Positions 1-64,000 of a stretch of DNA of 64,000 nt are shown here, in pieces. The notes below the pieces were generated by a model. That model was given only the letters and a program-made list of their open reading frames with translations. It was not told where the DNA came from and ran no database searches. Location of the stretch: NCBI RefSeq assembly GCF_000247605.1, contig NC_016894.1:434001-498000 (forward strand). The letters run 5' to 3'. A program made the position numbers and the translations under genes. Origin of the DNA: Acetobacterium woodii DSM 1030 (GTDB lineage Bacteria > Bacillota > Clostridia > Eubacteriales > Eubacteriaceae). Positions within the stretch are counted from its first letter, which is position 1; each line of letters starts with the position of its first letter.

Positions 1-1572
1 AAATACGTTATCAGCCGTCATCGGGCCGGTTTCAACAAAGATATTTTATTAAACTTGATTGCGATGGGAAGCGATGTGGTGGTGGAAGAAAAAATCATTG
101 CCGAACGGCCGGGCGTTTATGATATTAGAAAAAACGCCTATGATGATATCTTAAACAACTATTATAAAATGCATACCGATGATTTGCTGGAAAAGGTTCG
201 CCACGCAATCATTTTGAAAAAAATCGGTAAAACACCGATGATGGATACTGAAACCAGGCATATTGCCAACGATTTAGTGGCCCTCCAAAAGCGTGAAGAT
301 ACGATCGAATTGTTAAGAGGGATTGAGGACATTTATGTTAAATATTTTCCGATGTTTGTGGAAGCGGATGGCGGAGAAATAAACGAAGCGGGAAACAGTA
401 AAAATGGTAACCGGGGCGATTTCTCTGATTTTATGCTCGAAGAAATGTTTGAAGATCCCGAAGAACAGGATATTGAAGCTTCAATTGAAGAGATTTCCGA
501 AGCACTGATGGGCGAAACGCAAGGGGATCTTGAAAATGTCAATAGCAATAAAGATAATCGAATTTTACGGGTGCAAGAAGAAGACATTGAGAAGATTTAT
601 GAAAAAGTGGCCTATTATTATGGCAATTCGTTTTTAGATAATAACGAAGTCAGAAAACTTCAAAATCGGGTCTGTAGCGGGGAACATGGTAATTGTCGAA
701 TTCATATGACTGACGGTGTTATTCGGAGTGACAGCGATAATGAATTTCAGCAAAAATATGTGCAGCGCCATCAGGCCAAAAATATCGATGTTTTTCGGGC
801 TAACCAGAAGGTCTTTAAACGAAATATCAATAAGTTAAAGGAAAGTATCTCGCGGACTTTGGTGCAGGAAGAAATTATTGACGCGATTCCATCCGATGCC
901 GGTCAATTGATTCCCAATAAGTTATGGCGGGTTGGCCGCAGTAGCAATAATAAGGTTTTCGTTAAAAATATTGATAATAATAAAGGTAGTTTTGTGGTTG
1001 ATATTCTCATCGATTCCAGTGGTTCGCAACGTCGAAATCAATCACGGGTTGCGATTCAGGCTTATATTCTGGCCCAGTCGCTAACACTGGTGGGAATTCC
1101 CAACCGGGTGCTGGGTTTTTCCAGTTTTCTCGATTATACCGTGATCAAACGCTTTAGAGACTACGAATCGCCGCTTTCAGCCAACGAAAATATTTTCGAG
1201 TATTATTGCTCCGGTAATAATCGCGATGGCTTAGCCATTAAGGCAACTTGTGAAGATTTGCTAAAACGGCAGGAAGACAATAAGATTCTGATTGTCTTAA
1301 GCGATGGCCGCCCCAATGACATTAAAGTCGGAAAAGGACAAGCAAATGATTTAACTGAAGCCTACCGCGGTCGGGTAGCGATCTCGGATACGGCCAGAGA
1401 AGTGCGTTCGGCGAGACAGCAGGGGATTATGATTCTGGGCGTGTTTACCGGAAAAGAGCAGGATCTGATGGCCGAGAAACTGATTTATGGCAAAGATTTT
1501 GCGTATATTAAAGATATCAACCGTTTTGCGGATATGGTTATTAAATATTTGAAACAGATTATTACAAATTAA
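1..1572 (+). CDS. VWA-domain protein, NorD/CobT-like (5' end outside window)
   Basis: The reading frame is open from base 1, so the start lies upstream and the protein is N-terminally incomplete here (at least 523 residues). The C-terminal ~200 residues form a von Willebrand factor A domain: the MIDAS motif DSSGS lies in a hydrophobic strand (VVDILIDSSGS) and a later LSDGRPND segment supplies the second metal-site loop. The middle is acidic and probably disordered (many D/E around bases 360-520). This layout is that of the NorD/CobT family, which work with MoxR-type AAA+ ATPases to remodel or metallate partner enzymes. The ATPase partner, if present, would be upstream and is not visible. The family call is fairly safe; the target is unknown. 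Confidence 0.75.
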   Translation, partial: KYVISRHRAGFNKDILLNLIAMGSDVVVEEKIIAERPGVYDIRKNAYDDILNNYYKMHTDDLLEKVRHAIILKKIGKTPMMDTETRHIANDLVALQKREDTIELLRGIEDIYVKYFPMFVEADGGEINEAGNSKNGNRGDFSDFMLEEMFEDPEEQDIEASIEEISEALMGETQGDLENVNSNKDNRILRVQEEDIEKIYEKVAYYYGNSFLDNNEVRKLQNRVCSGEHGNCRIHMTDGVIRSDSDNEFQQKYVQRHQAKNIDVFRANQKVFKRNINKLKESISRTLVQEEIIDAIPSDAGQLIPNKLWRVGRSSNNKVFVKNIDNNKGSFVVDILIDSSGSQRRNQSRVAIQAYILAQSLTLVGIPNRVLGFSSFLDYTVIKRFRDYESPLSANENIFEYYCSGNNRDGLAIKATCEDLLKRQEDNKILIVLSDGRPNDIKVGKGQANDLTEAYRGRVAISDTAREVRSARQQGIMILGVFTGKEQDLMAEKLIYGKDFAYIKDINRFADMVIKYLKQIITN

Positions 1573-1648
1573 GAAGCAATCATAAAACCACCAGTTTGTA
1601 GTGATCAAATCAAAATTGATAAAAATTAGTTTAAAAGGAGTGGATGAG

Positions 1649-2662
1649 TTGAATTATCAGGAAATTGAAAAAAAAGCCCGGGAAAATTTAAATGGAAGTT
1701 GTAAAGTTTGTCCTGTTTGTAATGGAAAAGCCTGCGCCGGAGAGGTTCCGGGAATGGGCGGAAAAGGCACGGGTGAGGCGTTTAAAATAAATGTTGAAGC
1801 GTTAGCCGCTTATAAGCTGAATATGCGTGTGATTCATGATGCCAAAGATCCGGATACCACAACCGTTTTGTTGGGCAAAAAAATGGCGATCCCGGTGTTT
1901 GCAGCACCGGTTTCAGGAACCACCTTGAATATGGGCGGAAAGTTTTCAGAAGCCGAATATATTCAGTGGATTATTGGCGGTTGTCTTGATTCAGGCATTT
2001 ATCCCATGGTTGGCGATACGGCGGTTGATGCTTTTTTAACCACGAATCTTGAGCAATTGAAGAAATTTGACGGGCAAGGCATCGCTATTATAAAACCCTG
2101 GGAAAATAGCAATGTCATCCAAAAGATCAAGCTGGCCGAAGCATCCGGCGTATATGCCGTCGGAATGGATATTGATGCTGCCGGACTGATTACCTTAGCC
2201 CTTCATGGAAAACCGGTGGGGCCAAAATCGGTTGAAGAGATAAAACAAATTGTTGCCAGTACTAAATTGCCATTTATATTAAAAGGAATCATGACGGTCG
2301 ATGAAGCGGAACTGGCAGTGGCTGCCGGGGTTCAGGCAATTGGGGTTTCCAATCATGGTGGCCGGGTGTTGGATCAAACCCCGGGAGTTGCCGATGTGCT
2401 GCCGGAAATTGCCGCTGCGGTCAAAGGAAAGGTCACAATTCTTGCCGATGGTGGGGTTCGAAATGGCGTTGACGTATTAAAAATGCTGGCCCTTGGAGCC
2501 GATGGCGTTCTTGTTGGCAGACCACTGGTAACGGCGTCGTTTGGGGGACAAACCGAGGGCGTAAAAACGTATCTCGAGATCATGAAAAACGAACTGAAAT
2601 CAGCAATGGTATTAACCGGTTGCAAATCGATCAAAGATATCAATGAAAGAATTATTTTTTAA
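1649..2662 (+). CDS. FMN-dependent alpha-hydroxy-acid oxidase/dehydrogenase family protein
   Basis: A 337-residue TIM-barrel flavoprotein of the lactate/glycolate oxidase family. Visible hallmarks are the substrate/FMN-binding Lys in FILKGIMTVDEA, the catalytic-His segment GVSNHGGR, and the FMN phosphate-binding ends ILADGGVRNG and GADGVLVGRP. The first ~35 residues carry four Cys (CKVCPVCNGKAC), as in the anaerobe branch of the family; they might bind metal or form a disulfide. I place the start at TTG 1649, 8 bases after AAAAGGAG (1633-1640); the longer GTG start at 1601 has no ribosome-binding site. It probably oxidises a small 2-hydroxy acid such as lactate, but substrate and electron acceptor cannot be read from sequence. 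It starts 76 bases after the VWA gene and may be co-transcribed with it. Confidence 0.8.
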   Translation: MNYQEIEKKARENLNGSCKVCPVCNGKACAGEVPGMGGKGTGEAFKINVEALAAYKLNMRVIHDAKDPDTTTVLLGKKMAIPVFAAPVSGTTLNMGGKFSEAEYIQWIIGGCLDSGIYPMVGDTAVDAFLTTNLEQLKKFDGQGIAIIKPWENSNVIQKIKLAEASGVYAVGMDIDAAGLITLALHGKPVGPKSVEEIKQIVASTKLPFILKGIMTVDEAELAVAAGVQAIGVSNHGGRVLDQTPGVADVLPEIAAAVKGKVTILADGGVRNGVDVLKMLALGADGVLVGRPLVTASFGGQTEGVKTYLEIMKNELKSAMVLTGCKSIKDINERIIF

Positions 2663-2724
2663 ACAAATTAAAAAACCGCAACCGGAAAGTAGTTTATTAA
2701 AAAAATCGGTGCCTGGCCGCCGTT

Positions 2725-3135
2725 TTAATTGGGATTGGGGTCGGTAAACGTATCAACCTTGGTAAATTGAGCTTTGCCGAGTTGTGAGATGGTTTCTAAA
2801 ATCAGGGTATTGCCATCGATGGTATAGATTACCGGAACCTGATTCGGGTTTTCGTCAGAACATTCATCGTGGTCAGTACACGGATCAACATCGGGATAGG
2901 CACTTCGCAATAAACGACCGTTTTTTAATTCATAATGACATTCCAAGTGTTCCCAGTTGCCCTCGCCATCACAGCGGTCAAGCAGCACCTGATGATCCGA
3001 GGTAAATTCATAATTAATTATTTTGCCGGGTTCATTACTTTCCCACTTACCAACGATGGAATTTGTTTTGGTACAGCCGCTTAAGGCGAGCACCAGCAGA
3101 ACTAAAATTGTACTAAAGAGGAGGTTCTTTTTCAT
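2725..3135 (-). CDS. Small secreted lipoprotein, unknown function
   Basis: A 136-residue protein with a lysine-started hydrophobic signal peptide and a lipobox LSGC (Cys21), so it should be lipid-anchored on the outer face of the membrane. The mature part begins with IVGKWES, the opening of a small beta-barrel fold common in lipoproteins of the lipocalin-like/DUF5640 type. It has several acidic and Cys residues in the middle (DPCTDHDECSDE) that could bind a metal or form a disulfide. It is convergent with the preceding oxidase gene and divergent from the leuA leader. No function is assigned. Confidence 0.7.
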   Translation of the reverse strand: MKKNLLFSTILVLLVLALSGCTKTNSIVGKWESNEPGKIINYEFTSDHQVLLDRCDGEGNWEHLECHYELKNGRLLRSAYPDVDPCTDHDECSDENPNQVPVIYTIDGNTLILETISQLGKAQFTKVDTFTDPNPN

Positions 3136-3354
3136 GTTGGACCTTTCTAAATCGGTGTTATTGGTTAATCATAAAAGAAACTGGCAAACATTGCAATCAA
3201 TATTTATCAGACATGAGTAGGTGAGTGTTAATCGGGGTTTGAAGGTTGAAAAAACAGCAGACTTTATATCAGTCGGTTGTTTTTTCTTGTTTGGAAAAGC
3301 TTTTTTAAAATTTGAAAATTTTACAACAACAGGTAGCGATTGCTTAAAATAGGG

Positions 3355-3383
3355 TTGACAAGTGAGGAATATTCGTTTATGAT
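3355..3383 (+). promoter_or_regulatory. Sigma-A promoter of the leuA T-box transcript
   Basis: TTGACA (3355-3360) and TATGAT (3378-3383) are separated by exactly 17 bases. Initiation around 3390 puts the transcript start just before the T-box leader. Confidence 0.8.
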
Positions 3384-3401
3384 TAACCAAATATCAAAAA
3401 A

Positions 3402-3668
3402 CGTTGATGAGGAATAGTAGTTGTTCGATGACTTTCAGAGATCTGCTGGTTGGTGTGAAGCAGAAGTTAAAAAATGACGAACTCACCCCGGAGTTACTTG
3501 CTGAAATGTTGCCGATGAAGAGTTGGTGCCATAGTAGGTTAAGTCGGACGCCCACCGTTACAGGGGATGGATATCGGTTTTATAAACCCGTATTGAAGAC
3601 AACCCATATAAAAATAGAGTGGTATAGCAGATTTTCGTCTGTCTCGTTTGGAGACAGGCGTTTTTTTA
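3402..3668 (+). promoter_or_regulatory. Leucine T-box riboswitch, full unit with terminator
   Basis: Classical T-box landmarks appear in order: the GATGAGGAATAGTAG 5' block (3406-3420), the AGAGA motif (3437-3441) with GGTTGGTG distal-loop sequence, a GAACTC specifier region (3479-3484) whose CTC codon is leucine and is followed by A, the CCGTTACAG linker near 3556, a stem III (ATATCGGTTT with its partner), then T-box AGAGTGGTATAGC (3616-3628). It ends with an intrinsic terminator, GTCTGTCTC/GAGACAGGC plus a run of T (3637-3667). TGGT in the T-box can pair with the ACCA end of tRNA-Leu. The ACCGCGG part of the usual T-box is replaced by ATAGC. Confidence 0.85.
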
Positions 3669-3675
3669 TATGAAC

Positions 3676-3800
3676 AGAACCTTCAGGTATGTGGATATTA
3701 AAGGGTATCGAGAAAGTGCATACAGTTGCCTGTATGAATAAGAGTGGTACCGCGGAAAACTCCCTTTTCGTCTCTGATTGAGATAAGAAGGGAGTTTTTT
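3676..3800 (+). promoter_or_regulatory. Second T-box module without stem I, with terminator
   Basis: A canonical T-box AGAGTGGTACCGCGG (3741-3755) follows a short stem III-type hairpin (ATACAG/CTGTAT) and leads into a strong terminator, ACTCCCTT (3759-3766) with AAGGGAGT (3788-3795) and six T. No second stem I or specifier is visible in the ~65 bases between the first terminator and this unit, so it either reuses the first unit's specifier domain or is a partial duplication. Confidence 0.75.
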
Positions 3801-3826
3801 GCGTAATAACGAAAGTGACGATCAAA

Positions 3827-3862
3827 GCTAGGTCTAAAGCTTAGGGCACTTTCGCAATTACC
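3827..3862. repeat. Internally deleted remnant of the 171-bp palindromic element
   Basis: TAGG at 3829-3832 is joined directly to a sequence (about 3833-3862) that matches the last 30 bases of the 171-bp element found elsewhere in the window, ending TTTCGCAATTACC. It is flanked by CGATCAAA on both sides (3819-3826 and 3862-3869), as expected of a target duplication. It lies between the T-box terminator and the leuA ribosome-binding site. Confidence 0.55.
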
Positions 3863-3890
3863 GATCAAAATTCAGATAAGGAGAAATAAG

Positions 3891-5423
3891 ATGGCACGAA
3901 AAATTTATGTATTTGATACAACGTTAAGAGATGGGGAACAGGTACCGGGGGCTAAACTTAATCTGGTAGAAAAGCTTGATGTTGCTGAACAGATCGCCAA
4001 AATGAAGGTTGATATGATGGAAGTAGGTTTCCCGTCATCCTCGCAAGGCGATTTTGAGGCCGTTCAGGCGATCAGCCGCAAAATTGGAAAGGATGTTTCA
4101 ATTGCGGCGTTAGGGCGGGCGGTCCGGTCAGATATTGATTGCATTTATGAAAGTATTCGCGAAGCGGAGAATCCTCTGATTCACATTGTATTGGGTTCAT
4201 CGGATGTTCATGTTTCAAAAAAATTCGGCAAAACGCCACAACAGGTGATCGAAATGGGTGTGGGCGCTGTAAAATATGCCAGTTCCTTGCTGCCACAGGT
4301 TCAGTATTCGTTAGAAGATGCCAGTCGTTCGGAGTTTGACTATCTCTGGCAAACCATTGAAGCGGTGGTAAAAGCCGGGGCCACCATCATCAATGTTCCC
4401 GACACGGTCGGTTTTGCGATTCCCGAAAAATTTGGACAATTGATTTATCGCATCAATGATCGTTTAAAAAACCTCGACCCTAAAGTAATGCTGAGCGTCC
4501 ATTGCCATAACGATACGGGTCTGGCCACGGCCAACACCCTGGCGGCAGTAAAAAACGGGGCCGATAAGGTCGAATGTACGATTAACGGCATTGGTGAGCG
4601 GGCTGGGAATACCTCTTTAGAGGAAGTCGTGATGGGGATCAAACTCCATGGGGATTATTATGGCGGGTATACCACGGTCGATAGTCACCAGATTTATGAA
4701 ACATCACGGATGGTTAGTGCCACCATGGGATTGGACATTCAAGTGAATAAGGCGATTACTGGGGAAAATGCCTTTGCCCATTCATCCGGAATCCATCAGG
4801 ATGGGCTGCTCAAATCGAAAGATGTCTACGAAATTATGGACCCCGAAACCATCGGTGCGCCAGCGATGGAAATCGTTCTGACGGCCAGATCTGGTCGTCA
4901 TGCATTTGCCCATGTGACCAGCCGTTTAGGTTTTGATATTCCAGAAACATTAAGTGCGGAAATCTATAAAAAGTTTTTACTGATGGCTGATGAAAAAAAA
5001 GAGATTTATGATAATGATGTACTCAATTTGTTAAATAGCTGTTCGCTGGTTTGTCGCGGTGAATATCCCGAACTCTGGCAGCTGGTGGATTATCAGTTGT
5101 CGGTAACCAAGCAGTTGCCCACAGCAACGATAGAGCTGGTTAAAGGGACAAAAAAAGTAGTGCAAAGTCAAAGTGGAACGGGTGTGATTGATGCATTATA
5201 CGGGGCAATTATTGGTGCTATCGGGGCTCCCATTGAGCTGATTGATTACCGCATTAACAGTTTAAGTCGGGGCAAGGGCAGCCTGGGCAAGGTGACCGCT
5301 CAAATTCGCAGTGATGCTCAACTGTATACGGGAAAGGCGATTGAACAGGATGTGATTCGTGCCAGTGCTTTAGCACTGATTAATGCCGTAAATAAGATGG
5401 TCTTGGAACAAACTAGGGCGTAA
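3891..5423 (+). CDS. leuA: 2-isopropylmalate synthase
   Basis: A 510-residue enzyme that condenses acetyl-CoA with 2-ketoisovalerate, the first committed step of leucine synthesis. The N-terminal HMGL barrel has the signature DTTLRDGEQVPG with metal-binding Asp, and the HxH metal site VHCHNDTG. SSGIHQDGLLK follows in the linker, and the last ~130 residues form the LeuA allosteric (leucine feedback) domain. Length is normal. ATG 3891 follows AAGGAG closely. The leucine-type T-box leader directly upstream supports leuA over the homologous homocitrate or citramalate synthases. The next leucine genes do not follow; glutamate dehydrogenase does, from its own promoter. Confidence 0.93.
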   Translation: MARKIYVFDTTLRDGEQVPGAKLNLVEKLDVAEQIAKMKVDMMEVGFPSSSQGDFEAVQAISRKIGKDVSIAALGRAVRSDIDCIYESIREAENPLIHIVLGSSDVHVSKKFGKTPQQVIEMGVGAVKYASSLLPQVQYSLEDASRSEFDYLWQTIEAVVKAGATIINVPDTVGFAIPEKFGQLIYRINDRLKNLDPKVMLSVHCHNDTGLATANTLAAVKNGADKVECTINGIGERAGNTSLEEVVMGIKLHGDYYGGYTTVDSHQIYETSRMVSATMGLDIQVNKAITGENAFAHSSGIHQDGLLKSKDVYEIMDPETIGAPAMEIVLTARSGRHAFAHVTSRLGFDIPETLSAEIYKKFLLMADEKKEIYDNDVLNLLNSCSLVCRGEYPELWQLVDYQLSVTKQLPTATIELVKGTKKVVQSQSGTGVIDALYGAIIGAIGAPIELIDYRINSLSRGKGSLGKVTAQIRSDAQLYTGKAIEQDVIRASALALINAVNKMVLEQTRA

Positions 5424-5641
5424 CTACTTTATAGTTTGGCTTGAGTGTAGAGAGAAAGCACCGCATCGGGTTCATTAAATTTTGCGATTCGCTATTTTGA
5501 GAATAAAGCGGTTGCTGACAAAAAAATTGACAGCGCTTAAGAAAGACGGACATTATTTTATTAAGTAATAATGGCAAATAAATAATATGTTTAGGTTTGT
5601 ATAGTTAAAATAGTTAAGTTAAGAGGTCTTTGACTTACTGA
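5424..5641. other. Intergenic stretch between leuA and gdhA
   Basis: About 290 bases separate leuA from gdhA. I see no convincing ORF and no clear intrinsic terminator for leuA; the 3' part holds the gdhA promoter listed separately. Confidence 0.5.
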
Positions 5642-5671
5642 TTGACAATGATTTTGTTTTAAGTTTATGAT
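5642..5671 (+). promoter_or_regulatory. Putative gdhA promoter
   Basis: TTGACA (5642-5647) and TATGAT (5666-5671) with an 18-base spacer, about 50 bases before the gdhA start codon. Confidence 0.6.
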
Positions 5672-5720
5672 TAGTAGCAGTTGATAAACAACAATAATTG
5701 ATAAACAGGAGACAATGTTA

Positions 5721-6980
5721 ATGAGAGCGTCCTATGACCCCTATGAAAATGTAATTGAAGTAATGACCGAAGCAATGGAAATTGGCAAAATGAATAAATA
5801 TATGTTTGATATAATTAAAAACCCGCAACGGGAGACTAAAGTTTATTTGCCGGTAGAAATGGATGATGGAAGCGTACAGGTGTTTGAAGGGTATCGGGTG
5901 CAGCATTCCAATATTCGGGGACCATTTAAAGGAGGCATCCGATTTCATCCCGATTGTAATTTAAATGAGGTAAAAGCGCTGGCGACCTGGATGTCATTAA
6001 AATGCGCGGTTGTTAATATTCCTTATGGCGGAGCAAAAGGCGGGGTGCGGGTTGATCCCAGTGAATTGTCACAACGGGAGCTTAGAAAGTTAACCAGACG
6101 TTATGCATTTGCGATTGAACCGTTGATTGGTGCCGATACCGATATTCCGGCTCCTGATGTGAATACAAACGCACAAACGATGGCCTGGATTCTGGATACG
6201 TACAGTATGCTCAAAGGAAAACCCTGTCCCGGGGTGGTCACCGGAAAACCGGTCGAACTGGGCGGCTCAAAAGGCCGGAATTCGGCAACTGGTCGAGGGG
6301 TGGCAATCAGTGCCAAGCTGATTCTGGAAAAAGACGGGAAAAAACTCGAAGATGTGACCGTTGCAATTTCCGGAATGGGAAATGTCGGGGGAAACGCGGC
6401 CCGGATATTGGGACATCGTGGCGTTAAAATTGTGGCTTTAAGCGATGTTTCGGGAGCAATATATTGTGAAAACGGACTTGATGCCGATGTGATATCAGAA
6501 TTTTTGGAAATCCCCGGAAATGTTTTAAATAAATATCAAGGTGAAGGGATTACCCATATTTCGCATGAAGAATTATTGACTTGTAAATGTGATATTCTGA
6601 TTCCAGCGGCGCTGGAAAATCAGATCAATGAAGATAATGCGCGAAAACTTCAATGTTCCTATATTATTGAAGGGGCGAACGGACCAACCAGTGTTGAAGC
6701 AGACGCGATTATCGCAGAAAGAGGGATTGTGCTGATACCGGATATTTTTGCTAATAGCGGTGGTGTGATTGTATCCTATTTTGAGTGGGTGCAGAATATT
6801 CAGATCTTAACCTGGAATCGCGAACAGGTTAACAAAACCTTAGAAAAAATTATGACTGCAGCTTTTGCCGAGATCGTTGAAGAAAGTAAACAATCCCAAT
6901 GTTCATATCGGATGGCGGCTTATATTATTGCTTTAAAACGATTGATTTACGCCGAAGAGATTAAAGGTATTTTTCCTTGA
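5721..6980 (+). CDS. gdhA: Glu/Leu/Phe/Val dehydrogenase, probably glutamate dehydrogenase
   Basis: A 419-residue amino-acid dehydrogenase. It has the substrate-binding segment RGPFKGGIRFHP, the catalytic-lysine region PYGGAKGGV with a following DIPAPDVNTNAQ, and a C-terminal Rossmann domain with VAISGMGNVGGNAA. This is the hexameric GluDH type of clostridia (about 420 residues), which interconverts glutamate with 2-oxoglutarate and ammonia. Start is ATG 5721, 8 bases after GGAGA (5708-5712); the ATG at 5715 is too close to the ribosome-binding site. It is monocistronic between its own promoter and a strong terminator. Coenzyme preference cannot be decided from sequence alone. Confidence 0.9.
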   Translation: MRASYDPYENVIEVMTEAMEIGKMNKYMFDIIKNPQRETKVYLPVEMDDGSVQVFEGYRVQHSNIRGPFKGGIRFHPDCNLNEVKALATWMSLKCAVVNIPYGGAKGGVRVDPSELSQRELRKLTRRYAFAIEPLIGADTDIPAPDVNTNAQTMAWILDTYSMLKGKPCPGVVTGKPVELGGSKGRNSATGRGVAISAKLILEKDGKKLEDVTVAISGMGNVGGNAARILGHRGVKIVALSDVSGAIYCENGLDADVISEFLEIPGNVLNKYQGEGITHISHEELLTCKCDILIPAALENQINEDNARKLQCSYIIEGANGPTSVEADAIIAERGIVLIPDIFANSGGVIVSYFEWVQNIQILTWNREQVNKTLEKIMTAAFAEIVEESKQSQCSYRMAAYIIALKRLIYAEEIKGIFP

Positions 6981-7036
6981 TTTGCGCTCCTTCGTTTGGC
7001 TGATGTTTAGAGGAGGGCTTTTTATAAAGCGAAAAT

Positions 7037-7084
7037 AAAACCGCCCTTTTAGTAGCATGAAAGCTGCTAAAAAGGCGGTTTTTG
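7037..7084. terminator. Bidirectional intrinsic terminator
   Basis: AAAACCGCCCTTTTAGTAGC pairs with GCTGCTAAAAAGGCGGTTTT, with A/T runs on both sides. It serves the convergent gdhA and the ChW-repeat hydrolase gene. Confidence 0.85.
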
Positions 7085-7104
7085 ATGGAATGTAGTAAAA
7101 ATTT

Positions 7105-8430
7105 TTAGTTCTCGCTCGCAATAATTGGGGCGGCATTAAGATGGGTCTGATAAATCAGGGCATGTCCGGCGGTGGTTGGATGAGGATCTAAATTGCCGGT
7201 AAACAAGCTGAAATTAACAAGAGGATCGGTACCTTGATAGCTATTAAAGGCGGTATAAACATCGGCCACATTGTAACCGGCATTGGGCGTCATAATGGTG
7301 GCATTGATCGCCTGAATGAATGGTTCAAAGACGGCATATAATGGATCTTGGGGATTGATGGGATCATATAGCGTAGCAACATAGATATCTGCCTGAGGAG
7401 CAAGCGTTTTAATGGTTGCAATAATTTGCGGCCAGTCGGTGGCAAACTCGGTCGTTCCAGCGGTCAGGTTGGTCTGTAGCTGTGGCAGTGCGGCAGTGAT
7501 GATATCCTGAGCTCCGGGATCAGCCAGAGCAGCAGCTAATTCAGCGGCAAAGGTGTCAGCGGTCGGGTCGAGATTAAAAGCCGCAGCCATCGTCATAATC
7601 ACCGGTGAAAGCAGATTGTTGCCGCCAATACTGATGGTAATTTCTTTAGCATCACGTATTGATGCGATTGTGGTTGGATCAGTCTGGAGTTGGGCCAACA
7701 GGTTACTGGATTGATATCCGGGGATACCGAGATTGACCAAAGCCAGGTCGTCGTTCCCGGGGCGGTCTTTTAAGTTATTATAAAACAGATCAACGTAATC
7801 ATAACCGGGGGCGGCACTCATACCGTAAGCAATGGAATCGCCAAGGGCGGTATAATTAACGGTTTTAACAATTTTTACCTCGATTGATTCCAATCGCAGG
7901 CTTTCTCCGGTGGAACCCAGTTCCGCTCCATTTTTTACCCAGCCCCATTGGTCGTCAATCATCGGAACATCGCCTTTGTTTTGGATATGACCGCGGTAAT
8001 AGACGTCGTATCCGTCAAGGCCAATCAGATTAATTTTGATCGCTTCAATGCGGAGGCTCTTGTCAGTGGTTCCGGCATAAGCTCCGTTTTCAACGGCACC
8101 CATCCAGCCTTTGTTTTGAACGTGAACGTCGTAACTGATGGCCGCACCAGCAGGGACATCGCCAGTAAGTTCGAGACAAAGTCCTTCTAAACGTAGACCT
8201 TCACCTTCGGTGCCCAGTTCGTTGGGACCGGTAATAAAACTGCCATCAGGTAAAGGAATATTGCCTTTATTCTGGACATGACCACGATACTGGACACCAA
8301 TGCTGTTTTCTGGTGAGGTATCATTATCGTTTACATCAGCAGCAAAAACAGCAGTTGAAAAAATCATTGACAACATCAAAATAAGAATCACTAAATGGCC
8401 GGCGACGGAACGTGTTTTTTTACTTTTCAT
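7105..8430 (-). CDS. Secreted SGNH/GDSL hydrolase with three ChW repeats
   Basis: A 441-residue protein with an N-terminal signal peptide ending near VFAADVND. Three clostridial ChW repeats follow (about residues 45-185), each with a HVQNKG or HIQNKG core and an LRLE/LRIE end. Only the middle repeat keeps the W right after NKG; the outer two have longer loops. An SGNH hydrolase domain fills the C-terminal ~245 residues: block I TALGDSIAYG with nucleophile Ser, block III ISIGGNN, and the Asp-His pair in LDPHPTTAGH. ChW repeats probably hold the enzyme at the cell surface, so it may be an esterase acting on wall, polysaccharide or lipid substrates. A six-repeat relative lies at 58747-60399. Confidence 0.85.
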   Translation of the reverse strand: MKSKKTRSVAGHLVILILMLSMIFSTAVFAADVNDNDTSPENSIGVQYRGHVQNKGNIPLPDGSFITGPNELGTEGEGLRLEGLCLELTGDVPAGAAISYDVHVQNKGWMGAVENGAYAGTTDKSLRIEAIKINLIGLDGYDVYYRGHIQNKGDVPMIDDQWGWVKNGAELGSTGESLRLESIEVKIVKTVNYTALGDSIAYGMSAAPGYDYVDLFYNNLKDRPGNDDLALVNLGIPGYQSSNLLAQLQTDPTTIASIRDAKEITISIGGNNLLSPVIMTMAAAFNLDPTADTFAAELAAALADPGAQDIITAALPQLQTNLTAGTTEFATDWPQIIATIKTLAPQADIYVATLYDPINPQDPLYAVFEPFIQAINATIMTPNAGYNVADVYTAFNSYQGTDPLVNFSLFTGNLDPHPTTAGHALIYQTHLNAAPIIASEN

Positions 8431-8943
8431 GAGTGAGTTCCTTTCACAGATAAAATAGGTTAATAGTAAATTTATTTTATACCTTTTTACAGAGATTGTA
8501 AACGGGATGAGATTATTTATTTAAACATAATATACTTTAGATCAGATAATCTTGTTTTTTTCTTAAATATTATGAAGTTATAGATATATTTAAGTAAAGG
8601 TAGTTACAATTTTATTCGTGAGAAAAGTTTCGACATCTTTCCTCACTTCACTATTTCTGAGCAGTGGATTTTAACGAATCCATTGCTCTTTATATTTTAC
8701 AAAGAATTCCGCACGATCATTTTTATTGAGTAGTTAGGCTCATTTATTGGCAAGGGGATTCTAAAAAATAGCGTTCCGCTAAAAAAGTCAGATAAATCGT
8801 CGACAAGACGATGGTGCAAGGCTAGAAACATCTTGATTATTAAGCAACCCTAATTCTGAACACCGCAAATAAATAAATGAATAAAAAATGAAAAACAGTG
8901 GTCAAAATAAGTAAGGGCAAAAATTTTTTTAACTAAAATATAG
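8431..8943. other. Long AT-rich intergenic region
   Basis: About 510 bases between two divergent genes with no supportable ORF. It contains a small hairpin ATCGTC/GACGAT near 8800 and TAGCG/CGCTA near 8770 within a moderately GC-richer patch (8700-8860) that could be an RNA leader, but it matches no riboswitch consensus I know. Confidence 0.4.
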
Positions 8944-8988
8944 TTGACAAATCAATCGTTTTTGCTTAGAATAATGTTGACAAGTCAA
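8944..8988 (+). promoter_or_regulatory. marR-efflux promoter with two palindromic operator candidates
   Basis: A promoter TTGACA (8944-8949), 17 bases, TAGAAT (8967-8972) is bracketed by two near-identical palindromes: TTGACAAATCAA (8944-8955), covering the -35, and TTGACAAGTCAA (8977-8988), just after the -10. Their centres are 33 bp apart, about three helical turns. This is the layout expected for autorepression by the MarR-family protein encoded next. Confidence 0.65.
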
Positions 8989-9007
8989 TCATAAAGAGGT
9001 GATCATA

Positions 9008-9469
9008 TTGGGAATTGAAACGCTGCATTTTATTATGATTAATAATAAAATATTTAGAAATAATCAGATTCATTTGGATAAAGCTTTAAAAAAATTCGAT
9101 TTAAGCAGTGGCTTGATGCCCTATCTTTTTATTCTGGAAAAAAATGAAGGCGTTAGCCTGCATCAACTTAGTACGAAAATTGGCAATGATAAAGCGATGA
9201 CCACGCGTACCATTAAACGACTGATTGAGCTGGACTATGTCTATAAAATTGGTAAAGAAGGGGATTGTCGCGCCTATCAACTATATTTAACAAAAAAATC
9301 AAAGGCGGTTATGCCCCAGATTCTTAAGGAAATTCAGATGATTGTCGATTTAATCACGGTGGATTTATCCGCCGAAGAAAAAAAAATTACGATGGCAGCT
9401 TTGAAAAAAATATCAATGCGAACCCAGCAGTTGCGAGACGAGGAGGAAGTATATGGAAAAAACGTATGA
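9008..9469 (+). CDS. MarR-family transcriptional regulator
   Basis: A 153-residue winged-helix regulator. The helix-turn-helix lies in GVSLHQLSTKIGNDKAMTTR, followed by the wing KIGKEGDCRAYQLYLT, with dimerisation helices at both ends. I place the start at TTG 9008, 6 bases after AGAGGTGATC; a GTG at 8999 lies inside that ribosome-binding site. Its last 17 bases overlap the following drug exporter gene, so the two are translationally coupled. The likely role is repression of both genes until a small aromatic or toxic ligand binds, acting at the palindromes at 8944-8988. Confidence 0.85.
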   Translation: MGIETLHFIMINNKIFRNNQIHLDKALKKFDLSSGLMPYLFILEKNEGVSLHQLSTKIGNDKAMTTRTIKRLIELDYVYKIGKEGDCRAYQLYLTKKSKAVMPQILKEIQMIVDLITVDLSAEEKKITMAALKKISMRTQQLRDEEEVYGKNV

Positions 9470-10916
9470 AAAAAATAAATGGCCAATTTTACTGATCGTT
9501 GTAATGTCGACGTTTATGGCAACTTTAGATAGCAGTATTGTTAATGTGGCTTTGCCACAGATGGCCCGGGTATTGGATGTTGATACATCGCAAATTCAAC
9601 TGGTGGTGACCAGTTATTTAATTGTCATTATGGGGGTTATCCTTATTTTTGGAAAACTCGGCGATATGTTAGGTAAAACCAAAATCTTTATCTTTGGAAT
9701 TGCCCTGTTTACATTGGGGTCGTTACTTTGCGGGATCAACAGTACGTTCACCTTACTGATTGGAGGGCGGATTGTTCAGGCGATTGGAGCGGCCGCAACG
9801 ATGGCAAATAACCAGGGTATTATCACCCAGGTTTTTCCGTCAACGGAACGGGGCAAAGCGTTAGGTCTTACCGGTACTTCGGTCGCCTTGGGATCTTTGG
9901 TTGGCCCTGGTTTGGGGGGGATCATTGTGGGGTCCTTCAGTTGGGAATACATCTTTTTGATTAATGTCCCGGTTGGCGTCGTGGTCTTATATCTGGCGAT
10001 GAAACTGTTGCCGAAAAGCAATAAAAAGGCGAAAGAAAAGCTTGATATACCGGGGGCAATCTTGTTTACATTAAGCGTTGTGCCACTGTTTGTGGCATTG
10101 GGCCAGGTCCAAAGCCTGGGGTTTTCCGATCCGCTGATTTTAACTGGATTTGCGGTAACGACGGTATCATTTTTAGCCTTCATTTTGGTTGAACGTAAAG
10201 TGGGAAATCCCCTGATTCCATTAAATATTTTTAAGAATAAATTATTCACTTTAAGTATTTTTTGTGCCTTTATTAATTTTATCGGGCTTTTTTGTAACAA
10301 TATTATTCAACCGTTTTACCTTCAGGATGTCAGGGCTTATTCACCGAGCCAAGCTGGTTTGATGATGATGATTTTTCCGTTAATTTTAATGGTTCTGGCA
10401 CCGGTTAGCGGTTATATGTCCGATAAAATTGGCTCTGAAATCTTAACCTTTATCGGATTATTGTTGATCAGTTTGGGTTTGTTTTTAATGTCAACGCTAA
10501 CCGAACAGTCATCACTAGGAGTGTTGATTAGCTTTATTGTTGTTTTGTCGGTAGGGATGGGTTTATTTCAATCGCCCAATAATTCATTAATCATGTCAAC
10601 GGTGGGGAAACATCAGCTGGGAATCGCTGGGAGTATAAATGCATTGGTCCGAAATATGGGAATGGTTAGTGGAATTGCATTAGCGACGACCTTGCTTTAT
10701 GGCAGCATGAGTTCAGAACTAGGCTATCATGTGACTGATTATGTTGTCGGACAAAATGATGCTTTTATCCATGGGATGAAAACCGCTTACTTAACAGCAG
10801 CAGCGATCACTTTTTTTGGAGCAATCTTAACGTTTCTACGACTTATCGAAAAAAAATCTCGAATTGCGGATGAACAGCTGGTTTTAGAAAATCAGCGTGA
10901 AATCAATCGGGAATAA
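9453..10916 (+). CDS. DHA2-type MFS multidrug exporter
   Basis: A 487-residue membrane protein with about 14 predicted transmembrane helices, as in the EmrB/QacA branch. Motif D1 (TFMATLDSSIVNVALP) lies in helix 1 and motif A (GKLGDMLGKTKIF) between helices 2 and 3; motif C (GSLVGPGLGGIIVG) lies in helix 5. These mark proton-driven drug antiporters. ATG 9453 is preceded by AGGAGG (9441-9446). It overlaps the marR gene and should be controlled by that repressor. Substrates cannot be predicted from sequence. Confidence 0.88.
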   Translation: MEKTYEKNKWPILLIVVMSTFMATLDSSIVNVALPQMARVLDVDTSQIQLVVTSYLIVIMGVILIFGKLGDMLGKTKIFIFGIALFTLGSLLCGINSTFTLLIGGRIVQAIGAAATMANNQGIITQVFPSTERGKALGLTGTSVALGSLVGPGLGGIIVGSFSWEYIFLINVPVGVVVLYLAMKLLPKSNKKAKEKLDIPGAILFTLSVVPLFVALGQVQSLGFSDPLILTGFAVTTVSFLAFILVERKVGNPLIPLNIFKNKLFTLSIFCAFINFIGLFCNNIIQPFYLQDVRAYSPSQAGLMMMIFPLILMVLAPVSGYMSDKIGSEILTFIGLLLISLGLFLMSTLTEQSSLGVLISFIVVLSVGMGLFQSPNNSLIMSTVGKHQLGIAGSINALVRNMGMVSGIALATTLLYGSMSSELGYHVTDYVVGQNDAFIHGMKTAYLTAAAITFFGAILTFLRLIEKKSRIADEQLVLENQREINRE

Positions 10917-11071
10917 AAAAGCAATAATGGTTAACCGTTGGTGATGAGAAGACGAGATCCGATCTTATTTTGTGGTTTGTTTTGGTGGGAATATATTAAT
11001 AAATAGAAAAATCATCGTGGTGATAATTAAGACATCGAAGGGGTGAAATTCAAGAAAACATCTCACTCAAT

Positions 11072-11100
11072 TTGACATTGTTGCGTTTGTTTGATATAAT
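11072..11100 (+). promoter_or_regulatory. Consensus sigma-A promoter with no gene behind it
   Basis: A perfect TTGACA (11072-11077), 17-base spacer, TATAAT (11095-11100). No credible ORF lies between it and the terminator at 11348-11394. Confidence 0.7.
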
Positions 11101-11106
11101 ATTAAA

Positions 11107-11394
11107 ATATTTAAGAATAATGTGAAGTATATGTATTGAGTAATTTTGTTGATGAGCTTGTTTACGTGTTTTATTAAATGTGGAAATAAGTTAGTTGACA
11201 TAGTAAATTTAATGAAATTTACATAGAAAAACATCCTTAATAGAACTGGGGCTTGTATAGGATCATAATGGGTCATATACTATACTATTTGGTAAGGTGG
11301 AATTCTTATCGTTAATGGTGTAATGTGAGTTATTTTTAGCGAAACTTAGGCACTCTAACTCTGTGAATAACAGAATTAGGGTGCCTTTTTTTAT
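11107..11394 (+). ncRNA. Putative non-coding transcript
   Basis: A perfect promoter and a strong intrinsic terminator enclose about 285 bases. The sequence is AT-rich, has no ORF with a good ribosome-binding site, and shows no riboswitch consensus that I recognise. Existence is inferred from the two flanking signals only; it could also be a decayed gene that kept its signals. Confidence 0.4.
11348..11394 (+). terminator. Intrinsic terminator
   Basis: AGGCACTCTAACTCTG pairs with CAGAATTAGGGTGCCT, followed by seven T. Confidence 0.8.
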
Positions 11395-11513
11395 AATAAA
11401 ATAGCGAATAATAAGGAATTCGGCGTAAACTTTGAAATCCAGATTTATGTTGAACATAACAATCAGAAAAATTATTTATAGTTATGTGTTTTTCAATGCG
11501 CTAATAAATTCAA

Positions 11514-11684
11514 TAGGCGTTTGCGAAATTAAAAAACATCGAACAACGGTTGCTTTGGGTGCAGTTTCCACAAACGATTTCGTAACGTGTAGGCGAACAG
11601 TTCATCGAACTGTCCGCCGTGCAGTGTAGAAATTGTTTCGTGCGAAACTGGGCCCAAAGCTCATGGCAGTTTCGCAATTACCTA
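11514..11684. mobile_element. 171-bp palindromic MITE-like element, copy 1
   Basis: It begins TAGGCGTTTGCGAAA and ends TTTCGCAATTACCTA. It is flanked by an exact 11-bp direct repeat AATAAATTCAA (11503-11513 and 11685-11695), the mark of transposition. The two halves are imperfect mirror images around a central GAACAGTTCATCGAACTGT hairpin. It has no coding capacity. It lies just upstream of the 27-codon ORF and ablB. Confidence 0.85.
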
Positions 11685-11713
11685 AATAAATTCAAATCTG
11701 AAAGGAAATTTAC

Positions 11714-11797
11714 ATGAAAGAAGCGATCAGAATAACACAAAAGTACTTAAACACCTATGTGATTAATGGACCGAGAGCAAAGGAACCAGAGCGATGA
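11714..11797 (+). CDS. 27-codon ORF coupled to ablB, unknown
   Basis: ATG 11714 follows GAAAGGAAA by a good distance. The 27-residue product starts MKEAIRITQKYLNTY and ends with stop TGA overlapping the ablB start as ATGA. That overlap suggests translational coupling. I do not recognise the peptide, and it does not look like the end of lysine 2,3-aminomutase, the usual partner of ablB. It may be a leader peptide or the surviving piece of a gene cut off when the adjacent 171-bp element inserted. Confidence 0.45.
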   Translation: MKEAIRITQKYLNTYVINGPRAKEPER

Positions 11798-12642
11798 AAA
11801 CTAAAGAAACCGACACGATCGAAAAAGTTGGCGATGATCTTATCCAGCATGGCAAAAACAGTGATCGCATTTATTTAATGCACTGTACCAAGTCAGATAA
11901 AAAACAGCTGTTGCACTACCTGAATAAACTGGGAAAAGATCAGAATTATTCCAAAATTATTGCAAAGGTGCCGGAATCGCTAGAAACTGCATTTATCAAA
12001 GATGGATATTGTGAAGAAGCACAGATCCCATCATTTTATAGCGGCGAAGAGACCTGTAAGCTGATGGGGAAGTATTTGTTACCGGAACGGCAAAAGGTAA
12101 AAGACAAGCAGCAGATAAAAAAAGTTATTGAGCATGTATCGGCCAGAAGTCATATCAACAGAATTAAACCATTAGCCGATGAATTTGAAATTAAGCGGTT
12201 GACAGAAGCTGATGCCTTAGAAATAGCCTTTCTTTATAAAAAAGTTTTTGAAAGTTATCCTTTTCCAATTTTTGAACCCAATTATTTAAATGATACAATG
12301 AAGGATAATATAAAGTATTTTGGGGCTTTTTTTGAAAAACAACTGATTGCGGTTTCATCAAGTGAAATGGATCTTGACAATTTGAATTCAGAAATGACTG
12401 ATTTTGCTGTTTTGCCGGAATTTCGGGGCCATCAACTGGCGTATCATTTGTTAACAAAAATGGAATCCGAAATGGTTAAAGACGGATTTCAGGTATTGTA
12501 TAGCATCGCTCGTTCGGCATCCTATGGGATGAACGGTTGTTTTGCTAAATCCAATTACCATTTTGGCGGAACGCTTTTTAACAACACCCAGATTTCAGGT
12601 TCAATCGAATCGATGAACATCTGGTATAAAGAGTTAAAGTAA
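11794..12642 (+). CDS. ablB: Putative beta-lysine N-acetyltransferase
   Basis: A 282-residue protein whose C-terminal ~150 residues form a GNAT domain with the acetyl-CoA loop FAVLPEFRGHQLAYHLL; the N-terminal half is the family-specific domain of AblB. AblB acetylates beta-lysine to N-epsilon-acetyl-beta-lysine, an osmolyte of methanogens and some anaerobes. The usual partner ablA (lysine 2,3-aminomutase) is not next to it: upstream are a 27-codon ORF, the 171-bp element and a drug exporter. Either ablA is elsewhere or the gene now serves another role. The family call rests on overall likeness and the GNAT motif. Confidence 0.75.
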   Translation: MKTKETDTIEKVGDDLIQHGKNSDRIYLMHCTKSDKKQLLHYLNKLGKDQNYSKIIAKVPESLETAFIKDGYCEEAQIPSFYSGEETCKLMGKYLLPERQKVKDKQQIKKVIEHVSARSHINRIKPLADEFEIKRLTEADALEIAFLYKKVFESYPFPIFEPNYLNDTMKDNIKYFGAFFEKQLIAVSSSEMDLDNLNSEMTDFAVLPEFRGHQLAYHLLTKMESEMVKDGFQVLYSIARSASYGMNGCFAKSNYHFGGTLFNNTQISGSIESMNIWYKELK

Positions 12643-12681
12643 AAAAACTTGCGGATGATCTTGTCATGATAAGCAAGTCCG

Positions 12682-12710
12682 AAGCTGCCAAGTTAATCTG
12701 GCAGCTTTTT
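12682..12710 (+). terminator. Intrinsic terminator after ablB
   Basis: AAGCTGCCA and TGGCAGCTT form a perfect 9-bp stem with an 8-base loop, followed by T's. Confidence 0.85.
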
Positions 12711-12785
12711 AATGTGAGGTTATGTTTAATAACAATAAAGGCAATGGAGATTGCTTTAGCGGTGATGAAACAAGTGTTTTGATGA

Positions 12786-12814
12786 TTGACAAAGCAGCAA
12801 GAAAACAGTACAAT
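12786..12814 (+). promoter_or_regulatory. Promoter of the DUF3786 gene
   Basis: TTGACA (12786-12791), 17-base spacer, TACAAT (12809-12814), about 90 bases before the start codon. Confidence 0.7.
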
Positions 12815-12901
12815 CTAAAATTATTACAAATAAATTCATAATTAAAGATTTTGATTAAAGTGTCATTAAGTGCGATTTGAATCAAGATAGGAGAAGCAAA
12901 A

Positions 12902-13537
12902 ATGGCGATAGAAAAAGATAATTATAAAATGGTGTGCGAATATTGGCGACTAAAAACGCTGACGACTGATTTTAAAGAACGTTACGCGGCATTAGGACTG
13001 CCCGGTTACAATGACGGTAATTTGCCAATTACATATTTTGGCGTTGATTATGAGATCAATCGCTTAGATGCCAGCATTCATGATGTTAAAAACCCGGAAG
13101 TTGGGCCAGATTTTTATACCCAGTCAGCGATTTATCATTTATTTTATTTTTCTCAAAAAGCGCCAGTCAATTCCAATAATTTTATTCCGCTGCACGAACT
13201 TAAGGGAGCGGCACCGTTTAGTCCGGCGTTTAAAAAAGGGACATTGATTCCGTTTGCCAAAACGTTTGAGGGAAAAGCCGAGCAATTAATTAAAGCAGGT
13301 GAGGACCTGGGATTTGAACGGTTGTCAAATTCAGATGCTGGTTTTCAGGCAATGGCATTTGCCTGTATCCCGATCCGGTTTCTTTTTTGGGATGGTGACG
13401 ATGAGCTTGCGGCGGAGGCGACAATTCTTTTTGATGAAAAAATTACTGAGTTTACCCATCAGGAAACCGTCATTGGAATGGGTTCGGATCTTGTCAATCG
13501 ACTGATTGCGGCGGCAGGTTTAAAACGCCGTGATTAA
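12902..13537 (+). CDS. DUF3786 domain protein
   Basis: A 211-residue soluble protein resembling the DUF3786 family, which is seen mostly in anaerobes and often near corrinoid or Fe-S enzymes; its biochemical role is not established. Recognisable family stretches include the YHLFYFSQKAP segment and the FDEKITEFTHQETVIGMGSDL end. There are only two Cys, so it is probably not itself a cluster protein. ATG 12902 follows GGAGAAGC. It is transcribed alone from the promoter at 12786. Confidence 0.7.
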   Translation: MAIEKDNYKMVCEYWRLKTLTTDFKERYAALGLPGYNDGNLPITYFGVDYEINRLDASIHDVKNPEVGPDFYTQSAIYHLFYFSQKAPVNSNNFIPLHELKGAAPFSPAFKKGTLIPFAKTFEGKAEQLIKAGEDLGFERLSNSDAGFQAMAFACIPIRFLFWDGDDELAAEATILFDEKITEFTHQETVIGMGSDLVNRLIAAAGLKRRD

Positions 13538-13619
13538 TTTATGTCGCATCTTTGGATTGGTGATGAAATCACAGAATAATGGGTAGAAAATTGATATAAT
13601 GATATTATAAAGTCATTAG

Positions 13620-13790
13620 TAGGTAATTGCGAAATTAAAAAACAGCGAACAACGGTTGCTTTGGGTGCAGTTTCCACAAACAATTTTGTAACGTGTAGGC
13701 GAACAGTTCATCGAACTGTCCGCTGTACCGTGTAGAAATTGTTTCGTGCGAAACTGGGCCTAAAGCTCACGGCATTTTCGCAATTACCTA
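13620..13790. mobile_element. 171-bp palindromic MITE-like element, copy 2
   Basis: TAGGTAATTGCGAAA to TTTCGCAATTACCTA, again 171 bp, in the same orientation as copy 1. It is flanked by AAGTCATTAG (13610-13619) and AAGTCATTAT (13791-13800), a 10-bp duplication with one late mismatch. It separates a probable native -10 (TATAAT, 13595-13600) from the glutaredoxin gene. Confidence 0.85.
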
Positions 13791-13819
13791 AAGTCATTAT
13801 AAAAGAAAGGGGAATAACG

Positions 13820-14149
13820 ATGAAAGATGTAACCTTACTAACAACGCAAACCTGTCCATATTGTAAAATGGCTAAAGAATTTTTGACTCAAAACCATATT
13901 CGATTTGTCGAAAAAGATATTAATTTTGATGCGGAAGCCCGAAATGAATTGGCCCGCAGAAACATTAAAGGGGTGCCAACATTATTTATTGGCGAAGATG
14001 TTGTGGTGGGACTGGATAAAGAAAAAATTCTTAAACTGGTTGATCATCGCATTGTTGAATGCCCAAATTGCCATACTAAATTACGGGTACCGACCAATAA
14101 GGCAACAAACGTACGATGTCCGAAATGTAAAAACAATATTACGGCATAA
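13820..14149 (+). CDS. Glutaredoxin-like protein with C-terminal zinc ribbon
   Basis: A 109-residue fusion. Residues 1-75 form a glutaredoxin/NrdH fold with a CPYC active site (TTQTCPYCKM) and the cis-proline GVPTLFIGE. Residues 80-109 are a short zinc ribbon with two CxxC pairs (CPNCHTKL and CPKCKNN). It should act as a dithiol-disulfide carrier in the cytoplasm; the ribbon may add redox sensing or partner binding. ATG 13820 follows AAGGGGAA. A longer frame reaching into the upstream 171-bp element has no ribosome-binding site and is not used. Confidence 0.8.
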   Translation: MKDVTLLTTQTCPYCKMAKEFLTQNHIRFVEKDINFDAEARNELARRNIKGVPTLFIGEDVVVGLDKEKILKLVDHRIVECPNCHTKLRVPTNKATNVRCPKCKNNITA

Positions 14150-14171
14150 ATAAACGGCGATAAAATGAGCG

Positions 14172-14212
14172 GACGGTTCAGAAACTTAGCCCAGTTTCGA
14201 AACCGTCTTTTT
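14172..14212 (+). terminator. Intrinsic terminator
   Basis: GACGGTTCAGAAACT pairs with AGTTTCGAAACCGTC, followed by five T. Confidence 0.8.
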
Positions 14213-14348
14213 GTGTCTCATGGGATAAAAGACGTTAATTCCATAAAAAAAATAAGGAATTATCAACGTTTAATAGTTAGGACAAAGGGTAAATTAATAT
14301 TAGATTAATTTAAAGTTAGTTTAATTTAAAAAATAAAGGAGAATTATC

Positions 14349-14906
14349 ATGAACAAAATAGGTATCGTATTAGGAAGTACACGACCGGGACGTAATGGCG
14401 AAGCCGTTGCAAAATGGGTTTACGATCAGGCTCAAAAACGTGATGATGCAAAATTTGAAGTGATCGATGTTGCAGATTTCAATTTACCGCTTTATGACGA
14501 ACCCTTTCCAGCAATGATGCAGCAGTATACCAAAGAACATACAAAAGTATGGTCTGCAAAGATAAAAGAATTTGATGGCTTTATCTTTGTTACCGCAGAA
14601 TATAATCACAGTATTCCCGGGGCCTTAAAAAATGCGATCGATTATTTGAATGTTGAATGGAAAAATAAAGCCGCCGGATTTGTTGGATATGGCAGTGCCG
14701 GTGGGGTGCGAGCCGTTGAACATCTTCGACAGGTTGCCGGCGAACTCCAAATGGCAGATGTTCGGGCACAGGTAATGCTCTCATTGTTTACCGATTTTGA
14801 AAACATGAGCGAATTTAAACCCGATCCCCGTCATGAAGGCTCACTTAATGATGTGTTTGATCAGGTGATTGCCTGGAGCAGTGCGTTAAAACCATTGCGG
14901 GCTTAA
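14349..14906 (+). CDS. NAD(P)H-dependent FMN reductase family protein
   Basis: A 185-residue flavodoxin-fold oxidoreductase of the FMN_red family. The phosphate-binding loop GSTRPGRNGEAVA is at the N terminus, and the flavin-binding TAEYNHSIPGALKNAIDYL stretch is diagnostic of this family (azoreductase/chromate and quinone reductase relatives). It probably uses NADPH to reduce flavin, quinones or other small oxidants. ATG 14349 is preceded by AAGGAG. It stands alone, with a strong terminator downstream. Confidence 0.88.
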   Translation: MNKIGIVLGSTRPGRNGEAVAKWVYDQAQKRDDAKFEVIDVADFNLPLYDEPFPAMMQQYTKEHTKVWSAKIKEFDGFIFVTAEYNHSIPGALKNAIDYLNVEWKNKAAGFVGYGSAGGVRAVEHLRQVAGELQMADVRAQVMLSLFTDFENMSEFKPDPRHEGSLNDVFDQVIAWSSALKPLRA

Positions 14907-14970
14907 AAATAGCAAAAAATATTTTGCTTGAGAAGAAGTAGCATAAACATAAATAAGTAAGCTGATCAAA

Positions 14971-15010
14971 AAACCGAAATCTCACGACTTTTGTCTTAAG
15001 ATTTCGGTTT
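14971..15010 (+). terminator. Intrinsic terminator
   Basis: AAACCGAAATCT and AGATTTCGGTTT form a perfect 12-bp stem. The downstream sequence is AT-rich. The rest of the ~430-base gap up to 15332 shows no gene or further signal. Confidence 0.8.
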
Positions 15011-15332
15011 AATAATTTTAAGATACCATAAAAATAACAAAAAAGCTGATTAAAAACCGACCAAATCAAACAACAAAAAGTTTGATCCATTTCAGACTCC
15101 TAATAAAACCGTTTTTTCCAATCAATTATATTAAAATAAAAGTATAATAAAAAAATAGGCAATGACATAACTGCTATGGCTTTGTGATTGTTAACTCAGA
15201 AAAAAGCGAAAGGAGTAAAAGCGGATCGAAAATAGCAAAGAAATGAGAGGATGATGATACAGATAATAAAAAGTTCCCGGCGCGATCAATTACAAAAATA
15301 TTTTTTAATAATGTTAATGTGAGGGTGATGGG

Positions 15333-16217
15333 ATGAAAATTGAAGAATTAAAAAAAAGCATGGAGCAAGCAAAACCGCAGTTTCAACCATGGTTGCGGGC
15401 GCTGACCGAAAATTACGTCGAAAAAACAATGCGTTTGAATCCCGTTTCGGCCAAAGCAAATGGGTTTTTTTATCAATTTACAGCGGCTCGTGAATTGAAA
15501 ATAAAAATTGTTCCAGATGTCAGTCCAACGTTTATTTTTAACTGTGATCGGTCAAAACCAAAAGCGTATTATTGGGGGATTAGCAATGAGCTTAAAATTC
15601 TGGAGTTAAACCCAAAAACCACCTACTTTTGTGTGAAGCCCTACGCTATTTTTGGAACAAAAGGCTGGAAACTTTCACCAGCGGAGTTGTATGGGAATCA
15701 CTTCGGATTAACCGATGTTTTTAAAGATGTTTATGATCTGCATGTAAAAATTGCGCAAGCGGATTCATTCAGTCAACGAATTGATTTGTTTGGCGATCAT
15801 TTTATTGAATACTGGATTGATTATGAATATCAAATGAGTTTGGAAGAATACATAGCAATGAATTTATATATGAAACATTTAAACAGTTCAATTATCAATA
15901 TTGAAGATTTAACGGGTTATAGTAAACGTTATTGCCGAAAAAAATTTGCCGATAGCTATAGCTTTTCACCGAAGAAGTATCTGGAAGTTTTTCGTTTTCA
16001 AAAGACAATTCGAATGTTGTCAGATAAAAATCAAAATCACAGCATTACTCAAATTGCTTACGAAAATGGTTATTTTGATGAGTCCCATTTTATCAACGAT
16101 TTCAAATCTTATGCACAGACCAGCCCTGAAAATTTCCGAAGAAGTATTAATGGATTATTTGTTCCGTGCTCGCTCGAAAAAAATAATGATTGCGAAAAAA
16201 TCAAGCGAACAAAATAA
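15333..16217 (+). CDS. AraC-family transcriptional regulator
   Basis: A 294-residue regulator. The C-terminal ~100 residues hold two helix-turn-helix motifs (IEDLTGYSKRYCRKKFADSY and ITQIAYENGYFDESHFINDFK), the second being the AraC signature. The N-terminal ~170 residues look like a cupin-type ligand domain. The ribosome-binding site is modest (GTGAGGGTGATGGG before ATG 15333). It lies upstream of, and in the same direction as, the molybdenum aldehyde oxidoreductase operon and is a natural candidate for its activator, but no operator is visible. Its stop codon overlaps the next small ORF (TAATG). Confidence 0.82.
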   Translation: MKIEELKKSMEQAKPQFQPWLRALTENYVEKTMRLNPVSAKANGFFYQFTAARELKIKIVPDVSPTFIFNCDRSKPKAYYWGISNELKILELNPKTTYFCVKPYAIFGTKGWKLSPAELYGNHFGLTDVFKDVYDLHVKIAQADSFSQRIDLFGDHFIEYWIDYEYQMSLEEYIAMNLYMKHLNSSIINIEDLTGYSKRYCRKKFADSYSFSPKKYLEVFRFQKTIRMLSDKNQNHSITQIAYENGYFDESHFINDFKSYAQTSPENFRRSINGLFVPCSLEKNNDCEKIKRTK

Positions 16218-16363
16218 TGGGTGATAAAAAGGCGGTCATGAAAGAAAAAGATTTAATAAATAATATTAGCAAAGGCCATTCGGATGAAGATATTGTTTTG
16301 TTTTCGTGTAAACGTTTGCTGATTGCACTGTTCAGAGCGGTGGCGTTAATAGCGGCGTTATGA
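16217..16363 (+). CDS. 48-residue small protein coupled to the AraC gene
   Basis: The ATG at 16217 overlaps the TAA of the regulator, an arrangement typical of translational coupling. The 48-residue product has a charged N-terminal half (KEKDLINNISKGHSDED) and a hydrophobic C-terminal half (RLLIALFRAVALIAAL) that could insert in the membrane. I do not recognise it. It could equally be a chance extension, since no independent ribosome-binding site is present. Confidence 0.35.
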   Translation: MGDKKAVMKEKDLINNISKGHSDEDIVLFSCKRLLIALFRAVALIAAL

Positions 16364-16422
16364 GGACTTAAAAAATTGCCGGAGTATCAAGAGTAAAAAA
16401 AGCATAAATAAAGGAGAAATCA

Positions 16423-19260
16423 ATGTTAAAAAAAATGTTCTTAAATATTAATGGTTCGGAGCGAATGATTGTTTGTGAACCGGAAGTTTCATTGGCAGAT
16501 ACACTCAGGCAACTTGGCTTAACTGGAGTCAAGGTTGGTTGCGGAAACGGCCAATGTGGGGCATGCTCAGTAATTCTCGACGGAAAAGTTGTTCGTTCCT
16601 GCACCAGAAAAATGAAAAATGTGCCGGAGTATAGTCAGGTGATCACAATTGAGGGAATTGGAACACCAACGCATCTGCATGCATTACAACTGGCCTGGCT
16701 TGTTCACGGTGGGGCACAATGTGGATTTTGTACGCCGGGTTTTATTGTATCCGCAAAAGGTTTATTGGATACCAACATTAATCCAACGCGGGATGAGGTA
16801 AGAGCCTGGTTTCAAAAACACCGTAATGCTTGTCGCTGTACGGGTTATAAGCAACTTGTCGATGCCGTAATGGATGCCGCCAAAGTGGTCCGCGGCGAAA
16901 TGACAATGAAAGAATTATCATTTAAAATTCCTTTAGATGGTCGGATCTATAATTCAAATATTCCCAAACCAACCGCATTGGCGAAAGTAACCGGAACCTG
17001 CGATTATGGTGCCGATTTAAACCTAAAACTGCCGAAAGACACCCTGCATTTGGCAATGGTAAATGCAAAGGTTTCGCATGCAAATATCATCGCTATCGAT
17101 ACCAGCGAAGCTGAAAAAATGCCCGGAGTCGAAAGAATTCTGACCAGCAAAGATATCAAAGGGACAAATCGGGTGAATGGGTTGTGTTTTATGCCCAATA
17201 ATAAAAGTGATGGCTACGATCGCTGCATTATCAATGATAAAAAAGTGTATCAATATGGCGATGTACTGGCGTTAGTCATTGCGGATACCGAAACAAATGC
17301 CCGTGCGGCAGCAGATCAAGTGAAAGTTGAATTAGAAGTGCTGCCGGCATATATGAATGGTCTTGATGCAATTGCCGAAGATGCGATTGAAATCCATCCG
17401 GGAACCCCTAATTTATTTCTCGAATTGCCGATTGTTAAAGGCGCCGAAACGGCCGCAATTATGGAAAATGCGCCGTATGTAGTGGAAGGGAGTTTTTATA
17501 CCAGTCATCAGCCGCATCTGGTTTTGGAACCGGATGTTGGAATGGCTTATTATGATGAAGAAGGACGATTGACCGTTCAAGGAAAAGGTCAGTTTTTGCA
17601 AGCCTTGCCACTCATGTATGCACAGGCGTTAGGGATTGAACCGGAAAAGATTCGTGTGATCGAAAATCCCGTCGGGGCCAGTTTCGGCTCAAAGATGAGC
17701 GGTCATACCGAAGCGCTTATGATGGCCGCGGCAATGGCGACAAAACGAACGGTCTGTATGCGTTTCGATTATGCTCAACAAAGTTATTTTTCCGGAAAAC
17801 GTTCGGCTTCCTATTACAATGTAAAACTGGCGGCTGATAAAAACGGTAAGTTGATTGGAATGGAAGAAGATTTTCTGTTTGATCATGGGGCTTATCACGA
17901 AGCAACATCAGAACCGTTGCTCGAAAAAGGATTGCGTTTTTGCGGGGCTGGTTATCAGATCCCAAATATCCGCGGGGTGGGCAGAATTTGTGCCTCTAAT
18001 CAGGCGTTTGGGATTGCCTTTAGGGCGTTTGGTTCGCCCCAGGCTTTGATGGCAACAGAATCGTTAATGGATATGCTGGCCGAAAAGATGGGTAAAGATC
18101 CCCTCGAATTGCGTTATGAAAATGCACTGCGAAGTGGTGATACGATGCCATCCGGTTGTGAACTGGATGTCCATCCATTGCCTAAACTGCTCGAAATGAT
18201 GCGACCTAAATATCAGCTCGCCCTGGAACGGGCGAGAAACGAATCGACAGCGGAAATAAAACGTGGGGTGGGGCTATCGATTGGTTTATATGACAGCTCA
18301 TTTGCAGCGAACGATTTTGCTGAAATAGATATCGAACTTAATCCGGATGGTAGTGTTACTCATTATAGCGGATGGCATGATCAGGGACAAGGTGCCGATG
18401 CTGGAGCCCTGGTATTGGTTCATGAAGCGTTAAAACCACTGGGAATTGATCCGGCGCAGATTCGTTTGGTAATGAACGATACGTTATTGACACCATTTAC
18501 CGGTGCGGCGGCCGGGAGTCGATCTCATTATATGGCAGGCAAGGCGACGATTGATGGTGCCCAGAAATTAATAGCAGCGATGGAAAAAGAAGACGGCTCA
18601 TATCGGACCTATGAAGAAATGATCGCGGAAAAGCGACCAACTAAATATCGTGGTTTTTCATCAACCGGGGGATATTCTTCAGAATGCGATTTGAATACGC
18701 TGCAAGGGAATCCCAATCCAACCTATACCTATGGTGTTTTTATGGCTGAAACCGCAGTAAATACTAAAACCGGAAAAACAAAGGTGGTCAAGATGACACT
18801 GCATTGTGATTTTGGGACCATTGGTAATAAGCTGGCAGTCGATGGGCAGATGTACGGTGGCCTGGCTCAGGGAATTGGACTGGCCTTATCCGAAGATTTT
18901 TATGATCCTGAAAAACATACAACACTGATTGCTCAGGGTTTTCCGTTTATTGAAGCTATCCCCGATGAATTGGAAGTTGAATATACCGAAACCTATCGCG
19001 ATTCCGGTCCTTTCGGGTCTTGTGGCTGTGCCGAATTACCGTTGACATCACCACACGTTGCTATTTGTAATGCAATCTATAATGCTGTTGGGGTGCGTTT
19101 GTATGAAGTACCGGTATTACCGGAAAAATTGCTGGAGGGTATCAATAAACTGGAAAAAGGAGAAGTTATTGAGCCGCCGGAACAATATTATTTTGGTAGT
19201 GAGATGGATGAAGTTTTGGAAAATTTCAGAAAAAATCCGATAATAATGCCTGAAAAATAA
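16423..19260 (+). CDS. Molybdenum aldehyde oxidoreductase, Mop type
   Basis: A 945-residue single-chain enzyme of the xanthine oxidase family. The plant-type [2Fe-2S] domain has Cys40, 45, 48 and 60 (GCGNGQCGACS) and the second [2Fe-2S] domain has Cys100, 103, 137 and 139 (CGFCTPG, CRCTGY), positions that agree with the numbering I recall for Desulfovibrio gigas Mop. The large molybdopterin domain follows, with the expected catalytic Glu at about residue 871 in GCAELPL. There is no FAD domain, so it oxidises aldehydes to acids and passes electrons to an external carrier. The FAD/Fe-S protein and small redox protein encoded next are the likely partners. ATG 16423 follows AAAGGAGAA. Confidence 0.9.
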   Translation: MLKKMFLNINGSERMIVCEPEVSLADTLRQLGLTGVKVGCGNGQCGACSVILDGKVVRSCTRKMKNVPEYSQVITIEGIGTPTHLHALQLAWLVHGGAQCGFCTPGFIVSAKGLLDTNINPTRDEVRAWFQKHRNACRCTGYKQLVDAVMDAAKVVRGEMTMKELSFKIPLDGRIYNSNIPKPTALAKVTGTCDYGADLNLKLPKDTLHLAMVNAKVSHANIIAIDTSEAEKMPGVERILTSKDIKGTNRVNGLCFMPNNKSDGYDRCIINDKKVYQYGDVLALVIADTETNARAAADQVKVELEVLPAYMNGLDAIAEDAIEIHPGTPNLFLELPIVKGAETAAIMENAPYVVEGSFYTSHQPHLVLEPDVGMAYYDEEGRLTVQGKGQFLQALPLMYAQALGIEPEKIRVIENPVGASFGSKMSGHTEALMMAAAMATKRTVCMRFDYAQQSYFSGKRSASYYNVKLAADKNGKLIGMEEDFLFDHGAYHEATSEPLLEKGLRFCGAGYQIPNIRGVGRICASNQAFGIAFRAFGSPQALMATESLMDMLAEKMGKDPLELRYENALRSGDTMPSGCELDVHPLPKLLEMMRPKYQLALERARNESTAEIKRGVGLSIGLYDSSFAANDFAEIDIELNPDGSVTHYSGWHDQGQGADAGALVLVHEALKPLGIDPAQIRLVMNDTLLTPFTGAAAGSRSHYMAGKATIDGAQKLIAAMEKEDGSYRTYEEMIAEKRPTKYRGFSSTGGYSSECDLNTLQGNPNPTYTYGVFMAETAVNTKTGKTKVVKMTLHCDFGTIGNKLAVDGQMYGGLAQGIGLALSEDFYDPEKHTTLIAQGFPFIEAIPDELEVEYTETYRDSGPFGSCGCAELPLTSPHVAICNAIYNAVGVRLYEVPVLPEKLLEGINKLEKGEVIEPPEQYYFGSEMDEVLENFRKNPIIMPEK

Positions 19261-19332
19261 GGGCGAAAAATAATAATGTGACGATTAAAATTTTAGCACC
19301 CAGCATTATTGTTATACGAATGGAGAAAAAAG

Positions 19333-21654
19333 ATGAAACCAACCGAGATTTTAGCGCAGGAAAATAAATGCATTCAAGAAGAACCGGTATACTGCAGCGC
19401 AGTCTGCCCAGTTCATGTTGATGTGCGAGCGCTGATGAATCAGCTGCAAGCGGGAAAATTTGCTGAAGCACTGCAGCTTTTTCGCAGCAAGGCACTTTTT
19501 CCGGGGATTATCAGCCGAATTTGTGACGCTCCCTGTGAAGCGGCTTGTCTTCGCAATAAGCTGGATCAGGCAGTGTCGGTTCGGATGCTGGAAAAAGCCT
19601 GCGCTGATTTTGGTGGCAGCGGCAAGCGAAAATATTCAGTGGTTAAAAAGAAACAGCGCGTGGCCATCATCGGCGGCGGTTTAACGGGGATGAGCTGTGC
19701 CCTGGAACTGGTCAGGAAGGGCTACATAACCACTCTTTATGAACAGGAAACGCATCTCGGTGGGGCCTTATGGGAATTTGATTCGGAAGTGTTATCGGAA
19801 GAACTTATTTTGTCAGAAACAGCATTATTGGCGCAGGCAGGGGTACAAGTCATCCTGAAAACGTCGATTGCAGATATTAAAGAACTGGATGACGATGCAA
19901 TTTTTGTGGCAACCGGAAAAAATGGAACGATGATTGGTGTGGATAAACAAACGGCTTTTATTGAACCGGAATCCCTGGCAACGGTTGTTGCCGGCGTGTT
20001 TGCGGGCGGCGGGCTGCTGCTAAAAAATGAGCCGTATTCGGGAATCAACCGCGTTGCAATGGGCAAAAAAGCAGCAGGATCGATTGAACGGTATTTAAAA
20101 AAAGCATCATTAACCAGCGCCAGAGAAAATGAAGGCCGTCAAGAAACCCATCTATACACAAAAATTAGCGATCGCCAGGTAGTTCCGCAGGTTATTGCAA
20201 AAGAACTTTGGTATACGGCCGATGAAGCGGTCGCGGAAGCTAAACGTTGTTTGCTGTGTGAATGTCGGGAATGTATCAAAGCCTGTACCTTTTTGGATTA
20301 TTTTAATCAGAATCCACGGCAGTATATTCGTGATGTTACCAAGACCGTAACAGCCCAGAAAGGACTGCGGAGTAAAATGGTAGCGGCTCGTTTTATCAAT
20401 TCCTGCAGTTTGTGCGGTCAATGTAAAGAAATCTGTCCCAATGATCTGGACTTCGAAGAAATTTGTCAGGAAGCGCGGTTTTTACAGGTCGAAGGGGAAT
20501 CCATGCCCCCGGCCTTTCACGATTTCTGGCTCCGCGAATTTGATTTTTCGATCAGCGATAAAGCAGCATTGATCAGAAATCAGGCCGGATTTGAAAAAAG
20601 TCAGTATCTGTTTTTTCCCGGCTGTCGAATGGGCTCGTCAAATCCTTTATATGTCAGTGAAACTTATGGATACCTGAGTAAAAATCTGTCAGGCGGTGTT
20701 GGGCTGGCGTTAACCTGTTGTGGGGCCCCAGCTCAATGGTCGGGCCACAAACAGCAAATGAAACAGCAGATGGATTATTTTAAGAATAACTGGATAGCAA
20801 TGGGCAAGCCGCAATTGATCATTGCTTGTCCGAGTTGTCTTAAAATGTTCAGACGTTATTTACCGCAGCTTGAAATAAAATCACTATGGGAATTATTTGA
20901 AGAGCTACCGCTGCCGGATGACTGTCTGTCGCCACAAGCGGATCAAAAAACGGTTGCTTTATTTGATCCCTGTGCCAGCCGTGAGACCCCGAAAATGCAG
21001 CAGAGCATTCGGTCGCTGTTAAATAAGCTGGGTTATCAGATTGAAGAACTGAAGTTTAATGGTCGGTTTGCTCAGTGCTGTACTTATGGCGGGCTTATGG
21101 CTACTATTAATCCAACTCTTGCACAAACGATAAGAGCGGAAAGAACCGGGGCAAGTCCTCATAACTATATCACCTATTGCACCAATTGTCGGGATGATTT
21201 TATCGCGAACGGAAAAGCAACCTGGTACCTGTTGGATATTATTTTTGGTCGAAATGATCAACAGACAGCTATGCGAAAGCCGCCTACCCTTTCTAAAAGA
21301 CGAGACAACCGCAAACAGTTAAAAAAAGAATTATTGACATGTTATTGGGGTGAGAAAATGGTAAGTGAAGATAAAAACCAAAAGAAATTGGATATTCGGT
21401 TAACGGCTGAGGTTGAAGAAAAGATGAATCGGGAATATATTCTGTTTGAAGAAGTCGATCAGGTAATTGAGTATGCCGAAAAAAGCGGAGATCAGTTATT
21501 TAATAATCGGACGAAGCTGACAATCGCTCATTTACAGATTGGCATAATCACTTTTTGGGTAGAATATAAAAAAGTCGATCAGACCTTCATGGTTTATAAT
21601 GCCTATAGCCATCGGATGCAAATTGTAGAAAAGGGGAATCGACAAGGTGGATGA
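19333..21654 (+). CDS. FAD-NAD(P) oxidoreductase fused to Fe-S and CCG (HdrB-like) domains
   Basis: A 773-residue multidomain redox protein. Order: an N-terminal GltD-like cluster region (CSAVCPVHVDV, CDAPCEAAC), an FAD/NAD domain (VAIIGGGLTGMSCALELV), a Cys-rich ferredoxin-like part (CLLCECRECIKAC, then CSLCGQCKEICP), and two CCG-type domains (TCCGAPAQWSG and QCCTYGG) like heterodisulfide reductase HdrB. A ~100-residue charged C-terminal tail follows. This resembles the dicluster pyridine-nucleotide oxidoreductase encoded beside Mop in Desulfovibrio (DVU_1558/1559 region, from memory). It probably carries electrons between the aldehyde enzyme and NAD(P), ferredoxin or a disulfide. Start is ATG 19333 after GGAGAAAAA. 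Confidence 0.82.
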   Translation: MKPTEILAQENKCIQEEPVYCSAVCPVHVDVRALMNQLQAGKFAEALQLFRSKALFPGIISRICDAPCEAACLRNKLDQAVSVRMLEKACADFGGSGKRKYSVVKKKQRVAIIGGGLTGMSCALELVRKGYITTLYEQETHLGGALWEFDSEVLSEELILSETALLAQAGVQVILKTSIADIKELDDDAIFVATGKNGTMIGVDKQTAFIEPESLATVVAGVFAGGGLLLKNEPYSGINRVAMGKKAAGSIERYLKKASLTSARENEGRQETHLYTKISDRQVVPQVIAKELWYTADEAVAEAKRCLLCECRECIKACTFLDYFNQNPRQYIRDVTKTVTAQKGLRSKMVAARFINSCSLCGQCKEICPNDLDFEEICQEARFLQVEGESMPPAFHDFWLREFDFSISDKAALIRNQAGFEKSQYLFFPGCRMGSSNPLYVSETYGYLSKNLSGGVGLALTCCGAPAQWSGHKQQMKQQMDYFKNNWIAMGKPQLIIACPSCLKMFRRYLPQLEIKSLWELFEELPLPDDCLSPQADQKTVALFDPCASRETPKMQQSIRSLLNKLGYQIEELKFNGRFAQCCTYGGLMATINPTLAQTIRAERTGASPHNYITYCTNCRDDFIANGKATWYLLDIIFGRNDQQTAMRKPPTLSKRRDNRKQLKKELLTCYWGEKMVSEDKNQKKLDIRLTAEVEEKMNREYILFEEVDQVIEYAEKSGDQLFNNRTKLTIAHLQIGIITFWVEYKKVDQTFMVYNAYSHRMQIVEKGNRQGG

Positions 21655-21844
21655 AGAAAAAATCGATATTCAATGCGGTAGATGTCAAATTCCGTTGGAA
21701 TATGGCAAGCGTGATTTAAATTATCAGCGCCAATCGATTTCAACCGATGTTTTAAGATGTCCGAAATGTGGCCAGGTATATCTGCCCGAGTCATTGGTCA
21801 AAGGCAAGATGTTTGAAGTTGAAAAAGCGTTGGAAGATAAATAA
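21647..21844 (+). CDS. Small Cys-motif redox protein of the Mop locus
   Basis: A 65-residue protein with two Cys pairs (CGRC near the start and CPKC in the middle), likely a zinc ribbon or small redox centre. It starts at GTG 21647 and overlaps the end of the preceding oxidoreductase by 8 bases, so it is translated with it. The size and position match the small DVU_1557-type redox protein that accompanies Mop-type aldehyde oxidoreductases (family name from memory). Its actual role in the complex is unknown. Confidence 0.65.
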   Translation: MDEEKIDIQCGRCQIPLEYGKRDLNYQRQSISTDVLRCPKCGQVYLPESLVKGKMFEVEKALEDK

Positions 21845-21904
21845 AAAGAGAATAACCATTAGGGGCGATAACCGGAGATGATGCGCTGGTTATGCGTTAT
21901 AAAA

Positions 21905-21946
21905 AGCAGCGGTTTTGAAGTTAAAATCAAAACCGCTGTTTATTTT
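21905..21946 (+). terminator. Intrinsic terminator of the aldehyde oxidoreductase operon
   Basis: CAGCGGTTTTGA and TCAAAACCGCTG form a perfect 12-bp stem, followed by TTTATTTTT. Confidence 0.88.
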
Positions 21947-22081
21947 TGCCGAAAATAGTGCAGAGGCGATCAGGAAACGAAGTTAAGAGGGTAATAAAAT
22001 GAAATATGATAGCAAGTTATGAATTGAAAAGAAGGCAAGAATAATCAAAAACGAAGCTGAATGTCATGCTATAATTTTTAT

Positions 22082-22252
22082 TAGGCAATTGCGAAATTAA
22101 AAAATATCGAACAACGGTTGCTTTGGGTGCCGTTTCCACAAACGATTTCGTAACGTGTAGGCGAACAGTTCATCGAACTGTCCGCCGTACCGTGTAGAAA
22201 TTGTTTCGTGCGAAACTGGGCCCAAAGCTCATGGCACTTTTGCAATTACCTA
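22082..22252. mobile_element. 171-bp palindromic MITE-like element, copy 3
   Basis: TAGGCAATTGCGAAA to TTTTGCAATTACCTA, 171 bp, flanked by an exact 10-bp repeat TAATTTTTAT (22072-22081 and 22253-22262). The duplicated target carries a TATAAT on both sides because of the adjoining TA, so the insertion may have split or copied the promoter of the AraC gene downstream. Confidence 0.85.
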
Positions 22253-22281
22253 TAATTTTTATTGGAAGGAGGCGATTATTG

Positions 22282-23160
22282 ATGACACATAATAAGGAAA
22301 TTCAAACGGCAATAAATTATATTGAGATCAATTTGTGTGAAGCATTGACCTTAGAGGAAATTGCTGACGTAGTCGGATTTTCTAAGTTTTATTTTCATCG
22401 GATGTTTCAAAGTGAAATTGGAATTCCGATTTATGAATACATTCGAAAACGTCGGCTCGCTAACGCTGCACAACTCTTGATTACTACGAACATTGCGATC
22501 ATTGAGATCGCTGTTAATTTCCGCTTTGAATCACAAGAAGCTTTTACAAGAGCGTTTAAAAGCATTTATCAATTACCACCAGGTAGGTATCGGACTGCAA
22601 TTAAGGATTTAGTTATAGGAGGCACTAAGATGAATAATAAGACTGCAATCAAAGAATGGATTATGACCGGGACAGCCCCAGAAAAATACCAAGTAGATAT
22701 TGACAAACATGTTTATAACACCGGCACAAAATCAGCAACGATTAAATCGGTGGTCGAGGAATTTGAAGTTGGCGAATTTGGAACGATTATGCAGCAGTTT
22801 AGCGCCAAAAGTTTTTTAGGCAAGCGCGTCCGTTTTTCCGGGTTTGTTAAAACCGAAGAAGTAGATGACTGGTGTGGCTTATGGATGCGGATCGATAATG
22901 CTTTAAGTGTGGTCCTGAAGCTGGACAATATGCAGAGTCGGCCAATCGTTGGGACAACCGAATGGAACCATTACGCTTGTGTATTGGATGTGCCGCAAGA
23001 TGCCGCCATTCTTAATATCGGGGTATTATTGATCGGAAAAGGGCAGGTGTGGTTGGATAATGTCAGTTTTCAGGAAGTCGATCTGAATGTCCCGACAACA
23101 GAATTGCTTCCCAGCGAAGTATTTCCAGACTACCCGAAAAATTTATCTTTTGAAGAATAG
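22282..23160 (+). CDS. AraC-family regulator with C-terminal carbohydrate-module-like domain
   Basis: A 292-residue protein with the two AraC helix-turn-helix motifs at the N terminus (LEEIADVVGFSKFYFHRMF and IIEIAVNFRFESQEAFTRAFK). A ~170-residue C-terminal domain (ATIKSVVEEFEVGEFGTIMQ through GKGQVWLDNVSFQEV) resembles the jelly-roll modules of bacterial AraC regulators that sense small molecules or sugars. ATG 22282 follows GGAAGGAGGCG. A longer frame starting in the adjoining 171-bp element is not the true start. Ligand and targets are unknown. Confidence 0.8.
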   Translation: MTHNKEIQTAINYIEINLCEALTLEEIADVVGFSKFYFHRMFQSEIGIPIYEYIRKRRLANAAQLLITTNIAIIEIAVNFRFESQEAFTRAFKSIYQLPPGRYRTAIKDLVIGGTKMNNKTAIKEWIMTGTAPEKYQVDIDKHVYNTGTKSATIKSVVEEFEVGEFGTIMQQFSAKSFLGKRVRFSGFVKTEEVDDWCGLWMRIDNALSVVLKLDNMQSRPIVGTTEWNHYACVLDVPQDAAILNIGVLLIGKGQVWLDNVSFQEVDLNVPTTELLPSEVFPDYPKNLSFEE

Positions 23161-23394
23161 CAAATTGAATTTTGGAGATAGCTTAAGAAATGCTCCCATC
23201 GAGATGGATATTCCACGACGACAATAATTTCATTAAAACAAGCCAAGGATCACCAGCGTTTTATATAAAAGAAAACCAGGCTTTTTACCTGGGTTGAGGT
23301 TGTTGATAAACGACCGTACCGATCAATTGTTAAGCTGTTGCATGCACGCAATAAGGAAGAACGAATTATGAAGATTTGTTAAAGATTTGTTATG

Positions 23395-23427
23395 GACATT
23401 GATAATGTCGACGCTGAATGCTATACT
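23395..23427 (+). promoter_or_regulatory. MFS-gene promoter with operator-like inverted repeat
   Basis: TTGATA (23399-23404), 17-base spacer, TATACT (23422-23427). A perfect inverted repeat GACATT-GAT-AATGTC (23395-23409) sits on the -35, where a repressor could block polymerase. Confidence 0.6.
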
Positions 23428-23455
23428 TTTTTCAAGAGCAAAAAGGAGCGTGTCG

Positions 23456-24754
23456 ATGAAACTGGATTATCGCCTCACCGTACTGGTTGGTTTGGGATTT
23501 ATGACGATTAGTGCATTTTGGAGTATGTATGATTTTGTGATTCCCTTGATTATGTTGAAAGCTTTTAAATTTGGCGATACGATGGCTGGTGTGGTGATGT
23601 CATTTGACAATATCTTAGCGCTTTTTATGCTACCGCTATTTGGCATGCTTTCAGATAAAACGAATACCAAAATGGGAAGAAGAATGCCCTATATTATTGC
23701 GGGGACAGCAATGGCCGTGATATCAATGTTAGTGATTCCCTATGCCGTTATCGAAAATAAATTAGGGTTGTTTATTGCGGCTCTGGCGATTGCCTTACTG
23801 GCGATGGCATTTTATCGTTCACCGGCGGTTGCACTGATGCCTGATGTTACGCCAAAGCCGTTGCGATCCAAAGGAAATGCGGTCATTAATTTAATGGGAG
23901 CAGTTGGTGGGATTTTAGTCCTGGGGATGGTGGCACTACTGGCCCCCAATAAAGATAATGTTAATTATTGGCCACTTTTTCTGGTCACGGCCGGGATTAT
24001 GGTTGCCGGAGTAGTTGTTCTTAAATTGACGGTGAATGAACCAGAAGCGGTTAAAAAAATGAGAAGCGATAGTGCGGCGATGGGGATTGATGTGGAAGAG
24101 GCTGAAAATGACGATCAAACCCTGGTAACGCATGAAAAACTTTCGCGGGAATATCAAAAAAGTTTGATCTTTATTCTTTTATCGGTAGCATTGTGGTTTA
24201 TGGGGTATAATGCTGTTACATCAGCGTTTTCTAAATATGCATTAGTGGCTTTGGATATTAAAGCGTCTCAATCGGCAATGATTTTGATGGTAGCCAGCAT
24301 TGCGGCAATTATTTCATTTATTCCGGTCGGGATCATTTCGTCTAAGGTCGGGCGAAAAAAGATAATTTTGCTGAGTGTGGTGGTACTTGCAATTGTTTTT
24401 GGGACGGCCAGTTTTTATACGGCGTTTAATCCGCTGTTATTTGTATCCTTTGCTGTGGCCGGGATTGCCTGGGCGGCGATTAACGTAAATTCACTGCCAA
24501 TGGTGTTGGAAATGTCAAAAGGCGCCAATGTGGGCCGCTATACCGGATATTATTATACGGCTTCGATGGCAGCGCAGGTTATTACGCCGATTATCTCCGG
24601 GGCTTTGTTGGAACACCTGGGATATCATACCCTGATGCCTTATGGGACCTTATTTATTGGACTGGCATTTTTAACGATGTTGATGGTTAAACACGGAGAT
24701 TCAAAACCGATTGCGCCAAAATCCAAGCTGGAGGTTTTTGATGCGTTGGATTAA
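23456..24754 (+). CDS. MFS transporter, SLC45/sugar-cation symporter-like
   Basis: A 432-residue membrane protein with about 12 transmembrane helices. Motif A-type GMLSDKTNTKMGRRMPYIIAG lies between helices 2 and 3, and a charged loop of ~45 residues lies in the middle. The pattern resembles the GPH/SLC45 branch of sugar transporters more than drug exporters. ATG 23456 follows AAAAGGAGCG; the upstream part of the frame holds the promoter. A phosphodiesterase gene starts 33 bases after it, so the two are probably one operon, and the substrate could be a glycerol- or sugar-phosphodiester product. Confidence 0.75.
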   Translation: MKLDYRLTVLVGLGFMTISAFWSMYDFVIPLIMLKAFKFGDTMAGVVMSFDNILALFMLPLFGMLSDKTNTKMGRRMPYIIAGTAMAVISMLVIPYAVIENKLGLFIAALAIALLAMAFYRSPAVALMPDVTPKPLRSKGNAVINLMGAVGGILVLGMVALLAPNKDNVNYWPLFLVTAGIMVAGVVVLKLTVNEPEAVKKMRSDSAAMGIDVEEAENDDQTLVTHEKLSREYQKSLIFILLSVALWFMGYNAVTSAFSKYALVALDIKASQSAMILMVASIAAIISFIPVGIISSKVGRKKIILLSVVVLAIVFGTASFYTAFNPLLFVSFAVAGIAWAAINVNSLPMVLEMSKGANVGRYTGYYYTASMAAQVITPIISGALLEHLGYHTLMPYGTLFIGLAFLTMLMVKHGDSKPIAPKSKLEVFDALD

Positions 24755-24787
24755 ACAGACAGGTTTTTTGAAATCGGGAGTGAAGAC

Positions 24788-25636
24788 ATGATTGTTTTGA
24801 TAACCATAGTTATCGCATTAGGTTTAGTTTATTTATTTTTACTTGCCCCCGCCAGAGCAATCGCTTCCGATGATCAACTTTGGAAAAATAATTATGCCCA
24901 TCGGGGGTTGCATCAAAAGGATAAATCAATACCGGAAAATTCGCTGTCCGCTTTTCAAAAAGCGGTGACGGCAGGATATGGAATTGAATTGGATATCAAT
25001 CTCACTGCTGATGGAAAAGTGGTTGTTTTTCACGACGACAGTTTGCTTCGCGTGTGCGGGATTGAGCGATTGATTACCGATTGTACGGCAGCACAACTTT
25101 CGAACTATCGTCTTGAAAAAACAAATGAACCGATTCCGTTATTGGAAGAAGTGCTTCAATTGGTTGACGGGCGGGTGCCAATTATTGTAGAATTAAAGAA
25201 TACCCCAAACTGGGTAATGCTTTGTGAAAAATCCGTAGAATTACTTGATCATTACGATGGTCACTACTGTATCGAATCGTTTCACCCGGGAATCGTCAGA
25301 TGGTTTTATAAAAACCGGCCAGGGGTGACACGCGGCCAGCTTTCGGCAGGCATGCGAAGTTTTAAAGGGACGCCGTTCGGACAACGTTTAATCATTACCT
25401 CATTGTTGACAAATGCGCTATCACGGCCTCATTTTGTAGCTTATAAACATGAAGATGCATATTATCGGTTAGCTCTTTATCTTTTTAAGGTTATGGGTGG
25501 TAAACTGGCGGGCTGGACGGTCCGGGATACCGATAATGTTGCCAAATGTATGGCATATTTTGATGTGATTATTTTTGAATTTTTAAAACCGGGAATCAAA
25601 ACAGATGAATTTAACGAAGAATTATTAGAAAACTAA
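24788..25636 (+). CDS. Membrane-anchored glycerophosphodiester phosphodiesterase, copy 1
   Basis: A 282-residue protein with one N-terminal transmembrane helix and a GDPD barrel. Catalytic features visible are AHRGLH with its His-Arg, the metal-binding ELDINLTADGKVVVFHDD containing ExD and the second His, and IVELKN. It should split glycerophosphodiesters to glycerol 3-phosphate and an alcohol at the membrane surface. It follows the MFS gene by 33 bases. A close paralog starts 150 bases downstream. Confidence 0.88.
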   Translation: MIVLITIVIALGLVYLFLLAPARAIASDDQLWKNNYAHRGLHQKDKSIPENSLSAFQKAVTAGYGIELDINLTADGKVVVFHDDSLLRVCGIERLITDCTAAQLSNYRLEKTNEPIPLLEEVLQLVDGRVPIIVELKNTPNWVMLCEKSVELLDHYDGHYCIESFHPGIVRWFYKNRPGVTRGQLSAGMRSFKGTPFGQRLIITSLLTNALSRPHFVAYKHEDAYYRLALYLFKVMGGKLAGWTVRDTDNVAKCMAYFDVIIFEFLKPGIKTDEFNEELLEN

Positions 25637-25785
25637 TGAAGTTTTAATAATAAATGGCGATAATATAAGAGTAGTTTAAAGTTGTGATAAAAAGGTAAAA
25701 CCTGTGAATAGGTTACAATTTTTTAGACGACAATATTTAATGAAAGGATCAAAAAAACTCCGATTAATCGGAATGGTGATAAAAC

Positions 25786-26601
25786 ATGATACGATATATC
25801 TTGATAGCAGCAGTGATATTTGTTATTTATATTTTAATGCTTCGGCCGGGAAGAATGCCGAAGGAAGTCGATGATCGACTGTGGATGAGTTATTATGCCC
25901 ATCGCGGATTGCATCAAAAGGACAAATCAATACCCGAAAATTCGATGGCAGCTTTTAAAAAAGCAGTGACGGCCGGTTATGGAATCGAGATGGATTTGAA
26001 TCTTACTGCCGATGGGAAGATTATTGTTTTTCATGATGATAATCTGTTGCGCTTGTGCGGCGTGGATAAATTGATAACCGATTGTACTTACGACGAATTA
26101 TTGGCATATAACCTTGAAAATACGGCTGAGAAAATTCCTCTGTTTGAGGATGTTTTGAAAATGGTGGATGGTAAAGTCCCTCTCATCGTTGAACTGAAAA
26201 ACACTAAAAATCTCAATGAACTGTGTTCAATGACCGCCAGATATCTTGATAATTATGAAGGGCTTTATTGTGTTGAATCGTTCCATCCTTTAATTGTTCG
26301 ATGGTTTTATAAAAATCGGCCCGATGTAGTAAGGGGACAACTTTCAGTTGGACGCAAAAGCCTTAAGGGGTTAGACGTAAAATTTTGGCAGTGGTTATTG
26401 ATTATTTCATTTGCGACCAATTTTTTAGCACGACCTCATTTTATGGCCTTTTGCCATGACGATGCGCGACGAAAACTGGGACTCAGTTTGTTTCATCTCT
26501 TGACTGGTCGATTAGTTGGTTGGACCGTTCAAGATACTGACGACATTGAATATTGTAAGAAAAAATTCGATGCCATTATTTTTGAGTATTTTGAGCCATG
26601 A
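25786..26601 (+). CDS. Membrane-anchored glycerophosphodiester phosphodiesterase, copy 2
   Basis: A 271-residue paralog of the preceding gene, with the same N-terminal helix, the same AHRGLHQKDKSIPENS stretch and the same metal-site residues (MDLNLTADGKIIVFHDD). The two diverge most in the last third, suggesting tandem duplication followed by drift, perhaps towards different head groups. The ribosome-binding site is weak (GGAATGGTGATAAAAC before ATG 25786). A terminator follows at 26656. Confidence 0.86.
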   Translation: MIRYILIAAVIFVIYILMLRPGRMPKEVDDRLWMSYYAHRGLHQKDKSIPENSMAAFKKAVTAGYGIEMDLNLTADGKIIVFHDDNLLRLCGVDKLITDCTYDELLAYNLENTAEKIPLFEDVLKMVDGKVPLIVELKNTKNLNELCSMTARYLDNYEGLYCVESFHPLIVRWFYKNRPDVVRGQLSVGRKSLKGLDVKFWQWLLIISFATNFLARPHFMAFCHDDARRKLGLSLFHLLTGRLVGWTVQDTDDIEYCKKKFDAIIFEYFEP

Positions 26602-26655
26602 GTTTGCTAGGGGAAACGTGATCAACAGAATTATAATGGAAATATAGATAAAAAT

Positions 26656-26699
26656 AAAGGTTTTATAAGCATTTTGCTTATCAAGAAACCTTTTTTTTA
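26656..26699 (+). terminator. Intrinsic terminator
   Basis: AAAGGTTT pairs with AAACCTTT around an inner TAAGCA/TGCTTA stem, followed by a run of eight T. Confidence 0.8.
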
Positions 26700-26833
26700 T
26701 TGAAAAGAGTTTGAATGTACAACGGATAATCGGAAAATTATTTAAAGCAGATTGGTTAAGGAGCATCCATTGACAGGGTCTGAATTTAACCATATAATTC
26801 AATCATAAAAGCAAATTAATTGGGAGGTACCAA

Positions 26834-27289
26834 ATGGCAATCCGTCAACTCCGACAGGATGAGGATGCAATCCTCAGAAAAAAATGTAAAGAAGTAACCG
26901 AGATCGATGAAAAAATATTAATGATTCTTGATGATATGTTAGAAACACTGCACAGTATTCCCAACAGTGCTGCGATTGCTGCGAATCAGGTGGGTATCCT
27001 AAAAAGATTGGTGGTTATTGATATGGGCGAAGGGATCATTAAATTGGTAAACCCCGTTATTATCGAAGCTGAAGGTCAACAAGATTGCACTGAAGGGTGT
27101 CTCAGTTTTCCGGGAAAGTTCGGAACAACAATCCGGCCCCAAAAAGTAACCGTCAAAGCGCTTAATGAAAATGGTGAGGAAATTATTATTACTGGAGAAG
27201 GTGATTTAGCAAAATGTTTTTGTCATGAATTGGATCATCTCGACGGGGAAGTATTTATTGATAAAGTCATTGAATTTCTGGACGTTTAG
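26834..27289 (+). CDS. def: Peptide deformylase
   Basis: A 151-residue deformylase that removes the formyl group from new proteins. All three family motifs are present: AIAANQVG (motif 1, with I for the usual GL), EGCLSFPG (motif 2, metal-binding Cys) and CHELDHLDG (motif 3, HExxH). Length is typical of the short type. ATG 26834 follows GGGAGG. It is not next to fmt or priA, so it may be one of several deformylases in the genome. Confidence 0.92.
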   Translation: MAIRQLRQDEDAILRKKCKEVTEIDEKILMILDDMLETLHSIPNSAAIAANQVGILKRLVVIDMGEGIIKLVNPVIIEAEGQQDCTEGCLSFPGKFGTTIRPQKVTVKALNENGEEIIITGEGDLAKCFCHELDHLDGEVFIDKVIEFLDV

Positions 27290-27331
27290 AGGATGTTTTT
27301 TTGGAAGGGCTTGATATAAAAGGATCAGCAC

Positions 27332-28243
27332 ATGAAAATTGATCGGCTCATCGGAATATTAACCATTCTTTTACAGCAAAAAAAAGTGACAGCTCCTTAT
27401 CTGGCGGAGATGTTTGAAGTCTCCCGCCGAACCATTAATCGCGATATTGAAGACATCTGTAAAGCGGGAATTCCGCTGACAACAACGCAGGGTACAAACG
27501 GTGGCATTGCAATTATGGACGGGTATACGATCGATAAAACGCTGTTGTCATCGGCCGAGCTTCAATCGATTTTGGCGGGACTTAAAAGTCTCGACAGTGT
27601 TTCTGGAACCAACCGGTATCGGCAATTAATGGACAAACTGGCGGTTAGCCAAACAACAACATCAGCCGATAACCATCTTGTTATTGATTTATCTTCACAT
27701 TATAAAACTTCTCTGGCACCAAAATTTGAAGTGATTAAAGCGGCGATTGATCAGAACCGATTGATCAGCTTTGATTATTATGCTCCTAATGGTGAAAGTA
27801 ATCGACGCATTGAGCCGTATTTAATTGTTTATCAATGGTCATCCTGGTATATCTGGGGATATTGTTTGAAGCGTTCTGATTTTAGGCATTTTAAACTTAA
27901 TCGGCTCTGGCATTTGCAAGTGTTGGACGAAACCTATAAACCGCGTGATTTACCGGAATACAATAGCCAAGAGCAGTTAGTTATGCCTTCATCGATCTAT
28001 CTGGTGGCTGAATTTGAACCCGCCATGAAATGGCGACTGATTGACGAATATGGAATTGATTGTTTTAAAATCACCAAGGAGGGAAAACTTCGTTTTGAAT
28101 TTTATTTTTCCAGCCAAGAAAATCTTTTTAGTTGGATTCTTAGTTTTGGCGCTGGGGTTGAAATCATCGAGCCCAAAGAATTACGAAAAGAATTATTAAC
28201 GGTGGTCGAAAAAATCAGCGAAAAATATGTAAAAGCCAAATGA
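27332..28243 (+). CDS. WYL-domain transcriptional regulator (YafY type)
   Basis: A 303-residue regulator with an N-terminal HTH_11 domain (VTAPYLAEMFEVSRRTINRD) and a central WYL domain (ISFDYYAPNGESNRRIEPY, then WYIWGYCLKRSDFRHFKLNR), ending in a WCX-type C-terminal extension. WYL domains bind small ligands or nucleic acids and control stress, repair or metabolic genes. It follows def by 42 bases and may be co-transcribed with it and with the VOC gene downstream. Confidence 0.87.
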   Translation: MKIDRLIGILTILLQQKKVTAPYLAEMFEVSRRTINRDIEDICKAGIPLTTTQGTNGGIAIMDGYTIDKTLLSSAELQSILAGLKSLDSVSGTNRYRQLMDKLAVSQTTTSADNHLVIDLSSHYKTSLAPKFEVIKAAIDQNRLISFDYYAPNGESNRRIEPYLIVYQWSSWYIWGYCLKRSDFRHFKLNRLWHLQVLDETYKPRDLPEYNSQEQLVMPSSIYLVAEFEPAMKWRLIDEYGIDCFKITKEGKLRFEFYFSSQENLFSWILSFGAGVEIIEPKELRKELLTVVEKISEKYVKAK

Positions 28244-28316
28244 CTGTTTTGGAAACATGACATACAGGTGTCGTGTTTTGTGCGCTACAATAAATCAAAA
28301 ACGAGGAGGAAAAGAA

Positions 28317-28781
28317 ATGAAGTTTGAAGCACCGATGTTGGTGGTGGATGATATTAATCGTTCACGGGCTTTTTATTGTGATGTTTTTGGTTTGGAAGTA
28401 GTGATGGATTTTGGCGAAAATATTACCTTTAACGCGGGGTTTTCGTTACAAGACAAAGCCCTGTGGGCGACGTTTATTGATGCGGCCGAAAAGGATATCG
28501 TTTATCGTGGCAATGATATGGAATTATACTTCGAAGAAGAACGGTTGGATGATTTTTTGGAACATTTAAAAAATTTTGATGGCATTGAATTTTTACATGG
28601 CGTAAAAGAATATGCCTGGGGTCAGCGGGTTATTCGTTTTTATGATCCCGATGATCATATTATCGAAGTTGGTGAAAGTATGGCGGTAGTTTGCCGGCGC
28701 TTTCATGCTCAAGGCATGACATTAGATGAAATAGCCGCGAGAACGATGTTTCCGGCTGAAGTTGTTCAGACTTTTCTATAA
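28317..28781 (+). CDS. VOC-superfamily (glyoxalase-like) protein
   Basis: A 154-residue protein with a vicinal oxygen chelate fold: two beta-alpha-beta units beginning APMLVVDDINRSRAFYCDVFG, with IRFYDPDDHIIEVGE near the end carrying the family's metal-ligand Glu position. A ~25-residue helical tail (LDEIAARTMFPAEVVQTF) looks like a small recognition helix. Start ATG 28317 is chosen because GAGGAGG lies just before it. It could be a glyoxalase, a dioxygenase-like lyase or a drug-binding protein. Confidence 0.78.
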   Translation: MKFEAPMLVVDDINRSRAFYCDVFGLEVVMDFGENITFNAGFSLQDKALWATFIDAAEKDIVYRGNDMELYFEEERLDDFLEHLKNFDGIEFLHGVKEYAWGQRVIRFYDPDDHIIEVGESMAVVCRRFHAQGMTLDEIAARTMFPAEVVQTFL

Positions 28782-28830
28782 AATAAGACTGAATTTAATT
28801 AACGAAAAAGAATTCCTTTAAATAAAATTT

Positions 28831-29009
28831 GAGGTGGTTGGAAGACTACCGTACCGAGCACTGATTAATCCGTTGCTTGCTGTGGGATCGGACAGGCTAC
28901 GCCGTGTTCGCCCCAATGCAAACAACCAGATTAGGCAGTGTCGGTACTGCGTTAGTGCTCCTTTAGAAGCTGAGAATCTCTTCAAACAAAAATTTGGAGG
29001 GATTTTTTT
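28831..29009 (+). ncRNA. Structured RNA candidate, rod-like with intrinsic terminator
   Basis: The stretch folds into a long rod. GTACCGA (28851-28857) pairs with TCGGTAC (28941-28947), CACTG with CAGTG, TAATC with GATTA, GTTG-TTGC with GCAA-CAAC, and CGGACAGGC/GCC-TGTTCG closes the tip. Downstream, AATCTCTTCAAA/TTTGGAGGGATT plus T7 (28975-29009) is a terminator. TTTGAGG (28828-28834) can alternatively pair with CTTCAAA, giving a closing stem, internal bulge and rod like 6S RNA, but I cannot prove identity. The region is GC-richer than its surroundings and has no credible ORF. Confidence 0.6.
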
Positions 29010-29064
29010 CGTTTTTTTAATGTTATAATAAAAAAATGTTAAAATTGTAAAGATGAGGATATAT

Positions 29065-29616
29065 ATGAACACAGAGATTATCATTAGAATGGCAAAAAAA
29101 TCCGACGCGGCGGAATTATTAAATATTTATGCCCCTTATGTCAGAGATACCGCGATCACCTTTGAATATGCGGTACCGACGATTAACGAATTTAGTGATC
29201 GGATGCAGAAAACTTTAAGTAAATACCCATATTTAGTGGCCGTCCAAAATGAGGAAATTATTGGTTATGCTTACGCATCAACCTTTAAAGAGCGGGCCGC
29301 CTATGACTGGGCGGTAGAAACGACAATTTATGTCAAACAGGAGATCCGAAAAAGCGGAGTTGGAAAAAAACTTTATCAGGCCTTAGAAGAAGTTTTAAAA
29401 CAACAGCATGTTTGTAATCTGTATGCCTGTATTGCCTATCCCAATCCTCCAAGCATCGCTTTTCATGAACGTCTGGGTTATCAAACCATCGGTCATTTTT
29501 CAAAATGCGGTTATAAATTTGAAACCTGGTATGACATGATCTGGATGGAAAAAATGATTGCCGAACATGTTATTAATCCGAAACCATTTATTCCCGTCAC
29601 GGCATTAGATGATTAA
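29065..29616 (+). CDS. GNAT acetyltransferase, phosphinothricin-acetyltransferase-like
   Basis: A 183-residue N-acetyltransferase. The N terminus (IIIRMAKKSDAAELLNIYAPYV) and the FEYAVPTINEF stretch are characteristic of the PAT/YncA branch. The acetyl-CoA loop is lightly modified (IRKSGVGKKLYQAL), and the ANPSIAFHE-type motif appears as PNPPSIAFHERLGY. Substrates in this branch include phosphinothricin and methionine sulfoximine or sulfone. ATG 29065 is preferred over ATG 29053, which sits within the ribosome-binding site GATGAGGAT. Confidence 0.85.
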   Translation: MNTEIIIRMAKKSDAAELLNIYAPYVRDTAITFEYAVPTINEFSDRMQKTLSKYPYLVAVQNEEIIGYAYASTFKERAAYDWAVETTIYVKQEIRKSGVGKKLYQALEEVLKQQHVCNLYACIAYPNPPSIAFHERLGYQTIGHFSKCGYKFETWYDMIWMEKMIAEHVINPKPFIPVTALDD

Positions 29617-29701
29617 ACAGCCGATTAATTTAGAACGTAAAGCTCACGGTACTTGATGACAATAACACTTAAAAGGCTCAAATATTAAAGGAGAAAAATA
29701 G

Positions 29702-30256
29702 ATGGTATATGTTGCTTTGCTCCGGGGGATCAATGTTGGGGGAAAAAATAAAATCGCGATGAAACAATTAAAAGAAACGTTTCATCGGTTGGGACTGGAA
29801 TCGGTAGTAACCTATATTAATTCCGGAAATGTGATTTTTTTCGATGAGCAGCATTCCAAAGAAGTACTGGAAAACAAACTGCGGCAGGAAATTTGTAAAG
29901 AATATGATCTGGATATCCCGGTTCTGATCCGCAGTCTGGTTGATTTTGAGGATTTAATGCAAATCCTTCCAGAAGACTGGAAAAATGATGAAATGATGAA
30001 ATGTGATGTGCTGTTTTTGGAAACCGGATTAAAGGCCGGATTGGTCATGACGAAATTGACTGTTAAACCGGACATTGATAACGCCCTTCAAGGTGACGAT
30101 GTAATTATTTGGTCGGTACAAAGAAAAAATGTAACGAGAAGCAGCTTGACCAAAATTGTCGGGACGGAGCTTTATAAAAAAATGACGGTTCGCAATGTGA
30201 ATACGGCCCGAAAGCTTTATGAACTGATGAAAAATATCGAAAAATTGGCAATGTAA
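29702..30256 (+). CDS. DUF1697 family protein
   Basis: A 184-residue protein with the DUF1697 opening (VALLRGINVGGKNKIAMKQL) and the TYINSGNVIFF motif, and the usual C-terminal SLTKIVGT..YKKMTVRNVNT. The family is widespread, small and of unknown biochemical role, with a ferredoxin-like fold. ATG 29702 follows AAAGGAGAA. It appears monocistronic and precedes the RiPP operon by about 200 bases. Confidence 0.85.
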   Translation: MVYVALLRGINVGGKNKIAMKQLKETFHRLGLESVVTYINSGNVIFFDEQHSKEVLENKLRQEICKEYDLDIPVLIRSLVDFEDLMQILPEDWKNDEMMKCDVLFLETGLKAGLVMTKLTVKPDIDNALQGDDVIIWSVQRKNVTRSSLTKIVGTELYKKMTVRNVNTARKLYELMKNIEKLAM

Positions 30257-30372
30257 AAGGTGATTGAAAAAGTACGAATAAAAGGGGTGTAAGCGTGGTT
30301 CAAAGTTGGAACAATAAATGATAAATAACTGCCATGTTTTGCTAAAATACATTATTTTTAACAAGAAAGCAA

Positions 30373-30401
30373 TAGACAACATATATAAAGCAATATACAC
30401 T
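30373..30401 (+). promoter_or_regulatory. Putative promoter of the RiPP operon
   Basis: TAGACA (30373-30378), 17-base spacer, TACACT (30396-30401), about 60 bases before the first radical SAM gene. Both hexamers are one or two mismatches off consensus, and no operator is evident. Confidence 0.5.
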
Positions 30402-30459
30402 AAATAATAAAATCTTGATGATTGATAGCTCGAATATGAATACAATTTGGAGGCACATA

Positions 30460-33400
30460 GTGAAAACGATAAACTTAAAACTGATGCTTATTCATCGCGG
30501 CACCCGGACCCACTCAATCACGCAAATTGAACCCATTGGTCATATGTCATTAGCGGAAATGATGGCCAGCAAAGGGATTGATGTCGCAGTCTTTTCGGGA
30601 GAACTCTTAAGAGGGCTGGAATTTCTTGAAAAAACAGGTTGTGATCACAATACAGTGGTGGGTTTATACTGTGATTATGAAAATCAGTCGGCGGTTGAAA
30701 GTTTTACGAAGGAAATAAAAAGACGTTATGGCGCGATTGTTTTTGTTGGCGGTCCTCAAACCGTGGGTTTAGGGGAAGCATTTTTGCGAGCCAGTCAGGC
30801 CGATGGAATGATGCGTGGGGAAGGAGAGCTTTCGCTATATGAAGCAATCCATGCTATCCAAGATGAAGACGAAGCAAGATGGGAGACGATTGCCGGGATG
30901 TGTTCATTTCGAGAAGATGGCAGCTATTACGACAATGGCATCTATCCGGCGATTGAAAATCTTGATCAATTACCGATTATCACCGGCAAAATTAAATCGG
31001 CTCAACATCAGGGGATTAATCACATGGCAGTGATGTCAGGACGAGGGTGTCCTTTTCACTGTTCTTTTTGTTATGAAGGAGCAAACAGCAAAAATGTTCG
31101 GCGGCGGAGTGTCGAAAATGTAATGAAGGAAATCCGTTGTCGCTTAAAACAAAACCCCAAGGTTAAATATATTTTTTTTGGTGATGATACCTTCACTTTG
31201 GATAAGGAACGGGTACGAACTTTTTGCGAACAACTTAAAGAATTACGAAAAGAACACGATTTTGTCTGGTTTGCCGATGCCCATGTGAATATTGTCATCA
31301 AATATCCGGAAATCGTTAAAATGATGGTTGATGCCGGTTTGGTGCGGATGCAAATTGGCATTGAAAGCTGCAACCAGCACATCATTGATATTTATAATAA
31401 AAAAATCAAACGGGAAGGTCTTTTTGAAGTTATTGAGATCTGTAAAGAAGCTGGATTACCTCAGTTGGTTGGTAATATCATCATTGGTGGGGCATTGGAG
31501 ACCCGCGAAACGCTGGACTATACATTTAGTACGGTCAATGAAATGATTAAAGCCGGCCGCGGGATGGTGGAGGTGGTTAGCACCTTTTATATGCCTTTTC
31601 CGGAAACCGCGATGTCAAAAGATCCCCAAGCATTTGGTATTTTTGTGAAAGATGAGGCGGCCTTGACATCGGTGGGCGATTTTCCGGTGATTGAAACCAA
31701 AACCCTGAGCATTGAGGAAATCTGCGCCGCCCGAAATGAGTTTTTCGAAGAAAATGTTAAATTGATGCGAAAAATGCTCAGTGACGGAGAGATTCCTGAT
31801 GCGGCGATCATGGAAAGTTATACCCTTAGTGAAAAATACGGCCTCAGCGGTATGTGGCAGGGACTGGCCTATGCCCGTTATCCTTATTTTGATGCCCAGT
31901 ACAAGGCTCGAATTAGAGGCGATAAGTTGATCAACGATTATGATCCCGAATCCGTTTTTGAGGCCCATCCCCAGCGGATCGCCTTATTATCGCTAACCCC
32001 AGAATTGGCGGAAGAAATTCCGATTCTAAACGGATTTGTTTATTCACCTTTTGAATTTGAGGTATTAACCTATGCTTCCGGAAAACTGACGATGAATGAA
32101 ATGGCAACATTACTTTATCAAAAACATCAACAGCATTTTGAAAGTTTAGCGGAATTTAAAAAACATCTGCTGGAAACCATTAAAAAATTGGAAGCTGTTG
32201 GCATGTGTGTGTTGTCAGGCTCTTTAAAAGCCAATGAAGCAGATAAAGAATGGTTGAAACAGGAGAAAACGTTGGAAAATTTAGTAAAGAACAAGGTCAT
32301 CCTTTTTAAGTTATCGACCATCGGAATGGAAATTGCCGGTTTCAGCAGAAATGGTGCTTTTTTAGGAATTTATGGACTGGCAAGTTATCTTGATTCAAAG
32401 GGCTATGATGCGATTGTATGCGAATGTCGGCCTGACCAGGCAATGGATTTTTTGAAAAAATTTAATCCAGAAGAAATTTGTGGGATTGGCTTTTCCATTG
32501 ACTTTGAAAATAAACATGTGGCTAAAAAGGTCAGTGCGGCGATGACGGAAACCACCGGTATTCCGGTCCTTATCGGGGGGCCGGAAGCGATTTCGCTGGA
32601 TGAGGCATATCTGAGAGCGTCAAAGGCCTGCGCCATTGTTCGCGGGGAAGGCGAATTGGCAATGGTAGCGGTTCTGGAGGCCTTAAAAGAAAATAAAAAT
32701 CTGGATGATATTCCGGGGATTTTCTATATCAATGATAAAGGTGATTGTATCGATCGGGGCGAAGGCCCGGTGATTGAAAACCTTGATGAGCTGCCTTTTC
32801 CGGCTTATGATAAAAGTATAACCCCGATTGATTTTACCAGCCTTTATTTGATGAGCAGCCGGGGTTGCCCTTATCACTGCGTTTTTTGTCATGAAGGGGC
32901 CCTTAAACGGCCAATGCGGCAGCGAAGTGTAGCCAATATTATAGCTGAAATGAAATACTTTTTACTGAAATATCCGGAACTCAATTATTTTAAATTTTGT
33001 GACGATACGCTGGTCACTAATGCTAAATGGTTGGACGATTTTTGCCGGGAAGCAAAAGCGTTGCAGGCGGTTAAACCCTTTCAATTTTATTGTGAAGCCG
33101 ATGTGGTGTCTTTAAGCCGCCGACCGGAAGTATTAAAAGAGATGGTCGCAGCAGGGCTTAACCGGCTGCAAATCGGTATTGAATCGGTCGACCCGGAGAT
33201 GTTAAAGGTATACCGGAAGAATATTTCACCGGAAATGGTGGAAATCGTCGTTAAAGCTGCTTATGAGGCTGGCGTTCAACAGGTCTTTGGAGCACTGCTG
33301 GTGGGTGGTCCTTTTGAAAATCGCGAACATATTGAGAAAAATAAAGCCTTTGGTGCTAAGCTGTTGCGGCTCGGCCCGGGAATGATGGAAATTGCTCCGA

Positions 33401-34050
33401 GTATTGTGATGCCGTATCCAATGACGGATATCGGCTTGCATCCGGAAAAATATGGCTTAACGATTTATGATGAACAAGGCCTCGGTTCGATTTCGGATTA
33501 TCCGATTATGGATAGTGAAACCATGGATCGTCGGGAAATTATGGGCGCTTATCAGGAATATCTGCAGAGTTTTGTGGATGAGGTCAAAATCATGTTAAAC
33601 GCTGGTGAATTAAGCCATGAAGATATTTTGAGATGTTATAAAACCGCAATGGCGGTTAATGGTCCTAAATATTGGATTAATATCATTTCTCATCACAAAC
33701 CAACGTTGACTGCTTATTATACCATGTTGGCCAGAGCATCGGCCAGCCGTGTGATTGATGTAAAACCGGAGCAATTGCCTGACTGGCGTCCGCAGCGGAT
33801 GATTGAAATGTGGCGCGATGTCGATTTTTCTCAGGGCTTTCCGCTGTTATGGGGAGAAGCTTTGTCACCCTTTGAATATGAAATTATGAAATACAGCACC
33901 GGCAAAAGCACCATCGCGACGATTGCCGAGATACTTTATGAACGTTTTGGCAAACCATTTGGCGAAAGTCCTGACGAATTAATGGCACGGATCATTGAGA
34001 CGCTGAAAATTTTTGATAAAAAATATTGGCTTCTTGTGGTTCCATTCTAG
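30460..34050 (+). CDS. Tandem-fused double B12-binding radical SAM RiPP maturase
   Basis: A 1196-residue protein made of two full-length homologous units. Each has an N-terminal B12-binding Rossmann domain (GGPQTVGL and GGPEAISL loops, RGEGEL), a radical SAM domain with CxxxCxxC at Cys197/201/204 (GRGCPFHCSFCYEG) and Cys803/807/810 (SRGCPYHCVFCHEG), and a C-terminal PqqD-like winged-helix stretch (FEFEVLTYASGKLTMNEMA; FEYEIMKYSTGKSTIATIA). No DxHxxG cobalamin motif is visible, as in many enzymes of this class. The likely role is radical methylation or another C-H reaction on the precursor at 35809. Start GTG 30460 follows TGGAGG. Confidence 0.82.
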   Translation: MKTINLKLMLIHRGTRTHSITQIEPIGHMSLAEMMASKGIDVAVFSGELLRGLEFLEKTGCDHNTVVGLYCDYENQSAVESFTKEIKRRYGAIVFVGGPQTVGLGEAFLRASQADGMMRGEGELSLYEAIHAIQDEDEARWETIAGMCSFREDGSYYDNGIYPAIENLDQLPIITGKIKSAQHQGINHMAVMSGRGCPFHCSFCYEGANSKNVRRRSVENVMKEIRCRLKQNPKVKYIFFGDDTFTLDKERVRTFCEQLKELRKEHDFVWFADAHVNIVIKYPEIVKMMVDAGLVRMQIGIESCNQHIIDIYNKKIKREGLFEVIEICKEAGLPQLVGNIIIGGALETRETLDYTFSTVNEMIKAGRGMVEVVSTFYMPFPETAMSKDPQAFGIFVKDEAALTSVGDFPVIETKTLSIEEICAARNEFFEENVKLMRKMLSDGEIPDAAIMESYTLSEKYGLSGMWQGLAYARYPYFDAQYKARIRGDKLINDYDPESVFEAHPQRIALLSLTPELAEEIPILNGFVYSPFEFEVLTYASGKLTMNEMATLLYQKHQQHFESLAEFKKHLLETIKKLEAVGMCVLSGSLKANEADKEWLKQEKTLENLVKNKVILFKLSTIGMEIAGFSRNGAFLGIYGLASYLDSKGYDAIVCECRPDQAMDFLKKFNPEEICGIGFSIDFENKHVAKKVSAAMTETTGIPVLIGGPEAISLDEAYLRASKACAIVRGEGELAMVAVLEALKENKNLDDIPGIFYINDKGDCIDRGEGPVIENLDELPFPAYDKSITPIDFTSLYLMSSRGCPYHCVFCHEGALKRPMRQRSVANIIAEMKYFLLKYPELNYFKFCDDTLVTNAKWLDDFCREAKALQAVKPFQFYCEADVVSLSRRPEVLKEMVAAGLNRLQIGIESVDPEMLKVYRKNISPEMVEIVVKAAYEAGVQQVFGALLVGGPFENREHIEKNKAFGAKLLRLGPGMMEIAPSIVMPYPMTDIGLHPEKYGLTIYDEQGLGSISDYPIMDSETMDRREIMGAYQEYLQSFVDEVKIMLNAGELSHEDILRCYKTAMAVNGPKYWINIISHHKPTLTAYYTMLARASASRVIDVKPEQLPDWRPQRMIEMWRDVDFSQGFPLLWGEALSPFEYEIMKYSTGKSTIATIAEILYERFGKPFGESPDELMARIIETLKIFDKKYWLLVVPF

Positions 34051-34064
34051 AAAAGGGTAATAAA

Positions 34065-35780
34065 ATGAAGATACTGCTGTGTAATGTATCCCAAAAATAT
34101 CAGACCGATGCTCATGATTATGTAGGACTTTTTTACCTGGCCGGAGCTTTGGAAAAAAGTGGGTTTCAACCGCTCGTTTTTCATGGCAAACCGGAAAAAC
34201 TATTGGATGAAATAAAAAAAAATCAGCCCGCAGCGATTGGTTTTTCCGGTGATTTTGATAATGTTCAGTTGATCACCGAGTTGACATTGAAAATAAAAAA
34301 AGAATCGGATCTTCCGGTTATTGTGGGCGGTCCCCAGAGTCTTGGCCTAAAACAGCAATTTCTGGAAAAAAGCCAGGTTGATTATATTTTAAGAGGCGAA
34401 GGCGAAGAGTCATTACCGGAACTTCTAAAGGTAATTTTAAAAGGTGAAGGCGAGCTTGATAAGATTAAAGGACTGGTCTATCTTAAAGATGGCCGTGTTA
34501 TTGAGACGGCGGCTCCGGCGGTTATTGAAGATCTTGATGACTTGCCCTTGCCGGCTTATCATACCTCGTTACATAAAAACCATCACTACGGCAAGTTAAT
34601 TTTCACCGGGCGCGGTTGTCCTTACCAATGCGCTTATTGTGCGCCCAGTCCCGGAAAACAGAAAGTCCGACTGCGAAGTATTCCACTAGTGTTGGCAGAA
34701 ATCAAACTTAATTTAAAAAACAATCCGAATTTGAACTATCTGATTATTATGGATGATACGTTTACCCTCAACCGTGAGCGAATTGAAGAATTTTGCCGGG
34801 GGATGACAGAAATTCGGAAAGAGCGGGATCTGGTCTGGTATTGTGAATGTCATGTCGGGCGAATGAAAGACTGGATGGATATTCTGCCAACAATGATTGC
34901 GGCCGGACTCATACGGCTGCAAATTGGTATTGAATCCGGCGATCAGCAGGTTATTGATCAATACAACAAACATGTAAAGGTAACTGATATTATTGAATTT
35001 GTAAATTATGCCGCCGATTGTGGATTAACCCAAATTGCCACTAATTTTATCGTCGGTGGGCCGGTTGAAGAAGCCGGGGCAACCGTCAAACTGATCCAAA
35101 CGCTGATTGATAAAGCACCGGGAGTGATTGACATTATTACCGGTTTTTTAAGAGCTTATCCGGGCACCCAAATCCGTGAAAATCCGCAAAAATTTGATTT
35201 GCAGCTGCATGATGAAAGCGGCTTTCTTTCCGGCGATGATTATCCCTTTGTAACACCAAAAGCAAAAAGTCAGGATCAAATCATGAAGGATCGCCAGCAA
35301 CTCAATAAGGTGATTCGGCAAGGGATGCAAAAGAAAATTAAAAATCATGAATTAAAACAGGAAGCGGTAATGAAGCAATTTAAAGCCGCTCTAAAATATG
35401 GTATCAGGAGCCGCTGGTTTGAGGAAATTTCCGCCAATCCAAGAGCCTATGAATATTATTATGTCATTTATTTAAATGAGGGACAAGCCTTTACGGAAAC
35501 GCTGGATTTTACCAGAGATTATCCTCAGCGGACCTTTGAATTATGGCGCACCATGACCTTTACCGAAGGGTTCCCCAAACTCGATGGCATGGCACTTTCA
35601 CCACTGGAATATGAGTTACTGCTGCGCTGTGCCGGAAAAAGAAGTCTGAATGAGATAGAAACCGAGTTATATGGATTGTTCGGGGGTCCCTATCAAAACC
35701 AGATGGAATTCCATGGAAAATTAGTTGATATTTTATATCAATTTAATTTTAAATATTGGCTGACGCATTTTATGGTTTAG
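34065..35780 (+). CDS. B12-binding radical SAM RiPP maturase 2
   Basis: A 571-residue enzyme with the same plan as the first maturase: B12-binding domain at ~1-160 (GGPQSLGL, RGEGEESLPELL), radical SAM domain with Cys185/189/192 (GRGCPYQCAYCAPS), and a C-terminal PqqD-like end (MALSPLEYELLLRCAGKRS). In place of the YEG/FEG that follows the cluster motif in its relatives it has APS, a difference close to the active site that may mark a different reaction or position. It starts 14 bases after the tandem gene and is followed 28 bases later by the precursor gene. ATG 34065 follows AAAAGGG. Confidence 0.82.
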   Translation: MKILLCNVSQKYQTDAHDYVGLFYLAGALEKSGFQPLVFHGKPEKLLDEIKKNQPAAIGFSGDFDNVQLITELTLKIKKESDLPVIVGGPQSLGLKQQFLEKSQVDYILRGEGEESLPELLKVILKGEGELDKIKGLVYLKDGRVIETAAPAVIEDLDDLPLPAYHTSLHKNHHYGKLIFTGRGCPYQCAYCAPSPGKQKVRLRSIPLVLAEIKLNLKNNPNLNYLIIMDDTFTLNRERIEEFCRGMTEIRKERDLVWYCECHVGRMKDWMDILPTMIAAGLIRLQIGIESGDQQVIDQYNKHVKVTDIIEFVNYAADCGLTQIATNFIVGGPVEEAGATVKLIQTLIDKAPGVIDIITGFLRAYPGTQIRENPQKFDLQLHDESGFLSGDDYPFVTPKAKSQDQIMKDRQQLNKVIRQGMQKKIKNHELKQEAVMKQFKAALKYGIRSRWFEEISANPRAYEYYYVIYLNEGQAFTETLDFTRDYPQRTFELWRTMTFTEGFPKLDGMALSPLEYELLLRCAGKRSLNEIETELYGLFGGPYQNQMEFHGKLVDILYQFNFKYWLTHFMV

Positions 35781-35808
35781 CCAAAATATTATTAGAAGGA
35801 GAAAAAAC

Positions 35809-36081
35809 ATGAGTATTGATGGTGCAAAGGCATTGGCCGCAAAAGTATTAACCGATGAGGCGTTGGCAAAACAACTGGATGATGCGAAAACGGAAGCAGA
35901 ATTTGATGCCGTTGTTGCAAAATTAGGTTACAGCTGTACGGCAGCAGAATTTGATGCGGCTTTTAAAGAAGCACAGGCGAAACAACCAATCAGTGATGAT
36001 CAATTGGATCAGGCTGCCGGTGGGTTAAGTATTGTTGGTGTAGACTACGCATTTACAGCTACACAAACAGCAAGAGCTTAG
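35809..36081 (+). CDS. Nif11-type RiPP precursor peptide
   Basis: A 90-residue peptide. Residues 1-72 are an acidic, helical Nif11-like leader: MSIDGAKALAAKVLTDEALA, an AEFDAVVAKLGYSCTAAEFD middle and an ISDDQLDQAAGG end. The double glycine at 71-72 is the standard C39-peptidase site, leaving an 18-residue core LSIVGVDYAFTATQTARA. The core has no Cys or Ser-Cys pairs and only one Ser, so lanthionine chemistry is unlikely; Val, Ile, Ala and Thr fit radical modification. A strong AGAAGGAGAAAAAAC ribosome-binding site suggests high expression. It lies between maturases 2 and 3, inside the operon that also encodes a C39 exporter. Confidence 0.85.
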   Translation: MSIDGAKALAAKVLTDEALAKQLDDAKTEAEFDAVVAKLGYSCTAAEFDAAFKEAQAKQPISDDQLDQAAGGLSIVGVDYAFTATQTARA

Positions 36082-36090
36082 TTAAGTGAA

Positions 36091-36158
36091 GAAGGGGTTC
36101 TGCCCCTTCGAAGGTTGTCGGTGCTAGGTTATTTTTTTGACAGTCTTCGAAGGGGGAG
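36091..36158 (+). promoter_or_regulatory. Mutually exclusive hairpins between precursor and maturase 3
   Basis: Hairpin 1 is GAAGGGG (36091-36097) with CCCCTTC (36103-36109). Hairpin 2 is CCCCTTCGAAG (36103-36113) with CTTCGAAGGGG (36145-36155). They share the CCCCTTC strand and cannot coexist. Hairpin 2 buries part of GGGGGAG (36152-36158), the ribosome-binding site of the next gene (ATG 36168). This could set the precursor-to-enzyme ratio or act as a processing and stability element after the precursor stop codon. Confidence 0.65.
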
Positions 36159-36167
36159 AAAGAGACG

Positions 36168-37919
36168 ATGGAATTATTACTGATCAAATCGCACCGCTAT
36201 GTCAGCGGTTATATTCCCGGCAGTAATCTGGGAATGAATATCCTAACACAATTATTAACAAAAAACGGCTATCAGGTGGAGATGTTTCAGGGTTATGCCA
36301 AAGAAGCGCTAGATTATGTTGAAACGCTGATGGATACAAAAGAGAAACCCAAGATCATTGGGTTCTACTGCGATTTTAACAATATTCACTGGGTAAAGAC
36401 TTTTTCTCAGGAAGTGAAAAAACGGTTTCCCGAGGTGATTTTGTTGGCTGGAGGGCCGCAAACGGCGGGGATGGATGCGAATTTTTTAAATGAAACGGCC
36501 ATTAAAGCGGCTTGTATCGGTGAGGGTGAAGAAACGATTCTGGAATTGATGGATTTTTTCATCAATAAGGTGGGCAACCTCAAGGATATTAAAGGAATTA
36601 TTTTTTGCGATGAAACGGGAAATTTGGTGGAAACCGAACCCCGTAAGCCGCCGGAAAACCTGGATAATATTCCCTGGCCGGAGATAACGTTGACTAATGA
36701 CTATAAATATTACGGCCTGCTGCCGATCTTAACCGGACGGGGTTGTCCTTTTGGTTGTACCTTTTGTTATGAAGGGGCCAATGCCAAACGTGTACGGCGC
36801 CATTCAGTGGAGTCACTGATGCGTGAGATCCGGGGAAATTTCAAACGTGATCCGGGGATTAATTATATTAATTTTCTCGATGATACCTTTACCCTGGATC
36901 ATAAGCGGGTTAATCAAATCTGTGAAGAAGTCAAAAAAATTCGTCAGGAATATGATTTTGTCTGGTTTGCCAGCGCCCATATTTCGACCATTGATAAGCA
37001 TCGTGAAATGGCTAAAAATATGGCCGATGCCGGGCTTAAAAAGATTTTTTTTGGTTTGGAATCAGGAAGCGATCAGGTCTTAAAAAGCTATAATAAAAAA
37101 ATAACCCGAAAAATGGCGGTTGATGTGATTAATCATTGTGTTGAATCCGGGATTCATGGTATTTCCGGGAATATCATTATTGGCGGACCCCACGAAACGC
37201 GCGCAACTATCAACGAATCGGAAACGTTGGTCATGGAACTGCTGCATCATGCCCCCGGCCAGTTTGAGACGGCTTATTTTTCATTTCTCCCTTATCCTAA
37301 AACACCGATTACGCTTAATCCCGATAAATTTGGGATGGAAATTTATTCGGATTTGATCGATTGCTGCAACGAGGATATGCCGCTTTCCCGAACCAAAGAA
37401 TTGGATTTTATGGCGTTGCTAAACATTCGCTTACAGGCGAATAAACGGTTGCAAAATGAAATGCGCAAAATTTATGTTGACGGCAAAATCCCCGAAGCCG
37501 TTATTTTGGATTCGTATCGCTTGGGGAGCCGCTACGGGGTATTTACCAGATGGAATGATTATGTCTATAAAAATATTCCAATTGATGATGCCTACTGGAA
37601 AATGCGGGCTTCGGAGGAGTATGTGTTAAATCGTCAATTAGGTAGCCGTCATGAAGAAGCGATTGTTCAGCGGACCTTCGAATTATGGTTGTATACCGAT
37701 ATTAGCGGCGAAAAACCGCAGATTTTTGATAAAATTCTCGATCAAATCGACTATACCCTCTTGAAGCTTAGCAATGGTAAGTTGTCTAAAAGAGAAGTTT
37801 TGCAGTTGGCCCGAAAAACGCTTGATCCGCAGGGACAGGATACTGATTTTTACCCCCGGGCCGAGCGATCACTGAATAAGCTGGAGGAAAATAAGTGGAT
37901 TTTATACCGCAAACCATGA
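36168..37919 (+). CDS. B12-binding radical SAM RiPP maturase 3
   Basis: A 583-residue enzyme: B12-binding domain (GGPQTAGM, CIGEGEETILELM), radical SAM domain with Cys193/197/200 (GRGCPFGCTFCYEGANAKR), and a divergent PqqD-like C terminus (IDYTLLKLSNGKLSKREVLQ). Of the set it is closest in the motif region to the first half of the tandem protein. Its translation start lies just behind the two competing hairpins. Its last 25 bases overlap the next maturase. It is probably another C-methyltransferase or radical enzyme acting on the core. Confidence 0.82.
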   Translation: MELLLIKSHRYVSGYIPGSNLGMNILTQLLTKNGYQVEMFQGYAKEALDYVETLMDTKEKPKIIGFYCDFNNIHWVKTFSQEVKKRFPEVILLAGGPQTAGMDANFLNETAIKAACIGEGEETILELMDFFINKVGNLKDIKGIIFCDETGNLVETEPRKPPENLDNIPWPEITLTNDYKYYGLLPILTGRGCPFGCTFCYEGANAKRVRRHSVESLMREIRGNFKRDPGINYINFLDDTFTLDHKRVNQICEEVKKIRQEYDFVWFASAHISTIDKHREMAKNMADAGLKKIFFGLESGSDQVLKSYNKKITRKMAVDVINHCVESGIHGISGNIIIGGPHETRATINESETLVMELLHHAPGQFETAYFSFLPYPKTPITLNPDKFGMEIYSDLIDCCNEDMPLSRTKELDFMALLNIRLQANKRLQNEMRKIYVDGKIPEAVILDSYRLGSRYGVFTRWNDYVYKNIPIDDAYWKMRASEEYVLNRQLGSRHEEAIVQRTFELWLYTDISGEKPQIFDKILDQIDYTLLKLSNGKLSKREVLQLARKTLDPQGQDTDFYPRAERSLNKLEENKWILYRKP

Positions 37920-39598
37920 TCGCTAAACCGAAAGTTTTACTGGTCTACACTCAGCGGATGATTCGCGGGCGGACTTTTGAAATGATTGAAAACCTCGGTA
38001 TTTTAACCTTGGCGGCCCAACTCAATGCCAATGGCTTTGATGCTAAAGCCTACACCGGAATTACCACCGATGCCGTGAAAGTGATTGAAACAAACAAAGA
38101 TGATCTGTTTGCGGTTTGTTTTTATTGTGATTTTGATAATCGTTCGGCCGTGGCGTCGATCATAAAATATTTAAAAAAAAATAAAAAATTTTATGTGCTG
38201 CTGGGCGGGCCTCAAACCCTGCATATGACAGAGCTTGATCTGAAGACCTATCAAGCCGATGCAATCATAAAAGGAGAAGCGGAAGAAAGCTTATTAATCT
38301 GGTTGAATGCCAAAATAAAGGGAACCGCAGATTTCGTCCCGGGAGAAATTCGGCCGGGACAAAATTTTGATTACGTTTATCTGGAAGCGTTCTCAAACTA
38401 TGAATTACCACGAAATGAAGATGTTCTGAATTATCAGGAACGACCGCTGCTATCGGTGATTACCGCCAGAGGTTGTCCTTATCGGTGTGCTTTTTGTTTT
38501 GAAGGGGGTAATTCCAAGCAGCTGAGAATGCGGACGGCGGAAGCGGTACTCAATGAAATAGAAGTGCGTTTAAAAAACAGTTATCGTCCCCGTTATCTGT
38601 TTTTTTGTGATGATACCTTTACGACCAACCCCGTGCGGCTAAAAAAGATTTTGACCGGACTAAAAAAACTGCGGCAAAATTATGATTTTGTGTGGTTCTG
38701 TGAAGGTCACTCCGGCTTTTTAGTCAAACACCCGGAACTTATCAGCGAAATGATTGACAGCGGGATGGTACGGATGCAAATTGGGATGGAATCGGGGGTG
38801 GAAGCGGTACTGACAGCCTATGGGAAACAGGCAAAACCAGCCGATATCAGAAAAGTGGTGGAAATCTGTTATCGCGAAGGATTACCCCAGCTAACTGGCA
38901 ATTATATTATTGGCGGAGCCTTTGAAAATCAGCACACGCTGGAACAGACTACCCACGAAGTATTGGAATTATTGGATTTGGCACCGGGGATGTTGGATAT
39001 CTCGACTACTTTTATAATGCCCTTGCCGGGGACTCAGATTTATCAGCATCCCGAAAATTTTGGAATAGTTTTGGAAGACCGCGAATGCCTCACCGCGATG
39101 GAAGATTTTCCGGTTAATCATACCGAGGAATTATCACTACCGGAAGTTTGTATGGGACGTTCCCGTTTTATTACCGCGGTTTCCAATAAAATGAAAGCCC
39201 AATTTGAAAAAGATCTGATCGACCCAAAACGGATCAGAGCCGATTTTAATCTGGCTTTTAAGTATGGAATTGCTGCCGGTTATTTAAAATTTATTTACGG
39301 CAAAAATAAACTAATGGTTCAATATTATCAAAAACTGTTTGAATTCAAGGGCCTTTTAAAAGAATGGCAAGAATTAAATGAGTACCAAAAAAAGACCTGG
39401 ATTATTCATCGGAGCGCGGATTTTTCGCTGCTTGATTTACAAACGACTAGTTCTGACGAGATTGAAATTCTGAGTTATTCGGGAAGGTTTAACAGCGTCG
39501 AGATGGCTGAAAAACTAAAACTGTCAGCAATCGAAATGGATAAACAATTAGAAAAAATGAGCAGGCGTTACTTAATTTTATTTGCGGAGTTTATTTAG
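37895..39598 (+). CDS. B12-binding radical SAM RiPP maturase 4
   Basis: A 567-residue enzyme: B12-binding domain (GGPQTLHM, KGEAEESLLIWL), radical SAM domain with Cys194/198/201 (ARGCPYRCAFCFEGGNSKQ), and the shortest, most degenerate PqqD-like tail (IEILSYSGRFNSVEMAEKL). Start GTG 37895 lies 5 bases after TGGAGGAAA inside the previous gene, so the two are translationally coupled. A 109-base gap to the next gene is the largest within the operon. Confidence 0.8.
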   Translation: MDFIPQTMIAKPKVLLVYTQRMIRGRTFEMIENLGILTLAAQLNANGFDAKAYTGITTDAVKVIETNKDDLFAVCFYCDFDNRSAVASIIKYLKKNKKFYVLLGGPQTLHMTELDLKTYQADAIIKGEAEESLLIWLNAKIKGTADFVPGEIRPGQNFDYVYLEAFSNYELPRNEDVLNYQERPLLSVITARGCPYRCAFCFEGGNSKQLRMRTAEAVLNEIEVRLKNSYRPRYLFFCDDTFTTNPVRLKKILTGLKKLRQNYDFVWFCEGHSGFLVKHPELISEMIDSGMVRMQIGMESGVEAVLTAYGKQAKPADIRKVVEICYREGLPQLTGNYIIGGAFENQHTLEQTTHEVLELLDLAPGMLDISTTFIMPLPGTQIYQHPENFGIVLEDRECLTAMEDFPVNHTEELSLPEVCMGRSRFITAVSNKMKAQFEKDLIDPKRIRADFNLAFKYGIAAGYLKFIYGKNKLMVQYYQKLFEFKGLLKEWQELNEYQKKTWIIHRSADFSLLDLQTTSSDEIEILSYSGRFNSVEMAEKLKLSAIEMDKQLEKMSRRYLILFAEFI

Positions 39599-39707
39599 TT
39601 TAAGGACGATCAAAAATAACCGTTTAAAGTTTGAAATCATGAAACAGTGCATAAAAGGCATAACACTTAGGCAATTACCTGATTATCGGAAATGTAAGGA
39701 GAGGGAT

Positions 39708-40850
39708 ATGAAAAAACACCTGAAGATCGTATCGATATTATTAATCGGCAGTCTGCTTTGTTTTGGTTGCACCGCTAAAACAGATAATACCACCCCACTG
39801 TCAGTGGATGTAGTTTATCCATTTTCTGAGGATTATAGTGCTTCATTTAAAAATGGTATCGAGTTAGCAGTCAAAGAAATTAATGAACAGGGTGGGATCC
39901 TCAATCGGACCATTGAAATTAATTACGATGATGACGGTAATAATACCAATACAGCGGTGGAATTAGCGACGATGATCGCCGAAAAAGAGGGTTTTCCGAT
40001 TGTCATTGGCCATCGCAGCACCGATGATGTGTTAAAGGTGGCAAGTATTTATAATCAAAATAATAAAATGTTATTCGCTCCGATTATAGCCAGTTCAAAA
40101 TTGAATTTGACGGGAAATGAAGGGGCTTATCTCTGCGCCCCTTCAGAAGATACCATGGCCGATGAGATGGTTCAAAGTATGGGAACTCAGGGAATCAGCA
40201 AGATTGCCATTGTACATTCAGCTGGTAACACCTACGGAAAAGATTATGTCCAAAAAATTGAAGAGCATGCCAAACAAGCTGGAATTGAAATTGTTGATGC
40301 TGTTTCTTATCTGCCGAATCTTGATTATTTCCGATTATATGTGAAAAAATGGGACAGCATGGGAGCGCAGGCGATTGTTAACGCCTGTGTCGGCAAGGAT
40401 ATTACGACCTTTTATGAATATCTGGACAAGACCGGCAATACCCGGCCCATTTTTGCCAGTTATGATATTGAAATTCAGCCCTATAGTATTCCCCAGAGCA
40501 TGATAAACCGGACGCAGGTAACCAGTTATTTTAATAATACGGCGACATCTGGTCCAGAGGCGGCATTTATTCAAGACTATCAGAAAACCTATGGACAAAA
40601 CCCCGATTTACCGGCAGCACAGGCTTATTTAGCAATGCATCTGGCGGCGGATGTGGTCAATAAGGCACAAAGCTTGGATGTCCAGACCATTAAAAAGGTG
40701 TTGGCTGAAAACAGTTTTGATACAGTGTATGGCCGTTTGAATTTTGATAAACGACTGATCAATGGCATTCCCGTCATGCAAAAGATCTATGTTAATAATC
40801 AATTGGTGCCCAGAAATAATCCTACGGGAGGAGGAACAAACGGTGAGTAA
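39708..40850 (+). CDS. Branched-chain-amino-acid-type substrate-binding lipoprotein
   Basis: A 380-residue type-1 periplasmic-binding protein (Peripla_BP_6, LivJ-like) with a lipoprotein signal (FGC, Cys21). Family features are YPFSEDYSASFKNGIELAVKEINEQGG, a VIGHRSTDDVLKVA segment, and IAIVHSAGNTYGKDYV. It sits between maturases and exporter and shares the operon; the adaptor gene overlaps its end by 8 bases. No Liv permease genes are present, so it is not part of an amino-acid importer here. It may bind the product or a ligand for immunity or sensing; that is inference. Start ATG 39708 follows AAGGAGAGGG. Confidence 0.82.
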   Translation: MKKHLKIVSILLIGSLLCFGCTAKTDNTTPLSVDVVYPFSEDYSASFKNGIELAVKEINEQGGILNRTIEINYDDDGNNTNTAVELATMIAEKEGFPIVIGHRSTDDVLKVASIYNQNNKMLFAPIIASSKLNLTGNEGAYLCAPSEDTMADEMVQSMGTQGISKIAIVHSAGNTYGKDYVQKIEEHAKQAGIEIVDAVSYLPNLDYFRLYVKKWDSMGAQAIVNACVGKDITTFYEYLDKTGNTRPIFASYDIEIQPYSIPQSMINRTQVTSYFNNTATSGPEAAFIQDYQKTYGQNPDLPAAQAYLAMHLAADVVNKAQSLDVQTIKKVLAENSFDTVYGRLNFDKRLINGIPVMQKIYVNNQLVPRNNPTGGGTNGE

Positions 40851-41667
40851 ATCTATTTTTCGCAATAAAGAGGATAAAGCCAGTCCCAAAAGCGAGCATT
40901 CAGCATTGATGACGGTCATTGGGCCGAGCAATCTACTGATTTTATTGGGCATCACAATTTTTCTTATTTGTGTCGTTGTTTTTTCCATTACGGTACCCAT
41001 TAACATGACCGTGATCATGGATGCTTTGGTTTCCTATGGCGAAGGAACGGTTGATGTAGTGATTGAAAACGAAGGCGTTTTGTCACAAGTCGCGGTTTCT
41101 AATGGCGATTATGTTCAAAGGGGTGATTTGCTGGGTGTAATTACCACTCAAGAGATATCGGCGCAGCTTTTAAATGGGTCGCTATTGACCGTCGATGAAC
41201 AAAGTAAAATTAAGCGCCAAACGATGATTGTTGCGACCGAAAGTGGCGTGGTTTCAGGTCTGAATGTTCAGGATGGCGCATATCTTTCGAAAAATAGCAC
41301 CTTATGCCAAATCGTGAAAAGAGAAAATGAAAATACCACGGTAGTGGTTCTTGCTTATACCAACCAAGAAGGGGCTGTCAATGTTAAAAAGGGCGATAAG
41401 GTGTTCGTTGCCTTGGAATCGGCCCCGAGTGACAAGTATGGGTATTTAAGAGGGATTGTTCGAAATGTCCAACCGAGTGGTTTGGCTCAGGACGCGACGA
41501 AGTCAACCGAGATAGAAATTATTATTGATCCCAAGGTTGATGATCAGGGCAATTATATCTGGACCAAAGAAAACAATGGTTTTAGCGGTGAAATTGCCGC
41601 CGGAACATATGGCAGCGCGACCATTTTTACCGATAAGTTGTATCTTGTTGACTTGATTATCTCTTAG
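40843..41667 (+). CDS. HlyD-like adaptor of the peptide exporter
   Basis: A 274-residue membrane-fusion-type protein: cytoplasmic start, one transmembrane helix (LLILLGITIFLICVVVFSI), then biotinyl/lipoyl-like halves (VSNGDYVQRGDLLGVI and VQDGAYLSKNSTLCQIV) as in NHLM-type bacteriocin secretion proteins. It links the two ABC exporters to the outer face. GTG 40843 follows GGGAGGAGG and overlaps the binding-protein gene, so they are translated together. Confidence 0.78.
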   Translation: MSKSIFRNKEDKASPKSEHSALMTVIGPSNLLILLGITIFLICVVVFSITVPINMTVIMDALVSYGEGTVDVVIENEGVLSQVAVSNGDYVQRGDLLGVITTQEISAQLLNGSLLTVDEQSKIKRQTMIVATESGVVSGLNVQDGAYLSKNSTLCQIVKRENENTTVVVLAYTNQEGAVNVKKGDKVFVALESAPSDKYGYLRGIVRNVQPSGLAQDATKSTEIEIIIDPKVDDQGNYIWTKENNGFSGEIAAGTYGSATIFTDKLYLVDLIIS

Positions 41668-41684
41668 AAAGGCGGTAAGGACTC

Positions 41685-43886
41685 ATGACGAAATCAGAAA
41701 CAGAGAAAAATCGGGATGAGCAAAAAAAGCTGCCGAAAATAGCAAAGGTGCCGGTGGTGCTGCAAATGGAAGCAGTCGAATGTGGCGTTGCCTCGCTGTC
41801 GATGATTTTAGCTTATTATGGACGTTATGAAACGCTGGAAACCTTGCGGATTGACTGCGGTGTTTCCCGGGACGGGGTAAAAGCTGGCAATATTGCCAGA
41901 ACTGCCAGAAACTATGGTCTCGCAGCTCAGGGTTTTGTTTGTACAGTGGATAAGTTAAAAGAAATGGAAATGCCGGTAATTATCCACTGGGATTACAGTC
42001 ATTTTGTGGTGCTGGAAGGATTCAAAAAAGATAAGGTTTATATATGTGACCCCGCTTCGGGCCAACGGGTGATTGTCAAAGAAGAATTGGAACAAATGTT
42101 TACCGGGGTCGTTATTGAATCACGGCCGGGGCCAGCTTTTAAACAGGCCGGGGAACCGCCCAATGTCTGGAAAGCCTTGTTTAAACGACTTTCGCAAACG
42201 GGCGTATCGCCGTTAATTTATGCGATGATGCTAGGTATTTTATTGGTTATTCCGGGGTTGGTTATTGCGAATTATGCAAAAATATTTGTCGATTATTATT
42301 TAAATAATACTGAAAAATTTGATATCATGATTTTTGTTATGATCCTGTTAAATACTGTGTTTCTGCAGGCGATACTCAATTGGCTGAAGGAAATTGCCTT
42401 GGTGCGAATGGAAAGTTATATTGCCATTAATAGTGCTGGAGCTTATTTACACCACGTTCTGCGCTTACCGGTCGAGTTTTTTAATCAGCGGCAGTCGGGG
42501 GATATTAACAGCCGGATGCAGAGTATCAATACGGTGGCATCGGCATTATCCAGTAATCTGACTCGCATTATGGTGAATCTGGTTACGGCTTGTTTGTATC
42601 TGATTTTGCTTTTTCAGTATAGCGTTCAACTAACCGTAATCGGAATTGGGATTACCGCGATCAATGTCTTTTTACTGCAATATACGGCCAAAAAGAATGC
42701 TGATAATAACCGGGTGTTGCTTCAGTATCAGGGTAAATCGATTGGGTGGATTATGGTGAATCTTAAATCGATTGAAACCATTAAATCGATTGGCGAAGAG
42801 GATAATTTTTTTAATCGCATTGCCGGATTGGGTGCCGAAACCCTCGAAGTGGAACAGCGCATGGGTCGGATGGAAGCGATTATTGCGGTGCTGCCAACGC
42901 TCCTGACCAGTGTTTTAACGGCCTTGATCTTCATGTTTGGCAGTGAATACGTGTTAATGGGAACCATGACGATTGGGACCTTTGTAGCTTTTAATGCTCT
43001 GATGACCGGATTTACCCAGCCAATGAGTGAACTGGTTAGTACCAGTGCCTCATTACAGGGGATGATTGCCGATATTCAGCGGCTCGATGATGTCGAAAAA
43101 TATCCCGAAGATATTGCTTTGGAATCCGAAAAGATTTCATTGGATGGCTTTGATTGTGATCAGTTGCAAGGGAAAATCGAAATTAAAGATCTCACCTTTG
43201 GTTATAACAAATTGTCAGAGCCGATTATTCAGGGCTTGAATTTGAAGCTTAATGCCGGCGGCTCCATTGCATTGGTGGGGTCGTCAGGTAGCGGTAAATC
43301 AACGATTGCTAAAATGATTACGACCCTTTATCAACCCTGGAGTGGGCAAATTTGCATTGATGGGATTGATATCAAAGCGATACCGGCGGAACTGCGTTAT
43401 AACACGATGAGCTCGGTCGATCAGGAGATTGTGATGTATTCGGCGACCGTGCTGGATAATATTACCATGTGGGACGAAACTATTTCGGTGGAAGATGTGA
43501 TCAGGGCGACAAAAGATGCCTGTATTTATGAAGATATCCTGGCTTTACCGAACGCCTTTGATCATGTCTTAAGTGAGGGTGGAAAAAACTTGAGCGGCGG
43601 GCAGCGGCAACGACTCGAAATTGCTCGGGCACTCTGCAAAAATCCCAAAATACTGATTATGGATGAAGCCACCAGTGCGCTGGATACGGGAACCGAAGCG
43701 GCGGTTACTGAAAATATCAAACGCCGCGGGATCAGTACCATTCTGGTGGCTCATCGCTTATCGACGATTCGGGATTGTGATGAAATCATTGTGTTAAAGT
43801 GTGGTGCCGTCGCTGAAAGAGGCACCCATGACGAACTGATGGCTTTGGATGGAGAATACGCAAATCTGATCAGAACTGAGGGATAG
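41685..43886 (+). CDS. C39-peptidase ABC exporter (leader-cleaving)
   Basis: A 733-residue NHLM-type exporter. The C39 peptidase has catalytic Cys33 (QMEAVECGVASLSM), His106 (YSHFVVLEGF) and Asp122 (CDPASG). Six transmembrane helices follow, then an ATPase with Walker A GSSGSGKST near residue 532, signature LSGGQRQR and Walker B ILIMDEATSALD. The peptidase is complete and should cut the precursor after Gly71-Gly72. It starts 17 bases after the adaptor and ends 3 bases before the second exporter gene. Confidence 0.92.
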   Translation: MTKSETEKNRDEQKKLPKIAKVPVVLQMEAVECGVASLSMILAYYGRYETLETLRIDCGVSRDGVKAGNIARTARNYGLAAQGFVCTVDKLKEMEMPVIIHWDYSHFVVLEGFKKDKVYICDPASGQRVIVKEELEQMFTGVVIESRPGPAFKQAGEPPNVWKALFKRLSQTGVSPLIYAMMLGILLVIPGLVIANYAKIFVDYYLNNTEKFDIMIFVMILLNTVFLQAILNWLKEIALVRMESYIAINSAGAYLHHVLRLPVEFFNQRQSGDINSRMQSINTVASALSSNLTRIMVNLVTACLYLILLFQYSVQLTVIGIGITAINVFLLQYTAKKNADNNRVLLQYQGKSIGWIMVNLKSIETIKSIGEEDNFFNRIAGLGAETLEVEQRMGRMEAIIAVLPTLLTSVLTALIFMFGSEYVLMGTMTIGTFVAFNALMTGFTQPMSELVSTSASLQGMIADIQRLDDVEKYPEDIALESEKISLDGFDCDQLQGKIEIKDLTFGYNKLSEPIIQGLNLKLNAGGSIALVGSSGSGKSTIAKMITTLYQPWSGQICIDGIDIKAIPAELRYNTMSSVDQEIVMYSATVLDNITMWDETISVEDVIRATKDACIYEDILALPNAFDHVLSEGGKNLSGGQRQRLEIARALCKNPKILIMDEATSALDTGTEAAVTENIKRRGISTILVAHRLSTIRDCDEIIVLKCGAVAERGTHDELMALDGEYANLIRTEG

Positions 43887-43889
43887 AAG

Positions 43890-46037
43890 ATGGCAAAAAA
43901 ATTAGAAGAAATGAGACAGCTGAATAAGAAGTATAATGATAGTGCCAAAAAAGCTTTCGACAGCGTCTTGACGACTAAAAATTCAGCTGTGTCGGTAGAA
44001 GATAATCCGCTCATCGCGGCGGTTATCAAGGTCGCCGAAGCCATGAAAATTACCGTCACTATCCCTCCGTTAAGACAATTATATAGTGGGGCTGATCAAT
44101 TTAAACTAATTGCCAACGAATCGGGTTTTCGTTATCGACAGGTGGAACTTAAGGGTGATTGGTACAAAAAGGATAATGGCCCGATGCTTGGTTTTACCGC
44201 GGCGGGAGAGGCCGTTGCGTTGATTCCGAGATCCTCATCCCGCTATGAATGCCAAACCTATGATGGTGCGGCAAAAGTAGTTAATGCGGATTCAGTTTTT
44301 GCCAAGGCTTATGTTTTTTATCCGCCTTTACCGAAGGAACCGGTTAATTTTCGTGAAATGGTTAAATTGGGATTAAAGTTGATCAAACGGCGCGATTTGA
44401 TCTGGACGATTGTTTTAGCGGTAGTTTCAGCATTTTTATCGCTGCTGCCGGCAATGGCCATGCAGGAGACATTTAATGTCTGGATTCCTCAAAACCAGTC
44501 GATCACGATTTTAGTGGTAGGTTTTATATTGGTGGCGGTAGCCGTCAGCCGGGGTTTATTTACGATGGTTCAAAGTATTTGTATTTTACGAATCCAGGGC
44601 AAATTGTCGATTTTGCAAAATTCTTTGTTAGATAAACTGTTGTCGTTGCCAGCTTCGTTTTTTAAACAGTTTTCGTCAGGCGCTCTGGCAATGCGGGCCA
44701 CCGGATTTGCGATGATTCAGAAAATATTATCGGTTAATGTGATTACGATGATTTTCACCAGCACTTTTTCGATTGTTAATGGACTATATATTTTTACGGT
44801 TAATGCAACCATCGGTTTGATTGCGATGGCACTAACCGCCGTCAGCGTGGCGATCACCCTGGTGATTGGCAAAATGCAGATGACGTGTCAGCGGGTGTCC
44901 CTGGAAATGTCTAATGATATTTCGGGGTCGGTTTTTGAAATGATTACTTCGGTTTCTCGGATTCGGGTAGCCGGAGCTGAAAATCGCGTTTATTTAAAAT
45001 GGGTCAGGGACTATGCCAGACAACGGAAGGTGGAATATAAAAAAGGACAGCTAACGGCTGTGCTGCGACTGGCGACCATCGCTCTACCGACGCTGTCGAT
45101 GGTGGTTATTTATTATTATGTCAGTGTGAACAATATTTCTTCCGGAGGATTTGTCGCGATTAATTCGGCCTTTCTGGTTTTTATATCATCATTATTGGGG
45201 TTGGTTCAAACGCTCATTTCGGTTAATAGTGTGGTTCCCCAATATGAAAATACCAAACCCATTATTAATGGCGTTCCGGAAGTGGACAATTTTAAAACGT
45301 CTCCGGGGAAAATTTCCGGAGATATTGAAATCAAGCATTTAAATTTTTCTTATTATCAAGGCGGAGCCAACATTTTGGACAATATTTCGCTTAATATCAA
45401 ACACGGGGAGTACGTGGCTGTGGTGGGGGCTTCCGGCAGCGGAAAATCGACGCTGCTGCGATTATTGCTGGGTTTTGAAAAACCCACTTCGGGGAGTATT
45501 TATTGTGGTGGATTTGATCTTGAAAGCGTTGATATTCGAGAAATTAGAAAGCAAATGGGCGTGGTTCTTCAGGACAGTCAACTAATTCCCGGGGATATTC
45601 TTTCTAATATTGCTGGTTCAAAAAAGAAATTGACCGAAGACGAGGTTTGGGAAGTCCTTAAAAAGGTTGGGATGGAAGAAGAAATCAGAGAAATGCCCAT
45701 GGGTCTTAAAACCATGGTGGCAGAGGGGGCGGGAACCTTATCGGGGGGACAACGCCAGAAACTGTTGATTGCCAGAGCCATTGCCGCCAATCCGGCGATC
45801 CTCTTTTTTGATGAAGCGACCAGTGCGCTTGACAATCGCTCCCAGAAAGTGGTATCGGAGAGCATGAAAAAAATGCCCGCAACGCGGCTTGTCATTGCCC
45901 ATCGGCTCAGTACTATTATGGATTGTGACCGGATTCTGGTTTTGGAAAAAGGTAATATCGTCGAAGAAGGCACTTATGAAGAGCTGATGAAAAACGAGTC
46001 CTATTTTTATAACTATGCTAAAAGACAGTTGGTCTAA
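43890..46037 (+). CDS. Second ABC exporter of the RiPP system, no active peptidase
   Basis: A 715-residue NHLM ABC2-type protein. The N-terminal ~150 residues (ADQFKLIANESGFRYRQVEL, FTAAGEAVALIP) take the place of the peptidase and lack a catalytic CG motif. Transmembrane helices and an ATPase with Walker A GASGSGKST, signature LSGGQRQK and Walker B ILFFDEATSALD follow. It probably forms a heterodimer with the C39 exporter. It is the last gene of the operon, ahead of a strong terminator. Confidence 0.9.
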   Translation: MAKKLEEMRQLNKKYNDSAKKAFDSVLTTKNSAVSVEDNPLIAAVIKVAEAMKITVTIPPLRQLYSGADQFKLIANESGFRYRQVELKGDWYKKDNGPMLGFTAAGEAVALIPRSSSRYECQTYDGAAKVVNADSVFAKAYVFYPPLPKEPVNFREMVKLGLKLIKRRDLIWTIVLAVVSAFLSLLPAMAMQETFNVWIPQNQSITILVVGFILVAVAVSRGLFTMVQSICILRIQGKLSILQNSLLDKLLSLPASFFKQFSSGALAMRATGFAMIQKILSVNVITMIFTSTFSIVNGLYIFTVNATIGLIAMALTAVSVAITLVIGKMQMTCQRVSLEMSNDISGSVFEMITSVSRIRVAGAENRVYLKWVRDYARQRKVEYKKGQLTAVLRLATIALPTLSMVVIYYYVSVNNISSGGFVAINSAFLVFISSLLGLVQTLISVNSVVPQYENTKPIINGVPEVDNFKTSPGKISGDIEIKHLNFSYYQGGANILDNISLNIKHGEYVAVVGASGSGKSTLLRLLLGFEKPTSGSIYCGGFDLESVDIREIRKQMGVVLQDSQLIPGDILSNIAGSKKKLTEDEVWEVLKKVGMEEEIREMPMGLKTMVAEGAGTLSGGQRQKLLIARAIAANPAILFFDEATSALDNRSQKVVSESMKKMPATRLVIAHRLSTIMDCDRILVLEKGNIVEEGTYEELMKNESYFYNYAKRQLV

Positions 46038-46101
46038 AAAAAGAGAAAGAGCCAATCATTAAAAGTTGGTTTGGTTTAAACGATCGAAAAACGGCAAAAT
46101 T

Positions 46102-46149
46102 AAAACCAGAAGAATCCTGCCGAGGAGATTGCAGGATTTTTCTGGTTTT
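46102..46149 (+). terminator. Intrinsic terminator of the RiPP operon
   Basis: AACCAGAAGAATCCTGC pairs with GCAGGATTTTTCTGGTT, followed by T's. It also faces the convergent rubrerythrin gene. Confidence 0.85.
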
Positions 46150-46187
46150 ATCAGATTAGGAGTTAAAATTGACTTTATTATTTTGTT

Positions 46188-46682
46188 TTAGTATTTGATA
46201 AAGCTGGTTCCCGGAACGCCGCAGATTGAACATTTATCAGGAATTGACTTTTCAATATTGCCACAAACTGGGCAGAGATAATAAAATATTTCTTCAGTTT
46301 CATCGAGGTTTTCAAGTGCTTCCTGATAAAGTTTCGCATGAACCGCTTCAGCTTTCATGGCTAAGGTAAAGGTTTTAATGGCTTCTTTATTCCCTTCAGC
46401 TTCGGCTTCTTTTAAGAAGTCCGGATACATTTCAGTATATTCATGGGTTTCTCCGGCAACTGCATCTTTAAGATTTTCTGGCGTCGTATTAATTTTACCG
46501 GCCACTTCGAAATGTTTAAGCGCATGCAGCGTTTCGGCATCAGCAGCGGCTTTAAATAATTTAGCGGCATTTATTTTACCATCGGCTTCAGCTTTCTTTG
46601 AATAAGCGGTATATTTTCTGTTGGCCTGAGATTCACCGGCAAAAGCCGCCATAAGATTGTTAAGTGTTTTTGATTCTGACAT
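46188..46682 (-). CDS. rbr: Rubrerythrin
   Basis: A 164-residue protein with an N-terminal four-helix diiron domain (NLMAAFAGESQANRKY, AETLHALKHF, AEAVHAKLY carrying the Glu/His ligands) and a C-terminal rubredoxin-like [Fe(SCys)4] site (YLCPVCGNIE, CSICGVPG). It reduces hydrogen peroxide to water in anaerobes. It is monocistronic with a long leader; the promoter region at 46871-46916 contains a PerR-like box. Confidence 0.94.
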   Translation of the reverse strand: MSESKTLNNLMAAFAGESQANRKYTAYSKKAEADGKINAAKLFKAAADAETLHALKHFEVAGKINTTPENLKDAVAGETHEYTEMYPDFLKEAEAEGNKEAIKTFTLAMKAEAVHAKLYQEALENLDETEEIFYYLCPVCGNIEKSIPDKCSICGVPGTSFIKY

Positions 46683-46870
46683 TTGTTTTCCTCCATCTTA
46701 ATTTTAATTTGATTCGCAATGTCTAAAAGCGATTAGGGTGACTGCTAGTATTCCAAATAGTTGAGCCACAAACGCTTACTAAAATAATATACCCATAAGT
46801 TTAACAGGTTATCAGAGTGAGCATAATAATATAAAAAAATTTTAACTATTTTATTGGAATTAATACTAAA

Positions 46871-46916
46871 CAGTAATGATTATAAATAAAATAACATAGG
46901 CTGGCTGTTTTGTCAA
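46871..46916 (-). promoter_or_regulatory. rbr promoter with PerR-box-like sequence
   Basis: On the minus strand TTGACA (46916-46911), 17-base spacer, TATTTT (46893-46888). Next to the -10, the plus-strand sequence CAGTAATGATTATAA (46871-46885) matches 11 of 14 fixed positions of the PerR box TTATAATNATTATAA. The leader to the start codon is about 200 bases. Confidence 0.5.
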
Positions 46917-46973
46917 TGAAATTTTTAAAAAGCAATAAAAAAATTGACAATTGCTTAGTGACTTTGGACAAAT

Positions 46974-47002
46974 AAAAAAAACCGGGTAAAACCCAGGTTT
47001 TA
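46974..47002 (-). terminator. Intrinsic terminator of the alarmone synthetase gene
   Basis: On the minus strand AAACCTGGG/CCCGGTTT is followed by a run of seven to eight T, right after the stop codon. Confidence 0.8.
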
Positions 47003-47671
47003 TTAAAGCGTTTGGCATTCTTGAGATTTTATTTCCTTATAAATTGTCTGCATTTCTTCATCAAGACGAGTTATCGATTCAGCGCAATATTTAAGGCGTT
47101 CCCGGAGTCCTTCCGATATTTCGTTTTGGCCTTTATACTTGAGCTGATGTTCGAGACTTGCCCAAAAGTCCATTGCAATTGTTCGAATCTGAATTTCGAC
47201 CGGAATGGATTCGGTTTTTTCGGCTAAAAAAATGGGCACCAGAACGATCAGATGGAGGCTGCGATAGCCGTTTTTTTTGGGTCCATTGATGTAATCATTT
47301 TTTCGAACCAAGGTGATATCATCTTGCCGAAGTAATAAATTAGCAATGCGATTGATATCATCGAGATAGTTGCAAATTACCCGGACTCCGGCAATATCGG
47401 TTAAATTTTTGCGGATATTTTCGGCGGTAATTTCTAATCCCTTTTTTTGCATCTTTTCAGAGATGCTTTGGGGTGATTTTAACCGGTATTCCATGTGGTG
47501 AATGGGATTATGATCGTATTTCGATTGGAATTCTTCGTCCAGTATTTCAAGTTTTGTTTTAATTTCTTTTATTGCGGCCCGATAAACCTGTTGTTGAAGA
47601 AAAAATTCTTTTAGACTGCCATTGATATCCAGGTCGTCGGAAAAGGGTATATCTGTTGAATTGATTTGCAT
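47003..47671 (-). CDS. Small alarmone synthetase (RelQ/YjbM type)
   Basis: A 222-residue RelA/SpoT-type synthetase without hydrolase or regulatory domains. The synthetase core has YRLKSPQSISEKM, the DIAGVRVICNYLDDI motif with the Mg-binding Asp, the G-loop KKNGYRSLHLIV and VEIQIRTIAMDFWASLEHQLKYK. It makes ppGpp or pppGpp in response to stress. Transcribed alone; the ~430 bases before it hold no gene. Confidence 0.9.
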   Translation of the reverse strand: MQINSTDIPFSDDLDINGSLKEFFLQQQVYRAAIKEIKTKLEILDEEFQSKYDHNPIHHMEYRLKSPQSISEKMQKKGLEITAENIRKNLTDIAGVRVICNYLDDINRIANLLLRQDDITLVRKNDYINGPKKNGYRSLHLIVLVPIFLAEKTESIPVEIQIRTIAMDFWASLEHQLKYKGQNEISEGLRERLKYCAESITRLDEEMQTIYKEIKSQECQTL

Positions 47672-48100
47672 TAGCTTTACATCACTTTTTCACCATTGTA
47701 ATGATGAAAAGCACCTTTCTTCAATATTAATTTGAGTGGGTTAATGAAACATTGAGGCGATTGAGGTAAATTTATGGAAAAAGTATTTGATTGTGATTAT
47801 TTACTTAACAAAGCCTCTACTAATGTAACATTTTAGACTGTAAACCTTAGAATTATGTTAAGAATCAGACCGATTGATCCAGATATATAAAAAAAATTCG
47901 CAAAAAAGGCGATTAAAAGGAAAGGAAGACAAGTATTTAAACTTGAAGTTTAGCATAATTACAGTTAAACTGATAAAAACAGTTTTTAAATAGTGGTTTC
48001 ATCGTACTCTCTATACGATGAAAAAAATTTAAAAGCTTTGTTTTAAAATAAACGGGTATAATAACAATCAAACAGAAAATAAAAGAAGGGATGTGAATTA
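47672..48100. other. Intergenic region between divergent genes
   Basis: AT-rich region without a credible ORF. A -10 like TATAAT (48057-48062), embedded in GGGTATAAT, precedes the GlsB-type gene; the upstream -35 is poor, so a stress sigma factor is possible but unproven. Confidence 0.4.
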
Positions 48101-48349
48101 ATGGGATTTCTCACATGGATAATACTTGGTGGTTTAGCCGGTTGGCTGGCCAGCATAATGACTAAAAATAATAAAGATATGGGATTAATTAAAAACATTG
48201 TAGTCGGAATTTTGGGAGCGGTGATTGGTGGATATGTTTTTGGTTTTTTTGGAAGTACCGGAGTGACTGGCTTTAATCTATGGAGTATTTTTGTTGCTTC
48301 AGTAGGTGCCGTGATCTTGCTGGTGATTATTAATTTGTTAAAAAAATAG
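48101..48349 (+). CDS. GlsB/YeaQ/YmgE family small membrane protein
   Basis: An 82-residue protein with three hydrophobic segments. It has the family pattern GFLTWIILGGLAGWLAS, the Gly-rich GILGAVIGGYVFG second segment and a short basic C-terminus. GlsB-type proteins are small stress-induced membrane proteins, and their molecular role is unsettled. ATG 48101 follows AGAAGGGATG. The terminator at 48427 ends the unit. Confidence 0.85.
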   Translation: MGFLTWIILGGLAGWLASIMTKNNKDMGLIKNIVVGILGAVIGGYVFGFFGSTGVTGFNLWSIFVASVGAVILLVIINLLKK

Positions 48350-48426
48350 AAATCGAAAAAAATCTCCTGACTGAAAAGAGCTGAAAATAAGTTCTTCGCA
48401 GACGGTTTTTCGGTCTTATTATAGGT

Positions 48427-48472
48427 AAAAAGCAAGTGGACGTCTTTAACAAGGCAGACACTTGCTTTTTTG
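48427..48472. terminator. Bidirectional intrinsic terminator
   Basis: AAAAAGCAAGTG and CACTTGCTTTTTT form a perfect stem with A/T runs on both sides, between convergent genes. Confidence 0.85.
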
Positions 48473-48507
48473 TGCTTAACTAAAAAACATTTAAAAAAGC
48501 GTTTTGT

Positions 48508-49377
48508 TTAAAGGTCGAGCTGATTTTTAAGGTTATGTTTTTCGGCATAGAGTTTTTTATCGGCTTCGATCATAACCTTTTCAAGGGTGGTTTCATCTTT
48601 TAGCTGATATAATCCAAAACTGGCGCTGACATGGATGAGCGTGTCATTATAATTAATTTCAATAGTGTCTAATAGTTGCCTTAATCGAGTAATCAGCATG
48701 AGCGCATCAGAATAGTTGGTATTGGACAGCAGCAAGACAAATTCATCACCGCCGAAGCGACCAAAAAGATCAAAACTCCGAATACTTTCATTAATCGTTT
48801 GGGCGACCATTTTTAAAACCAAATCTCCGGCAAAATGGCCAAAGGTATCGTTGATGCATTTAAATTTATCAATGTCGATCATGGCAACACAAAGATCCGT
48901 TTGAAACCGGGTGGCTTTCGAAAATTCAATATTAGCTAATTGTTCAAAATATTGTCGGTTATAGATCTGGGTTAAGCCATCTTTTTGAGCGAGATCTCTT
49001 AGTTTCTGGCCTTCAATCTTATCAGTGACATCCATGCAGCTGCCAATATATCCGGCAAATTGATGGTGATGATCATAATAGGGGACGCCTCGGTCATTGA
49101 TCCATCGATAAACACCATCATATCGTTTAAGGCGGTATTCCATTTCAAAAGCTTCCTCTTTAGCAAAAGCGTCTAAATAGATCTTTAGGCAGAGATCATA
49201 ATCATCGGGATGGAGACCTTCGGCCCAACCGGTACCAATTTCTGCGGCCATGGTTTTACCGGTAAAATTAAGCCAGGTGGTGTTAAAGTAATTACATAAG
49301 GTGTCGGTACCAGCTCGCCAGATCATATTAGGGGATGATTCGACAATGATGCGATATTGATTATTATCCAGTTTCAT
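48508..49377 (-). CDS. PAS-GGDEF diguanylate cyclase
   Basis: A 289-residue protein with an N-terminal PAS domain (~1-120; FNTTWLNFTGKTM, a PAC end at GYIGSCMDVTDK) and a GGDEF domain (active-site FGGDEFVLLL; DIDKFKCINDTFGH). It makes cyclic di-GMP. No RxxD inhibitory site is obvious. No transmembrane segment is present, so it senses a cytoplasmic signal. I start it at ATG 49377, which follows GGGAGG. Confidence 0.92.
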   Translation of the reverse strand: MKLDNNQYRIIVESSPNMIWRAGTDTLCNYFNTTWLNFTGKTMAAEIGTGWAEGLHPDDYDLCLKIYLDAFAKEEAFEMEYRLKRYDGVYRWINDRGVPYYDHHHQFAGYIGSCMDVTDKIEGQKLRDLAQKDGLTQIYNRQYFEQLANIEFSKATRFQTDLCVAMIDIDKFKCINDTFGHFAGDLVLKMVAQTINESIRSFDLFGRFGGDEFVLLLSNTNYSDALMLITRLRQLLDTIEINYNDTLIHVSASFGLYQLKDETTLEKVMIEADKKLYAEKHNLKNQLDL

Positions 49378-49533
49378 GGACAGACCTCCCAAAAATTTAA
49401 ATTGAACACAGCTATAGATTAATATATGCCCATATTAAAATGATTTATGCAATGATTCGGTTTTACGATTTAATTATATCTCTTTGGACTTTTTAAATAT
49501 TATGCTAAAAAAGGGCCGTTTCAATAGGAATAA

Positions 49534-49704
49534 TAGGTAATTGCGAAACTGCCATGAGCTTTGGGCCCAGTTTCGCACGAAACAATTTCTACACTGTACG
49601 GCGGACAGTTCGATGAACTGTTCGCCTACACGTTACGAAATCGTTTGTGGAAACTGCACCCAAAGCAACCGTTGTTCGATGTTTTTTAATTTCGCAAACG
49701 CCTA
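49534..49704. mobile_element. 171-bp palindromic MITE-like element, copy 4 (inverted)
   Basis: Begins TAGGTAATTGCGAAACTGCC and ends TTTCGCAAACGCCTA: the same 171-bp unit in the opposite orientation. It is flanked by ATAGGAATAA (49524-49533) and ATGGGAATAA (49705-49714), a 10-bp duplication with one mismatch. It lies in the ~470-base space between the divergent diguanylate cyclase and calcium antiporter genes. Confidence 0.85.
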
Positions 49705-49844
49705 ATGGGAATAAACGTGAAAGGAAGAATTAAGGGCAATTGATTCTTAGTGTTTTAACATTTATTTTCGTTAAGATTTGTGGTATTCTTTTATCGGGAG
49801 TATGATGTCCCAAATTTAAATGACTAGAGAGATGTAAGTTAAAA

Positions 49845-50888
49845 ATGAAGATATTGAGGTTCTTACTGATTTTTGTTCCCATTAGTATAGTGGGTGAATG
49901 GATGCATTTTTCACCAACACTGATGTTTGTTTTGGCGGCGCTGGCAATTATCCCATTAGCGGGAGTGATGGGAGAAGCAACCGAAGAAATATCTTTTTAT
50001 GCAGGACCACGAATTGGCGGCTTTCTAAATGCCACGTTTGGGAATGCAACCGAATTGATTATCGCTTTTTTTGCGATTAAGGCCGGACTGTTTGAAGTCG
50101 TTAAAGCATCGATTGCCGGTTCGGTGATTGGAAATATCCTGTTAGTTTTGGGAGCGAGTATGCTTGTGGGAGGCATTAAATTTAAATCGCAGTCGTTTAA
50201 TAAACAATCGGTTGAAGTTTCCTCCAGCATGTTATTGTTTGCAGTTATTGGATTAACGGTGCCTGCTATTTTTACGCATACCGTTGCTGCGGATCTGCTT
50301 AACACCCGTTATGAAGGGTTGAGCATAATCGTAGCGGTGATTATGTTTGGCATTTATTTGATGAGTTTGTATTTTTCATTTTACACCCATAAAGATATTT
50401 ATTTATCAGAATCTGATCAAGCAGTAACCCCTAAATGGTCGCTTAAAAAAGCAATTATCGTTCTGATTGGGGCAACGGTACTAATTGGAGTCGAAAGTGA
50501 ACTATTTGTTGCTGCCGTTGAGCCGATGACTAAGGCGATTGGGCTGAGTGAATTTTTTGTCGGAATTATTCTGGTGCCAATTATTGGTAATGCCGCAGAA
50601 CATAGTACCGCAATTGCGATGGCGTATAAAAATAAAATGGATGTGGCCGTGGAGATCGCGATTGGTTCCAGTCTGCAGATGATTCTTTTTGTTACCCCGG
50701 TGCTTATTTTTGTAAGTCTTTTCTTTACCCCGATGAGTATTGTCTTTAATGAGTTTGAACTGGTCGCACTGGTATTGTCAGTACTGATTGCCAACCGGGT
50801 ATCCAGTGATGGTGAATCGAACTGGTTAGAAGGGGTTCAGCTACTGTCGGTGTATCTGATTATCGCGGTTTCTTTTTTTATTTTATAA
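49845..50888 (+). CDS. cax: Ca2+/H+ antiporter, CaCA/CAX family
   Basis: A 347-residue membrane protein with about 11 helices and the two CAX alpha-repeats: GGFLNATFGNATELIIAFFA near residue 60 and VPIIGNAAEHSTAIAMAYKN near residue 245, both carrying the ion-binding Asn/Glu residues. An acidic GVMGEATEEISFY stretch lies near the start. It exports calcium in exchange for protons. The 171-bp element copy 4 lies about 140 bases upstream. Confidence 0.93.
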   Translation: MKILRFLLIFVPISIVGEWMHFSPTLMFVLAALAIIPLAGVMGEATEEISFYAGPRIGGFLNATFGNATELIIAFFAIKAGLFEVVKASIAGSVIGNILLVLGASMLVGGIKFKSQSFNKQSVEVSSSMLLFAVIGLTVPAIFTHTVAADLLNTRYEGLSIIVAVIMFGIYLMSLYFSFYTHKDIYLSESDQAVTPKWSLKKAIIVLIGATVLIGVESELFVAAVEPMTKAIGLSEFFVGIILVPIIGNAAEHSTAIAMAYKNKMDVAVEIAIGSSLQMILFVTPVLIFVSLFFTPMSIVFNEFELVALVLSVLIANRVSSDGESNWLEGVQLLSVYLIIAVSFFIL

Positions 50889-51096
50889 AGTTAAATGACG
50901 ATTTAGGTGATGATAACATCGTAAATTTTGAAAATTTACCATAAATTTAATTATTTAAGAGGTAAATAGATAAAATCTTTGCTATGATAAAGGGATAATA
51001 ACTGATAAGTACAAACGAATCTTTTTATTTTCCTGAAAAAGGGTAAAAATAGAACGTCCAATGCTTAAAACGATTTAGAGAAAGAAGAGGATAAAA

Positions 51097-53091
51097 ATGA
51101 AAAAGAAAATGCTGATAATCGGCTTAAGTTTTTTATTATTTCTTGTCCCATTATCGGGCTGTGCAACAACATCACCAAGCCATAGTTATGATAAAACCAT
51201 TGCGACGGCAAGAACTGAAATCTGGAAAGCGATTTCCGGCGGTGGGGCATCGAGTGCGACGGTGGCGATTATCGATAATGGGGAAATTGTCTACGAAGAA
51301 GGTTTTGCGATGGCAAATCGGGTGGAAGCATTATCAGCAGATACCAATACGCAATTTAATATTGGTTCCATTAGCAAGGTTTTTACGGCGACAGCCGTGA
51401 TGCAATTGGTGGAAGCAGGAAAAGTAGATTTAGATCAACCAGTTGTTAACTATGTTCCCGATTTTGTGATGCAAGACGCTCGCTATAAAAATATTACGGT
51501 ACGGATGTTGTTAAATCATTCATCGGGATTGCCGGGAACCGATTATACGGATGGGTTTGCAACAAAAAAAGACCCGAATTTTTTAGCGATGTTTATGAGT
51601 TATTTAGCGAATAGTAACTTAAAAGATGATCCCGGGATGGTCAGCGTTTATTGCAATGATGGGTTTACGTTGGCAGAAGTGCTGATTGAACGCGTCTCCG
51701 GGCAGTCTTATGCAGACTACATGAAAGCGCAGATCTTTTCCAAGGCCAATATGGATAACAGTAGTTGTAATTTTACCGCCGACAATACGAATATTGCCCT
51801 GAAATATAATAATGAAGATGGAACGGCGCTTCCGGCAGAATATGTTAATTTGATGGGAACCGGGGGGATTTCATCGACGGCTGCCGATTTATGTCGATTT
51901 GGCGATGCCTTATTAAATAAAAAAATTATCAGTAAAGAATCGCTGGCCGAATCGATGAACCCTCAATACGCCAGTGAAACGGTGCCAGCGGGAAAACCAA
52001 TAACCAGTTATGGTTTAGGCTGGGATATGGTCAATGTTCCCGAATTTGCCGACCAGGGGATTCAGGTGCTTAGTAAAAATGGGGGAACGCTGCAATTTAA
52101 CTCGCAGCTTTATGTGTTACCGAAAGAAGGCCTTTCGGTGGCCCTGATCTTTGCCGGTTCAGCGGATACCACCGCCATTACCAATAAGATTACAAAGGCA
52201 TTACTTGAAGAAAAAGGGATTGTCCAAAACTCGGAAACGAAGCTGACAATGACAGCAAAAACCGCGCAGATACCCGATCAATTGATGAGTTTTGCGGGAT
52301 ATTACGGGGCCAATGGGAGTACCATTAAGGTCGGATTTAACAAAGAGAAGGGGCTTTTAGACTATCAGGAATTTAATGGGACACAGTTTGTCAGTACCGG
52401 AAATTATACCTATCAGGACGATGGTTATTTTTACCTGCCATCGGGAAATCGGATGTCATTCAGCAATAGTTTTGGTAAAAAGCTGATTCTGCAATCACTT
52501 CCGACTTCGGATTATTCCATTGTTGTGGCAGAAGCAATAACCGCAACGAATCCAGTTGATACCCAAAATTTTGCCGACAAATGGTGGATTCCGACTAATT
52601 TTAAGGCGACTGATTTGAATACCTTTGCGGCAGCAACGGGAAGTATTGCGGATTTGCCGGGGTTCATCTATTTTGGCGGCGATGGCACGTTTACGCCATA
52701 TCCATTAAAAGACGCGAATACTGCCGTTATGGCATTGGCTTATGCTCGCGATTTAGTCGAACCGCGAATCACCGAGGTTAATGGAAAAAAAGTATTAAGT
52801 GCAATGAGTTATACTTTTATGGACGCAAATGATGTGCCGATATTACAAAATGGCGAAGTAATCAGTATCTTGGCGGCCAATCAGAACCAGATCAGGAAAC
52901 TTGATAAAAACGGCACATTTTCGGCAACCTTACCGGAAGGTGGGCGTTTGATTATTTATGATGCCAATTTTACCGTTGTTTATGACAGCTTGCTTTCAAA
53001 TAAGAAAAAAACTTCGGTAACCGCGGGCTCTTATCTTTTATTTATCGGAAATGAAGGAGATTCCCTCGAATACACCTATACAGATAATTGA
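51097..53091 (+). CDS. Serine-hydrolase lipoprotein, beta-lactamase/PBP4* family
   Basis: A 664-residue lipoprotein (lipobox LSGC, Cys22). The class-C-like serine hydrolase domain occupies ~30-370: SxxK motif Ser91-Ile-Ser-Lys94 in FNIGSISKVF, the YxN-type VYCND, and a late GGTLQF in place of KTG. A ~290-residue C-terminal extension of beta-strands follows. Such proteins are peptidases or esterases of cell-wall or peptide substrates and need not confer beta-lactam resistance. ATG 51097 follows AAAGAAGAGGAT. Confidence 0.85.
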   Translation: MKKKMLIIGLSFLLFLVPLSGCATTSPSHSYDKTIATARTEIWKAISGGGASSATVAIIDNGEIVYEEGFAMANRVEALSADTNTQFNIGSISKVFTATAVMQLVEAGKVDLDQPVVNYVPDFVMQDARYKNITVRMLLNHSSGLPGTDYTDGFATKKDPNFLAMFMSYLANSNLKDDPGMVSVYCNDGFTLAEVLIERVSGQSYADYMKAQIFSKANMDNSSCNFTADNTNIALKYNNEDGTALPAEYVNLMGTGGISSTAADLCRFGDALLNKKIISKESLAESMNPQYASETVPAGKPITSYGLGWDMVNVPEFADQGIQVLSKNGGTLQFNSQLYVLPKEGLSVALIFAGSADTTAITNKITKALLEEKGIVQNSETKLTMTAKTAQIPDQLMSFAGYYGANGSTIKVGFNKEKGLLDYQEFNGTQFVSTGNYTYQDDGYFYLPSGNRMSFSNSFGKKLILQSLPTSDYSIVVAEAITATNPVDTQNFADKWWIPTNFKATDLNTFAAATGSIADLPGFIYFGGDGTFTPYPLKDANTAVMALAYARDLVEPRITEVNGKKVLSAMSYTFMDANDVPILQNGEVISILAANQNQIRKLDKNGTFSATLPEGGRLIIYDANFTVVYDSLLSNKKKTSVTAGSYLLFIGNEGDSLEYTYTDN

Positions 53092-53107
53092 TTCGCTTTA
53101 ATAATAA

Positions 53108-53150
53108 AAAACCCACGATCAGGCGGTTAAGCGCTTAATCGTGGGTTTTA
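53108..53150. terminator. Intrinsic terminator between convergent genes
   Basis: AAACCCACGAT pairs with ATCGTGGGTTT, with A's before and T's after. Confidence 0.85.
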
Positions 53151-53194
53151 TTGTCGGGCTATAAATAATAAAAAACAGTTAAGATGGGGAAGGT

Positions 53195-55171
53195 TTAAGC
53201 TAACTGATAAGCGGCAACATAACCGGTTTCTACGGCGTTGGCAATTCGGCCAATCTGAGCGGTGTCACCAATATTGACAACTTTATCAAAAACCTTGGCA
53301 ATTTCATCGGCTAAGGTTTTATCGGCTTTGACACCTAGTGATAAAACAACATAATCGACAGGGAGATCAACGCATTCACCGGAAGTTTTTTCCAATTTAA
53401 TCGCCGTTGCTCCGATTTCGACCAGTTTGTGAGAAGGCATAAAGACCGTTCCGAACTTGATCAGGCGGGCCTGAACATCGCTAAAACTCTGCCAGCTGGC
53501 ATCGGGACCAACACGATCAGCCATTTCGACCACAACAACCTCATTATCCTGAGTTTCCAGCAGTTCGGCAGTTTCGACGCCGGTCATACCGGAACCGATA
53601 ACAGCGACTTTTTTGCCAGTAAGGTTTACTTTTCCGGTCAGAATATCAGTACTGGTACAGACATTGGCATTATTTACACCTTTGATCGATTGCGGCACGA
53701 TTGACTCAGAACCAGTGCCGACAAAAACAGCGTAAGGTGCTAATTCTTTAATAGCGTCAATAGTTGCCGGGGTGTTTAAACGAATTTCAACTCCGAGCTT
53801 GTTTAATTGAGTTTCATAATAACTTATCAACCAATTAATTTTATCTTTATGTGGCGGTTTATTGGCGAGACAAAGCTGTCCACCCAGTTCACCGCTTTTT
53901 TCAAATAGGATTACTTTAAATTGGCGTTCGGCCAATTCTTGAGCAGCGGCTAATCCAGATGGTCCGGCACCGACGACAACGACTAAACGGCCATTGCCAT
54001 CTTGTCTGGCATCGTTGTAAAACCATTCTCGGGCAGCGCGGGGATTAATCGCGCAGGAAAAAGGTTCGCCTTTCATTCCATTGATAATCATCGAGTCCAT
54101 GCAATTCAGACAGGAGATACAACGACGGATATCATCAACACGACCGGCCGCTGCTTTATTGACCCAATCGGGATCAGCCAATAAACCGCGCGCAATGGTA
54201 ACGCCGTCAACGCGGCCTTCGGCAATTATTTTTTCGGCAAATTCGGGATTTCGAATAACCCCGACGCCAAACACGGGCACATCAACGGCTTTTTTAATGG
54301 CTTCGGCCAGATAGATTTTCCAACCTTCGGAAAACGAAATCGGTTCCCAGGCTTGGTTCATCGTTTCGTAAATACCGGCGGAGACGTTAATCGCGTCAAG
54401 GCCAAATGGTACCAGATATTTGCAGATTTCAACCGCTTCATCAAGCAGTAACCCATCTTCCTGGAAGGGGAACATTGATTCGCGGAGGAATTCATCAGCC
54501 GAAATTCGTAGCGTTACCGGATAGTCCCGGCCAACTCGTTCACGAATCCCTTCGATGATTTCTTTAACGACACGGGCACGGTTTTCGGTGCTGCCGCCGT
54601 ATTCGTCGGTTCGTTTATTGGTTAATGGTGAGAAAAATTGATTTAACATGTAACCATGCGCACCGTGAAGTTCAACCCCATCAATGCCGGCTTTATAGGC
54701 ACGTTCGGCAGCATCGACATAATCCTGAACAAAGCTTTTTATTTCGGCATTGGTCATTTCACGGCATTCGGATTGAACCAACATACTGGGAATACCACTG
54801 GGAGAAATGGTGGCCCGGCCACCAATAGCCATATTGTCAGTTTGACGGCCAGGATGATGCAGCTGGACAAAGATGGCGCCATTATAAAAATGAACAGCCT
54901 CGGCTAATTTTGCCAACCCTGGGATGCAGTCATCAGTGGCGGCCGATGTTTGCCGCGGGGACATGACCCCGGTTTCGTTATTAACACGGGTTACTTCGGT
55001 GATGATCAGACCAACGCCGCCTTTGGCACGTTCGGCATAATAAGCACATTCGCATTCAGAAACGGTGGCATTGTCATTAGCGGTGCCACAGCCCATGGCG
55101 CCCATGATGACGCGATTTCTTAGTTTTAGGGTGCCAATATTAATGGGTGAGAGTAAATTTTCAAAAGTCAT
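53195..55171 (-). CDS. OYE-family enoate reductase (FMN, 4Fe-4S, FAD)
   Basis: A 658-residue protein of the 2,4-dienoyl-CoA reductase/NADH:flavin oxidoreductase type. The N-terminal barrel has FVQLHHPGRQ and GVELHGAHGYMLNQF, the Cys cluster CISCLNCMDSM with a later SCAINP holds the [4Fe-4S], and the C-terminal part has an FAD site (VVVVGAGPSGLAAAQELA) and an NAD site (VAVIGSGMTGVETAELL). It reduces activated C=C bonds with NAD(P)H. It follows the iron alcohol dehydrogenase gene on the same strand with a 106-base gap holding a short hairpin, and both are divergent from a PucR regulator. Substrate is unknown. Confidence 0.88.
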   Translation of the reverse strand: MTFENLLSPINIGTLKLRNRVIMGAMGCGTANDNATVSECECAYYAERAKGGVGLIITEVTRVNNETGVMSPRQTSAATDDCIPGLAKLAEAVHFYNGAIFVQLHHPGRQTDNMAIGGRATISPSGIPSMLVQSECREMTNAEIKSFVQDYVDAAERAYKAGIDGVELHGAHGYMLNQFFSPLTNKRTDEYGGSTENRARVVKEIIEGIRERVGRDYPVTLRISADEFLRESMFPFQEDGLLLDEAVEICKYLVPFGLDAINVSAGIYETMNQAWEPISFSEGWKIYLAEAIKKAVDVPVFGVGVIRNPEFAEKIIAEGRVDGVTIARGLLADPDWVNKAAAGRVDDIRRCISCLNCMDSMIINGMKGEPFSCAINPRAAREWFYNDARQDGNGRLVVVVGAGPSGLAAAQELAERQFKVILFEKSGELGGQLCLANKPPHKDKINWLISYYETQLNKLGVEIRLNTPATIDAIKELAPYAVFVGTGSESIVPQSIKGVNNANVCTSTDILTGKVNLTGKKVAVIGSGMTGVETAELLETQDNEVVVVEMADRVGPDASWQSFSDVQARLIKFGTVFMPSHKLVEIGATAIKLEKTSGECVDLPVDYVVLSLGVKADKTLADEIAKVFDKVVNIGDTAQIGRIANAVETGYVAAYQLA

Positions 55172-55200
55172 AATAATGCTCCTTTAGATTTATAGAAAGC

Positions 55201-55249
55201 GGTAATTGCAAAAGTAGAACCTTCTGTCCAGGGGACGTTCACAATTACC
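55201..55249. repeat. Short hairpin with GGTAATTG ends
   Basis: A 49-base palindromic unit, GGTAATTG...CAATTACC with GAAC/GTTC and GTCC/GGAC inside. The ends match the termini of the 171-bp element, but the interior does not and no target duplication is evident. It may be a relic or an unrelated intercistronic hairpin between adh and the enoate reductase gene. Confidence 0.45.
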
Positions 55250-55277
55250 GGGATTAATAAACAGTTTTATTTTATGA

Positions 55278-56438
55278 TTATTGGTAACAGTCGTACATTT
55301 TTCCTAATGTTTCGCTGATTAGTTCTTCGGTAGCCGGAATCGGACAAAGGAAACTTAAACCTTCATTGGCGACATAGCTAGTGCAGCCGACAATTTGTTC
55401 GCGGGTGATGTTTAACTTTTTCAGCGATGGAACGCCTAATTTTTGTTGAAAATTTCGGAGATTGTTGGCAACAGCTGAGCCTATTTCCTGAGGATCGGAG
55501 GAATCAATGGTTAGACCCATCAATTCGCCAATTTTTTTAACTTTTTCAGGGTAAACGGTAACTGTTAGTTCCAGTAGCACTGGGGTAACCAGGGCACAAG
55601 CGATACCATGGGGAACATGAAAAGTGGCGCCCATCGAATGAGCAATAGCATGGCCCAGATGAACCATTGCGTCATTAAAGGCAATACCGGCGCTATTGCT
55701 GGCAAGGGCCAGATTTTCCCGGGCTTCGAGATTCATTGGTTCGGCGACCGCAATGGGCAACCATTCGGTAATCCGTTTTATGGTATCATAACAGAGAATA
55801 TCTGAGTGGGGATTGGGTTGAACGCTGGTAAGCGCTTCGCAAGCATGGGAAAAGGCATCCATTCCGGTATAGACCGTAATTTCTTTGGGCATATTTAAGG
55901 TTAATTCCGGATCAACAATGGCAAAACTTGGAGGTGCCATGGCACCAATTTTTTCATGGTTTTGAGTATCACTGATAACGGCAATAATGGTGCTTTCAGA
56001 ACCGGTACCAGAGGTTGTGGGAATTAAAATAATTTTCATCGCCGGCTTTTCCAGGGGGGCCATTTTACGAGCAGAATCAAGTAATTCAGCAACGTTAGCA
56101 TCATTTGGAGCCAACACGCTGATGCCTTTGGCAGTATCCAAAACGCTGCCGCCACCAATTCCCACAATGCCATCAATTTTCTGGCTTCTGATTAAGTCAG
56201 CCCCAGCTTGAACACTATAATCAGGAGCGTCCATTTCACAGCGGTTAAATAAAACCGTCTCAATGCCTGCGGCGCTTAAACTGTCGATTACTTTTTGAGA
56301 ATGCCCGCGTTTTTCAACGTTTTCATCGGTGACGATTAATACTTTTGTCAAACCTAATTCTTTTCCAATATCACCAGTGGTGTTGATCGCACCAGCGCCA
56401 AAAGCTACAGGGCATAATTGCGTATATCTTTGTACCAT
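55278..56438 (-). CDS. Iron-containing alcohol dehydrogenase
   Basis: A 386-residue group III dehydrogenase. It has the NAD-binding GIGGGSVLDTAKG, the PTTSGTGSE block, the metal-binding MDAFSHACEAL and HSMGATFHVPHG histidines. It interconverts an alcohol or diol-derived aldehyde using NAD(H). It starts after AAGGAGG at the minus-strand ATG 56438 and is the first gene of a likely two-gene unit with the enoate reductase; a divergent PucR-type activator is encoded upstream. Confidence 0.9.
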   Translation of the reverse strand: MVQRYTQLCPVAFGAGAINTTGDIGKELGLTKVLIVTDENVEKRGHSQKVIDSLSAAGIETVLFNRCEMDAPDYSVQAGADLIRSQKIDGIVGIGGGSVLDTAKGISVLAPNDANVAELLDSARKMAPLEKPAMKIILIPTTSGTGSESTIIAVISDTQNHEKIGAMAPPSFAIVDPELTLNMPKEITVYTGMDAFSHACEALTSVQPNPHSDILCYDTIKRITEWLPIAVAEPMNLEARENLALASNSAGIAFNDAMVHLGHAIAHSMGATFHVPHGIACALVTPVLLELTVTVYPEKVKKIGELMGLTIDSSDPQEIGSAVANNLRNFQQKLGVPSLKKLNITREQIVGCTSYVANEGLSFLCPIPATEELISETLGKMYDCYQ

Positions 56439-56460
56439 CTTAAATCCTCCTTTTTTTTAT

Positions 56461-56484
56461 GAATGGGATGTTTACAGTCCATTC
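56461..56484. promoter_or_regulatory. Inverted repeat between adh and pucR-type gene
   Basis: GAATGG (56461-56466) and CCATTC (56479-56484) are a perfect 6-bp inverted repeat with a 12-base centre, 22 bases upstream of adh. It is a possible operator for the PucR regulator; the evidence is only its position and symmetry. Confidence 0.35.
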
Positions 56485-56733
56485 GTAATCTTATCATAAG
56501 TATATCAGCTGGAAGACGGTGCGTCTTTGTGATGGTTTGAGATTTCAAAATATTTTTAAGTAAACGATGAACAAATAAAAACTATCAAAATTTACAAATT
56601 AAATAAGTCGTTTTAGTAAAAAATTACAATAGACAAGAATTTCCAACCGCCACTTTTGTCCGGTGGTTTAATGTACAGTGGTTTTGCGTCATGGTATAAT
56701 AAGATAAATTTGAAAAGAACGAAGGTGATTTTA

Positions 56734-58290
56734 ATGGCTATGTTACTAAAAAAAATTATTCAGGCATTTGATGAATATCCTATCCGAACCACGATTAATG
56801 GAAATAGTGAGATAATTGAAATTGAGCGCTATGAAGAATACAGCAAACGATCCCAACCTTTGTCAGCAACTTGTATCTATGTTATCAGAGCGTCAATGAT
56901 TGCTGAAATAACGTCGAATAATCAAATAAATCTAATTATCGTAGAAGATCAACCGCTTTCGCCAAACATATTTAAAGAGCAACCGTTTAACTTCATCATT
57001 TTAAAAAAAGATTGGGAAGTTGCTCAAGTGATGGCGGTGCTTGAAAAATTATTTGCGGATCATCTGCGAATTGGCGAAGTTTCGGTTAAACTGCTGCAGG
57101 CTTGTCAAAAAGGATATTCAATCCAGCAATTACTGGACTTAGGTTATCAGATACTTAACAATCCATTGTTGTTAGTCGATATTTCACTTTGCTTTGTTGC
57201 TCACTCCGGCGGCAATAACATTGAAAATGAACCATTATGGGAATGGACGCTGTCAAAAGGTTATGTCAATAAAGAGTATGCACGCTCAGTGATGACCGAA
57301 GATTCCCAAAGTGAAATAAGTGAAGAAAAAGAAGTGCTGGTTATTTGGGAAACCGGTTTATTAAATCATCGGCAGTTGGTTGGTCGGGTGTTAAAAAACA
57401 ATCGACCATTGGCATATCTGAAACTGCTGGAATATCATCACCCCATTTCGCCTTGCGATGAAGAAATTCTGGTTATATTATGTAATGTTTTGGCCATGAA
57501 TATGATTGATAGCAGTGACATTTATCATTCCACAAATGCCTTAAGTGATACCTTTTTAACGGCGTTGTTAAACCAGAAACTGTATGACCATGCCGCTATT
57601 GAAGAACGGGAACGGATGTATGGCTTAAAATTATATAAAAATATGTTTGCCGTTGTCATCAAAATTGATAACCGAAAAAACACCAATGATCGGTTATATT
57701 ATCTGAAACGGATCTTTCAGAACTTTTTCAATCGTCAAACGGTGATCCTTTATAATGGACAACTGGTGATTTTGCTGGATACCTTAACGGAAGAAATACA
57801 AAATGAACGGGAAATGGCTTCTTTTCAGAGTTTACTGGAAGAAAATGACTGTACGGCAGGGGTCAGTAAAATATTTTATCATCTGTATGATTTTTGTGAA
57901 CATTACAAACAAGCTTATAACGCTTTAAATTTGGGCGATTTGCTGAAGAAGACGGGGCGGATATTAAATTATGATGAACTGATCATCTCACATATGATTC
58001 TCAGTTTCAGAGGCGAAACAAATATCCGAAATCTAATTCATCCGGTGGTAAAAACCTTAAAGGAGCTGGATCAGAAAAAAGGCAGCAACTTTTTAGAAAC
58101 GCTGATCGCATACATCAAACATAATCAGGATACGACGGTTACCGCTAAAATTTTGCATATTCACTACAACACCTTGAAATATCGCATTAATCGGATTACC
58201 GAAATAACAAATATTGATTTTAGCGATAATGAGACGTTGTTTAACATTCAGTTATCCGTTAAAGTGAATGAAATTTTAGATTGCCTATAA
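56734..58290 (+). CDS. PucR-family transcriptional regulator
   Basis: A 518-residue activator with a C-terminal PucR-type helix-turn-helix (FLETLIAYIKHNQDTTVTAK followed by LHIHYNTLKYRINRI) and a GGDEF-like/CdaR middle region typical of the family. N-terminal ~150 residues are a small ligand-sensing domain. ATG 56734 follows AAGGTG. Divergent from the iron alcohol dehydrogenase and enoate reductase genes, which it most likely controls. The inducer is unknown. Confidence 0.85.
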   Translation: MAMLLKKIIQAFDEYPIRTTINGNSEIIEIERYEEYSKRSQPLSATCIYVIRASMIAEITSNNQINLIIVEDQPLSPNIFKEQPFNFIILKKDWEVAQVMAVLEKLFADHLRIGEVSVKLLQACQKGYSIQQLLDLGYQILNNPLLLVDISLCFVAHSGGNNIENEPLWEWTLSKGYVNKEYARSVMTEDSQSEISEEKEVLVIWETGLLNHRQLVGRVLKNNRPLAYLKLLEYHHPISPCDEEILVILCNVLAMNMIDSSDIYHSTNALSDTFLTALLNQKLYDHAAIEERERMYGLKLYKNMFAVVIKIDNRKNTNDRLYYLKRIFQNFFNRQTVILYNGQLVILLDTLTEEIQNEREMASFQSLLEENDCTAGVSKIFYHLYDFCEHYKQAYNALNLGDLLKKTGRILNYDELIISHMILSFRGETNIRNLIHPVVKTLKELDQKKGSNFLETLIAYIKHNQDTTVTAKILHIHYNTLKYRINRITEITNIDFSDNETLFNIQLSVKVNEILDCL

Positions 58291-58296
58291 ACGTTA

Positions 58297-58626
58297 TTGC
58301 CGTTTTTCGGATTCAGTTGGAATTTAGCGCGGTTTGGCCAACCAATCTATTTGGTTAACATGCTTTTTCTGGGCGTATTCGCTTCAGCGGTTTGTTTTGT
58401 GACCTGGAACCTGGCGGTTAAACGGCTGGGGGCGACAAAAACCAGTGTTTATATTTACCTGGTTCCGGTCATAACAGTGGTGACAGCGGTGATGGTGTTG
58501 GGTGAAAAAATGACGTTGGTGTCTGTTGTCGGAATTTTGTTGACCATTTTGGGCTTGTTGATCTCTGAAAAACGAAAGTTGTTTTGGAAAAAAGAAGGTC
58601 AGATAACAGAAGATAAACAGAATTAA
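58297..58626 (+). pseudogene. C-terminal remnant of an EamA/DMT transporter
   Basis: About 109 codons that match only the last third of an EamA transporter of ~300 residues: LFLGVFASAVCFVTWNLAVKRLG, then VYIYLVPVITVVTAVMVLGEKM and GILLTILGLLISE. It begins directly behind the PucR stop codon, with no start codon better than TTG 58297 and no ribosome-binding site. The first ~200 codons are gone, so a deletion fused the remnant to the end of the regulator gene. It is probably non-functional. Confidence 0.75.
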
Positions 58627-58668
58627 TCGTCAGTCCCCTTTTTTAAGTGAATAACATAAGTTTAAATC

Positions 58669-58716
58669 AATTTTCTGCCTGATTTATGATAAAATAAATC
58701 AGGCAGAAAATTTTTT
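58669..58716 (+). terminator. Perfect hairpin with T-run just before the VanY gene
   Basis: TTTTCTGCCTGATTTAT and ATAAATCAGGCAGAAAA form a perfect stem of about 16-17 bp followed by TTTTTT. The ribosome-binding site of the next gene begins only 18 bases later, leaving no room for a promoter in between, so it may be an attenuator, or the promoter (TATGAT or TAAAAT) may lie within the hairpin. Confidence 0.7.
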
Positions 58717-58746
58717 ATGAAAAAAAATGTTGATGAGGAGGATGAA

Positions 58747-60399
58747 ATGAAAAAGATTAAGGCAAGTGAAAATTCGGTTAGTAGTTTTTTGAAAATATCC
58801 TTTTTATGGATGGCGTTTTTAATGATAATTAGTCCGGTTTTTAACGAGGTAAAAGCAGAGGGCGTGTCAGATCAGGTTGAAAACGGTATCATAACAAGCG
58901 CTGACTCACAAAATCAGGATTCTTCGTTTGAAAATACAGCGGCACCGGCAATGACCTGCTCCTATCGAACGCATGTGCAAAATGTTGGCTGGCAGGATTA
59001 TGTCGAAAATGGCGCCATGAGTGGAACTTCCGGACAGGGTTTGCGATTGGAAGGAATTGAAATTTTGCTGGCGAATGTCACCGGGGATGTGAAGGTTGAA
59101 TATGCAACCCATGTGGAAAACATTGGTTGGCAGGATTATGTCGAAAATGGTGCCATGAGCGGAACCTCGGGACAGTCATTACGATTGGAAGCGATAAAAA
59201 TTCGCTTAACCGGCAGTGATGCCAAAGACTATGATCTTTACTATCAGGTCCATGCGCAGAATTTTGGCTGGTTGGATTGGGCCCAAAATGATATGCGTTC
59301 GGGAACCGAAGGGTTTGGCCTGCGATTGGAAGCAATAAAAATTGTGATCGTACCAAAAGGTAGCCCGGCACCTGGTTCTACGGAACGTCCTTTTGTGACC
59401 ACCGACATTCAGAATACCTATCAGACCCATGTCCAGAATATTGGTTGGCAGGGGTGGAAAAGCAATGGCGAGATCAGTGGAACAACCGCTCAAAATTTGC
59501 GTCTTGAAGCGATTGAAATAAAAAATGAAAATTGGGAAAGCAATGTTGGCATTAGCTATCAGACCCATATCCAAAATATTGGCTGGCAGGGGTTCAAAAA
59601 AGACGGTGAAATGAGTGGTACCGCCAATGAGGGATTGCGAATAGAGGCAATCCAAATCACATTAACCGGAGCTAACGCCGATCTTTTTGACGTTTATTAT
59701 GAAACTTATGTGGAAGGATTTGGTTGGTTGCCGTGGGTTAAAAATGGCGAGAGTGCCGGAACGGAAGGTTTAGCCCTGCGAATAGAGGGAATCCGTATTA
59801 AGATTTTGTTAAAGGGGGCGCCAAAACCGGAAACGACTGAAAATGAACTCGGTTCAATGGTTCAGCTGGTTAATAAAAACCATAGCGTTGCCAATGATTA
59901 TGTTCCTGGCGACTTGGTTTGGATGAACCTGCCATCGACTCGTGATACGCAGTTGCGAACCGAAGCTGCCCAACACTTAAATGATTTGTTTAATGGTGCA
60001 AACAACAGCGGTCTAATTCTTTATTGCTGTTCAGGTTATCGGTCTTATGTCACCCAGTCGGCTTTGTACCAATGGAATGTCGAAAAATATGGGGTTGGTG
60101 GAGCTGAGTTAGTCAGCGCCCGGCCGGGAATGAGCGAGCATCAGTTGGGGTTAGCCATGGATGTGACCGCGGCAAGTGTAAATTTTGATCTGGTTGAAAA
60201 TTTTGGTTACACCGCTGAGGGGCAGTTTATCAGAGATCATGCCCATGAATATGGTTTTATTGTACGTTATCCCCAAGATAAAACCGGCATTACCGGTTAT
60301 GCTTATGAACCTTGGCATTTGCGATATGTAGGGGTAAAAGTAGCGACAGCCATCTACAACAGCGGAAAAACGCTGGAAGAGTTTTACGAAATTAATTGA
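58747..60399 (+). CDS. Secreted ChW-repeat D-Ala-D-Ala carboxypeptidase (VanY type)
   Basis: A 550-residue secreted protein: signal peptide ending near NEVKAEG, six ChW repeats (~80-350) each with a QNxGW core and SGT..LRLEAI end, and a C-terminal VanY/D-Ala-D-Ala carboxypeptidase domain (~370-550). The domain has SGYRSYVTQ, the zinc ligands SEHQLGLAMDV and the second motif EPWHLRYVG. It trims peptidoglycan stem peptides. Repeats 1 and 2 are nearly identical in DNA, a sign of recent duplication. I start at ATG 58747 behind GAGGAG. Confidence 0.9.
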   Translation: MKKIKASENSVSSFLKISFLWMAFLMIISPVFNEVKAEGVSDQVENGIITSADSQNQDSSFENTAAPAMTCSYRTHVQNVGWQDYVENGAMSGTSGQGLRLEGIEILLANVTGDVKVEYATHVENIGWQDYVENGAMSGTSGQSLRLEAIKIRLTGSDAKDYDLYYQVHAQNFGWLDWAQNDMRSGTEGFGLRLEAIKIVIVPKGSPAPGSTERPFVTTDIQNTYQTHVQNIGWQGWKSNGEISGTTAQNLRLEAIEIKNENWESNVGISYQTHIQNIGWQGFKKDGEMSGTANEGLRIEAIQITLTGANADLFDVYYETYVEGFGWLPWVKNGESAGTEGLALRIEGIRIKILLKGAPKPETTENELGSMVQLVNKNHSVANDYVPGDLVWMNLPSTRDTQLRTEAAQHLNDLFNGANNSGLILYCCSGYRSYVTQSALYQWNVEKYGVGGAELVSARPGMSEHQLGLAMDVTAASVNFDLVENFGYTAEGQFIRDHAHEYGFIVRYPQDKTGITGYAYEPWHLRYVGVKVATAIYNSGKTLEEFYEIN

Positions 60400-60511
60400 T
60401 CAGTATTACAATTAATATCTTGAAAAAAAGTTCTGTAAGCGTGATATATTTTAATCGTTAAGGGTAGATAAATTATCAGTTGGAAAAGTTATAGATATGG
60501 AGGAATTACCA

Positions 60512-60961
60512 ATGAAAAAAATTCTTGTACCGGTAGATGGTTCTGAAATTTCCCTGAAAGCTGCAGATCAAGCGGTTGAATTAGCAAAAAAATTTGGCAG
60601 TGAAGTAACCTTTATTTCAGTCGTAGAAAGAGTTGTGCCTTTCTATGGAATTGGAATTGGGGCCCCTAATATATCAGAAGTGGAAGTTGAAACTGAAATC
60701 GAGAAAAGCAAATTAACATGTTACGACGGATTATTAGATTTTCTTATTGAAAAATATAAAGATTCCGGACTCGTTCTAAAATCGAAAACGCTACAGGGGA
60801 TCATTGATGAGGAAATTGAAGATTTTGCCAAAGATGGTCAATTTGATTTGATTGTGATGGGCAGAAAAGGGCTCAGTGTAGCCAGACGTTTCTTCGCTGG
60901 TTCCACGACCAGAAAAATCGTCGACGCCGGACCTTGTTCGGTATTGATCGTCAAAGAATAG
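60512..60961 (+). CDS. Universal stress protein (UspA family)
   Basis: A 149-residue UspA-fold protein: start KKILVPVDGSEISLKAADQA, and the ATP-binding motif GxxG-9-GS/T as GRKGLSVARRFFAGSTTRK near the C-terminus. It binds ATP and helps in stress survival; the exact role is family-wide uncertain. ATG 60512 follows GGAGG. The terminator at 60975 directly follows. Confidence 0.9.
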   Translation: MKKILVPVDGSEISLKAADQAVELAKKFGSEVTFISVVERVVPFYGIGIGAPNISEVEVETEIEKSKLTCYDGLLDFLIEKYKDSGLVLKSKTLQGIIDEEIEDFAKDGQFDLIVMGRKGLSVARRFFAGSTTRKIVDAGPCSVLIVKE

Positions 60962-60974
60962 TTTTTAAAATATA

Positions 60975-61013
60975 GGGGGGAATCCAATGACAACGTTGGA
61001 TTGCCCCCTTTTT
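60975..61013 (+). terminator. Intrinsic terminator after uspA
   Basis: GGGGGGAATCCAA pairs with TTGGATTGCCCCC, followed by TTTTT. Confidence 0.88.
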
Positions 61014-61063
61014 ACAATTAAAGAATGAGGTTATGGGCAAAAGTTAGATAAAGATCTGATTTT

Positions 61064-62434
61064 TTACATGCGTTGTGCCGCATCAAAAGCCAGCGGAGAA
61101 CGGAGACATTCATCGGCAAACATGGTAAGTTGAAAACACAGTGGGCTGCCTTTCATTTTTTCCGAAGCATAACTTAAACCGTTGGTTTTTTCATCCAATA
61201 AAGGATGATCGATTTGCTGGGGATCACCGAGGAGAATGACCTTGGTACCTTTGCCGACGCGGGTGACAATCCCTTTTACTTGTTTAGGGGTCAGGTTCTG
61301 AGCCTCATCAATGATCAGGTAGGTGTGGGTAATGGAACGACCGCGAATAAAATTCATGGCTTCGGCGGTAACCACACCCCGTTCAAAAAGTTCTTCAATT
61401 TTTTTGCGAACTTCGATCTCATTTTGAAAACGCGATTTGTCGCTGCGATTCATTAAAACTTCCAGATTGTCAATAATGGGACGTAAGAGCGGGGCAATTT
61501 TTTCCTGTTCATTACCCGGCAAAAAGCCAATTTCATCATCAAACTGGACATTGGGACGGGTAATTAAAATTTTCCGAAAGCCCTTAAAATCAGGGTCTAA
61601 GGTTTGATGTAAACCAACCGCCAGGGAATAAAAGGTTTTTGCCGTTCCGGCCGCACCCTTAATAATAACCAGCGGGGCGGTATCGGCGTCCTGCATTAGT
61701 GCTTCCTGTAAAAATCGCTGCCCGACATTTTTGGCTTTTACGCCAAAAGGTTCAAGGTCTAAGCTTTTTAGGGGGACAATTTTTTTTCCGTTAAAACGGC
61801 CGAGTAAGGTTTTTCGCTCATTCAGATCAGAATGAATGATAAAAAATTGGTTGTATTCCGGGATTAGCGGCGTGGCGTTGTTTTTATCATCCATGGCATA
61901 TAGATAATCCGGTGAAAGACCTTTTTTATTAAATTCTGCCATTTTTTCATCGGGGGCAAAAACTTCCATTCGGCCCGTGTATTGATCCTGATATTGCGGG
62001 ACTTGTTCGGTAAAAAAATCTTCGGTGGGAATCTCCAGCATCTGCGATTTTAGCCGCACAATGATATCTTTAGTGACCAGGGTAACCGGTTCGCCCTGAT
62101 TAATAAGCCCTTTGCATACTTTTAAAATTCGGTTGTCACTTAAATCACTTTTAAAGCCATAAGGAAGATCGACGGTGGCAAAATTGGCTTCGATTTTCAA
62201 GTGACCGCCATTTTCCAGTTTTACCCCTTCAAACAAATTTCCGGACTGTCTTAATCCCTCCAGAAAGCGAATCGATTGCCGGGCATTACTACCGCGTTCG
62301 CCATCTTCGTTTTTGAGTTTGTCCAAATCTTCCAACACCGCAATCGGCAGGACAATCTTATTATCTTCGAAAGACAATAGCGATTGCGGGGATTGAATCA
62401 ACACATTGGTATCAAGTACATACGTCTTTGGCAT
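61064..62434 (-). CDS. PIN-PhoH fusion protein (PhoH2/YlaK type)
   Basis: A 456-residue protein with an N-terminal PIN nuclease domain (YVLDTNVLIQSP, with later acidic residues LVTKDIIVRLKS) and a C-terminal PhoH ATPase (Walker A IKGAAGTAKTF; Walker B YLIIDEAQNLTPKQ; GDPQQID). PhoH2-type proteins are RNA-unwinding ribonucleases and can act as toxin-like regulators. No antitoxin gene is adjacent. Its ATG lies 214 bases after the stop of hydF on the same strand. Confidence 0.9.
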   Translation of the reverse strand: MPKTYVLDTNVLIQSPQSLLSFEDNKIVLPIAVLEDLDKLKNEDGERGSNARQSIRFLEGLRQSGNLFEGVKLENGGHLKIEANFATVDLPYGFKSDLSDNRILKVCKGLINQGEPVTLVTKDIIVRLKSQMLEIPTEDFFTEQVPQYQDQYTGRMEVFAPDEKMAEFNKKGLSPDYLYAMDDKNNATPLIPEYNQFFIIHSDLNERKTLLGRFNGKKIVPLKSLDLEPFGVKAKNVGQRFLQEALMQDADTAPLVIIKGAAGTAKTFYSLAVGLHQTLDPDFKGFRKILITRPNVQFDDEIGFLPGNEQEKIAPLLRPIIDNLEVLMNRSDKSRFQNEIEVRKKIEELFERGVVTAEAMNFIRGRSITHTYLIIDEAQNLTPKQVKGIVTRVGKGTKVILLGDPQQIDHPLLDEKTNGLSYASEKMKGSPLCFQLTMFADECLRSPLAFDAAQRM

Positions 62435-62648
62435 AAAAAACCTCCATAAAATCTATTTTATGTTTTGCAGTTTCAAGTTAAGTGTACCCTAAAAAAAAGC
62501 AAAAAAGGTTTTGATCAGGTTAAATCTTTATGATACCAGCGGGCCCGGGTTTCGGCGGATGTTGAATAGAAAAGTCCGGCAATGACGATTACGGGTCGGC
62601 TATAAATAGTGTTGTGATATTTATGGGAACTAATGGTGCGTATTTAGA

Positions 62649-63905
62649 TTAATAGCAATTGAGCTGGTTTTCTTCCAAAGCCAGTCGGGCGGCCGGGAAT
62701 GGTTCCAAGGCCCGGGTTAAGATTCCTTGCACATAGGCAATCAGCATTCCGTAATTGGTGATATAAACACCTTTTTGTCGGGCGGTATGGACGCGGTATT
62801 GCATCTCCCGGCGGTTGAGCATACATCCGCCACAATGAACGATGACGGCATATTCGCCAATGTCTTTGGGGTAATGGGCCCCGGAAGCCCAATGAAATTC
62901 AATATCACAGCCGGTAATCTGGCGAATCCAGCGGGGGATTTTGACTTTGCCGATATCATCGGCCTGACGGTGGTGGGTACAGCCTTCAACAATGAGTACT
63001 TTATCACCGGCGACAAGTTGTTCAATCCGTTTAATCCCTTTAACCATCTCCGCAAGGTCGGTTTTTTGGCGGGCAAAAAGAATCGAGAAAGAGGTCAACG
63101 GAATATCGGTGGGGGTGTCAGCCGAGACTTTTAAAAAAGCTTGGGAATCGGTGATGACCAGAGCCGGTGGTTTGACCAACGCAGCTAGGGTATGTTTGAG
63201 TTCATGTTCTTTAGTAATCATGGCGACGGCATCCTTTTCGATGATATCCCGGATCGTTTGCTGCTGCGGTAGAATCAGTCGTCCCTTAGGAGCCGATTTA
63301 TCAATTGGGGTAACCAGCACCACCATGTCCCCGGAATCAATCAGATCGCCTACCAGTGCTGGTTCGACGTCTTCATAGTTGGCATGATCAATGATCATTT
63401 GTTTCACAGCCTTAATGCCGGTGCCATTATAAACACTGGTAAAAGTAAGGGGAATTTTAACGGATTTTTTTATGGCTTCAATCTCGGCTGGGGTTGGTTC
63501 CCCCTTATCGGCTTTGTTTAAAACAAAAACACTGGGGATTTTCCGTTGAATTAACTCATTGATGAAGTCTTCCTCAAAGGTCGTAATACCAGTTTCAATA
63601 TCAGCCACGACAATAGCAAAATGGCATTTTCGCAGCACTTCATAGGTTTTTTCAATTCGCAGCAGCCCCAGTTCCCCAGAATCATCCAAGCCGGCAGTGT
63701 CGATAAAAACAACGGGGCCGATTGGCAGTAATTCCATGGTTTTATAAACGGGATCGGTGGTGGTTCCCGCGACATCAGAGATGACGGCAACGGATTGATC
63801 GGTTAAAGCATTGATCAGTGAAGATTTCCCGGCGTTTCTTTTACCAAAAAGGCCGATCGCCATGCGGCTGGCCATTGGGGTTTCATTCATACTATTCATG
63901 GTCAT
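62649..63905 (-). CDS. hydF: [FeFe]-hydrogenase H-cluster maturation GTPase HydF
   Basis: A 418-residue scaffold protein for the two-iron part of the hydrogenase H-cluster. The N-terminal GTPase has the P-loop GKRNAGKSS (21-29), switch DTAGLDD and NKAD; a dimerisation domain follows, and the C-terminal [4Fe-4S] site is formed by CTHH and VHCGGCMLNRREM. All cluster ligands of the family are present. It lies just downstream of an aspartase-like gene, an arrangement commonly seen with hydE and hydG in anaerobes. It confirms that the organism makes [FeFe]-hydrogenase. Confidence 0.94.
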   Translation of the reverse strand: MTMNSMNETPMASRMAIGLFGKRNAGKSSLINALTDQSVAVISDVAGTTTDPVYKTMELLPIGPVVFIDTAGLDDSGELGLLRIEKTYEVLRKCHFAIVVADIETGITTFEEDFINELIQRKIPSVFVLNKADKGEPTPAEIEAIKKSVKIPLTFTSVYNGTGIKAVKQMIIDHANYEDVEPALVGDLIDSGDMVVLVTPIDKSAPKGRLILPQQQTIRDIIEKDAVAMITKEHELKHTLAALVKPPALVITDSQAFLKVSADTPTDIPLTSFSILFARQKTDLAEMVKGIKRIEQLVAGDKVLIVEGCTHHRQADDIGKVKIPRWIRQITGCDIEFHWASGAHYPKDIGEYAVIVHCGGCMLNRREMQYRVHTARQKGVYITNYGMLIAYVQGILTRALEPFPAARLALEENQLNCY

Positions 63906-63908
63906 AAT

Positions 63909-64000
63909 TTATTTTCCTTTCTTATTGGGCGCAGTCAGCCGTTCCGGTTTTAAAATTTCGTCCAGTTCAGTGGCAGTCAGCCAGTTATTATCAAGAATTA
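63909..64000 (-). CDS. C-terminal end of aspartase/fumarase-family protein (partial)
   Basis: The last 30 codons of a minus-strand gene whose remainder lies beyond the right edge. It reads ...WLTATELDEILKPERLTAP, the typical aspartate ammonia-lyase tail, and ends TAA at 63909-63911, just before hydF. In many anaerobes aspA sits with hydE, hydG and hydF; the tail alone is weak evidence. Confidence 0.6.
   Translation of the reverse strand, partial: ILDNNWLTATELDEILKPERLTAPNKKGK

Follow-up and report, generated by a model that had tools for sequence, protein, structure and literature searches.

Polytheonamide has a long core, matured by two B12 radical SAM enzymes together with an epimerase and further enzymes; the proteusins are defined by a nitrile-hydratase-type leader together with a PoyD epimerase. 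The bottromycin enzymes BotRMT1-3 are B12-dependent and belong to a pathway in which other maturation enzymes are also present. In the available part of PMC11285071 these three radical SAM C-methyltransferases are described as methylating Phe, Val and Pro of bottromycin's one short core, so that the known maximum of one or two B12 radical SAM proteins assumed in an earlier, sequence-only reading of the DNA analyzed here was too low. ApyD of aminopyruvatide is a B12 radical SAM enzyme with a RiPP recognition element (RRE) that acts on a Tyr near an Asp (GYLYD). The locus that we compare with these systems is a real RiPP pathway, built from known parts and undescribed among the literature matches listed.

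The window, by which we mean the whole 64,000-nucleotide stretch of Acetobacterium woodii DSM 1030 that was analyzed, carries nine genes of this pathway, all on the + strand between 30460 and 46037 (Table 1). Their order is A1, A2, precursor, A3, A4, LivJ-like, HlyD-like, NHLM ABC1 with C39, and NHLM ABC2, and several overlap or nearly abut. Every gene listed in the sequence-only reading exists as an open, co-directional frame on this strand. The cluster start that it had set at 30373 holds only a promoter-like match; such matches numbered 44 against a mean of 35.2 (sd 6.2) in shuffles, and a promoter there was rejected. GTG 30460 is the most likely start of the first gene, because GGAGG lies upstream of it at 30449-30453 and six relatives have a stop within the stretch aligned upstream of the A1 start. 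Ribosome-binding-like stretches are found 5' of the predicted starts at 30460, 39708 and 40843. The A2 frame opens at TTG 34026, with ATG 34065 as its predicted start, and the LivJ-like protein is probably a lipoprotein, judged by eye from its ATG start and lipobox. The flanks look unrelated, with a DUF1697 gene before the cluster and rubrerythrin and RelA/SpoT-like genes after it on the other strand. At the Rfam gathering score, the sole match in the whole window was a T-box leader at 3395-3778, far from the cluster. Three hosts have GGDEF diguanylate cyclase genes close to the cluster (window 48508-49392; L015:2258-3856; L016:13706-15286, where L and G numbers are our handles for loci and genomes), a proximity that may be chance, such genes being common.

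Table 1. Features of the cluster, in window coordinates.
Feature	Position	Strand	Evidence and remarks
A1, fused pair of B12-binding radical SAM modules	30460..34050	+	GTG start predicted
A1a and A1b, modules of A1	~30460-32235 and ~32236-34050	+	border approximate; Pfam: two Radical_SAM and two B12-binding stretches; CxxxCxxC twice
A2, B12-binding radical SAM module	34065..35780	+	Radical_SAM and B12-binding above Pfam cut-off
Precursor peptide, Nif11 leader, cleavage motif AAGG, core LSIVGVDYAFTATQTARA	35809..36081	+	TIGR03798; PF07862 E 3.9e-11
A3, B12-binding radical SAM module	36168..37919	+	Pfam domains above cut-off
A4, B12-binding radical SAM module	37895..39598	+	Radical_SAM 64.2 bits; B12-binding 27.7 vs cut-off 32.1
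LivJ-like periplasmic-binding-type protein	39708..40850	+	PF13458 E 6.3e-46
HlyD-like adaptor	40843..41667	+	PF16576, PF13437; GTG start predicted, ORF opens at 40762
NHLM exporter ABC1 with C39 peptidase	41685..43886	+	TIGR03796 901.2 vs 853.3; Peptidase_C39 E 2e-34
NHLM exporter ABC2	43890..46037	+	TIGR03797 767 vs 709.4; Pfam ABC_tran, ABC_membrane

Pfam stretches bore out the claim of five B12-binding radical SAM modules in four proteins: the 1211-aa A1 holds two of each domain, and A2, A3 and A4 hold one Radical_SAM and one B12-binding domain each, the latter below cut-off in A4. The CxxxCxxC cluster motif is present in all five modules, and a Rossmann B12-binding domain precedes the radical SAM barrel, the arrangement of class-1 cobalamin-dependent radical SAM enzymes; cobalamin binding by the modules is predicted from these domains. 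Among the matches listed, A1-A4 reached no NCBIfam cut-off. Scores against TIGR03975 (RiPP maturation radical SAM C-methyltransferase, cut-off 281.85) were 132.6, 80.8, 83.9 and 25.8 for A1, A2, A3 and A4, and those against the ApyD family NF050148 (cut-off 750) were 197.1, 115.9, 101.8 and 52.5; the ApyD model ranked second among the NCBIfam matches of A1 and of A2. These scores, and a literature search that returned no description of the pathway among the matches listed, agree with the earlier view that it is undescribed.

An AlphaFold2 model of A3 (pLDDT 89) gave MgmA, CysS, TsrM, OxsB and TokK as best Foldseek matches. The C-terminal domain of A2, the only such domain modelled and modelled alone, looks RRE-like, with a putative winged-helix fold. 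Where TokK and CysS place a tryptophan under the cobalt, the modules have a D-x-x-N loop in common: opposite TokK Trp76 and CysS Trp75 they have N, D or E (residue numbers counted by hand), and their invariant Asp aligns with Asn186 of OxsB. The available text of PMC13331322 treats the meaning of this cobalt-facing residue in the methyltransferases TokK and CysS and in OxsB, which is not a methyltransferase. As a sign against methylation, the loop difference from TokK and CysS is suggestive only, few structures being known. Maturase dN/dS values of 0.05-0.21, over the pairs where they could be computed, indicate purifying selection; comparisons with L018 were saturated and left out.

The precursor passes both TIGR03798 (45.6 vs 32.3 bits) and Pfam Nif11, as the sequence-only reading had it, but the core is not purely aliphatic, since LSIVGVDYAFTATQTARA contains D, Y, F, Q and R. 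Its first residues are nearly frozen: LS[IL]VGVDY[AT]F opens the core in 26/26 main precursors, with exact LSIVGVDYAF in 23 of them, and Y-x-F is retained in all 26 and in the distant locus L052. Across ten comparison loci, 50-59 of 72 leader residues, 9-10 of the first ten core residues and 2-8 of eight tail residues were unchanged relative to the window. Against L011 and L014, the window precursor had no amino-acid changes at dS of 0.36 and 0.44, and the maturases gave dN/dS of 0.05-0.11. As a whole, the precursor gene is not always the most constrained of the cluster; its dN/dS was 0.089 against Sporomusa and 0.173 against Formimonas, no lower than that of most maturases. Extra precursors in four loci (L005, L006, L022, L044) vary: those of L005 and L006 include LSIVGVDYAF with a different tail, further cores are ITLVGIDYPF (L006) and TSMIGFDYPF (L022), and the L044 extra precursor carries ARGIDFYENSIW. 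In this second precursor (L044:10071-10313), which lies beside a standard one, the core GGARGIDFYENSIW is very different and GIDFYEN replaces DYxF. The last 26-32 codons of A2 recur as stray copies between tandem precursors (L006:9024-9119 and L022:6298-6375), a possible trace of precursor-cassette duplication.

Scanning one genome per species with exact-peptide patterns, which pick up close relatives only, yielded 21 loci with close A3 relatives. All four maturases were present at at least 90% of their length in 22 of the 27 entries tested; in L007, L008, L019, L024 and L043 some maturase was not full-length (contig or stretch ends), and these were left out of both trees. In the 22 sufficiently complete loci, all four maturases accompany the precursor without exception. 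Bacillota loci read A1-A2-precursor-A3-A4, whereas the four Synergistota loci in which every gene is present (L018, L020, L021, L042) read precursor-A3-A4-A1-A2. Because the gene set recurs across genera and its maturases are under purifying selection, it is, on comparative grounds, no chance reading. In L022 (678-4234), A1 is split over two frames (matches 678-779 and 776-4234) on a metagenome contig, which reflects a frameshift or an assembly error.

Searches with the precursor found it in 17 of 40 genomes of the window's family, comprising 17/19 Acetobacterium and 0/21 others, and in 3/391 genomes of its class, all Acetobacterium. Hits in the phylum of L018 (5/185) included four hosts already known, and those in the classes of Sporomusa malonica (1/300) and Formimonas (1/43) were each the starting host; the precursor is sporadic in Sporomusa, Formimonas, Thermoclostridium and Synergistota. 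A search with A3 at E 1e-100 matched 2/398 genomes of the phylum, namely the window's own and G1267, and 1/33 in the order of the Thermoclostridium metagenome-assembled genome (MAG), namely itself; the A3 counterpart of G1267, searched in its own class, likewise found only itself (1/82). A phage origin was rejected, as 132 stretches of viral contigs matched the pattern and none was confirmed by tblastn, and PHROGs gave two weak matches of unknown function for three of the nine proteins. A plasmid origin was also rejected: three records matched, at 25-27% identity over 58-64% of A3.

The deepest relative, L052, is the locus of G1267, a Bacillota genome of another family whose A3 relative is 37% identical. 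Here (L052:7322-18914), six separate B12 radical SAM genes stand in a row with a Nif11 precursor. Five of them pair with A1a, A1b, A2, A3 and A4 by best score and tree, at 37-42% identity; the sixth, R1, groups with A4/R6 and has no clear counterpart in the window. The halves of A1 score best against the separate genes R4 (39%) and R2 (40%), although the A1a-R4 pairing is weak (support 0.606; 421 bits for R4 vs 402 for R1). Because its modules pair with separate L052 genes, A1 looks like a fusion of two genes. The L052 precursor, between R3 and R4, exceeds the TIGR03798 cut-off; its core LTFVGIDYAFVGVKTSSG starts with LTFVGIDYAF and lacks a preceding GG. This survival of the core motif to the depth of L052 is the strongest argument for a fixed product. 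At E 1e-100, TIGR03796 had no match in G1267, which is rated 99% complete. A papain-family (Peptidase_C1) gene adjoins the cluster on the opposite strand (L052:6026-7240); the idea that its product stands in for C39 is a guess.

With L052 as root, the tree unites Sporomusa, Formimonas and Thermoclostridium (support 98) and nests them, with modest support of 64-85, inside the main Acetobacterium group, from which Acetobacterium G013 is excluded. The unrooted tree instead places the trio between Acetobacterium and the Synergistota/G013 side; in view of this disagreement, the nesting is tentative. The patchy distribution makes transfer between anaerobes likely, in one direction or the other.

The NHLM export genes predicted earlier passed their models, ABC1 exceeding TIGR03796 and ABC2 TIGR03797, with C39 in ABC1; Pfam detected no C39 peptidase in ABC2. 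The HlyD adaptor was upheld by Pfam (PF16576, PF13437), but not by the NHLM model TIGR03794 (58.7 vs cut-off 156.2), which the HlyD protein adjoining the Sporomusa unit reaches (306.3). The LivJ-like protein and this particular exporter, both listed in the sequence-only reading, were rejected as essential or defining parts, since outside Acetobacterium they are exchanged or not adjacent; the LivJ-like protein lies outside the conserved unit. The LivJ-like gene was seen only in Acetobacterium-type loci, and in those of adequate length the GG motif and NHLM exporter genes adjoin the unit. Sporomusa has its own NHLM pair and adaptor beside the unit, plus an RND-type adaptor; in Formimonas the NHLM exporter lies upstream; and in L018 and L042/L043 the NHLM genes are on the other strand with outer-membrane efflux genes close by. 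L017, L020 and L021 showed no exporter in the first flank examined, and their genomes carry one above cut-off elsewhere, in L020 on the same contig. Nearby or elsewhere, a TIGR03796 exporter above cut-off was found in 5/7 other hosts tested. G427 (L019) had no TIGR03796 match at E 1e-100 and G430 (L024) a partial one below cut-off, weak evidence of absence because both genomes are metagenome-assembled. Since exporter genes vary among hosts, export looks like a plug-in, with the maturase set as the constant part. The window's genome also has a second TIGR03796 exporter above cut-off (G000:C1:3926852-3928984), and just one TIGR03798 precursor passes there. Two genomes contain further systems. 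The Thermoclostridium MAG has a separate Nif11 cluster (L048:7177-9044, 413-5100) in which NHLM-like exporter genes accompany a PoyD-type epimerase that exceeds its cut-off, and in Acetobacterium G006 (L049:6965-13720) a Nif11-like precursor adjoins NHLM-like exporter genes and a radical SAM protein resembling YydG (137 bits against a cut-off of 300).

We consider it probable that the cluster encodes a dedicated RiPP, in which each enzyme makes a fixed change on one decapeptide to give a product of conserved role that is exported by C39/NHLM. The C-terminal RRE-like domains of the modules would bind the leader, and each module would then alter L-[ST]-x-V-G-[VI]-D-Y-x-F once, at a specific position and in a fixed way. 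Most modules would be expected to C-methylate unactivated carbons, be it in Val, Ile or Leu or at the Tyr/Phe beta position, and at least one to do something else, for example cross-link Tyr-x-Phe. Cleavage after Gly-Gly would be the work of C39 in the window's host, and export that of the NHLM pair. The contrast between the frozen core and the changing leader, tail, exporter and accessory genes makes it most likely that the product acts on a conserved partner, in a signal, carrier or cofactor-like role, and is not a diversifying antibiotic. A bolder and rather doubtful proposal is a class made by cobalamin radical SAM chemistry alone, with five to six paralogues giving a fixed polycyclic or hypermethylated decapeptide of conserved signal, carrier or redox role in B12-rich anaerobes; if true, it would be an exported RiPP of vitamin-like conservation.

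Heavy C-methylation of the product is possible, but that all five modules are C-methyltransferases, adding some five or more methyl groups to the peptide, seems somewhat unlikely. ApyD, PoyB, PoyC and the radical SAM enzymes of bottromycin are C-methylating enzymes, methyl transfer is the majority function according to BipD's authors (available text of PMC12707348), and the core offers Val, Ile, Leu, Tyr and Phe as sites. The second-best rank of the ApyD model for A1 and A2 points the same way, yet no maturase reaches its cut-off or that of TIGR03975, and the N, D or E in place of Trp76/Trp75 and the Asp aligned with Asn186 of OxsB suggest, though no more than that, a different chemistry. Methylation need not be uniform, since B12 radical SAM enzymes can cross-link aryl groups as well and Tyr-x-Phe is retained in the core. 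One module might join the Tyr and Phe of D-Y-x-F into a three-residue aryl ring, with the others methylating or oxidizing around it, a possibility that we hold with some doubt. Y-x-F is retained in every main precursor and in L052, and biaryl coupling of aromatic-x-aromatic motifs by B12 radical SAM enzymes is reported in the accessible portions of PMC12707348 and PMC12257519. PbsB, however, is proposed to require phenolic rings (PMC12257519, same portions), which Phe is not; no MNIO-type hydroxylase was named among the nine cluster proteins in the NCBIfam and Pfam matches listed, and the GIDFYEN precursor of L044 departs from DYxF.

The role of the product can also be read differently. Core conservation across phyla would fit a peptide from which an internal redox cofactor comparable to PQQ or mycofactocin is made, with export secondary, as would the missing GG and TIGR03796 exporter of L052 and the absent or partial exporter matches of G427 and G430. 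We regard this as very unlikely: GG and NHLM genes adjoin the unit in all sufficiently long Acetobacterium-type loci, five of seven other hosts have the exporter, that of Sporomusa being beside the unit, and the metagenome-assembled state of G427 and G430 makes their absences weak. A narrow-spectrum bacteriocin-type antibiotic, its conservation reflecting recent horizontal spread, would explain the sporadic distribution and the trio within the main Acetobacterium group of the L052-rooted tree, but we think it unlikely. The unrooted tree sets the trio elsewhere, the core motif persists in L052, where maturase identity is down to about 40%, a depth that recent spread would not explain, and no immunity protein was named among the nine scanned in the matches listed, though unnamed ones are possible.

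The dedicated pathway that we favor would place five, and in one host six, uncharacterized B12 radical SAM enzymes on one short fixed substrate, a test of division of labor that could show which residue under the cobalt decides between methylation and other chemistry. That the core is shared by hosts as distant as Acetobacterium and Synergistota suggests that an industrially interesting model acetogen makes a small molecule that is conserved and undescribed. Acetobacterium goes unmentioned in PMC4289311, a paper about the RiPPs of anaerobes, and the main text of two acetogen expression papers contains none of the terms bacteriocin, Nif11 and radical SAM.

Like the NHLM/Nif11 systems of Haft et al. 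2010, the cluster joins a Nif11 leader to NHLM exporters, but those systems carry TOMM or lanthionine enzymes (available text of PMC2887384, in whose main text "radical SAM" is absent) where this one has radical SAM proteins. It shares B12 radical SAM RiPP maturases with the proteusin pathway of PoyB and PoyC; PoyC has Cx7Cx2C (available part of PMC11285071) and the modules here CxxxCxxC. The leader is Nif11 and, among the matches listed, no epimerase was named in the nine proteins, in contrast to a proteusin. ApyD is a lone B12 radical SAM enzyme beside a P450, an MNIO and a methyltransferase, whereas here there are five modules, and A1 is far from the ApyD model (197 vs 750 bits). Compared by description only, BipD/PbsB likewise combine a B12 radical SAM enzyme with an aromatic-x-aromatic core (PMC12707348 and PMC12257519, in part), but their biaryl bond usually follows hydroxylation by an MNIO, and none was named among the nine proteins here. 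Bottromycin is similar in having several radical SAM enzymes and one short core, but it has three enzymes and a follower peptide (PMC11285071, in part) rather than five modules and a Nif11 leader. Against these systems, the frozen core and fixed five-module set are more notable than the enzyme number alone.
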